NCBI GenBank assembly: GCA_913061345.1
Contig: CAJXTZ010000018.1
Span: forward strand, 1 to 33,757
Length of the DNA stretch: 33,757 nucleotides
Direction: 5' to 3'
Source: an uncultured Erythrobacter sp.
GTDB lineage: Bacteria > Pseudomonadota > Alphaproteobacteria > Sphingomonadales > Sphingomonadaceae
A model generated the notes under the pieces. The model saw only the letters and a list, made by a program, of their open reading frames with translations, did no database searches and was not told the origin of the DNA. Every line of letters starts with the position of its first letter. The first letter of the stretch is position 1. Of this stretch, positions 1-33,757 are shown piece after piece. The position numbers and the translations under genes are program-made.

Positions 1-74
1 GCCTCCACTCTCGCTGTCGTCGGTGTCCACGGCGACCCGTGCGCCCCGATAGTATCAGATTTTATATGACAAGG
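1..74 (-). pseudogene. Tyrosine-type integrase fragment (runs off left edge)
   Basis: Read on the minus strand, the frame entering from position 74 after a TAA at 75-77 encodes DTIGAHGSPWTPTTARVEA at its end. The IGxHGSPWTPxxARxEA pattern is characteristic of the N-terminal arm-binding region of integrative-element tyrosine recombinases, just before the usual RLLG segment. A normal integrase would have roughly 60-70 residues ahead of this point. Here they are absent and the upstream DNA (about 60-125) is AT-rich and non-coding in this frame. The catalytic part, if present, lies outside the window. This is therefore either a 5'-truncated integrase remnant or a gene broken by a frameshift or insertion. 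Identification rests on a short motif recalled from the family. Confidence 0.5.
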
Positions 75-563
75 TTATATAACCCTTGGTATATATTAAA
101 TAATCTACTAAATGTTCTGGTTTAGAAAATGCGCTAGCAATCACAGGGCAATCACCGAAATCGTATAGTCAAAGTGGCAAATTCGCTTATCGAGCGGGCC
201 AATGAAGGTGTTTGGCCGGCTTGTGTCCTATTCCATGCGGGTCTTCGGCAGAGCTCAGCTGCCATGTTGGCACTGCAAATTGGATACGCGTGGGTCGTGT
301 TTTCATGGCTTTCGAATGCCAGCACCCGCCGTCCGGTCGCAGCGACGGAGGCCCAAGACAAACTAAACATTTAAATCACTGCGGACGACCGATTACAAAG
401 CCAGTGAGGGAAGCCTGGACTGTTTGGCGAGACACGCTGCGCGCTAACAGAATAAGTCCCACGCGCCCGCAGCTTGGTTCCAAGTTGAGATGGGTTGGAA
501 TTTATCGACGCCTACATCCGCTATTTTTACAGCGGCTCCATCCTGCTCTTAAAAGGGAAAAAC
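75..563. other. Gene-poor left intergenic region
   Basis: I see no supportable gene here. The stretch from about 60 to 125 is AT-rich compared with the rest of the window. Several short open frames exist on both strands between 150 and 600, but none has a recognisable domain, a convincing ribosome-binding site or codon use like the neighbours. Together with the integrase fragment at 1-74 this looks like the scarred edge of an inserted or deleted element. That is inference. Confidence 0.4.
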
Positions 564-1901
564 TTATGGCTCTGCGATCCGGCCGAAAATTTTGATGCCA
601 TACAGTTGTCGGATAGTTATCAAACGCAATATCGCCAAGATTAGCATTGCTATTGCGAACCCAAGCGCTGCTCCGAGCGCCCCCAGTGGTTCCGCCCAAA
701 CCCAAACGAGAGTGACCTCCAAGGCTAAAGCTATCCCGACCAAGCGAGGCGGCCACACAGGATGTCGATAAACCATCGGCAGCTCGGATAGCCCAAACGT
801 CCCATCGAAAAGCTCGCCAAGCAGGATCGCGACGATGACAAAGAGTGCTCCAGCGGTGTTCATCTCAAACCATTCAAGGACGGCTGTTCCAGCAATTGCG
901 ACAAGCAGAATGATCGCCAGCTGAGTTGAAAAAATGAACAGCGCAAGTCGCCTGAGATGCGCGGCGACCGTGGAAATCGACGGACTTTGCGCGACGATTG
1001 GCGCGAGCATTGGTTCGAAAAGATACCGCACCTTCTCGACGATCGTACCAATCTGCTGAGCTAGGTAATAGACGCCGGTAGCCTTCGGACCAGCGACCGC
1101 GGCAAGGATGATGATATCAATCCTTCGGAACGCGAAGAGACCGGTCTCGTTGAGCGCGATCGGCCAGCTGCGGCGCGCTAGTCCCAGGACGCCATCAAAC
1201 GATGGCCGGTAGACCTTTAATTGTCCTTGCGCCCCGAAAAATTTTGCGAGAACCAGCATAGCAAAAATGGCGGTCAACAAGAGGGACCCAGTGTAGGCTC
1301 CCAACAGCGCCTGTTCCGAAGTTATCCCGCCACTCGAGAAAAGCGTCGAACCGATCAAAGAATAATAGGCTGCGACCGCGAACAAAAGGAAACTCCAGGG
1401 TTTGATCAGCGTCTTTACGAGGGTATCCCAGAAAACCGTTCGGAAGTGGCGCGTGCCTGTTGTCGCGACCTCGGTAACCGCGATGAGGGGGATGCCAAGC
1501 AGAACAAATTGCGACGTCGACAGGCTCGGTGTCGACAGAAACGGCCAGAGGAACCACATTCCGATTGTGATTGCTCCGGAAATCAGCGAGGTCAGCACGA
1601 TCGCGTCCATTACCTTACTGGCCAAGCGAGCCCCCTCGTCATCGCGCTTCATTTCTCCCAGCAGTGTCTTGTTGACGCCGAAAATCGAGAATGCTGCGAG
1701 AAGCTCGACAATCGCGACGGTTTCGCCAAGCCGGCCAAAATCGGAAACGCCGTAAACCCGGGCAACAAAGCTCAATAGAATGATGCGGGCGACAATCCTC
1801 ACGCCAAAGCCGCTGAGGACCTGCACCGCGCCTTTCTTGAGGTCGCGCTTTTCCGCCTCAATAGTATCGACATCTTGGTTCAAAAGCCGGCCTTCCTGCA
1901 T
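564..1901 (-). CDS. Wzx-like polysaccharide/oligosaccharide flippase
   Basis: A 445-residue, strongly hydrophobic protein whose length and spread of about 12-14 membrane segments fit the MOP superfamily of lipid-linked oligosaccharide flippases. These move undecaprenyl-linked glycan units across the inner membrane. The N-terminus has a short charged stretch (about 1-22), then the usual first amphipathic helix with the ARVYG..DFGRLGE segment (around residues 47-60) typical of Wzx proteins. The last helix ends near residue 440. The start ATG at 1901 is the first plausible one and faces the plus-strand glycan genes, with a divergent promoter region of about 120 bp between them. The neighbouring glycerophosphotransferase, PAP2 and glycosyltransferase genes support a role in surface glycan assembly. 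The substrate cannot be told from sequence. Family call sure, substrate unknown. Confidence 0.8.
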   Translation of the reverse strand: MQEGRLLNQDVDTIEAEKRDLKKGAVQVLSGFGVRIVARIILLSFVARVYGVSDFGRLGETVAIVELLAAFSIFGVNKTLLGEMKRDDEGARLASKVMDAIVLTSLISGAITIGMWFLWPFLSTPSLSTSQFVLLGIPLIAVTEVATTGTRHFRTVFWDTLVKTLIKPWSFLLFAVAAYYSLIGSTLFSSGGITSEQALLGAYTGSLLLTAIFAMLVLAKFFGAQGQLKVYRPSFDGVLGLARRSWPIALNETGLFAFRRIDIIILAAVAGPKATGVYYLAQQIGTIVEKVRYLFEPMLAPIVAQSPSISTVAAHLRRLALFIFSTQLAIILLVAIAGTAVLEWFEMNTAGALFVIVAILLGELFDGTFGLSELPMVYRHPVWPPRLVGIALALEVTLVWVWAEPLGALGAALGFAIAMLILAILRLITIRQLYGIKIFGRIAEP

Positions 1902-2020
1902 GGAGAAAGCTTATTGCCTTGAGATACGTGAAGAAAATACGGGTGGGTATTGGTTATCATTTATGCGAGACTTTTGATGACGGGGATGCGGGAATCCCGC
2001 CTCTGCGGCGTCTGGTTCAA
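1902..2020. promoter_or_regulatory. Divergent promoter region, flippase / glycerophosphotransferase
   Basis: This 119-bp stretch separates the flippase start from the preferred start of the plus-strand glycerophosphotransferase, and it is the only place where promoters for both could lie. A TATCAT hexamer near 1956-1961 is a possible plus-strand -10 element, which would favour the downstream start at 2021. No clear -35 partner or operator palindrome is visible, so exact sites are not claimed. Confidence 0.3.
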
Positions 2021-3259
2021 ATGATCAATCGTCAACTTGGAACAACCGACTCCCCGCCGACGGATATTGCCGGGCCGAAAGTCGGCTTCCTGTTCAATCA
2101 CGACGAATTGCATCAGGTGGCCCACACGGCCCCTGTCATTCCCGCTCTCCAGAGAATGCTGCCGAATTTGCAGATAGAGATCTGGACTTCTAACGATGCG
2201 CAACAGGAGGCGGTTGCGCGGCAATTGTCCGACGAACTGCCGCGTCCGATCTTTCACCGGCTCGACACTTCCCCAACTATGAACTTGCTCGAGGCTGCGG
2301 TCCTAGGCCTGGCGCCGCTGGGTCGCATCGGCCGTCTTGCACGGTCGGCCGCGCGCCTTAACGAACTCGATGCCATAATCATACCGGAAACGACGAGCGC
2401 CCTCCTGAAAACTAGGTTTGGCGCCACGTATCCCAGACTAATATTCCTTCCACACGGCGCCGGCGATCGAAGCATAAGCGTATCGCCCGCTATTGCAGAC
2501 TTCGACTACCTCCTTCTGCCCGGAGAGAAAACGCGGGCAAGGATGATCGAGCTCGGGCTCGCTGCGCCCGATACGTGCGCCGTGATTGGCTACCCCAAGT
2601 TCGAATCACGTCCGATGGAGGAGTATCAATCGCTGTTTGACAATGATCGACCCACGGTCCTGTATAATCCGCATTTCGACCCGATCCTGTCTTCGTGGCA
2701 TGAGATGGGCTTCGACGTGCTCGACTTCTTCGGGCGGCAGGATCAGTTCAATCTCATTTTTGCGCCGCACGTCATGTTGTTTCGCCGTGCAATTCAGGCA
2801 TCGGTTGAGCATCGCCGCATCCGCTTGCGAAAAGCCATACCCGAGCGCTATTTCTCAATGCCGCACATCAAGATCGACCTCGGAAGTTCCAGCAGTGTCG
2901 ATATGACCTATACCAGTCTGTCGGACATCTATCTCGGGGATGTCAGCAGTCAGGTTTACGAATTCATCAAGACGCCGCGGCCTGTCATTTTCCTTAATTC
3001 CCATAACGCGGACTGGAAAGGCAATGCAGACTACGCCTTCTGGTTGCTTGGACCGGTGATCGATACCGTGCAGGATCTTGGCGAAGCTCTTGCTAACGCG
3101 CTCCCATTTCCAGAAGAGGTCGAAAGACGGCAGATCGACGCATTCGAACGTACATTCGACGTGAGCACAAAGATGCCTTCAGCCGACCGTGCTGCGCGGG
3201 CTATTATCGCATTTCTGAGCAGGGATTTTGCCGCAATGAGTTGTTCTGGATGGTCTTGA
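2021..3259 (+). CDS. CDP-glycerol glycerophosphotransferase-like (TagB/TagF family)
   Basis: The protein matches the CDP-glycerol:poly(glycerophosphate) glycerophosphotransferase fold. It has an N-terminal GFLFNHDELHQVAH segment, a central LPHGAGDR loop followed by a Y/F-rich strand and GEKTRARM, the VIGYPKFE step, LYNPHFDP, LIFAPHVMLF, and a C-terminal SLSDIYLGDVSSQVYEF segment. The last carries the donor-binding D..SS..YEF pattern of TagF-type enzymes. The family transfers polyol-phosphate units from a CDP-activated donor; in Gram-negatives such enzymes modify capsules, LPS or other surface glycans. The frame is open from TTG 1919, but ATG 2021 (residue 35 of the longer form) leaves a sensible N-terminus and lies after a possible promoter. 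GTG 1928 is another option. The PAP2 gene overlaps its 3' end by about 10 bp, suggesting coupled translation. Confidence 0.75.
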   Translation: MINRQLGTTDSPPTDIAGPKVGFLFNHDELHQVAHTAPVIPALQRMLPNLQIEIWTSNDAQQEAVARQLSDELPRPIFHRLDTSPTMNLLEAAVLGLAPLGRIGRLARSAARLNELDAIIIPETTSALLKTRFGATYPRLIFLPHGAGDRSISVSPAIADFDYLLLPGEKTRARMIELGLAAPDTCAVIGYPKFESRPMEEYQSLFDNDRPTVLYNPHFDPILSSWHEMGFDVLDFFGRQDQFNLIFAPHVMLFRRAIQASVEHRRIRLRKAIPERYFSMPHIKIDLGSSSSVDMTYTSLSDIYLGDVSSQVYEFIKTPRPVIFLNSHNADWKGNADYAFWLLGPVIDTVQDLGEALANALPFPEEVERRQIDAFERTFDVSTKMPSADRAARAIIAFLSRDFAAMSCSGWS

Positions 3260-3861
3260 TCTCGCTAGCGTTGCTTGGGTCAGCCGCAGTTATCCTGATC
3301 ACTCTCGTCATACGGCTCGAGGCTTTCAAACGAGTGGACACCCGCCTGCTGGACTGGATACAGAGCGTGCTTCCCGAGAGTACGGGCAAAGCGCGGAAAA
3401 AAAGCGACACCATGATGCGCGATGTCACAGCGCTGGGGGGTGATACCGCGACCGTGATTGTCGCCCTTTCTGGATCCGCCACGCTACTTTCTCACGGTAA
3501 TAGCCTCTTGCTTCCGCCCTTCTTACTAACACTTGCAACAGGGCGCGTGGTCGGCTTGCTGCTTAAAAAATGGATCCAGCGACCGCGACCAAAGCAAGCC
3601 GGGCATGCGCTCGATATCTTCACAAGTAGTTTCCCCAGCGTCCATACGGCCATGGGCTTTGTTTCCAGCTTCGCAATTGTGTTCTTTCTCCTGTCGGCTG
3701 CTAGCGCGCCGTGGATAGCGCTTTCGATCGCATCAATTGTTTCTGCGCTTATCGGTACAACGAGGCTCTACTTTGCCATTCACTGGCCTCTTGATGTTCT
3801 TGCGGGATGGTTTGCGGGGCTCACGATAGCGGCGACATCCGCGTTTTTGCTGACCGGCTAG
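3250..3861 (+). CDS. PAP2-family membrane phosphatase
   Basis: A roughly 200-residue integral membrane protein with all three PAP2/acid-phosphatase signatures: KKWIQRPRP (K-x6-RP), PSVHT (the PSGH block with V for G), and the R-x5-HWPLD block near the C-terminus. The conserved histidines and aspartate for phospho-enzyme chemistry are present. Family members dephosphorylate undecaprenyl pyrophosphate, phosphatidic acid, phosphatidylglycerol phosphate or other lipid phosphates at the periplasmic face. ATG 3250 is taken as start; TTG 3241 is an in-frame alternative. Both lie inside the end of the preceding glycerophosphotransferase gene, implying one operon. Context suggests recycling of a lipid carrier or trimming of a phosphorylated glycolipid, but the substrate is not determined by sequence. 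Confidence 0.8.
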   Translation: MVLISLALLGSAAVILITLVIRLEAFKRVDTRLLDWIQSVLPESTGKARKKSDTMMRDVTALGGDTATVIVALSGSATLLSHGNSLLLPPFLLTLATGRVVGLLLKKWIQRPRPKQAGHALDIFTSSFPSVHTAMGFVSSFAIVFFLLSAASAPWIALSIASIVSALIGTTRLYFAIHWPLDVLAGWFAGLTIAATSAFLLTG

Positions 3862-3883
3862 TGCGGCTTTGCCGTGCGCGCGG

Positions 3884-3917
3884 CGTCTCTTTCGCAGGCA
3901 CCCCCTGTTTAGAGACG
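3884..3917. terminator. Inverted repeat, possible weak terminator or operator
   Basis: CGTCTCT at 3884-3890 is perfectly repeated in reverse as AGAGACG at 3911-3917 with a 20-nt loop. It sits between the PAP2 stop and the nucleotidyltransferase gene. There is no following T-run, so an intrinsic terminator is doubtful. Confidence 0.2.
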
Positions 3918-4002
3918 AACGATCCGCACAATCATCCCCAACCTGACAAGTGAAAAGCGCGTTCCGTCACATGCAAACGATGCGGAGGGTGGATGGACTG
4001 CT

Positions 4003-4788
4003 TTGCTGCTTGCCGGTCAACGTCCCGGGAAGGACCCGCTTGCCGCTGCATACGGAGAACGCTTCAAAGCGTTGATACCGATCGGTGGGAAGTCGATGGT
4101 GTGCAAGGTCACCGAGACACTGCTGGCGGTACCATCGGTGCGAAAAATCGTGGTCATGGCGCAAGACCCTGAGGCATTGCTGCTGGGTGACTTGGCCCCG
4201 TATCGTTCACACCCGCGTGTAGAGTTTCATGCGAGCGGGAATGGCATTGCGACGAGTATAAAGGAGCTCGCTGGCACCGGCACTGCTCCCTGGCCGGTTC
4301 TGGTAACAACCGCCGACCATGCACTTCTCTCGCGTTCGATGATCGAAACGTTCCTCGATGGAGCTGCGGGGGCTGACCTGTCGTTTGGTGTCGGCGAAAG
4401 AGCTGTGGTCGAAGCAGTTTACCCACAGACGAAGCGAACTTGGCTCAAGTTTTCCGACGGGCATTATTCGGGTGCCAACCTGTTCGCTTTTCGCAATGCC
4501 AAAGTTGTCCCTGCGCTCGATCTGTGGTCGGGTATTGAACAGGATCGCAAGAAAACCTTCAAAATCATTGGTTCCTTTGGTCCCAATCTTCTGCTCCGGG
4601 CGTTGACACGTTCGATCGGTTTCGGGGATGCGGTTCATCGCGCTGGGAAAAGGCTCGGCGTCATCGCGCAGCCTGTAGTATTGCCGCAAGCCGAGGCTGT
4701 AATCGATGTCGACAAACCTGACGACGTGGCCCTGGTCGAAGCGATCATCGCCTCCGCCAGGCAATGTGCCGAGAATAAGCAGGGGTAG
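4003..4788 (+). CDS. MobA-like nucleotidyltransferase (NTP transferase domain)
   Basis: The protein opens with the GT-A nucleotidyltransferase signature LLLAGQRPGKDPLA, then KALIPIGGKSM (metal and NTP binding), a TTADHALLS segment (equivalent of the D-x-D/H metal site, around residue 100) and a C-terminal VDKPDDVALVEA tail typical of cytidylyl- or other sugar/polyol-phosphate nucleotidyltransferases. It probably makes a CDP- or similar activated donor for the adjacent TagF-like and GT4 enzymes; that is inference from context. TTG 4003 is the first conventional start in frame. However, the family motif continues upstream (W-T-A directly precedes this codon), so the annotated N-terminus is almost certainly short by several residues. 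See the finding on a possible one-base loss near 3994. The GT4 gene starts 4 bp after the stop. Confidence 0.72.
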   Translation: MLLAGQRPGKDPLAAAYGERFKALIPIGGKSMVCKVTETLLAVPSVRKIVVMAQDPEALLLGDLAPYRSHPRVEFHASGNGIATSIKELAGTGTAPWPVLVTTADHALLSRSMIETFLDGAAGADLSFGVGERAVVEAVYPQTKRTWLKFSDGHYSGANLFAFRNAKVVPALDLWSGIEQDRKKTFKIIGSFGPNLLLRALTRSIGFGDAVHRAGKRLGVIAQPVVLPQAEAVIDVDKPDDVALVEAIIASARQCAENKQG

Positions 4789-4792
4789 CCGA

Positions 4793-5977
4793 TTGGCTGA
4801 TACGGGAGATGAATTGACAGCACTCGCAAGGCGCGGTCCGATTGTCCATTTTCTATATGAGCCCGGAGCCGGAGGACTTGACCGGGTGGCAATCCTATTG
4901 GCGAACGGAATGGCTGAGCGCGGCGTCGATACCGAACTCTGGCTTACCAGAACCAACGGTGCCTTGAGCGGGCTGATATCCGACAAGGTCGTCGTAAGAA
5001 GGGTGCCAGGTCCGAAACGGGGTGGTCGCGGCACTGCGTTGTTCGTACAAATTCCCGCATTGGCCAGAATGCTGCGCCAACACGCCCCAAGGGCAGTCTT
5101 TTCCGCGGGCAACCAAAGCAATTTGTCGATTGCCATAGCTCGAGCTCTGTCCGGACGTCGCGGCATCAAAATAATTCAGAAAATCACCAATCCCGTGATC
5201 CGTCCGGGGATGTCCGGGCTGTCAGCACGGCTTCGCACCTTGCGCTTTGAACGAACCGCCTTGGCCGGCGACCGGACCCTATGCCTGAGCGAAGCGGATG
5301 CCAGAGCGTGCCGAGCTGCGATGCCCCGTGCCGCCCCTCGTTTTCGCTCGGTCCGCAATGCTTATGTGACCAGCGCGATGATCGATCGAGGTCTGGCGCT
5401 TAAGACCAATGCTGGCTCAAAAATCGCTGGGCTGCTGTCCATAGGACGCCTCGCGCCACAAAAGGATCACGCGACCTTGCTAAAGGCTTTGGCCAAAGTA
5501 AGGCAAACGGAATGGTCGCTCGAAATTCTGGGTGGTGGCGAACTACGGCGCGAACTCGAAGAACTGGCAAGAGGCCTCGGCATAGATAGTCAGGTCTACT
5601 TCAGAGGGTTCGTCGATGACCCCTCTCTCCATTTCGGGAAGAGCGATATCCTCGTTCTTTCGTCACGATGGGAAGGGTTGCCAGCCGTTCCGCTCGAGGC
5701 AATGGCTTGCGGTTGCCAAGTGGTCGCGACCGATTGCTCTCCCGGCCTCACCGAAATTCTTCGCAGCTGCGGACAGGCTGTTGTTCCGATCGGGGATATC
5801 GATGCCCTGGCGCAGGCAATCGATCGCCAAATTTCCAGCGGCCCAGATTTCGGGCAGGGACGCGAGAAGGCTTCCGAATACTCCGTCGATTCATCGATCG
5901 ACGATCACCTTGCAGTCCTTACCGAACTCGGCGTCGATCCATTCTCTTTGCGACGTAAACTGCATTCTGAGTCGTAG
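4793..5977 (+). CDS. GT4-family glycosyltransferase
   Basis: A 394-residue GT-B glycosyltransferase. The N-terminal half has the acceptor-side loop FLYEPGAGGLDRVAILLANG (a GG-x-ERV equivalent). The C-terminal donor half shows SIGRLAPQKDH, LEILGGGELRRELE, VYFRGFVDDP, and the EX7E motif E-G-L-P-A-V-P-L-E in the WEGLPAVPLEAMACG segment. These fit retaining enzymes that use nucleotide sugars on lipid-linked acceptors at the cytosolic membrane face. The frame is open upstream within the previous gene. TTG 4793 is chosen because AGGGG at 4781-4785 is well placed as Shine-Dalgarno and the residues ahead of it look unlike the family. It ends inside the tail of the convergent permease gene (87-bp overlap). 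It probably works with the three plus-strand genes before it; the sugar is unknown. Confidence 0.8.
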   Translation: MADTGDELTALARRGPIVHFLYEPGAGGLDRVAILLANGMAERGVDTELWLTRTNGALSGLISDKVVVRRVPGPKRGGRGTALFVQIPALARMLRQHAPRAVFSAGNQSNLSIAIARALSGRRGIKIIQKITNPVIRPGMSGLSARLRTLRFERTALAGDRTLCLSEADARACRAAMPRAAPRFRSVRNAYVTSAMIDRGLALKTNAGSKIAGLLSIGRLAPQKDHATLLKALAKVRQTEWSLEILGGGELRRELEELARGLGIDSQVYFRGFVDDPSLHFGKSDILVLSSRWEGLPAVPLEAMACGCQVVATDCSPGLTEILRSCGQAVVPIGDIDALAQAIDRQISSGPDFGQGREKASEYSVDSSIDDHLAVLTELGVDPFSLRRKLHSES

Positions 5978-7060
5978 AAAGATTCGTTCAAGCCATCCAT
6001 CGACGAAACCTCTGCCCAGCCTATCTTCTGCACGAAGTAGCCAGACGGCGAGAGCAAGCCAGACCGCTGCTATCGCGAACGCAAATGCACTTGGGTTGCT
6101 GCCTACTCCTGTATCCAGCGGCGAAAGCATCTTCAGGCATGTGATGAGCGCAATAATCCCGAGGAAAAGTCCCATTGCGCTGGTCGACCGTTTGGGAGGC
6201 TTGCCAAGAACAAACGCCATAGCCGCAGACACCGGCACCAACAGCACCCAAAGCAAGCGGGCATAGGCAGCCGATCTGCTTTGCGCGGTGTCGGTCTTGA
6301 GCAGAGTATCCAGATCAGAGAACTTGGCCGAGGTGGATCCATCCGCAGTTTTGCTCTCCCCGGCTTTGTCGTGTTCACTGGCAAACTTCAATTGCGCAAA
6401 GCTGCCCGTCGAAAGACGATCCTCCTCAATTGTCTGCCCATTGCGAAGATCAAGCATAACCGATCCGTCGGATTGCAGCGAAAGCCGTCCGGCCTGTGCC
6501 GTGAAGGTCCTCCCGTTCGTTCTGAGGAATATCCCGTTGATGAACCGGCCGTCGGGTGCGACCGAGTCGAACCGCAGAATGCTGCCCTTGCCAAGATCAA
6601 TGAACTGTCCGGCGGCGAGGTTGTGCCCGAACTCGCCGGAAGCCATGCGTTCGCCAACGTCTTCGAGGCTCCTCTCGGCATCGGGCATCAGCCAGCCCTG
6701 ATTAAAAAGTGTAAGTCCGGCCACTACTAAGGTCATGACGATTGGAAGGCGCATCCAGCGCAACGGACCTATCCCGCTCGCTTCGATGGCATCGAGTTCG
6801 CCGCGCAGGACCAATTTGCGAACAAGCAATGCCAGTGCAAGATAGAGGCCCACCAATAAGCCTATCCCGCCATATTCGGGAAGCAGACCGGCAAGACTTT
6901 GTGCGACGACATAGCCTCGGCTTCCGGAGAAGCGGGCCAGTTCAATCAGGCTTGGCAAATGCTCTAAGGTCATGAGCGACATGACAATCGCAAAAACCGC
7001 CGCAAACGCGGAAACTGTCTGCTTGGCAATATACCGATCAAGTGTACCATGAACCGGCAT
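5891..7060 (-). CDS. LptF/LptG-type permease (YjgP/YjgQ family), orphan copy
   Basis: About 389 residues with three N-terminal membrane helices, a large periplasmic beta-jellyroll domain (roughly 120-270) and three C-terminal helices, the exact plan of LptF/LptG. The helix-2/3 connection RKLVLRGELDAIEASGIGP matches the cytoplasmic coupling helix that touches the LptB ATPase. Normally LptF and LptG are encoded side by side and extract LPS from the inner membrane. Here only one copy sits at the end of a glycolipid-type operon, suggesting a dedicated or alternative lipid cargo (inference). ATG 7060 lies 11 bases beyond the upstream GT4 stop; the longer frame to 7120 would overlap that gene. The charged C-terminal tail overlaps the convergent GT4 gene by 87 bp. 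Confidence 0.8.
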   Translation of the reverse strand: MPVHGTLDRYIAKQTVSAFAAVFAIVMSLMTLEHLPSLIELARFSGSRGYVVAQSLAGLLPEYGGIGLLVGLYLALALLVRKLVLRGELDAIEASGIGPLRWMRLPIVMTLVVAGLTLFNQGWLMPDAERSLEDVGERMASGEFGHNLAAGQFIDLGKGSILRFDSVAPDGRFINGIFLRTNGRTFTAQAGRLSLQSDGSVMLDLRNGQTIEEDRLSTGSFAQLKFASEHDKAGESKTADGSTSAKFSDLDTLLKTDTAQSRSAAYARLLWVLLVPVSAAMAFVLGKPPKRSTSAMGLFLGIIALITCLKMLSPLDTGVGSNPSAFAFAIAAVWLALAVWLLRAEDRLGRGFVDGWLERIFLRLRMQFTSQREWIDAEFGKDCKVIVDR

Positions 7061-7070
7061 CGCGCGCCTA

Positions 7071-8231
7071 TCAGGCTGCCCGGTCCCGGCGCGTTGGGAG
7101 GAATTGCGCATAATGGTCAAACAGGGCTGCGAAATGACGCTCCATGTCGCCGCAGACCGAAATCGTGCGTGACAGCCACATTTCCGCCTGGAACTCGTCG
7201 AGCGCGCGACGCAAATCTGCCATATCGGCTGCGCGGTAGCTCATCCCCGCTCCCCCGCGGGCGAAGTCTGAAGCTCCGCCGGTGTCCGGAACGATAACCG
7301 GAATTCCGCTCGCGTTCGCTTCAGCCGCGACCATTCCGAACGTTTCTGCTTCGCACCCATGGACGAGCGCATCACAGCTGGCGAGAATGGCGGCAAAATG
7401 GCTCCGGTCGCCAACATTCCGAAACAAGCGAATGTGGGGATTGCCCGAGATGGCGCGCATAATGGTGCGTTCTTCTCGTCCTTCCCCGAATATGACCATA
7501 CCGACGGAACGGTTGCGGCCAGCCATTGTGACGGCCTCGACGAGCATTGGGATCCGTTTTTCCGGCGCGAGGCGCCCAGCAGCGATCAGGAGAGTAGCAT
7601 CGTCTTCCAATGCACATTCAGCGAGCAATCGCGAACGGATGGCTGGTTCGCGGTGTTCTGGCGAGAAAATACCGCTATGTACTCCCATCGGGAGGGTAAC
7701 GGCATTGCCCACGCCGCCCGCCGCAAGTCGGCTGCGCAAATCGTCGTTCGCGCAAATAACGGTATCAAACACAGCTCCCAGGCGGCGAAGGTGCGCCCAG
7801 AAAGCCTCGCACTGACGATCGATTGTCGCCCGGTCCAGCATCGCCCCGAACCAGCGATAGGCATAGGCGGACAGAGGGTCCGCATGCATCACCAGTGACT
7901 TGGGCACGTCCGGTCGCCATTTCGCCACGAGTGCGGGACTTCGCCAGGGTGACGAGACTTCGACCAAATCAGGGCGCAGAGCATCGAGTGTCTTCATTAA
8001 GTGCGCATCGTCCGAAAAATACCAATACTTGCGGTCCAGAGGAAATCGGGGTCCCGGAATTGTAATTATCCGGGCATTTTCAGCGCGGGTTTCGATCCGG
8101 TGTTCGTCGCCGGGTGCGAGTATAGTTATCCTGTGCCCAGTCTTGCCTGCCATCTCGAGCTTCTGGTCGATATAGGTCTTCACGCCGCCGCCCCGCGGGG
8201 AGTAAAATGCGCAGACATCGACGATGTGCAT
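7071..8231 (-). CDS. GT4-family glycosyltransferase
   Basis: A 386-residue GT-B enzyme. It starts with MHIVDVCAFYSPRGGGVKTY, whose GGG-V-x-T-Y loop is the classic GT4 acceptor-domain start, and has VMHADP and MGVHSGIFSP in the linker. The donor domain shows AAGRLAPEKR, VIFGEGREE, and an EX7E motif within CEAETFGMVAAEA. This pattern resembles mannosyl- or glucosyltransferases acting on phosphatidylinositol-like or sphingolipid acceptors, but the sugar cannot be assigned. It starts four bases after the DUF2141 stop and ends 10 bp before the LptF/G-type gene, so it is firmly inside the ten-gene run. The inferred role is extension of a membrane glycolipid in the cytosol before export. Confidence 0.82.
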   Translation of the reverse strand: MHIVDVCAFYSPRGGGVKTYIDQKLEMAGKTGHRITILAPGDEHRIETRAENARIITIPGPRFPLDRKYWYFSDDAHLMKTLDALRPDLVEVSSPWRSPALVAKWRPDVPKSLVMHADPLSAYAYRWFGAMLDRATIDRQCEAFWAHLRRLGAVFDTVICANDDLRSRLAAGGVGNAVTLPMGVHSGIFSPEHREPAIRSRLLAECALEDDATLLIAAGRLAPEKRIPMLVEAVTMAGRNRSVGMVIFGEGREERTIMRAISGNPHIRLFRNVGDRSHFAAILASCDALVHGCEAETFGMVAAEANASGIPVIVPDTGGASDFARGGAGMSYRAADMADLRRALDEFQAEMWLSRTISVCGDMERHFAALFDHYAQFLPTRRDRAA

Positions 8232-8235
8232 GATG

Positions 8236-8766
8236 TTAGCGAGCTCCCGGTAGCGGTTTCATCCCGCCAAGGCCGCGAAAGTAATTCAGCACAATCGTCG
8301 TCCTGGTCGGGCCGGTCCCTGCAGCAGTGCTGGATTGGGCCGCATTCGGCTGGCTCCGCCCCACTTCTGGATTGCCCGCGAATCCGATGCCGTCCCTTCG
8401 CCAGTCGAATTTGCGATTGCTGTTCCTGTCGTGAAGCAGGATAACCGCATACCTGCCGGCCGAGGGGACACGGACACACAGATTGACTGCGCCCGATTGC
8501 GGTACATTCACCTCGACGCGGCGGAAGGTCTTCCCCGCAGAAATCAGGATATTGTCGTCTGCGAGAAAATCCTCGTCATTGGCTGGATAGACTTCGAGTT
8601 TCAGTTTCCCCGTGCGGTCCTTCAGACCGACGACAGAGACAAGAAAGGACGGTCCACGCTCATTCGTCCGGCATCGTCCCTCAGCCTTGCCGAGATCCGG
8701 GGTGGAGGGAATGGTCGCCGCCACGAGCAGCGGCATGGCGAGAAGGCTAAGCATCGGCAATTTCAT
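8236..8766 (-). CDS. DUF2141 secreted protein
   Basis: A 176-residue protein with a clear signal peptide (MKLPMLSLLAMPLLVAATIPS). It then has a single beta-rich domain holding the DUF2141 hallmark: LKLEVYPANDEDFL, a strand with VPSAGRYAVILLHDRNSNRKFDW, and DGIGFAGNP. The acidic DxNxNxKxD stretch in this family looks calcium-binding-like. No biochemical role is known to me for DUF2141; members are exported and often sit next to membrane lipid or carotenoid genes. The start ATG lies 20 bp inside the upstream UPF0104 gene, and the stop is four bases before the next GT4 start, so expression is coupled to both. Confidence 0.8.
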   Translation of the reverse strand: MKLPMLSLLAMPLLVAATIPSTPDLGKAEGRCRTNERGPSFLVSVVGLKDRTGKLKLEVYPANDEDFLADDNILISAGKTFRRVEVNVPQSGAVNLCVRVPSAGRYAVILLHDRNSNRKFDWRRDGIGFAGNPEVGRSQPNAAQSSTAAGTGPTRTTIVLNYFRGLGGMKPLPGAR

Positions 8767-9682
8767 CAGACTCTCTCATGAAAACATCGTTGATCGCGCA
8801 CACGGCACCGACCAGCAGGTGTGCAATAAGGATCAGGGCAGCCATGGCTGTCATGAGCGCCGCCACCTCGACGTCATTTCCAAGGACGAGGATGGCAACG
8901 CCTGCAAAAACCACATCCTTGTTCGGCACGAAGGGGAGGCGTGAAATGAGCAAGCGAATTGTGGCGAGAACGAACCAGAGCGCGATTGGTGATGATGGAA
9001 TGGCGAGATGCCAGAGCGCGGCGGACAAGGCGACCGAGGCAACTATCCGCGCGACCTGCATGGCAAAAATGAACGTCAACTCGCTCCGTTCGAGCGAGAA
9101 GATCGACCGGCGAAAAAGCAGCATGGCAAATGAGGTTGCGATCACCAAGCCGAAGGACCAGGTGATGGCACCCGCGTGTTCGTGGACCGGAAGCAGATCG
9201 AGATAGGGATAAGCAATCAAGAGGAACATCAGTGTCATGATGTTGCCGGCGATTGCAGAAAGGAGCACCAGATCTTTTACCGCACCGAAGGGCGCTGTAA
9301 CGAAACCCAGTCTCTTGCGTGCCCAACCGTAGAAATAGACTTCGCCGAGATAACCTAAAAGCAACTCATTATAGATCAGCTTGCGGATCAGTGCACCGAA
9401 TGCGTGGGCTCCGACGTTCCAAACGCGGCGAAACACGATCCACTCGCTCACCGGGCCGATAAGGTATGAAACAATGAAAAGCAGCCAAAATAGCGGCGAG
9501 GCCGGGACAATATCGACGACCTCCGCGATCGACAGCGTTCGCATTTGATAGAGCGCCGTCGCAAGAACGAGCAATGACAGGACCATGCCTGCCGCGCCAG
9601 ACCAACTCAGCCTGTGACGACGATCGTGTGGTTCAAGAACCAAGCTGCTCGAAGGAGCAAGCGCGAGTGCTTGATCGGACAT
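8747..9682 (-). CDS. UPF0104 / lysylphosphatidylglycerol-synthase-like membrane protein
   Basis: A 311-residue integral membrane protein with about eight hydrophobic helices and no soluble catalytic domain. It fits the LPG_synthase_TM (UPF0104) family that includes the flippase half of MprF and AglD-type proteins. Visible landmarks are the VSEWIVFRRVWN segment, the YNELLLGYLGEVYFYGW motif (residues about 105-122), and the late RLLISRLPFVPNKDVVFAG segment, all typical of UPF0104 proteins. MprF homologues move or modify polar lipids, so a role in glycolipid translocation or polyprenyl-glycan transfer is plausible here (inference). ATG 9682 is chosen because it falls 29 bp after the upstream GT4 stop and has AAGG upstream. 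The frame extends to 9775 but that would overlap the GT4 end. Confidence 0.7.
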   Translation of the reverse strand: MSDQALALAPSSSLVLEPHDRRHRLSWSGAAGMVLSLLVLATALYQMRTLSIAEVVDIVPASPLFWLLFIVSYLIGPVSEWIVFRRVWNVGAHAFGALIRKLIYNELLLGYLGEVYFYGWARKRLGFVTAPFGAVKDLVLLSAIAGNIMTLMFLLIAYPYLDLLPVHEHAGAITWSFGLVIATSFAMLLFRRSIFSLERSELTFIFAMQVARIVASVALSAALWHLAIPSSPIALWFVLATIRLLISRLPFVPNKDVVFAGVAILVLGNDVEVAALMTAMAALILIAHLLVGAVCAINDVFMRESDEIADA

Positions 9683-9711
9683 AAGAGCGCCTTGATCGTT
9701 GCTGACATGGA

Positions 9712-10878
9712 CTAGACGCTGCCCTCGCGCCATTCCCGCACCATGGCGCGCATGCGAGCGAAGTTTCTTCCACAATGGCGGGCGGCAACGGATTCCATGA
9801 GAACGCGATATTCGGCACTGGCAGCGCGAAGAGTGAACTGCGATGCGAAACCGGCCATTGCCGTGCGCGGGGGATCGAGATGCCGAGCGAGGTTCATTGC
9901 CAGGCCCAGAGCATCGGCGTCCCGGCGTGGAGCCAATACACCGAAAGCCTCGTCCTGTAGCAGCCAGCGCATGCTGGCGCAGCAGTCGGTCGCGGCAATG
10001 GGAAGACCCGCAGCCAGTGCTTCAAGGATTACGGCCGGAACGCCTTCGTAGTCTGAAGACAGAACGAACACGTCCGCCTCGTGCAGGAGATCGTCCACCG
10101 CATCGGTATGTCCGACAAAGCGTACGCGCCCGTCAAGATTCAACCTCGCGGTCAGCTTCTTCAAAGGCTCGTATTCGGGACCGTCGCCTGCAATCGTCAG
10201 CGTGTCGTTGGGCCAGCCATGGGCTGCGAAGGCTTCGAGCGCGAGGCCAATATTCTTCTGCGCAACCAGCCGTCCGACCGAGAGAAACCGGGACGCGGTC
10301 GACTTCGGTGAGCTTGGGCTGCGTGATGGTATGGTAATCTGTGCTTCGTCAAGCGCGGGATCGGGAATGACGCTCGTACGATTGTGTGTGACCTTGAGCT
10401 TCTCTCCGAGCTGCGGTCGCATCGGTTCTCCGATCGCTACGAATTGATCGAGAAATAAACCCTGCAAGCGCAACCAGAAGCAGTACAATACGCGCACAGA
10501 CCGAGGGAAATCCGGCCGCTCGAGGTCATTGCTGATCTTTACGAGGCAGGGAGGGCAGCTCCGCGCGAGGAGCAGACGCATGGCAACACAAACGACGGTG
10601 TAGGTATTGCCCGGACAGAAAATGACGTCGACCCGGTTGCGGCAAAGGAAGCGCCAAAGCGACCAAATCATCCAGAGGGTTTCCCAGCGCGCGGTCGGCA
10701 GCGGCTGAGCCAGAGTGTGATAGGTAAGCGAAGATCCTGGAGGACGGCATGCGCCCTCGTCGCGCCCGAGGACAATTTCGACCTCATCTCCCGCGTCTTG
10801 CCAGGCACCCGCCAACCGCAACGCAACGCGTTCGACGCCGCCCGGTTCGAAACTGTGGATCGGTATCGCTATCCGCAT
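9712..10878 (-). CDS. GT4-family glycosyltransferase
   Basis: A 388-residue GT-B enzyme beginning MRIAIPIHSFEPGGVERVAL, with the PGGVERV acceptor loop. The donor half carries LSVGRLVAQKNI, LTIAGDGPEYEPL, VRFVGHTDAVDDLLHEADVFVLSS, and the EX7E motif E-G-V-P-A-V-I-L-E. This is a textbook retaining GT4. Its closest relatives by pattern are N-acetylgalactosamine/glucosamine and hexose transferases acting on lipid acceptors, but no donor specificity can be read from sequence. ATG 10878 gives the canonical N-terminus; the frame is open nine codons further. It follows the deacetylase gene by 44 bp, a pairing that suggests the deacetylase trims an acetamido sugar added by one of these transferases (inference). 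Confidence 0.82.
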   Translation of the reverse strand: MRIAIPIHSFEPGGVERVALRLAGAWQDAGDEVEIVLGRDEGACRPPGSSLTYHTLAQPLPTARWETLWMIWSLWRFLCRNRVDVIFCPGNTYTVVCVAMRLLLARSCPPCLVKISNDLERPDFPRSVRVLYCFWLRLQGLFLDQFVAIGEPMRPQLGEKLKVTHNRTSVIPDPALDEAQITIPSRSPSSPKSTASRFLSVGRLVAQKNIGLALEAFAAHGWPNDTLTIAGDGPEYEPLKKLTARLNLDGRVRFVGHTDAVDDLLHEADVFVLSSDYEGVPAVILEALAAGLPIAATDCCASMRWLLQDEAFGVLAPRRDADALGLAMNLARHLDPPRTAMAGFASQFTLRAASAEYRVLMESVAARHCGRNFARMRAMVREWREGSV

Positions 10879-10922
10879 GGATGCCAGACGCTCCGCGAAG
10901 CACAAAACCGCATCAAGGAAGT

Positions 10923-11669
10923 CTAGAATAGTAGATCTGTATAGCGCCCAGGTCGCCTGTTTTTTGCAAACGCGGCAAGGGTATGGTCAATGCTGTCAAT
11001 CAGCTCAGGCTTGGTTGTATCCCCGGGATGCACCGCAATCCTGACGGTACTCAAGGGTCGGAGCAAGGTTCGAGCCGCTGCCGCGAAGGCGATCGATGAC
11101 GCGGTCCGTACGCTCGACCTGCTGGCCCAGGTGACAACCGGTCCACGTGCCAGAACAGCGCCAGTATCCGGCCGCCAGACCTTCATGTGATCTTCCGCCA
11201 GAGCGAATTCGCTTTTGCCCAACGCGTCCATAGCACCTGGCCCATAAAGCCAGGCCGGCGCGATAAAACCTGCAACCTCGCGCCCGATGATATCTTCGAT
11301 GAGCGCCTTGCCGTCATCCATGCGGCGCGCGGCTTCGGCTGCGTCCAAACCGAGGAACTCGCCCTCGCTCGCGGTCATGAACCGTGCCTTGAGCGCACGC
11401 GCGCCGGTATGCGCAGCAATGTCGCGATGATACCATCCATGCACGAACATCTCGATCCCGCTGTCGGCCCATCCACGCAAACGGGTGGCAAAGGCGGAGT
11501 GCCGCTCCAGAGGATTTTCGCCCCAGTGGTCGGGCACGACAAGCATGGCGAAGCGCGCGCTCCCCAGATGCGTGGCTAGCAGATCGACGAGCTGGTCCAC
11601 CTGACGCCCGAAGGCGGGACCGACGTCGTGAATTGAGGTGAGCAGGCGCGGCCTGCTAGAATCTGACAT
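10923..11669 (-). CDS. DUF2334 polysaccharide-deacetylase-fold protein
   Basis: A 248-residue protein with the NodB-like (CE4-related) fold of DUF2334. TSIHDVGP near the N-terminus supplies the metal or catalytic aspartate, FVHGWYHR at about 74-82 gives the two metal-binding histidines, and GFIAPAWLYG plus HPGDT supply the later active-site blocks. There is no signal peptide or membrane helix, so it should work in the cytosol, unlike most cell-wall deacetylases. That fits deacetylation of a cytosolic-face glycolipid intermediate. Its ATG lies 14 bp inside the end of the TonB-receptor gene, implying translational coupling between receptor and enzyme, which is unusual. Substrate unknown; family call strong. 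Confidence 0.8.
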   Translation of the reverse strand: MSDSSRPRLLTSIHDVGPAFGRQVDQLVDLLATHLGSARFAMLVVPDHWGENPLERHSAFATRLRGWADSGIEMFVHGWYHRDIAAHTGARALKARFMTASEGEFLGLDAAEAARRMDDGKALIEDIIGREVAGFIAPAWLYGPGAMDALGKSEFALAEDHMKVWRPDTGAVLARGPVVTWASRSSVRTASSIAFAAAARTLLRPLSTVRIAVHPGDTTKPELIDSIDHTLAAFAKNRRPGRYTDLLF

Positions 11670-14043
11670 CTACGCCAAGCCTGATGGTGCGCGGTCGCAG
11701 CGGCGTTCTCTGGTTGCCTGCAGCCAGCGAGAAGGGATTGCCATAAGAAAATCGGTTGGCGCGGCTATCGAGGACATTGTCTATGTCGAGCGAAACTCCC
11801 CAGGCGCCAAGCTCTGCACGGGCACCCGCTGCTGCTTCGAGGTAATCGCCCTGCGGAAACTCGAATGGCTGCCCAATTGCGAGGTAGGAGGTCCCCGTAT
11901 AGCCGAGTGATCCGTTTATGGAGAGCGGGACGTCCCCGAGGTACGGCTCGTAGATTGCGCTAACTCTCCAGCCGCTGTCGGCAATATTCGGGAGGTCGCG
12001 CTCATCGGCATTTGCGAATGCCGGTTCGGGATCATCGAGATGGCTGGTGGCAAGAAATCCGGATGCCTCGAGAGTCAGCCTATCGACGGGCTTCCAGCTC
12101 AGATCGAGCGAAGCGTAGCGTACATATCCCGCTCCGACGTTCGCGACATAGGGAAATCCGCCGCGCGACACGAGATCTGCCTGGACGTCGTTCCACCGGG
12201 TATAGGAAAAGGTCGCTCCCCCGCTCAGTCGCGCGCCGCGCCGGGTCCCAAAGCGCGCACCCAGCTCGATCGTGCGCAGTTCGTCTGGCTCAAAACGCGA
12301 GGCCGATGCCTCATCGCCGGTGCCGATGAGTTGCAAGGCGCCCGGCCTGAACCCTTCCTGATAGCGGCCGTAGACAATCGTTCCTGCAGCCGGTTTCCAT
12401 GCAATCGCTGCGGTCGGCAGGAACCGGACTGACTTTTGCTTTGGTTCCAGATCGACGGTGTCGAATGGCGCTGCAAACTCTTCGATCTGGCGAATGTAAG
12501 AAAGACGTCCGCCAGCCGTCACCGACAGCCGGGGCGCGATCTCCAGGCTTGCTTCACCGAAGAGAGCTGCATCGAAAGTTTCCGAGCGGATCGAGGTGAA
12601 CTCATCGGGCTCGCTGCCGCCACCGAGCGCGCGTTCGATATTGTTGATGTTGCGCGCTGCAGAAATCCCGGCCACCCAGCTCGATACGGGACCGAACGAG
12701 CCGGAAACCCGCGTTTCATGCGTTATTAGCGACACCTTGACGTCTTCCTCGAAGCGCAGCGGGTCAGGCGTACCCTCAGGTGTCGCGTCGAATACGGTGT
12801 CGATGGCGTGATCAACCCAAGAGGTGTTGGTGACCAGTTCGACGTCCCCGAACCCACCTTGGCCGGTGACAAAAGCGAGCCGGTAGTCATTGGCAAAGGG
12901 TTGCGCGATACGCGAACGTCTGGCCAGCACCGATCCCGGCAAGTCAGTGTATTGGCTGTCTCGGCTGCGGGTGTTCTGCCCCACGACCCCGATATCGAGC
13001 AGGAAGTTGTTGGCAGGCTCCAGGCGCACGGTTGCGCGCAGGCCAGCTATGGTCGTCCGGTTAACATCCTCGACCTGCCTCTCGAGATCATCGATATATC
13101 CCGGGCGCCGGATCCCGTAGGCGACAAACCGCGCCGCAGCTCTATCGTTGACCGGAATATTTGCCATGAGGGCGATATCGCCGCCCGCCGATGCGCCAGT
13201 CAGTGTGGGACCGAACACGCCCGCAAACTCAGTCGCACCGATTTCGGGATTGCGAGCTTGGGTCCGGATCACACCGCCAAGCGAACCTGCGCCGTAGAGC
13301 GTGCCTTGTGGCCCTTCGACGATCTCGACCGTTGCCACGTCGTAGAGCGCCAGATCGGGGTCGGGCGCACTGTAGGTGAGCCGGCTTTCGCCGAGGTACT
13401 GGCTGATTGTCGATTGCGTCTGACCGTTGAAGCTGCTGTCTGCCACGCCGCGAATAAATATCTTGTTTCGCCCCGAACCCAGGCTCGTTGACGATAAGTT
13501 GGGCAATTCGCGCAGCACGAGTTCGCTTCCGCGACCGCCAAAGCGCATACTCTCGATCAAATCGAAATCGGCAACCTGGATAGAGCCTGGATAGTCGGCC
13601 AAAGCCGCATTCTGTTTGGAGGCGGTCACCACAATCGGCGGAGGGGGCGGCAGTGGCTCTGGTCGTGGCGCGACAACGGGCCGTGCGGCAGGCGGAGCTT
13701 CTCGCCGACGCGCTGGTGCTGTCCGCGTCGATGGCGTGCGCGCTCGAAACACTCGTACAACGCCACTCGAGGACAGCGTAAACCGGTAGCCCGTGCCATC
13801 AAGCAGTTGTCGCAGGCCGCCGCGCACCGTGCAGCGGCCATTTAATCCCCTCACCCGGATCGCGCGCAGGTCCGGATTATCGACATCGATCGATACGCGC
13901 GCCTGCCGGGCGAAACTGACCAAGGCACGATCGAGCGAGCTTGCCGGGATGTCGAAACGGACGAGCTGCGATGCGGCTACGGGCGGCGCAAAAGCTACAC
14001 AGGCGGCGATGACGCCCGCGCCCGACAAGGTTCGCAAACTCAT
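11656..14043 (-). CDS. TonB-dependent receptor with N-terminal STN signalling domain
   Basis: A 795-residue outer-membrane receptor. Residues 1-24 are a signal peptide (cut after VAA-S or nearby). Residues about 28-98 form an STN/secretin short domain of the FecA/FpvA type that contacts FecR. Residues 110-136 are an unusual Arg/Pro-rich linker ending in a run of prolines. IVVTASKQ is the likely TonB box region. The plug spans about 150-270, with IFIRGVADSSFNGQ and VEIVEGPQGTLYGAGSLGGVI. The rest is a 22-strand barrel ending in the terminal phenylalanine typical of Omp85-inserted barrels. ATG 14043 overlaps the fecR stop in ATGA, and the stop overlaps the deacetylase start by 14 bp. The ligand is not evident: no siderophore-specific signature is visible. 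It probably senses or imports the compound that triggers the sigma factor. Confidence 0.85.
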   Translation of the reverse strand: MSLRTLSGAGVIAACVAFAPPVAASQLVRFDIPASSLDRALVSFARQARVSIDVDNPDLRAIRVRGLNGRCTVRGGLRQLLDGTGYRFTLSSSGVVRVFRARTPSTRTAPARRREAPPAARPVVAPRPEPLPPPPPIVVTASKQNAALADYPGSIQVADFDLIESMRFGGRGSELVLRELPNLSSTSLGSGRNKIFIRGVADSSFNGQTQSTISQYLGESRLTYSAPDPDLALYDVATVEIVEGPQGTLYGAGSLGGVIRTQARNPEIGATEFAGVFGPTLTGASAGGDIALMANIPVNDRAAARFVAYGIRRPGYIDDLERQVEDVNRTTIAGLRATVRLEPANNFLLDIGVVGQNTRSRDSQYTDLPGSVLARRSRIAQPFANDYRLAFVTGQGGFGDVELVTNTSWVDHAIDTVFDATPEGTPDPLRFEEDVKVSLITHETRVSGSFGPVSSWVAGISAARNINNIERALGGGSEPDEFTSIRSETFDAALFGEASLEIAPRLSVTAGGRLSYIRQIEEFAAPFDTVDLEPKQKSVRFLPTAAIAWKPAAGTIVYGRYQEGFRPGALQLIGTGDEASASRFEPDELRTIELGARFGTRRGARLSGGATFSYTRWNDVQADLVSRGGFPYVANVGAGYVRYASLDLSWKPVDRLTLEASGFLATSHLDDPEPAFANADERDLPNIADSGWRVSAIYEPYLGDVPLSINGSLGYTGTSYLAIGQPFEFPQGDYLEAAAGARAELGAWGVSLDIDNVLDSRANRFSYGNPFSLAAGNQRTPLRPRTIRLGVDVRF

Positions 14044-15029
14044 GGTTGGACGATCCACCGATCTCCGTTCGGCTCCACTGTGAGATCAAGCAGCTGCTCA
14101 AGTCGAATCCGGATTTGCTCGTGTCCGCCGTGCGTCTGGATCACCCCTGAAAACAGCCGATCGCGCAACAATGGCGAGAACTCGACTGTTAGCCCGGTGG
14201 CACGCGAAATGTCCGCCCCAATTTCGGCAAGCGGTGCATCCTCGTAGACGAGCATACCGTCGGTCCAGCTTCCCATGGCATCTACGTTCTTCTCGAAGAA
14301 AGCGATATTGTTGCCGGCATCGACGCTTAACCCCTCGCCTGCTTCAAGTTCTATCGTGCGAGTAGCGCCTTCGAAACGGACGGCGCCTTCAGACACTTCG
14401 AGTTCTAGCTGGCCGGCGGCCCTCGAAAGGTTGAATATGGTACCGATATCGACAAGGCGGCGTCCCGCGACCTCGACAATGAACGGGTTCGCTTCGTCGT
14501 GAACAATAGTGAACTGTGCTTCCCCTTCAACCAGCTCAGCAGTCCGCGGGTCATTACGGTCAAGGATAACCGACGTGCCGCCGTTGAGGACGATCTCGCT
14601 GCCATCGGCAAGGGCAATCGTGCGCGTCTCTCCGGGGCTAGTTTCGAGGGTATACGAAGTCGGCCCGGTGAGGACCTGCGTGGTAAACAGTGCAGCGAGG
14701 GCAACCGTTGCAGCAATTGTCGCCCAAACCCAGCGGCGCGAGACCAGAGGCGGAGCTGTCCAATCGTGGACTGAATGGTCGAGCGGGCTCTGGTCGGTGA
14801 CTTCGAGAGTTTCGCCGGTCGCAGCGCGATATTCGGGAAAAGCGACCTGTGAGATCACCGGCTGGAGCCGGGCGTCATTGTCGACAACCCAGTTGTAGGC
14901 ATCGTCATGGACGGGATCGGCCTCGAGCCACTCGGTAAAGCGCATCCAGGCATCGTCATCGCCGTCACGAAGCCTGATATGCCAAGCGGTAGCCTGGTCG
15001 AGAACGTCGGCGTCAAACGGGTTGTTCAT
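14040..15029 (-). CDS. FecR-type anti-sigma factor / sigma regulator
   Basis: A 329-residue single-pass inner-membrane protein. Residues about 13-46 are the cytosolic DUF4880 sigma-binding segment (WHIRLRDGDDDAWMRFTEWL...HDDAY). One membrane helix lies at about 100-118. Periplasmic residues 124-225 are the FecR domain with TRTIALADGSEIVLNGGTS, and the C-terminal 260-329 is the STN-like region that receives the receptor signal. This is the full FecR architecture. It shares ATGA overlaps with the sigma gene upstream (15029-15026) and with the receptor gene downstream, so the three proteins are made together. The family either holds the sigma factor inactive or helps activate it on receptor signalling; direction is not decidable from sequence. 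Confidence 0.88.
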   Translation of the reverse strand: MNNPFDADVLDQATAWHIRLRDGDDDAWMRFTEWLEADPVHDDAYNWVVDNDARLQPVISQVAFPEYRAATGETLEVTDQSPLDHSVHDWTAPPLVSRRWVWATIAATVALAALFTTQVLTGPTSYTLETSPGETRTIALADGSEIVLNGGTSVILDRNDPRTAELVEGEAQFTIVHDEANPFIVEVAGRRLVDIGTIFNLSRAAGQLELEVSEGAVRFEGATRTIELEAGEGLSVDAGNNIAFFEKNVDAMGSWTDGMLVYEDAPLAEIGADISRATGLTVEFSPLLRDRLFSGVIQTHGGHEQIRIRLEQLLDLTVEPNGDRWIVQP

Positions 15030-15601
15030 CGGACCGGACCCTCCTCGCCGGACTCAACGTCGGCATCGAGTTTGTCTCTCAACACCAGCAAGGTCCGATA
15101 GGCACGCTGCAAGTGTTTCTCGACCGCGCTCAGGCTGATCTCCATGGTTTCGGCAATCGATTTTTGAGTGCAGCCCTCGATCCGGTGGAGTCTAAGAATC
15201 TCCGCGGTACGCGCCGGCATGCCCGCAAGCAGCGCCTCAGCTTCCCGTACCTCCTGCCGCAGAATGGCGATATCTTCTGGCGATGGATTTGGATCGCGGT
15301 CGAGGTCAAGCCCGAATGAGCTGCGGGCCCAGCGATCGTCGCGAGCTTCCTGTCGCTGGCGCCCGCGCCTTGTGTCATGCAGAAGATTATTGCTCATTTG
15401 GAAGATATAGGCGCGCGGATTGGCAACTGGACCGGTGTGGACATTTGCCAGCTTCACAAACAAGGACTGCAAGAGATCGTCGACATCGGCAGGAGCGCAG
15501 CGGCGGGCGAGAAGGAAGCGCTGCAATTCCGGGCGCATATTGTGTGCACACCGGATCAGGCCCGTTTCGCCTTCGGATCGCAGAGGTTCGCCGGTCGACA
15601 T
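15026..15601 (-). CDS. FecI-like ECF sigma-70 factor
   Basis: A 191-residue ECF sigma factor with only regions 2 and 4. Region 2 (about 15-82) has RRCAPADVDDLLQSLFVKL and NPRAYIFQMSNNLLHDTRR. Region 4 (about 125-180) has LLAGMPARTAEILRLHRIEG and the helix-turn-helix KSIAETMEISLSAVEKHLQRAY. The DL-x-Q-x-x-F-x-K and NPRAY motifs place it with the FecI/iron-responsive group. ATG 15601 is picked for its strong AGGAAAGG Shine-Dalgarno; the frame stays open to 15682, inside the upstream gene. Its stop overlaps the fecR start in ATGA. It should direct RNA polymerase to the receptor operon on ligand binding. Target promoters could not be found by eye. Confidence 0.88.
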   Translation of the reverse strand: MSTGEPLRSEGETGLIRCAHNMRPELQRFLLARRCAPADVDDLLQSLFVKLANVHTGPVANPRAYIFQMSNNLLHDTRRGRQRQEARDDRWARSSFGLDLDRDPNPSPEDIAILRQEVREAEALLAGMPARTAEILRLHRIEGCTQKSIAETMEISLSAVEKHLQRAYRTLLVLRDKLDADVESGEEGPVR

Positions 15602-15678
15602 ACCTTTCCTATAGGGAATGGCGTGTCCAACTGGCAACGACGAGAAGTCGCTGGGTTCAATACTTGTCGCTGCGCCCA

Positions 15679-16398
15679 TCAAAAACGTTCGCCAATGGTG
15701 ATGCGCGCAACGAGTTCAGAAGAAAATTTCGGCGTTCGCGACCTTTCTACTTCGAGGCCAAGCTTTCGGCTTTGTCCGAGAACTTCGTTCGCCAAGCGGT
15801 ATTCGGCACAAAGGAGTACGCCGGCTCGGGCTCGGTCCTCGTGGTTGGCTATTCTGTTCGCCATATCGGGAACGTGTCCGGGCTTCCAACCGCCGTGATC
15901 GAACAAAGAAATAGTGTAGCTGCCATAGCCGGACGGGTCGGCACGCAAGAAAAGGGAAGCCTGCCTGGCATGGGTCCTGCGCGTTAGAAGCGCGCCCGAG
16001 CGTTCCCGGCTGGCAATTTCCCCAAGCATTACGCCCGGAGAAAGAGTCAGTTCTGGCTCAAGCTCTAGATCGTAGCTTGCCTCGGCAAAGGCCAAGCGGC
16101 GGAGCATTCGCACCGGCCCATAGTACCGATCCGATCGTCTCCCGACGCTTTCTCGGCGAAGCACGATCCGGACGATATCAGCCTCTCCGGAATGCACCCC
16201 TGTGTGGGGTTTTTTCTTCAGGGCTGCTGTGTCGCCTACGAGCGCCTCGATTTGCTCCCGGACGTCGTCTTCGGTCTGAAACGCCCGGGCAAGAGTGTCC
16301 TCGTCTCGGGCACGGTCTTGTGCCCAACCCGGTTGCGCGAGGCATGCGCAAAGCGACCCGAGGCCCAAAGCAATGGTTTTGCCAATTTGCAGGTTCAT
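15679..16398 (-). CDS. Secreted protein of unknown function heading the sigma operon
   Basis: A 239-residue protein that I do not recognise. It has a good signal peptide (start MNLQIGKTIALGLGSLCAC, ending around PGWAQ), then a charged helical stretch (about 27-65) and a mixed region with paired strands. Cysteines are few and there is no lipobox, membrane anchor or known catalytic motif. It is the first gene of the minus-strand run and sits 77 bp upstream of the sigma gene, so it may be co-transcribed with, or controlled by, the ECF system. ATG 16398 is chosen for the signal peptide; an upstream start at 16488 would prepend an unlikely sequence. A periplasmic sensor or co-regulator is a guess. 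Confidence 0.55.
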   Translation of the reverse strand: MNLQIGKTIALGLGSLCACLAQPGWAQDRARDEDTLARAFQTEDDVREQIEALVGDTAALKKKPHTGVHSGEADIVRIVLRRESVGRRSDRYYGPVRMLRRLAFAEASYDLELEPELTLSPGVMLGEIASRERSGALLTRRTHARQASLFLRADPSGYGSYTISLFDHGGWKPGHVPDMANRIANHEDRARAGVLLCAEYRLANEVLGQSRKLGLEVERSRTPKFSSELVARITIGERF

Positions 16399-16536
16399 GA
16401 GGCGGCCTCTCGTCTCCGGACGTTCCAGTGCTTGATAGGACGCCGCGGGAGGTTGTGACCCGCACAAGCGACGAAAGTGCGGGATCATGCAGCGAGCGGC
16501 GTCTTGTTTGCACGAGCTGCCGGTACAGGAACCCCA
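16399..16536. promoter_or_regulatory. Divergent control region with inverted repeat
   Basis: This 138-bp region lies between the start of the minus-strand sigma run and the plus-strand phosphodiesterase, so it should hold both promoters. It contains a perfect 7-bp inverted repeat, CCCGCAC at 16459-16465 and GTGCGGG at 16477-16483, with an 11-bp spacer and TGA/TCA extensions offset by one base. It could be an operator or a leader hairpin. No convincing -35/-10 pair was seen for either direction. Confidence 0.35.
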
Positions 16537-17568
16537 ATGTCCGCGACAAAGTTATTGACGCTTCTGTGCGCCGCGCTGGTATTGAGCGCGCCCGTTGCCC
16601 CCCACCAGCCCTATTCGAGCGCCCCGCAGAGCTATTCCGACTGGCCAATGGAAGATGAAGGACTGTCGATCCTTACCTACAATGTGAAGGGCCTGCCTTG
16701 GCCTGCAGCCATTGGCAGGGATGATGCACTGTCGGCGATCGGAGAGCGACTATCGTTGATGCGAGAGCGGGGCGTGCAGCCTCACATAGTGCTCTTGCAG
16801 GAAGCATTCACAAAGGACGCCGAAGCGATAGGCGCACTTGCAGGCTACAAATATGCCGTGCGCGGACCATCTACACGGGCGCACCTCTCGTCCCCTCCGC
16901 TGGGGCAGCAATTTGCAGAAGAGGCGCAGTGGTCCAAGGGGGAAACAAGCGATCCGGTCGTCAACAGCGGATTGGTAATCCTGTCGGACTTCCCCATCGA
17001 GCGGACAAAAACTCTCGCCTTTCCGGATGGTGCTTGCGCGGGTTTCGACTGCCTTGCCACAAAGGGTGCGGTGATTGCCTGGGTCGATGTCCCCGGCTTC
17101 GATGCCCCGCTTGCGATAGCAAACACACATCTCAACTCGCGACGCTCCACACATGTATCGAGACGGCGCGCTGATGAGGCGTTTGCCTGGCAATCGGCTG
17201 CCATTAGCAATTTTATCCAGTCCGAAGTTCAACCCGGAGAGCCAATCATATTCGGCGGCGACTTCAATGCAGGTAACGCCGCGCCGAGACGCGCAGCGTT
17301 CGAAGCCAACTTGCCTTTGGGCTCTCTCCAGGAAGACGCGCTCGAAGAGGCTGTTGCGAACGAAGTGATCCTTCTATCTTCACGAACCATCGCTAAAGAC
17401 ATGATCGAGCGTAACCGCGACAAGATCCTCTATCGCTCGGGTTCCAGGACAAGGATCACACCTCGCCTCGCATGGGTACCGTTTGGCGAGGAGGGAAAAG
17501 CCGCTCCCATGTCAGACCATAAAGGTTTCATAGTGTCAGTCGATTTGTCGCAATCTGCATTCCAATAA
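16537..17568 (+). CDS. Secreted endonuclease/exonuclease/phosphatase-family enzyme, sphingomyelinase-like
   Basis: A 343-residue exported member of the DNase I-like superfamily. Residues 1-22 are a signal peptide. The metal and catalytic residues are all in place: ILTYNVKGLPW (Asn about 49), LLQEAFT (Glu about 89), IANTHLNS (Asn/His about 196-198), FGGDFNAG (Asp/Asn about 242-244) and MSDHKGF (Asp/His about 327-328). The absence of DNA-binding loops, the secretion signal and the SDHKGF ending fit the sphingomyelinase-C / inositol-phosphatase side of the family, which hydrolyses lipid phosphodiesters. ATG 16537 has AGGA at good spacing. It is divergent from the sigma-controlled glycolipid run, so a role in turnover of phosphosphingolipids or in phosphate scavenging is possible (inference). 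Confidence 0.72.
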   Translation: MSATKLLTLLCAALVLSAPVAPHQPYSSAPQSYSDWPMEDEGLSILTYNVKGLPWPAAIGRDDALSAIGERLSLMRERGVQPHIVLLQEAFTKDAEAIGALAGYKYAVRGPSTRAHLSSPPLGQQFAEEAQWSKGETSDPVVNSGLVILSDFPIERTKTLAFPDGACAGFDCLATKGAVIAWVDVPGFDAPLAIANTHLNSRRSTHVSRRRADEAFAWQSAAISNFIQSEVQPGEPIIFGGDFNAGNAAPRRAAFEANLPLGSLQEDALEEAVANEVILLSSRTIAKDMIERNRDKILYRSGSRTRITPRLAWVPFGEEGKAAPMSDHKGFIVSVDLSQSAFQ

Positions 17569-17589
17569 CATTGACCGCGCGAAATTCGA

Positions 17590-18012
17590 TCAATTGGCCT
17601 GGTTTAGCGTTTCGGCAATCGCTGCTGCCGCTTCTTGCGCCGCCGGCCAGTCATTCGCATCAACCGCATCGCGCATCGACTGCAAGTCGCCATTGATCAT
17701 TTCGCGCACATCCGCTGGCAAGTTGGGAACGGTTTTCTGAGCTGCTTGATCGAGATCGTTGAGCCTTATGACGAGGTCACCGCTCTGACCCTTGAATGAG
17801 GCAGCGTCGGTTGCCAGAGCCGCTAGCCTGCCTGCCGGCTCCCCTGAAACCGGAACGCTGGAAACCGGATCGGCGTGATCTGTAACCGGTTCGCTGATCG
17901 GGCTAGCATCGGTTGCTGTGTCACTGGCGGACTGGCCGCATGAAACGAGGGCGAGCGATACCGCAACCGTGGAGAGGGTGAGCGCAGTGTTACGGGTGTA
18001 TGTAGCTGTCAT
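17590..18012 (-). CDS. Small lipoprotein of unknown function
   Basis: A 140-residue exported lipoprotein. It has an N-terminal helix followed by the lipobox L-V-S-C (Cys 25), then a low-complexity Thr/Ser/Asp/Pro linker (about 26-58) and a helical C-terminal half (about 62-138) rich in Ala, Asp and Gln. No domain is recognised. AGGAG precedes the ATG at good distance. It is convergent with the phosphodiesterase gene (21 bp between stops) and stands alone ahead of the glutamate-synthase-like gene on the same strand, with about 70 bp between. Probably anchored in the inner or outer membrane facing the periplasm. Confidence 0.65.
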   Translation of the reverse strand: MTATYTRNTALTLSTVAVSLALVSCGQSASDTATDASPISEPVTDHADPVSSVPVSGEPAGRLAALATDAASFKGQSGDLVIRLNDLDQAAQKTVPNLPADVREMINGDLQSMRDAVDANDWPAAQEAAAAIAETLNQAN

Positions 18013-18081
18013 TGTCAGGCTCCTGATTGTACGGGTCTCTCTAAGTAGAGTGCTCTGGCCTAGGTAAACTGAAGGTTGCTC

Positions 18082-19714
18082 TCAATCCAGTATCGGCCGA
18101 AAACTGTCTGGGTTGGCCTGCTTCCAGTAAGCGCCAAATTGCGTTGCGTCAGGTTCCGCCAGCAACTCTCCATCGCGCACAAACGGCGAAATCTCATTGA
18201 ACGGAACCATCTGGGCTTCATTCTTCCACTGCCGCAGATGTTCAGGGCGGAACTCATCTGGCGAAGCGAGACCGCAGGCGACGGTTATCTCATGCAGACT
18301 GTCGAGAGTTCGGCGCTGGAAATTCGCCACCCGCTCCGCTTTCTCCTCGACAACGAGGCCGCGTTGGCGGGCAGGAGAGTTGGTCGCAATACCCGTCGGG
18401 CAAGTTCCGGTGTGGCAACGGAGGGATTGGACGCAGCCAAGCGAAAACATGAATGCCCTTGCCGCATTCGACCAATCGGCTCCTAGCGCGCAATTTATCG
18501 CTATATCCGACCCGGAATAGACCTTCCCCGAGGCGGCAAGTTTTACCTTGTCTTTGAGCGATGTACCGATGAGCGCGTTGGCGACCAGGGGCAGTCCGAC
18601 CCGCAAAGGCAGACCAACCCTATCTGAAAGTTCCAATGGGGCCGCGCCGGTGCCCCCTTCTCCCCCATCGACAACGATGAAATCGAGCAGGATGCCGCTG
18701 TCGAGCATGGCTTTCACAACCGCAAATACTTCGTGGGGTTGGCCCACGCAAAGCTTGATGCCGACTGGCTTACCGCCCGACAACTCGCGCATTTTCGCGG
18801 CGTATTCAAGCAACTCTCGCGGGGTAGAAAAAGCCGAATGGCCAGGCGGAGAGATACAGTCCTTGTGTGCCTCGATGTCACGCACCTCGGCGATTTCCTT
18901 GGTCACCTTCTCGGCCGGAAGGACGCCGCCATGCCCGGGTTTCGCACCTTGGCTAAGCTTGATTTCGGTCATCTTGACGCTGTTATGCTGCGCTTTGTCA
19001 CGAAATGCCCCGGGATCGAAACTTCCATCTTTATGGCGGCAGCCGAAATAGCCCGAACCGACTTCCCATACGACATCGCCGCCGTTTTCCAAGTGGTATT
19101 TCGATAGACCCCCCTCACCGGTGTCGTGATAGAAATCACCCTGCTTTGCGCCCAGATTGAGCGCACGGATTGCATGGCTGCCAAGCGAACCGAAGCTCAT
19201 TGCACTGATGTTAACTCGCGCTGCCTCATAGGGCTGGCTGCACTGCCGGGTTCCCACCTGTACACGGGTCCTCTTCGGCGCATCGGCGCGCGGCGCGATC
19301 GAGTGGCCGAGTGCTTCGTATTCGGCAGAATAGACATCGAGTTCGGTGCCGAAGGGATGCGCGTCTTCAGCTTGTTTGGCGCGGGCATAAACAAGTGAGC
19401 GGGCGACGCGGTCGTAAGGACGGCCCTCTAGAGGCCCTTCCACGATATAGGATCGCAGGAAGGGCCGCAAATCCTCGAACAGCCAGCGAAAGCGCGCTGC
19501 CAAGGGGATAGTTGCGGCGTAAGGAATGCTTGGTCTGGATCAGATCCCACAGCGCAATAAGCAACAGGGGGATGACGACAATAAATCCCCAGTAGAGCCA
19601 ACCCGCGAACCAATGGCCCCCAATCGCCAGCAACGCAGTCAGCGCGATCATCGCCCATAGGCCGAAATTGCGTTCAACTGCATCATCCCGCGTCAATGCC
19701 TGGAAAATGGTCAT
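18082..19714 (-). pseudogene. FMN-binding glutamate-synthase-like protein, apparent frameshift
   Basis: The main frame (18082-19503) encodes a glutamate-synthase central/FMN domain: AMSFGSLGSHAIRALNLGA, GEGGLSKYHLENGGD, KLSQGAKPGHGGVLP, VVDGGEGGTGAAPLELSD for FMN binding, and GCVQSLRCHTGTCPTG as the Fe-S cysteine cluster. Stand-alone proteins of this type have an N-terminal membrane anchor. That anchor exists here in another frame (from ATG 19714: two helices, then DLIQTKHSLRRNYPL). The two halves join perfectly as RNYPL/AARFRWLFEDLRPF if one C is removed from the CCCC run near 19504-19507. Function of the family is uncertain (possibly ferredoxin-type glutamate synthase or another amidotransferase-like oxidoreductase). 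This is either a real frameshift, a sequencing error or a +1 recoding site. The gene starts 13 bp after the ThDP enzyme's stop. Confidence 0.75.
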
Positions 19715-19727
19715 AGCTCGCCCTTGC

Positions 19728-21391
19728 TCAATCGATCAGATTCTTGGTCAGCTTGGCCACGTCGCCTGCGCGGCCCGACAACACGGCTTTCGCCGAATAG
19801 AGCGCGGTGCCGAATATTTTTTCGGCCTCGACATGCGGCGGCATCACCAGTTCATAGCGGTCGGTTACGACATCCAGCAAGGCTGGGCCAGGCGCACCTA
19901 GCCACTCCGCAACCGCCGCATCGAGTTTTCCCGGATCTTCAACCCGGCGGCCCCACCAACCCATCGCACTGGCGACCGCACCGAAATCCGGATTCTGAAG
20001 CTCGGTGTAGTGATCCACCAACCCCTCGATCTTCATTTCCAGTTCAACGAAGCCAAGCGTACCATTGTTGATCAGCGCGACCTTGATCGGAAGTTTTTCC
20101 TGAACGGCGGTGAGCATATCCCCCATCAACATCGCGAGCCCGCCATCGCCTGACAACGAAATCACCTGCCGCTCTGGAAAGGCCGCTTGTGCGCCCAGCG
20201 CCTGCGGCATGGCATTGGCCATAGTGCCGTGAGTAAGGCTGATCATTGAACGGTTCTCGCCCGTGGCCGGAACGTGGCGCAGACACCAAACGGTCGCCGA
20301 ACCTCCATCCGCGGTCCACACCGCATCGCTCGCGGCATGGCGTGCGATTGTTTCGACCATATATTGCGGATGGATGGGGACCGCGGCCTTATGCGCGTGG
20401 TCTTCCTGCTTTGCCTTTGCCTCCGCGTGCATCTTAAGCATTGCCTCGAGGAAGTCTGCATTTTCCCGCTTTTCCACCAACGGGAGGAGCGCATTTACCG
20501 TCGCCCCGACATCGCCAATGGCAGCGATATCAACCGGATGGCGTTTGCCGAGATGAGTGCCATCGATATCGATCTGGATGATCGTCGCCTTTTCGGGATA
20601 GAATTGACGCCAAGCAAAATCGCAGCCGAGCAGCAGCAGCGTATCGCAGCGCATGAGGGCTTCGTATCCGCTCTCGATACCGAAGAAACCGGTCATGCCG
20701 ACGTCGAAGGGGTTGTCGGGCTCGAGCCAATCCTTGGCGCGCGATGTCCGGGCCACAGGCGCTTTCAGCTTGCTGGCTAGTTCAAGTATTCGGTCTTGCG
20801 CTCCGGCACAGCCTGATCCGCCATAGATCGCGACACGCTCCCCCGCATTGAGTGCATCGGCAATGCGTCGCAGTTCATCACCGGAGGGAGTGACGACAGG
20901 CTCAGCGGTGTGGACCGAAAAACCTGGACCTTTCTCCGGCACTTTCTCCTCGGCCAGATCGGCCGGCACGATTAAAACCGCAACACCGCGTTTCGAAAGC
21001 GCCGCTTGCGCCGCCGCCACCGTCATCCGCCGCGCCTGCTTCGCCGTGCGGATTTCCTCGCAGAATACGCTGCACGGCGCGTATACACTTTTGTAGTCGA
21101 CTTCCTGCGGGAAATCGAAACCGATCTCGTCGCGCACGTGCTGGCTGGCGATGAGGACAACCGGCGCACGGTTGCGATGGCTTTCGTATAGCCCGTTGAT
21201 GAAATGGAGCGACCCGGGGCCCACTGATCCTGCGCAAGCCGTGAGCTCACCGCTAAGCATCGCGTCAGCCCCTGCCGCCATGCCGCCGCTTCTTCGTGGC
21301 GCATGTGCACCCAGCGGATCGACGAATGCGAAATCGCATCGGTCACATGATTGAGCGTATCGCCTACAATTCCTGGGCACCGCGATTGCAA
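19728..21391 (-). pseudogene. ThDP-dependent pyruvate oxidase/dehydrogenase-like enzyme, frameshifted and 5'-truncated
   Basis: The protein follows the PoxB-type plan: an N-terminal PYR domain (ADAMLSGELTACAGSVGPGSLHFINGLYESHRN), a central Rossmann-like domain, and a C-terminal PP domain with the ThDP motif SGDGGLAMLMGDML...NN (around 415-445 in the long frame). The true N-terminal part GIVGDTLNHVTDAISHSS..MRHEEAAA, with the cofactor-activating Glu, is read in a different frame, from about 21375 to 21283. It switches to the main frame at about 21279-21284, where one base seems missing. The roughly 25 residues normally ahead of GIVGD are gone, and that point abuts the cytochrome b561 gene. The long open frame up to 21401 is therefore misleading at its start. 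Expected activity would be quinone-linked oxidative decarboxylation of pyruvate at the membrane; as it stands it is probably inactive unless the sequence is wrong. Confidence 0.72.
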
Positions 21392-21420
21392 TCACGCTCA
21401 ATCTCGCCCTCAGCGTCTTT

Positions 21421-21891
21421 ATGCAACATCCTGAAAAAGGACGGTCGGGCGACTTCTGGTTCGAAGTTCATGAAAAGAACGGCCTGGTCGCGCTTGCGCT
21501 TTTGACCATCTTTTGGTGCTGGACAGCGGTCAGACGCGGCGACCCGGGTCTTGGCAGCTGGCTCCCATATTTTTCCGCGAACCGCCGCAGGGCGCTGGCC
21601 GACGACATCAGGCTTCATCTGCGCGCACTGCTCGGACATGGCCTGCCCCGCAGCGACGAGCAGCCGCTTGCCAACGCGGTTCACGGACTTGGCGCTCTGA
21701 CGGCGCTCGGGACGGCATGCACCGGGGCGGCTGGATATTTCCTGTCACAGAAGTGGGCCTTGTCTATTCACGGGAACCTTGCAGTATTGATGTGGGCCTA
21801 TTTCGGCGGCCATGTGTTGATGAGCCTGATCCATGAGTTCGCGCGTGATCCGGTGCTGCGGAACATGTTCGTGTTTAGAGCGAAGAAGTGA
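21421..21891 (+). CDS. Cytochrome b561-type membrane protein, 5'-truncated
   Basis: A 156-residue hydrophobic protein of the cytochrome b/b6 (Ni-hydrogenase-type b561) fold. Haem-ligand histidines are visible in VHEKNGLVALALL, LANAVHGLGAL and the SIHGNLAVLMWAYFGGHVLM segment. The coding pattern continues upstream of the first ATG to about 21370 (LGTAIAITLNLALSVFM), clearly the second half of helix 1. The usual first-helix His and preceding residues are missing because the frame runs straight into the 5' end of the ThDP gene. No ribosome-binding site precedes ATG 21421. It overlaps the DUF1003 gene by one base. It would shuttle electrons between quinones and a redox partner if intact; as seen it is probably non-functional. 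Confidence 0.65.
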   Translation: MQHPEKGRSGDFWFEVHEKNGLVALALLTIFWCWTAVRRGDPGLGSWLPYFSANRRRALADDIRLHLRALLGHGLPRSDEQPLANAVHGLGALTALGTACTGAAGYFLSQKWALSIHGNLAVLMWAYFGGHVLMSLIHEFARDPVLRNMFVFRAKK

Positions 21892-22475
21892 TGCTTAACC
21901 CGGCGCGCGTCACCCTCGATCTGGCCAAGAGTTTGCTTCAAGGCCATCTGCACGAGGCAGAGGAAGCGCGGGTCCTCGATCATATTGAGCGGCGTGCGCC
22001 GATCAGCGAGGACGCCTCTGAAAGAGCAGAGAGTCAGGATAGTCTGGGTGACCGACTGGCCGATCGCGTCGCAAGTATCGGTGGCTCCTGGCCTTTTATC
22101 TGCACGTTTTTTCTTTTCATGGCGGCGTGGATCGGGATCAACAGCTTCATTCTCGCCAAAGGCGGCGCGTACGATCCCTACCCGTATATCCTGCTCAACC
22201 TGATGCTTTCGACGCTTGCCGGGATACAGGCACCGATCATTCTGATGAGCCAGAACCGGCAGGCGGAAAAAGACCGCATCGCCGCTTCGCATGATTACGA
22301 GGTTAATCTGCGGGCAGAACTCGAGATTCTCGGTATGCAGGAAAAGCTCGACCGGCTCCGCGGTGAACAGCACGAACTGATCCTCGCCAATCAAGCTGCT
22401 ATGATAGAACGAATTGACCGCATCGATGCGCTTTTTGCGCAGAGGGAAATCACACAGACGGGAGCAGAAGAATGA
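21891..22475 (+). CDS. DUF1003 membrane protein
   Basis: A 194-residue protein of the DUF1003 family. It has a charged N-terminus, the LGDRLADRVASIGGSWPFI segment that marks the family, two adjacent membrane helices (about 65-85 and 95-115, with PYPYILLNLMLSTLAGIQAPIIL), and a C-terminal amphipathic or coiled-coil tail rich in Glu, Arg and Lys (about 125-185). Function is unknown; members are often found near stress and transport genes. The start ATG shares its A with the stop of the cytochrome gene (TGATG); GTG 21888 is an alternative. The stop overlaps the HdeD gene in ATGA, so the two are translationally coupled. Confidence 0.78.
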   Translation: MLNPARVTLDLAKSLLQGHLHEAEEARVLDHIERRAPISEDASERAESQDSLGDRLADRVASIGGSWPFICTFFLFMAAWIGINSFILAKGGAYDPYPYILLNLMLSTLAGIQAPIILMSQNRQAEKDRIAASHDYEVNLRAELEILGMQEKLDRLRGEQHELILANQAAMIERIDRIDALFAQREITQTGAEE

Positions 22476-23035
22476 TGGCGACCAATTCCCACGGGCAAAG
22501 CAACACGCCTGCCGATTTCGTGAGTGCGGTAAGTCCATGGGTCGCAGGCCTTGGCGTGCTGCTGATTTTGCTCGGAATAATTGCAATCACCCATCCTGCG
22601 TTTACGGCCATCGCAACCGGACTGGTCATCGCTTACACACTTGTGCTCGCCGGTCTGGCGTCGCTGGCCGCGATTGCAGGGGACAAGTCCACGGGGGGAA
22701 AGGTCGCGCACGCCGCATTCGGACTCCTTGCTCTCGCAGCTGGTGCATTCCTGCTGTTTTTACCAATGGATGGAGCCGTCGGGCTCGTCTGGCTGGTCAG
22801 TGCACTCCTTGCCGCCAGCGGCTTTGCCGACTTACTTTCCGCAAGGCGCGCTGTGGGGCAACGGGCCTTCAGGACGCTACTCGGCCTTATCAATATTGCA
22901 ATCGGCGTTTACGCGCTCTTCCTCGTCCCAGCCGATGCAGTCGAGATTCTGGCGCTTTTGATCGGGATCAGCCTTGTTCTGCGCGGCCTTCTTCTGGCAA
23001 TGCTGGCGCTGGTCGTGCGAAAGCTCTCAACCTAA
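22472..23035 (+). CDS. HdeD-family (DUF308) membrane protein
   Basis: A 187-residue protein with six hydrophobic helices arranged as three repeated pairs, the pattern of HdeD/DUF308 proteins linked to acid resistance in enteric bacteria. The family landmarks VLLILLGIIAITHPAFTA, the LLALAAGAFLLFLP repeat and GLINIAIGVYALF are present. The second residue is also Met, so ATG 22475 could also start it. It is coupled by ATGA to the DUF1003 gene. Its stop shares four bases with the convergent DedA stop. Function in alphaproteobacteria is not established; membrane stress tolerance is the usual guess. Confidence 0.78.
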   Translation: MMATNSHGQSNTPADFVSAVSPWVAGLGVLLILLGIIAITHPAFTAIATGLVIAYTLVLAGLASLAAIAGDKSTGGKVAHAAFGLLALAAGAFLLFLPMDGAVGLVWLVSALLAASGFADLLSARRAVGQRAFRTLLGLINIAIGVYALFLVPADAVEILALLIGISLVLRGLLLAMLALVVRKLST

Positions 23036-23652
23036 GGGGCTGAACGAGCTGGCCGGCCATACCAGACACCGCCAATCAGCAATGCGGCAATAAGCGGCAA
23101 AGCAATTACTGCGATCAGCCCGGTATGATGCATCACCCATGGGATAATCTGGAAATGTGCCGAAATCCAACTGCCCAGAAAAGTCCACATTCCGCCCCAG
23201 GCGATCGCACCGGCAGCATTTGCGATAAGGAAAGTGCGCCAGTGCATTCGGGTAGTGCCTGCGGCGATACCGTTGAGTTGACGCATCAACGGAAAGAAGC
23301 GCGCGAAGAAGACGATGATCCAACCTCGCCGGTCCATTTCTCGCTCGGCTGTCTCCAACCGTTCATGCGTGATCCCGAAACGTTTGCCGCGGCGCAGAAC
23401 CAGCGGCCGTCCGCCTTTTACACCAATCAGATAGGCGACATTGTCACCCAGTATTGCCGCGCTCGCAGCGACAATCCAGATCGAGATCGTATGGAAGGTT
23501 CCGGTTGCCGTAAGACCACTCGCCAGTATCAGCGTGGTCTCTCCTGGCAGCGGCAGCCCCATACTTTCGAGAAAAATGATCCCGAACAGGCCAAAATAGC
23601 CAAATTGGCCCAGCGCGCCATGCTGATTGATTATTTGTAAGGTGCCTTGCAC
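23032..23652 (-). CDS. DedA-family membrane protein
   Basis: About 206 residues with the DedA fold: FLESMGLPLPGETTLILA (the E-x-x-x-P-x-P-x-E signature near residue 27), ASAAILGDNVAYLIGVKGG, RFFPLMRQLNGIAAGTTRM (the F-x-R-x-x-P-x-x-R region, here ARFFPLMR) and a C-terminal hydrophobic helix. DedA/VTT proteins are lipid scramblases or undecaprenyl-phosphate translocases in characterised cases, and are tied to membrane proton-motive force and drug tolerance. GTG 23652 is preferred because the longer frame to 23772 would run antisense across the start of the efflux operon. No good Shine-Dalgarno is visible, so the start is tentative. Confidence 0.75.
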   Translation of the reverse strand: MQGTLQIINQHGALGQFGYFGLFGIIFLESMGLPLPGETTLILASGLTATGTFHTISIWIVAASAAILGDNVAYLIGVKGGRPLVLRRGKRFGITHERLETAEREMDRRGWIIVFFARFFPLMRQLNGIAAGTTRMHWRTFLIANAAGAIAWGGMWTFLGSWISAHFQIIPWVMHHTGLIAVIALPLIAALLIGGVWYGRPARSAP

Positions 23653-23655
23653 GGA

Positions 23656-23673
23656 ACATCTGGTATGCGATGT
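23656..23673. promoter_or_regulatory. Inverted repeat between DedA and efflux operon
   Basis: ACATC at 23656-23660 and GATGT at 23669-23673 form a short perfect inverted repeat with an 8-bp spacer in the 58-bp gap between the divergent DedA and TolC-like genes. It could be a regulator site. The repeat is short and could be chance. Confidence 0.22.
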
Positions 23674-23710
23674 CTCAAAGCATGGGAAGTAAAGAAGAGG
23701 GGTAAGCCGA

Positions 23711-25063
23711 TTGTCGCTATTTAAGTTTACCGCAATTCTTGCGGCAATTGGATTTTTGTCTGCCTGCGCCACCTATCAGTCCGAGCCGCTCGACAGCCGG
23801 GTCGACGCCTTGGCTGATGTTGCTCCCGGCGATTTGGCTGCGCTTACTGCGTCTATCGGAACCCCTTATCTCACTGGCCGGCCCGTCGATATCGGTCAGC
23901 CGCTGGATCGCGATGCGGTGGCGCTTATCGCACTTGCTCGCAATCCGGACCTTATCGCCTTGAGGCAACGTGTCGGTGTGGCCGAGGCGCAGGTGCTCGA
24001 TGCAGGCCTTCTGCCCGACCCCATAGTGGGGCTTTCCAGCGACAGGGTCGTTTCGGGTCCTGCCACGATCAGACCCGGCAATCTCGCCAGTCAGATTGCG
24101 CTTGATATCAATGCGCTGCGAACGCGCGGGGCGCGCCGCAATGCTGCTGAAGAGGCCTTGCGCCAGGTAAGACTCGATCTTGCATGGGCGGAGTGGCTGG
24201 TTGTCGAGACGGCGCGCCTGCAAGCAGTACGGGTGCATTATAATTCGAGGGTTGCACAGCTTGCTGGCGCAAACCGTATTGCCGCAGAGGGCCTCTTGCA
24301 GCGCTACCTTGCAGCGGCGGGTCGCGGCGATATCGGCGGGGATGCGGTCCAGACTGCGCGTGTTGCCCTTACCGACGCCATCGACCGCGACAATGCCGCT
24401 CAACTGGGGCTTGTCGCGGCAAGACGAGAAATGAACCGCGTTATGGGTGTCCCGCCAACCAATCGGTTCGCTGTTGTCCAACCTGATCTGCCTGCCTCGG
24501 TCCCCGGTTATGACGGCCTGCTTGCTCAGGCGCTTGAGGAAAGGTTCGATCTTGCCGCGCTGCGTGCAGGCTATGCTTCTCAGGAAGCAAGCGTCCGTCT
24601 ATCCATTCTTGAACAGTTTCCATCGCTCAACCTGGGATTCAATTTCACGCGTGATAGCAGCAATAACGGCCTTGTGGGCGCGTTGCTCGATTTTGCGCTG
24701 CCATCGCTCAACGCCAATCGCGGCCAGATCGCGATACAGCGGGCAACACGAAGCGCGTTGAAAGCTGAGTACGACGCGCGACTTTTTGCGACCCGTGCCG
24801 ATTTGGAAGGAGCGCTGGCAGCTTATGGCGAGCTCTCCAGGCAATATCAGGCGCTTGCGCAGGGTCTGCCCGAGATCACGCGCTTCGCAGCAGCGACGCG
24901 CCGTGCGGCTGATCGCGGCGATCTCGCGCTGGCGACGGCAATCGCCGCTGAACAGACGCTCCGGGACAGGCGGATCCTGCTGCTCTCACTCGAACAAGCG
25001 CTTGCCGAACAGGTCATCGCTTTGGAGCTTGCAAGCCAGCTTCCGGTGGAAAGGTGGAATTGA
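23711..25063 (+). CDS. TolC-family outer-membrane efflux lipoprotein
   Basis: A 450-residue protein with a lipoprotein signal (F-L-S-A-C, Cys 19) and the two OEP repeats of the TolC/OprM/CusC family. These are long amphipathic helical hairpins with LIALARNPDLIALRQRVGVAEAQ at about 72-95, and the second repeat start LLAQALEERFDLAALRAGYASQEASV at about 274-300. It forms the outer-membrane channel of the RND system encoded downstream. The start codon is TTG 23711, supported by GAGGGG a few bases upstream. Its stop overlaps the next gene's ATG (TGATG), so channel and adaptor are co-translated. Some residues usually seen at the tip cannot be assessed by eye. Confidence 0.82.
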   Translation: MSLFKFTAILAAIGFLSACATYQSEPLDSRVDALADVAPGDLAALTASIGTPYLTGRPVDIGQPLDRDAVALIALARNPDLIALRQRVGVAEAQVLDAGLLPDPIVGLSSDRVVSGPATIRPGNLASQIALDINALRTRGARRNAAEEALRQVRLDLAWAEWLVVETARLQAVRVHYNSRVAQLAGANRIAAEGLLQRYLAAAGRGDIGGDAVQTARVALTDAIDRDNAAQLGLVAARREMNRVMGVPPTNRFAVVQPDLPASVPGYDGLLAQALEERFDLAALRAGYASQEASVRLSILEQFPSLNLGFNFTRDSSNNGLVGALLDFALPSLNANRGQIAIQRATRSALKAEYDARLFATRADLEGALAAYGELSRQYQALAQGLPEITRFAAATRRAADRGDLALATAIAAEQTLRDRRILLLSLEQALAEQVIALELASQLPVERWN

Positions 25064-26196
25064 TGAAGTGGTTTACAGCTTTTGTGGGTGGAGCATTGCT
25101 GACAGCATGTTCGAGCGGCGGGCAGCAACCAGCGACCGCCCCTACTGCGACTGTCGAGGTAGCGACCGTCCAACTTGGCGCGATCGATGAAACACTGACG
25201 GTTTATGGCGATATTTCAGCGGACTCTTCGCTGAGGCGCGATCTTGTTGCCCCGCTTGAAGCACAGATCACCCGCATCGCGGCACCTTTCGGCAACCTCG
25301 TCCAGCGGGGGCAACCGGTGATTTATCTCAGACCTAGTCCGCAGAGCCGCCTCGAGGTTGCGCAGGCCGCGACTGCAGCCACGCAAGCCGATCAGGCGCT
25401 GGCAAGGGCGCAGCGTCTGCGTGCAGATGGCCTCATGAGCGATGCCGATGTGGAATCCGCGCGCGCTTCGGCGCGATCGGCCAATGCACTGGTCGGTAGC
25501 CTTCAGTCGCGAAATTTCACGCTGCGCGCGCCTTCCGAAGGAACAGTCACCGCGGTCGATTTCGCAGTCGGGGACATTGTCGCTGCAGGAACGACAATAG
25601 CCCAGATCACCGTCGACAGCGACGTTCGAGCCAGATTCGGGATCGATCCCAGTCTGGCAAGGAGTGTTAGGGTCGGTGATACCATCCGGATCACGCCGAC
25701 GAGTGGCGGAACAACATTCGCAACGAGGATCGTGGCTGTGGACCCCGTAGTCGACCCTGTGACGCGGCTCGCATCGGTTTTTGCGCAAGTGTCCGCTTCG
25801 ACCGAGATCGCACCCGGAGAGCCGTTGAAGGGCGAGATCGTGATATCTTCGCGTCCTAGTGCGCTTACTGTCCCACAGACGGCGCTGATGGACGATGCCG
25901 GTCAGAAATATGTCTATACGGTAGTTTCTGGAAAGGCGAAGCGGGTCGACGTAACGACAGGCGCGCTGGATTCGGGCAATGTCGAGATTTTGTCGGGGCT
26001 GAAATCAGGCGACCAAGTGGTCACGACCGGAGCTGCGGGTGTGAGCGATGGCCTTGCCGTTTCAATCGGTAGGCCTGCTGCAACACCATCCCCAGCGCCA
26101 TCAGCGCCAGTGCCGACAGCGGCCCCTTCTCAAACGCCCTCGCCCACGACAAGCCCGAGTTCGACCCCAAGTGCGACAACGCCGAGCGAGCAATGA
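25063..26196 (+). CDS. RND membrane-fusion (periplasmic adaptor) lipoprotein
   Basis: A 377-residue adaptor with a lipobox L-T-A-C (Cys 16) and the usual order of domains. Barrel strands start at about 30. A lipoyl half lies around 60-80 (LVAPLEAQITRIAAPFGNLVQRGQPV), then a short helical hairpin of about 80-130, shorter than AcrA's. The second lipoyl half is FTLRAPSEGTVTAVDFAVGD at about 148-170, followed by the membrane-proximal domain. The last 40 residues are a Pro/Ser/Thr/Ala-rich tail with no fold, unusual in this family. It should bridge the TolC-like channel and the permease. ATG 25063 is preferred over GTG 25054. It ends in an ATGA overlap with the permease gene. Confidence 0.85.
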   Translation: MKWFTAFVGGALLTACSSGGQQPATAPTATVEVATVQLGAIDETLTVYGDISADSSLRRDLVAPLEAQITRIAAPFGNLVQRGQPVIYLRPSPQSRLEVAQAATAATQADQALARAQRLRADGLMSDADVESARASARSANALVGSLQSRNFTLRAPSEGTVTAVDFAVGDIVAAGTTIAQITVDSDVRARFGIDPSLARSVRVGDTIRITPTSGGTTFATRIVAVDPVVDPVTRLASVFAQVSASTEIAPGEPLKGEIVISSRPSALTVPQTALMDDAGQKYVYTVVSGKAKRVDVTTGALDSGNVEILSGLKSGDQVVTTGAAGVSDGLAVSIGRPAATPSPAPSAPVPTAAPSQTPSPTTSPSSTPSATTPSEQ

Positions 26197-29100
26197 AAAA
26201 CGCTATCAACAAACAGCGGGCTTCGATCTGGCTGGCCGCCGCGCTTGTTACGCTGGTCGGGGTGTTTGCAGCGACCCAGCTCCCGGTCAGCCTGTTTCCC
26301 TATATCAGCTATCCGCGTGTAGTGGTTTCCATCGAAGCCGGCGAACGCGACCCCGCCGAAATGGCGGCCGCGATCACCCGGCCCGTTGAAATTTCGCTGC
26401 GCGCGATACCGGGCGCAAAGAGCGTCCGCTCGACGACCAGTCGCGGCTCGGCGGAAGTGGCTGTCGATTTTGCGTGGGGCCAGGACATGGTTGCCGCTAC
26501 GCTAGAGACACAGGCTGCGCTTGCGACCATGCTACCGGATCTACCGTCCGGATCGAAATTCAATGTGAGGCGGTCGGACCCCACGATTTTTCCTGTGCTC
26601 GGCGTCGCGCTCACCTCGGACAGCCTATCGCCTGCTGACCTGAGGCAAATCGCGGAACTGCAATTGCTACCGGACCTGATTTCCGTCGATGGTGTTGCAG
26701 GCGTGGATGTTTTGGGGTCATCTCCCCGGGAATTCGCAGTCAACCTCGATCCTGCACGCCTCTCGGCGCTCGGCCTTAGTCTGGCCGATGTGACGTCATC
26801 GCTGTCTGCGCAAAATACGATCACCGGCGTGGGGCGAATGAGCGACTACCATCAACTTTACCTGGCACTGGTCGACGACCGGATTGCTGGCATCGAGGAT
26901 CTGCGGGACACGCCGATCGCGATACCCGGTCAGAGCGGTCAAGGCGTCGTTCGGCTGGGCGATATTGCCATGATCGAAAGTGGGCTTGAACCCAATTATA
27001 CGCTCGTCAATTCCGGTGGGCAGGACGCTGTATTACTCAATATCCGGCAGTCACTCGGCGGGGATACGGTAAAGATCGTCAAGAATGTCCAGCAACGCCT
27101 GGATGCCGCGAACGTCCCCCCATCGGTCAAGATTACCCCATTCTACGATCAGTCGGAACTTGTTCTGGGGGCCGCTAACGCCGTACGCGATGCGATCCTG
27201 ATCGGTGCTCTCCTGGCCGCAATCGTTCTGTTTCTTTTCCTGCGATCGTGGAGGCTGACATTGTTGACCGGTCTCATGCTTCCCGCAGTCCTTGCCGCGT
27301 CCTGCATCGTGCTGCTTGTTCTCGGACTGGGATTCAACATGATGTCACTTGGCGGCATGGCTGCAGCAGTGGGTTTGATCATCGACGACGCCGTCGTCGT
27401 GCTGGAACACATGGTGCGGCGCATGAAGGAGCAGGCGAGTACCGAGACATCGACCTTGCTCGACGCTGCTGCAGAAATGGGACGACCGCTGCTTGGTTCG
27501 ACCATTGCGACGATCGTCGTGTTCATGCCGCTCGCTTTCATTTCCGGCGTCACCGGAGGCTTTTTCAAGTCGCTCGCGGTGACTATGGTGTCCTGCCTTG
27601 TGGTCTCGCTGCTTTTCGCGCGCTTCGTCGTTCCTTTGATTGCCGCACGCTGGCTTGACGAAAAGGATGCCGAGAAAGTCGAGAAGGGCGAAAAGATCAT
27701 GAATCCCATGGTCCGCGGCTATCACAACGTCAGCCGCCGCGGCATGAGGCGCCCGGGACTATTGGTGTTGCTGGTAGGACTGGCCCTGGGCGTATCGGGT
27801 ATCGTAGCCTACCAAAAGGTACCGTCGGGCTTCATGCCGGCGATGGACGAAGGGGGTTTCATCCTTGACTACAAAGCTCCTCCAGGCACCGCGCTCGAAG
27901 ATACAGACCGGATGCTGCGCCAGGTGGAAACGATCATTTCCGCGACCCCTGAAGTTGCCAGCTATTCGCGGCGCACCGGTATCCAGTTGGGTGGCGGCCT
28001 GACCGAGGCCTCTGAAGGTGACTATTTTGTCCGCCTCAACGGCGGTAGCCGCCGCAATATCGACGCGGTCATGTCGGACATCCGCGATCAGATTGCCCAG
28101 ACCGTTCCCGCCTTGCAGGTAGAGACGGCGCAATTGATGGAAGACCTCATCGGAGATCTGACTGCGGTTCCGCAGCCGATTGAGGTCAAGCTGTTCTCGT
28201 CAGACGAGGCAGAACTTGAAAGAGCCGCCCAACAGGTTGGTCAGGCAATTTCTCAGGTCCAGGGCGTGGTCGAGGTCGTCGACGGCTTGCGCGTTGCTGG
28301 AAGCAGTGTGACGGTCCGCGTAGACCGTGGAGCGGCGCTGCAACAAGGGCTCGACCCACAATCGATCGCTGACCAGATGTCGGCCCTGATCGATGGTCAG
28401 ATTGCAACCAGTGTGCGAATGTCGGAACAGCTAATTGCTGTGCGTGTGCGTGCGCCGGGAGACCTGAGGGAACGCATCAATCAGATCAACGATCTTGTCA
28501 TTAAGGCTCCTGACGGTCACTCGGTCCGCCTCGCCCAGGTGGCCAGCGTCCGGATTGAGAGCGGTCAGAAACAGTTGACGCGCGAACAGCTGGCCCCATT
28601 CATCGGCGTTACCGCCCGGCTTGAAGGCCGCAGCCTCGGATCAGCTATGACAGATGTACAAAGCACTGTTTCCGGACTCAATTTGCCCAGCTCAATTCGG
28701 GTCGAATATGGCGGTCTGTATCAGCAGCAGCAGCAGAGCTTCCGCGACCTGGCGATGGTGTTCGCCGCGGCGATCCTGCTCACCCTCCTGCTGATCACGA
28801 TCATGTTTCAGCGTTTTTACTGGGCACTTGCCGCAGTGGCGACCATTCTTCTGGTCGCCTGCACAGGACTCCTGGGACTTTGGATTACAGGGATCGAACT
28901 GAACATCTCCGCGCTGATGGGACTGACAATGGTCATTGGCATGGTCGGCGAACTCATCATTTTCTACCTCGCGGAACTGCCGAAACAACAGCGGTACACA
29001 CATGAGGAATTGCGCGAGGCGGGCGAAAAGCGCCTGCGACCGATCATGATGTCCGCGCTCATTGCAGTGCTGACCTTGCTCCCGCTGGCGGTTGGGTTCA

Positions 29101-29282
29101 GCCGCGGGGCAGGCCTCCAGCAACCTCTGGCAACTGCTATCATCTTCGGGCTGATTGCGGCGGTGCCACTTGTACTGATATTCCTGCCTTCGATGCTGAT
29201 GATCGAACCTGAAAAGGGGTGGATAGGGCGGCTTCGCGGTTCGCGCAACGGTCGCGGTGAGGCGCAATCAGCGATGGGGTGA
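26193..29282 (+). CDS. RND efflux permease
   Basis: A 1029-residue inner-membrane transporter with the duplicated RND plan: a helix at 10-28, the large first periplasmic loop, helices 2-6 around 335-480, the second loop, and helices 8-12 near 860-1010. The helix-4 proton-relay pair is present as GLIIDDAVVV (Asp398/Asp399). The helix-10 lysine of AcrB-type pumps is not: the equivalent segment reads VIGMVGELIIFYLAE, with Glu920 at or near that place. The substrate cannot be named. The N-terminus IWLAAALVTLVG...FPYISYPRVVVS is typical of the family. Translation is coupled to the adaptor gene (ATGA), and the 3' end overlaps a convergent DedA gene by 15 bp. Confidence 0.87.
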   Translation: MKNAINKQRASIWLAAALVTLVGVFAATQLPVSLFPYISYPRVVVSIEAGERDPAEMAAAITRPVEISLRAIPGAKSVRSTTSRGSAEVAVDFAWGQDMVAATLETQAALATMLPDLPSGSKFNVRRSDPTIFPVLGVALTSDSLSPADLRQIAELQLLPDLISVDGVAGVDVLGSSPREFAVNLDPARLSALGLSLADVTSSLSAQNTITGVGRMSDYHQLYLALVDDRIAGIEDLRDTPIAIPGQSGQGVVRLGDIAMIESGLEPNYTLVNSGGQDAVLLNIRQSLGGDTVKIVKNVQQRLDAANVPPSVKITPFYDQSELVLGAANAVRDAILIGALLAAIVLFLFLRSWRLTLLTGLMLPAVLAASCIVLLVLGLGFNMMSLGGMAAAVGLIIDDAVVVLEHMVRRMKEQASTETSTLLDAAAEMGRPLLGSTIATIVVFMPLAFISGVTGGFFKSLAVTMVSCLVVSLLFARFVVPLIAARWLDEKDAEKVEKGEKIMNPMVRGYHNVSRRGMRRPGLLVLLVGLALGVSGIVAYQKVPSGFMPAMDEGGFILDYKAPPGTALEDTDRMLRQVETIISATPEVASYSRRTGIQLGGGLTEASEGDYFVRLNGGSRRNIDAVMSDIRDQIAQTVPALQVETAQLMEDLIGDLTAVPQPIEVKLFSSDEAELERAAQQVGQAISQVQGVVEVVDGLRVAGSSVTVRVDRGAALQQGLDPQSIADQMSALIDGQIATSVRMSEQLIAVRVRAPGDLRERINQINDLVIKAPDGHSVRLAQVASVRIESGQKQLTREQLAPFIGVTARLEGRSLGSAMTDVQSTVSGLNLPSSIRVEYGGLYQQQQQSFRDLAMVFAAAILLTLLLITIMFQRFYWALAAVATILLVACTGLLGLWITGIELNISALMGLTMVIGMVGELIIFYLAELPKQQRYTHEELREAGEKRLRPIMMSALIAVLTLLPLAVGFSRGAGLQQPLATAIIFGLIAAVPLVLIFLPSMLMIEPEKGWIGRLRGSRNGRGEAQSAMG

Positions 29283-29867
29283 CCAAGTGGCGACACGGTA
29301 AAGATAGGCGCCCACCAATATGATCATGATTCCAGTGCTAACAGGGTCGATGATAGCGCCAACGTCTCCGAAATCAGCGCGCAAATGGTAGCCTGCAAAG
29401 GCGAGCGAGCCAGCCCACACAGCGGTTCCCAGGGCCGAATAGCCGAGGAATGCGAGGCGGGGCATTCCGAATACGCCTGCGGGAACCGAAATGAGAGTGC
29501 GGATGCCGGGAATGAGCCGCCCGAACAGGACCATCTTTCCGGCATGTGCATCGAACCATCCGTCCGCGCGGTCGAGATCGGCAGGCGACATTGTCAGCCA
29601 ACGCCCATGCCGGGCGCCAAAATTGCGGAGACGCTCGGGCCCCAGCCAGCGTGCCAGCTCATACCAGAACCAGACCCCTGCAAACGAGCCGAGCGACCCT
29701 GCGATGACAACTGCCGGTAAGGAAAGCGTTCCCTCCGCCGAAACATAGCCTGCGAAAGGCATGATCAATTCAGATGGGATCGGCGGGAATACATTCTCGA
29801 ACACCATCAGGAGGAAGATGCCGAGATACCCCGTCTTGCCGATAAAAGCGGTAATGGTTGAAAGCAT
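29268..29867 (-). CDS. DedA-family membrane protein (second copy)
   Basis: A 199-residue DedA/VTT protein, distinct from the copy at 23032-23652. It has MVFENVFPPIPSELIMPFAGYV (E-x3-P-x-P-x-E signature, residues about 22-40), SLGSFAGVWFWYELARWLG, LFGRLIPGIRTLISVPAGVFGMP (the R-x-x-P-x-x-R-x-x-x-S-x-x-A-G block) and closing helices. The G-R-x-x-P-G-x-R motif is the classic one, unlike ARFFPLMR in the other copy, so the two belong to different subgroups. ATG 29867 is a good start and gives the usual length. It converges on the efflux permease gene with 15 bp of overlap. Likely role: lipid or undecaprenyl-phosphate translocation and envelope stability. Confidence 0.82.
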   Translation of the reverse strand: MLSTITAFIGKTGYLGIFLLMVFENVFPPIPSELIMPFAGYVSAEGTLSLPAVVIAGSLGSFAGVWFWYELARWLGPERLRNFGARHGRWLTMSPADLDRADGWFDAHAGKMVLFGRLIPGIRTLISVPAGVFGMPRLAFLGYSALGTAVWAGSLAFAGYHLRADFGDVGAIIDPVSTGIMIILVGAYLYRVATWSPHR

Positions 29868-29987
29868 CGTGTTTTGGTCCCTAATTCACCGATAGAGTTA
29901 CTGCTGTCCGCTCAGGACTGCGGTGCGTTCTGTTGTCCTGTCCCGGGGGCGTGGATATCTGTTGGGCGCATTGCTTCACATCGGCCT
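29868..29987. promoter_or_regulatory. Short intergenic region upstream of DedA
   Basis: This 120-bp gap precedes the DedA gene on the minus strand and follows the alpha/beta hydrolase stop, so it should hold the DedA promoter. It contains a 6-bp inverted repeat (CAGGAC 29913-29918, GTCCTG 29935-29940; 16-nt loop). No T-run follows it on the minus strand, so a terminator for the upstream operon is unproven. Confidence 0.2.
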
Positions 29988-30869
29988 CTAGGCAAGCGCT
30001 TCGCATATCGCCGTAGCGACGCCCGGGTCACTCAAATAACCGAGGATTCCGTGAGCATTCGTGGTCCTGTTTTCGACCTTGTCGTAATTCACGACAGGCG
30101 GCAGGACTGGAAAAGTCTGGGCATCCAGGGGATACATAGCGATCAGATCACGGCGGTCGAAGGCGTTGAACCACTTGCCGACGCAGCCTGGATGATTGAC
30201 CGGCTCGAAGCCGCTGCGGATCGATCTGATCCCGAGCGGCGACCCCAGAGTGACGAACAAGGGCACGATGATATCGTCCCGATCTTTCAAAACATCGTAG
30301 GCAATGACAGATCCGAACGAATGACCGATCACCACGACGCTGGTCCGTGCGGTCAAACTGGCAGTCACGATGGCGTTGATCTCTCTTCTTACGGATTTGT
30401 CGCGCATATAGAGCCATACGTCGTGCGTCAGCTGCTCCAGCATCTCCCCGCTCAAGCCGGGAACCTTGTCTAACGCACGCAGAATCGAATGAACCCATGG
30501 CAGCCCGCGAATGGTGGGAGCCTCGCCGGGTTGGTTTCCCAAGGCTTCAAGTCTTTCATCGGTCAGCCCGTGCCGTTCCTGAACCTCACGCACGTGAGCA
30601 TGCTGGAAGCGTTCGAAGTCATGGAAACGGGGCTGCGCTTCGCGACTCTGCTGCGGGAATTGCGGAAGCCCGGTCGCCGCGCCCGTCAATTCATCGAGGC
30701 GATGACCATAAAAGGGCATTTGCACTTCGATATGCTCTAGGATGCCTTCGTATGAGGATCCGATGCCGATCGCGAGCGACTGCATCCAGAGATCGAGCAG
30801 GTCATCCGCATTGAAGGCACCCTGTCCACGACCGTGGACAAACAGGAGCTGTGGACGGGTCACCGGCAT
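29988..30869 (-). CDS. Alpha/beta hydrolase
   Basis: A 293-residue cytosolic hydrolase. LLFVHGRGQ near the N-terminus is the oxyanion-hole HG loop, and VVVIGHSFGSVIAYDVL carries the nucleophile elbow G-H-S-F-G with Ser184. A late Asp (DRRDLIAMYP, about 240) and His (NAHGILGYL, about 273) complete a plausible triad. There is a helical insertion of about 100 residues (about 75-165) before the nucleophile, larger than in compact esterases; it may form a lid. No signal peptide. Substrate unknown: lipase or acyl-hydrolase activity are both possible. The start overlaps the end of the histidine-kinase gene by 10 bp, so it is part of the two-component operon, an uncommon placement. Confidence 0.75.
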   Translation of the reverse strand: MPVTRPQLLFVHGRGQGAFNADDLLDLWMQSLAIGIGSSYEGILEHIEVQMPFYGHRLDELTGAATGLPQFPQQSREAQPRFHDFERFQHAHVREVQERHGLTDERLEALGNQPGEAPTIRGLPWVHSILRALDKVPGLSGEMLEQLTHDVWLYMRDKSVRREINAIVTASLTARTSVVVIGHSFGSVIAYDVLKDRDDIIVPLFVTLGSPLGIRSIRSGFEPVNHPGCVGKWFNAFDRRDLIAMYPLDAQTFPVLPPVVNYDKVENRTTNAHGILGYLSDPGVATAICEALA

Positions 30870-32179
30870 GCTGCCTCTTGCTCCCTGCTCCAGTATATCG
30901 ACGCTCGCAGCCCTGGATGGTTGGATGTGAGTTTCAAGGTGGCCCCATGCGCGTGAGCGATCGCCTGTACCAGTGCAAGTCCCAGCCCCGTTCCTTGCGA
31001 CTCGCGCGAGCGGTCAAGGCGTGTAAATCGCTGTGTGAGCAGCGGAATATCTTCTTCCGGAATACCTTCGCCTGTATCGGTAACGCCGGCGACAATCGAC
31101 TGGCCACAGACTCGCGCAAAGAGCGTGATACGCCGCGAAGGACCGGAATACGCGATGGCGTTTTCGATGAGGTTTGCAAATGCGCGGCCAAGCAGGCGTT
31201 TGTCGCCCCGGATCACAATCGGCATCGCCGGCAGGTCGACGTCGAGGGTGCCATTGGCGTCTTCGACGACCGCCTCATAGGCTGATACAATCTCATCAAA
31301 GAACGCGCGCAGATTCACGTTTGCCATTTGTTCTGAGCCGAGACCGCGGTTTTCCAGTTCCGCAATCGCAAGCGTCTCATCGACGATAGCCGCAAGGCGC
31401 AGAAGATCGCTGCAAGCATCGTCGATGGCAGATGCCTCGATTTCCCCACCGCGCGCCACCTTCTCAAGCCGCAACTGTACCCGGTTGAGCGGCGTGCGCA
31501 TCTCGTGCGCGATATCTGAGCCTGCCTGCCGCAATGCGTTCTGCGCCTTTTCAAGCCGGGCAAGAGATGCGTTCAGGGCGCTTGCCAGTCGCGAGACATC
31601 GTCGGCCCGCACATCTCGGTTGGCACGGGCAGTCAGATCGCCAGAGCTTGCCGCATACAAGGTATCCTCCAAAAGCAGGAAGCGCCGCTGTGCTTGCCGC
31701 GCGAAAGCGAGGCCCGCGAGCAATCCGACCAGCGCGACGGCAAGGCCCGAGAGGAGAAAAACCAGCATGGCCTCGACAACCGGCTCGTCCACTTCGTCGC
31801 GCGCGTAGCCGGTCACAATCGTGTTGGGTCCGACCGCACGGCTCATGCTGACGAATTTATCGCCGGGCGCAGCTGCTGTCCCGGCCACACGGGTTCCTGC
31901 TTCATCTAGGAGGGCGAGAAACGCATCATCGGAGGCGGCGGTGCGCGCTTGCTGATCGACGAGTTGCGCCAGCAATGGGGTCTGGCCCGCGGACTGATCG
32001 ATGAGGCGGGTGATAGTCAGTTCAAGTTCGACGCGGGCGCGCGAATGGGCAGCATCATGCAGATAGAACCAGGCGACGGTAGCAATTACCAGCCAGGCAA
32101 GCGTGAATATGGCGAGCAGCCGGACAGTCAGATGCCAGTAACTGCTGGAAAACAGGTCCCTAGTCGCTCCTGAGAACAT
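30860..32179 (-). CDS. Sensor histidine kinase (EnvZ/QseC type)
   Basis: A 439-residue kinase. Helix 1 lies at about 18-40, with a periplasmic sensor of about 95 residues, helix 2 at about 138-160, and a HAMP domain (DTLYAASSGDLTARANRDVRADDVSRL, about 170-205). The DHp domain has the H-box SDIAHEMRTPLN (His225), and the HATPase has NLIENAIAYS (N box), DTGEGIPEED (G1) and GTGLGLALV (G2). All catalytic blocks are intact. The sensor domain has no recognised ligand motif. ATG 32179 overlaps the regulator gene's end by 20 bp; the longer frame to 32254 is unlikely. It should phosphorylate the upstream-encoded OmpR-type regulator. The PepSY protein made from the same operon may act as its periplasmic partner (inference). 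Confidence 0.86.
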   Translation of the reverse strand: MFSGATRDLFSSSYWHLTVRLLAIFTLAWLVIATVAWFYLHDAAHSRARVELELTITRLIDQSAGQTPLLAQLVDQQARTAASDDAFLALLDEAGTRVAGTAAAPGDKFVSMSRAVGPNTIVTGYARDEVDEPVVEAMLVFLLSGLAVALVGLLAGLAFARQAQRRFLLLEDTLYAASSGDLTARANRDVRADDVSRLASALNASLARLEKAQNALRQAGSDIAHEMRTPLNRVQLRLEKVARGGEIEASAIDDACSDLLRLAAIVDETLAIAELENRGLGSEQMANVNLRAFFDEIVSAYEAVVEDANGTLDVDLPAMPIVIRGDKRLLGRAFANLIENAIAYSGPSRRITLFARVCGQSIVAGVTDTGEGIPEEDIPLLTQRFTRLDRSRESQGTGLGLALVQAIAHAHGATLKLTSNHPGLRASIYWSREQEAACR

Positions 32180-32834
32180 AGCCCACATTCTTGATCGTAT
32201 GAATGAGTGCGGTATCGAAAGGCTTGTCGACCTTGGCGCGCAGACGGCTGACATGGGTCTCGACCACAGTCGAGTTGGGATCGAAATTAAAGTCCCACAC
32301 CCGTTCGAGCAGCATAGCCTTACTGAGCACTCTGCCTTCTGCGCGCATCAATTCTTCGAGCAACGCGAATTCCTTTGGCAGCAGGTCGAGGTCATGGCCC
32401 GCGCGTCGGACACGGCGCGCAAGCAGGTCCAGTTCGAGATCGCCGCAGCGAAGCGCAGTCGCTTGGGCGGTTGTCGAGGGCCGCCGCACGAGCGCTTCAA
32501 GGCGCGCTTCGAGTTCCGACAGCGAAAAGGGCTTGGGCAGATAATCGTCGGCTCCAGAGCGCAGACCTTCGATCCGATCATCGATCGCACCGATTGCAGT
32601 CAACATGATGACCGGCATTCTCCGACCGGCCGCGCGCAAGGATTTGAGAACCGACAGGCCGTCGAGCCCCGGCAGCAGCCTGTCGAGTATGATCGCATCA
32701 TATTCGTAATTCAGCGCGGCATTCAGCCCTTCCATTCCATCTCCCGCGATGTCGGTTCGCCAGCCCGACGAGACAAGTGCGTCGCTGATGTGCGACGCAG
32801 CGATTCGGTCATCTTCAACAATAAGCAGTTTCAT
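32160..32834 (-). CDS. OmpR/PhoB-type response regulator
   Basis: A 224-residue regulator. Receiver domain (1-120): VEDD acidic pair, phospho-acceptor Asp51 in IILDRLLPG, MLTAIG (Thr switch) and YLPKPF (Lys about 101). A winged-helix DNA-binding domain follows (about 128-222), with ALLEELMRAEGRVLSKAMLLERVWDF and VETHVSRLRAKVDK recognition segments. Start ATG 32834 gives the standard MKLLIVEDD N-terminus; the frame extends to 32999 without family resemblance. The kinase gene overlaps its 3' end. The tandem 10-bp repeat in the operon leader (33371-33390) is the kind of site this class binds. Confidence 0.9.
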   Translation of the reverse strand: MKLLIVEDDRIAASHISDALVSSGWRTDIAGDGMEGLNAALNYEYDAIILDRLLPGLDGLSVLKSLRAAGRRMPVIMLTAIGAIDDRIEGLRSGADDYLPKPFSLSELEARLEALVRRPSTTAQATALRCGDLELDLLARRVRRAGHDLDLLPKEFALLEELMRAEGRVLSKAMLLERVWDFNFDPNSTVVETHVSRLRAKVDKPFDTALIHTIKNVGYVLRSD

Positions 32835-32925
32835 TGGAACGCTACCTGCACCAAAAAAGGAGTTGGCGCGACCCGGCACAGGGGGAGACCGGGCCGCGCC
32901 AAGCGGATTGGCCGACGGGGAGGGG

Positions 32926-33294
32926 CTAGTCGGCGTCTTCTCCGCTTTCGTTGTCTTGGTCATCTGCGCCGGCCCGCAGGACCTCGCCGGTGTTCGCATC
33001 GATCACTGCTTCGAGTTCATTTCCCGCCGGATCATATAACCCAACCTCGAACACGGCCATGCCGTCTTCGGATTCAAACTCAGCCTCAGCCGCAGCGGCG
33101 CTGGTCGAGCGTTCGGCTATTGCCACTGCATCGACCAGCGAGATTTTGGCATCGGCAAAGGCTGCGGCCTCGGCAGCGTCTTCATTCGCTTCGTGGACGC
33201 CGGTTTCCATACTGGCCGTCGCTGCGTATCCGGCGGTCCCGAGTCCTGCGAGGCCAAGCGCCAATGCGCCGAAGATTTTGGTTTTCTTGTTCAT
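32926..33294 (-). CDS. Exported PepSY-domain protein
   Basis: A 122-residue periplasmic protein. It has a signal peptide (MNKKTKIFGALALGLAGLG...AA, about 1-25), an acidic Ala/Glu-rich stretch, then one PepSY-type domain: ISLVDAVAIAERSTS (helix), AEFESEDGMAVFEVGLYDPAG and ELEAVIDANTGEVLRA (paired strands). It ends in a very acidic tail (DDQDNESGEDAD). AAGGAC sits ahead of the ATG. Single-PepSY proteins are often encoded beside OmpR/EnvZ-type pairs and are thought to be periplasmic inhibitors or metal- or pH-linked sensors. It is the first gene of the regulator-kinase-hydrolase operon, 91 bp ahead of the regulator start. Confidence 0.78.
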   Translation of the reverse strand: MNKKTKIFGALALGLAGLGTAGYAATASMETGVHEANEDAAEAAAFADAKISLVDAVAIAERSTSAAAAEAEFESEDGMAVFEVGLYDPAGNELEAVIDANTGEVLRAGADDQDNESGEDAD

Positions 33295-33502
33295 TCCAGG
33301 TGTCCTTTGAAGGTTGCTCTGTGTGTGGCAGGAACTTTCTAAACGACTGTCTTTTCAGCGGCATCGCGCCCAGTTTAAATCGGTGTAAAGTTGGGCAAAT
33401 CAGCATCAGAGTGCCAGACTATGATAAGTCCGCGCAATCATGCACCCTGAGTACAGCGCTGTGGGAGTAGATTGACCCTAAAATGCCGGAGGTATGAAGC
33501 GA
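33295..33502. promoter_or_regulatory. Leader/promoter region of the PepSY two-component operon
   Basis: This 208-bp non-coding region lies between the PepSY start and the HipA-like stop; both genes are on the minus strand. It holds the tandem repeat at 33371-33390 and, downstream of it on the minus strand, an AT-richer GTTTAGAAAG element near 33334-33344 that could be a -10 region. No terminator hairpin with T-run was seen for the HipA-like gene. Confidence 0.4.
33371..33390 (-). promoter_or_regulatory. Tandem 10-bp direct repeat, candidate response-regulator box
   Basis: On the minus strand CTTTACACCG (33390-33381) is followed directly by ATTTAAACTG (33380-33371). They match at seven of ten positions (nTTTAnACnG). 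Adjacent direct repeats at one-helical-turn spacing are how OmpR/PhoB/PhoP-type regulators usually bind, and the site lies about 77 bp upstream of the PepSY start. Autoregulation by the operon's own regulator is inferred. Confidence 0.4.
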
Positions 33503-33757
33503 TCAGCCAAAGTCGATTGCCAACCGGAAACACGTAGCAAAGCGGCCTTGGTCGGCAGGAATCAATCCAGCCTCCTTGAATAGCGGCTGCCAGCGTGCTG
33601 CAACATGGTTGCGCAACTCTTCGACCATGGCCGAGGCTTCATCGGGGCCCAGATCGAACACTGCTGCTCCCGCAAGCGCATTATCGAGCGTGGCGCTGCG
33701 GTCTTCCGGGCCAACTCCCAGTACGAGCCGGCGCTCCAGCCCCACCTGCGGCTTGGG
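33503..33757 (-). CDS. HipA-type kinase/toxin, C-terminal fragment (runs off right edge)
   Basis: Eighty-four residues are visible before the stop; the frame is open to the window edge, so the gene continues outside. The segment resembles the C-terminal end of HipA-family serine/threonine kinases: a strand leading into LVLGVGPEDRSATLDNALA (like the IDxDDxTASLDLAL of HipA), AAVFDLGPDEASAMVEEL, and a final helix NHVAARWQPLFKEAGL. HipA toxins phosphorylate aminoacyl-tRNA synthetases and cause growth arrest when not held by HipB; the partner gene would be beyond the window. The catalytic core is not in view, so activity cannot be judged. Confidence 0.6.
   Translation of the reverse strand, partial: PKPQVGLERRLVLGVGPEDRSATLDNALAGAAVFDLGPDEASAMVEELRNHVAARWQPLFKEAGLIPADQGRFATCFRLAIDFG

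Follow-up and report, generated by a model that had tools for sequence, protein, structure and literature searches.

A TonB-receptor signalling trio linked by gene order and a promoter-like motif to a putative aminosugar-lipid cassette in an uncultured Erythrobacter sp.

A ten-gene run in the 33,757-nucleotide stretch of DNA analysed here (the window) is probably a cell-surface-signalling (CSS) regulon whose output would be an amino-sugar membrane lipid. This reading is based on recurrence of the gene order, on a promoter-like motif with a preferred spacing, on the best NCBIfam matches of two enzymes, on an MprF-like fold in a predicted structure and on the published GpgSDF and HexSDF systems. 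The preliminary description had proposed that an outside signal may set envelope composition, and both the gene-order recurrence and the common motif support that proposal. TonB-receptor surface signalling is best known from iron and nutrient uptake, and to our knowledge little is known of the control of aminosugar lipid modification in Gram-negative bacteria; these fields are unlinked in the literature searched, and the reading, if true, would join them. As a CSS system dedicated to membrane lipid composition it would have no precedent that we know of.

Organisation of the locus

All ten open reading frames (ORFs) lie on the minus strand between 5891 and 16398, and family searches bore out the first description, giving ECF sigma, FecR, TonB receptor/STN, DUF2334, GT4, a membrane protein, DUF2141, GT4 and LptF/LptG. 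The association reaches past that span to a divergent sphingomyelinase-like gene. The features are as follows.

16537..17568, plus: EEP, sphingomyelinase-C-like phosphodiesterase (PF03372), divergent from the operon
16478..16503, plus: promoter-like site for EEP, TGCGG-N17-CGTC, 33 nt before the ATG
16439..16464, minus: promoter-like site for the operon, TGCGG-N17-CGTC, 40 nt before the SEC ATG
15679..16398, minus: SEC, predicted small outer-membrane beta-barrel with a signal-peptide-like start
15026..15682, minus: ECF sigma factor, FecI-like (listed from a TTG, with an ATG at 15679)
14040..15029, minus: FecR-type anti-sigma/sigma regulator with DUF4880 (PF04773, 6e-15; PF16220, 4e-7)
11656..14058, minus: TonB-dependent transducer, STN, plug and barrel (Pfam PF00593, PF07715)
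10923..11669, minus: DEAC, DUF2334 deacetylase (PF10096), GpgD-like, the putative D of an SDF module
10887..10912, minus: internal promoter-like site before GT4a, TGCGG-N17-CGTC, 8 nt from the ATG
9712..10878, minus: GT4a, second GT4 glycosyltransferase (PF00534, 3e-28; ATG at 10878)
9715..9740, minus: weaker promoter-like site before UPF, TGCGG-N17-CGTC, inside the end of GT4a
8747..9682, minus: UPF, putative MprF-like lipid flippase (F of the module), by predicted-structure match to MprF
8236..8766, minus: DUF2141 protein (PF09912, 7.5e-17) with a signal-peptide-like start
7071..8231, minus: GT4b, GpgS-like glycosyltransferase (putative S of the module), by best NCBIfam match
5891..7120, minus: LptF/LptG-type permease paralogue (PF03739, 1e-32, 113.7 bits)

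The sigma and FecR genes join in an ATGA overlap, and the receptor and deacetylase genes overlap by 14 bp (-14), both as first described. The ATGA overlap claimed for FecR and the receptor holds if the receptor is taken to start at the sixth codon of its listed ORF, an ATG, whereas the GTG start gives -19. Likewise, by ORF coordinates, the claimed gaps of -20 to +44 bp hold for deacetylase-GT4 (+44), GT4-UPF (+29), UPF-DUF2141 (-20) and DUF2141-GT4 (+4), but the GT4-LptF junction is -50 from a TTG start, downstream of which lie in-frame ATGs. An RNA-family search of the stretch returned no RNA element at gathering scores.

In Pfam searches the sigma gene product carries regions 2 and 4 (PF04542; PF08281, Sigma70_r4_2, 9e-14). 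The DUF4880 of FecR we take to be its anti-sigma part. The STN domain of the receptor scores 25.9 bits, below the Pfam cut-off of 28.4, and receptor residues 25-108 match the signalling domains of FpvA, PupB, HasR and FecA in the PDB. Judged from sequence, the trio has the gene content of a FecI/FecR/FecA-type system, namely an ECF sigma factor, a FecR with DUF4880 and a TonB receptor with STN.

The trio recurs beside the deacetylase gene

By the preliminary description, its reading would be refuted if the trio and the glycolipid genes were never neighbours in related genomes; in fact they adjoin in many. A same-strand FecR gene lies no more than 6 kb upstream of DEAC in 20 of the 83 scorable loci (those with at least 6 kb of DNA upstream of DEAC), against 0.35 expected (about 0.4%), and chance adjacency is thereby ruled out. 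The main set comprised the best 80 of 107 loci retrieved by words taken from the window's own protein and is biased to close relatives, which an even sample of 196 genomes offsets; there the trio was found upstream of DEAC in 6 of 25 loci (0.11 expected), a count in which two loci, L086 and L090, were too short upstream to show a trio. The sets of 83 and 25 loci overlap, and identical deacetylases repeat in the pairs L061/L091 and L070/L090.

Trio and cassette stay linked through reshuffled gene orders. The trio sits between LptF and DEAC in L009 and L012 and precedes UPF-DUF2141-GT4b-DEAC in L030, while in L065, L066, L069 and L072 EEP is placed between the trio and DEAC. L013, from Novosphingobium sp. 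Leaf2, shares the layout of the window except for LptF. In roughly three out of four scorable loci the neighbourhood contains no trio, and lipid synthesis therefore does not need the trio. Among 20 representative neighbours of trio-less cassettes named by Pfam there was no alternative regulator; they were mostly unrelated enzymes, along with MMPL transporters and a single further TonB receptor.

A promoter-like motif with preferred spacing

A promoter-like motif of ECF type, TGCGG-N16/17-[AC]GTC, stands before EEP and the operon in back-to-back sites 13 bp apart within the 138 bp that separate EEP from SEC, and again inside the run. The window holds nine exact matches, five of them not at these genes. 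When the windows upstream of EEP, DEAC, GT4a and UPF in 26 trio loci (including L133) were compared, a spacing of 17 was found in 27 of 90 and of 16 in 5 of 90, each other spacing from 8 to 27 occurring in 0-2; in trio-less loci a spacing of 17 was seen in 3 of 195 upstream windows. The form TGCGG-N17-CGTC gave 24 matches, versus a mean of 0.26 (maximum 3) over 199 permuted-letter controls.

Sites were also counted gene by gene in 25 trio loci, which include L008 (receptor tail only) and L071 and L073 (trio more than 8 kb away). An exact site precedes GT4a in 12 of 23 trio loci versus 1 of 43 others; the motif was derived from some of the loci later tested, and 11 of the GT4a sites are independent of the pattern because a GT4a site was known only in L012 when it was set. 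EEP is preceded by an exact site in 9 of 15 trio loci, and UPF in 6 of 24, for which coding constraint may be the explanation. A separate site precedes DEAC in the two loci in which EEP lies between that gene and the trio (L066 and L072) and in the two with a distant trio (L071 and L073). Hence, beyond what the preliminary description had noted, a common ECF-type motif connects the components even in loci with a split operon.

Taking DEAC, GT4a and UPF together, the motif is present in 15 of 22 trio loci versus 2 of 59 trio-less loci (L095 and L098); of 103 rows, 22 had been set aside, namely L008, L071, L073 and a further 19 whose upstream sequence was short. The exact motif is absent at these three genes in the other 7 of the 22 (L019, L032, L049, L065, L067, L069 and L088). 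Trans-regulation of L098, which has the motif and no trio, found no support: none of three FecR loci retrieved from that genome has a site close before its genes. The leave-one-locus-out test of the motif keeps close relatives of the left-out locus, and a phylogeny-aware pair test was underpowered, with three independent pairs on well-supported branches. The motif also precedes FecR in 2 of 13 unlinked trios (the 13 long-flank loci of 28), and may therefore be shared by a broader FecI-type group.

An internal terminator or promoter parting receptor from deacetylase had been named as evidence against a single unit. Between 5600 and 17700, 9 terminator-like sites were found versus 11.7 +/- 3.3 in shuffles, none at the receptor-deacetylase junction, and 4 sigma-70-like sites versus 3.8 expected, one of them inside the deacetylase gene; neither an intrinsic terminator nor a sigma-70 promoter at this position rises above shuffles. 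A promoter-like site does lie between deacetylase and GT4, but it matches the operon's own motif and therefore argues for common control.

The cassette resembles an aminosugar-lipid module

Pseudomonas aeruginosa GpgSDF makes GlcN-phosphatidylglycerol and, as here, a lipid GT4, a deacetylase and a UPF0104/MprF-like flippase are encoded together (PMC12713373). The top NCBIfam match of GT4b is NF053787, the GlcNAc-phosphatidylglycerol synthase GpgS (177 bits, next 56, cut-off 480), and the sole match of DEAC at E 0.01 is the GpgD model NF053788 (134 bits, cut-off 280), a cut-off exceeded in none of the 196 genomes of the order in the even sample. As both fall below these equivalog cut-offs, the cassette appears to work like GpgSDF rather than to be a member. 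DEAC residues H14, D15, H77 and H81 are conserved in 103 of 103 loci. The resemblance of the cassette to a described SDF aminosugar-lipid module, suggested by these matches, goes beyond the preliminary description.

The UPF0104 label first given to UPF found no support in Pfam or NCBIfam sequence models, and a profile comparison with five PF03706 proteins was negative; its predicted structure does match the MprF flippase. That match emerged only on a second look with VIA-align, Foldseek having given no confident match. On predicted structure, then, UPF is the counterpart of the MprF/UPF0104-like flippase of GpgSDF. The LptF/LptG permease clears the PF03739 cut-off and is read as a paralogue because it misses the NCBI LptF equivalog cut-off (149.9 vs 230); among seven genomes scanned, a third LptF/G copy occurs only in the two with a cassette LptF. 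This locus differs from GpgSDF in adding a GT4, DUF2141, the LptF paralogue and SEC, and in being led by a FecI/FecR/receptor trio, a regulator of a kind not described for gpgSDF in the accessible part of the source (PMC12713373).

The same regulon might instead make an extended glycosphingolipid, a possible reading to which we give about one chance in three. GT4b and DEAC would put GlcN on glucuronosyl-ceramide, GT4a would add the next hexose and the LptF paralogue would export products like the sphingomonad GlcN-containing GSL-3/GSL-4A; sphingomonad oligosaccharide glycosphingolipids with free GlcN exist. The second GT4 and the LptF paralogue suit a longer headgroup, GT4b and DEAC score less than half of the GlcN-phosphatidylglycerol equivalog cut-offs, and HexSDF shows that SDF modules act on other lipids (PMC10128005). 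However, the best-scoring characterised families are GlcNAc-phosphatidylglycerol enzymes, and GT4a is matched in only 43 of 78 trio-less loci (some cut short), so the second sugar is not fixed.

The flanking barrel and the divergent phosphodiesterase

SEC, first described as a secreted unknown, does have a signal-peptide-like start, and a structure model of modest confidence now makes it a small beta-barrel of the outer membrane; Foldseek gave no confident match, and membrane barrels emerged only on a second look with VIA-align.

The listed EEP ORF starts at GTG 16477, with an ATG at 16537 and a signal-peptide-like start judged by eye. A PDB search with the single sequence gave no match; a profile built from 16 relatives matches sphingomyelinase C (4.6e-17), and N49, E89, H198, N200, D242, N244 and SDH 326-328 are invariant across those relatives. 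EEP falls below the sphingomyelinase C equivalog TIGR03395 (29.5 vs 248.2 bits), and appears to be a distant relative with a conserved active site.

These features, the motif before EEP (9/15) and the location of EEP, which either adjoins the operon or separates the trio from DEAC, are compatible with a scavenging regulon, in which EEP would cleave outside phospholipids, the receptor would take up or sense a product and the modified lipid would protect the cell against its own EEP. We regard this as unlikely, since EEP is matched in only 15 of 25 trio loci and no copy was found in L032 or L049, although some 6 kb of sequence lies upstream of the sigma gene there.

Receptor lineages and a model for the regulon

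In a tree of 39 receptors, the unlinked ones taken only from the best matches to the window's receptor, the cassette-linked receptors are clustered (2 label changes) and fall in two separated lineages, perhaps three (L088, on a long, unsure branch). Ordinary nutrient uptake with the cassette as a passenger and its internal motifs inherited or accidental, to which this clustering and the likeness of the receptor to siderophore/heme transducers would lend themselves, is improbable given the adjacency far above chance, the reshuffled orders, the separate lineages and spacing-specific sites with varied spacer sequences inside the cassette.

Returning to the CSS regulon, we infer the ligand step, the regulation in the cell, the enzyme activities, the acceptor lipid and the export route as follows. 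A ligand would bind the TonB-dependent transducer, whose STN domain would signal to FecR, which would release the ECF sigma factor. Once free, this factor would start transcription at TGCGG-N17-CGTC before SEC, and hence of trio and cassette, and would also act at the divergent EEP promoter and at the site preceding GT4a. GT4b, in the cytosol, would attach GlcNAc to a lipid, either phosphatidylglycerol as in GpgSDF or a glycosphingolipid, and DEAC would deacetylate the sugar, exposing a free amine; a further sugar may come from GT4a. The MprF-like protein would flip the lipid, its transport or accommodation on the way to the outer membrane may involve the LptF paralogue together with DUF2141 and the SEC barrel, and EEP would cleave phosphodiesters outside the cell. 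This model names a concrete candidate promoter and delimits a candidate regulon, and the ligand might be reached through any compound able to activate that promoter. It is also relevant to the way in which sphingomonads adapt their unusual envelopes.

There is perhaps an even chance that several sphingomonad families use TonB-receptor signalling to switch the charge of their membrane lipids. A single ECF sigma factor would act at several near-identical promoters, so that lipid, flippase, exporter, barrel and secreted lipid-cleaving enzyme would appear together, the signal perhaps being an EEP-released molecule or a competitor's envelope-active compound.

In the open-licence full-text literature nothing relevant was found on a link between CSS and lipids, nor any described system with this content, as the preliminary description had supposed. 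The locus shares with Fec-type CSS (FecI/FecR/FecA) the ECF sigma factor, FecR with DUF4880 and STN TonB receptor; unlike the systems in the accessible part of that source, its genes after the trio look lipid-modifying rather than uptake-related, and the trio shares a single run with its targets (PMC9249621). PUMA3/VreAIR of P. aeruginosa is likewise a CSS system with an output other than iron uptake, but its receptor is described in the accessible text as lacking a beta-barrel, and its targets are potential virulence factors and a secretion system, versus putative lipid synthesis here (PMC2729926). HexSDF with HexRK of Clostridioides difficile, an aminohexosyl lipid module with hexosyl-diradylglycerol as proposed acceptor, similarly has a synthase-deacetylase-flippase module with a dedicated linked signalling system, under two-component control rather than CSS and in a Gram-positive bacterium (PMC10128005, as far as the accessible part describes it).

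Organisation of the operon and its flanking gene

The preliminary description placed a run of ten genes at 5891-16398; ORF listing together with family searches confirmed all ten, on the minus strand, and their families. The ATGA overlap at the sigma–FecR junction and the 14-bp overlap of the receptor gene with the deacetylase gene also stood, and the FecR–receptor ATGA overlap holds when the receptor is counted from its ATG. The receptor STN domain falls below the Pfam cut-off, yet it does match signalling domains of known structure, those of FpvA, PupB, HasR and FecA, and a DUF4880 domain is present on FecR. The sigma/FecR/receptor set is a typical cell-surface-signalling (CSS) trio.

The first operon gene, SEC, showed just 14-24% identity in alignment with eight ORFs at the equivalent position in relatives, and in the structural model (pLDDT 71) its product takes the form of a small outer-membrane barrel. 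Divergent from the operon lies EEP, whose family profile, built from 16 relatives, matched sphingomyelinase C at 4.6e-17 with an active site invariant across those relatives.

16537-17568, plus strand: EEP, phosphodiesterase with a signal-peptide-like start, divergent from the operon

Recurrence of the trio beside the cassette

Gene order across Sphingomonadales supported the proposed coupling of the trio to the cassette, the two being neighbours in multiple related loci. A same-strand FecR gene lies ≤6 kb upstream of the deacetylase gene (DEAC) in 20 of 83 loci with sufficient DNA, against 0.35 expected by chance from a density of one FecR gene per 712 kb (227 in 161.7 Mb, 36 genomes). The core cassette is common among the best 80 of 107 loci, a set found with words from the window's own protein and so biased. 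An even sample of 196 genomes of the order, drawn to offset this bias, yielded 25 matches to the deacetylase model; the trio accompanies six of these 25 loci (L005, L087, L088, L094, L099 and L102), where 0.11 would be expected; in two of the 25 the upstream DNA is too short to reveal a trio.

L102 has the full order of the window, EEP-SEC-trio-DEAC-GT4a-UPF-DUF2141-GT4b-LptF, and in L009, L012, L030, L065, L066, L069 and L072 the order is reshuffled with trio and cassette still together. Mapped onto a 103-row tree of deacetylases, presence or absence of the trio requires 10 changes of label, compared with 20.1 in shuffles, and at least three changes are forced by well-supported branches. In a tree of 39 receptors the 23 cassette-linked ones fall in two lineages plus that of L088, which has a long branch and an unsure placement, and two unlinked receptors are placed among the linked ones. 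Together, the label changes and receptor lineages show the trio to be an option gained or lost repeatedly. Approximately three quarters of scorable loci are without it, and their neighbours are mostly unrelated enzymes (20 representatives named).

L088 (genome G115), possibly an independent pairing, has a distant deacetylase (43%), a relative of LptF and a trio whose receptor belongs to another lineage. The gene directly upstream of the deacetylase gene in L004 (6944-9874) encodes a different TonB-dependent receptor, 976 aa long and lacking an STN match, and no sigma or FecR match was found with it. L041 (13-2565) and L079 (7383-9986) lack the trio and have an MMPL-family transporter gene immediately 5' of the deacetylase gene. 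In L005 (174-7657) EEP is flanked by two FecI/FecR/receptor trios on opposite strands; FecR matches in that genome total two, and this locus contains two relatives of FecR. L133 (4912-14290; genome G220) is a second cassette, GT4a-UPF-DUF2141-GT4b; after it come EEP and a trio of 45-56% identity, and motif sites are present. No deacetylase gene was seen within the 20 kb examined, and that of G220 sits in the trio-less cassette L100.

A promoter-like motif associated with trio loci

Reading of the intergenic DNA revealed the motif TGCGG-N16/17-[AC]GTC, which has the form of an ECF -35/-10 pair. ECF promoters of S. meliloti, with their GGAAT and CGTC elements (PMC6180224), show that motifs built in this way are normal among ECF sigmas; for S. 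meliloti FecI the authors of that study found no motif.

Promoter-like sites in the window
16439-16464, minus strand: before SEC, exact match
16478-16503, plus strand: before EEP, exact match, back to back with the SEC site
10887-10912, minus strand: before GT4a, exact match, 8 nt from the ATG
9715-9740, minus strand: before UPF, exact match, less sure

Five more exact matches lie in the window, away from these four genes. The 8-nt distance before GT4a (10878-10912), which would suit a leaderless transcript, is the same to the aligned start in L005, L008, L009, L094 and L102.

Sites upstream of each gene: exact in 25 trio loci; exact in 78 trio-less loci; weight matrix above 99% null in trio loci; the same in trio-less loci
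GT4a: 12/23; 1/43; 14/24; 1/43
EEP: 9/15; matrix, trio loci 11/16
DEAC: 6/25; 2/78; 5/25; 2/78
UPF: 6/24; 0/74; 6/25; 0/74
Sigma: 3/23
FecR: 3/24
SEC: 1/3
GT4b: 1/22; 0/71
Receptor: 0/25
DUF2141: 0/22; 0/58
LptF: 0/7

The matrix was scored leaving out one locus each time. The strongest control on the motif is its spacing: across 90 windows upstream of EEP, DEAC, GT4a and UPF in 26 trio loci, a spacing of 17 occurs in 27 and 16 in five, all other values from 8 to 27 occurring 0-2 times each. With the letters permuted (199 controls) the count averaged 0.26 and never exceeded 3, whereas TGCGG-N17-CGTC scored 24. Some of the loci later scored had served to derive the pattern; L012 alone contributed a GT4a site to it, which leaves the remaining 11 GT4a sites as an independent check. 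Taking DEAC, GT4a and UPF together, at least one exact site is found in 15 of 22 trio loci (absent in seven) versus two of 59 trio-less loci (Fisher 2e-9, kinship ignored); an independent-pairs test had three pairs, too few to decide. L095 and L098 have an exact site and no trio. Of 13 unlinked trios, two carry one before FecR, so the motif may mark a wider FecI-type group. The L098 sites lie before DEAC (9570-9595) and GT4a (10499-10524); in the three FecR regions retrieved from the same genome, no site was found close before the genes.

Common control through the linked sigma factor predicts that sites should reappear before separated cassette genes. Where EEP intervenes between trio and DEAC, the site recurs in front of DEAC in L066 and L072 and, judged by eye, before a SEC-like ORF lying between EEP and DEAC in L069; a search of L065 did not find it. 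L071 and L073, with the trio >8 kb distant, also have it before DEAC, and in the split cassettes of L009 and L012 one site precedes the sigma gene and another precedes GT4a. Counting against common control are the seven trio loci lacking an exact site, the sites of L095 and L098, the neglect of kinship in the contingency test and the sites at unlinked trios. That the linked sigma factor would control the cassette in common is a well-supported, testable regulatory claim.

A proposed model for signal-dependent lipid modification

An outside ligand would bind the transducer, whereupon FecR would release the sigma factor to fire the EEP and SEC promoters, which stand back to back, and the promoter inside the operon before GT4a. 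This signalling half is likely, given gene order and motif. GT4b and DEAC would then furnish a lipid with a free amino sugar and the MprF-like UPF would flip this lipid; its outward movement may fall to the LptF paralogue together with DUF2141 and SEC, and EEP would act on phosphodiesters outside the cell; homology and fold make these enzyme steps likely. Ligand, acceptor lipid and export route are inferred.

Each side of this scheme has a published precedent: PUMA3 is a CSS system with a non-uptake output (PMC2729926), and HexRK-HexSDF places a synthase-deacetylase-flippase module under linked signalling (PMC10128005). In the one open-licence library searched, no paper linking CSS to lipid-modifying genes was found, and a single paper contains the phrase glucosaminyl phosphatidylglycerol. 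The accessible portion of a CSS review (PMC9249621) yielded no lipid output, and that of a sphingomonad TonB transporter survey (PMC7142613) no FecI, FecR or glycosyltransferase; the survey tables place several such transporters under 'lipid transport and metabolism'.

Another envelope cluster adjoins LptF in the window.

564-5977: genes for a flippase-type Polysacc_synt protein, a PAP2 phosphatase, a MobA-like nucleotidyltransferase and a third GT4

The cluster also encodes a protein weakly like CDP-glycerol glycerophosphotransferase; L011, L019, L032 and L051 likewise have a relative of this gene (38-42%) next to the cassette.
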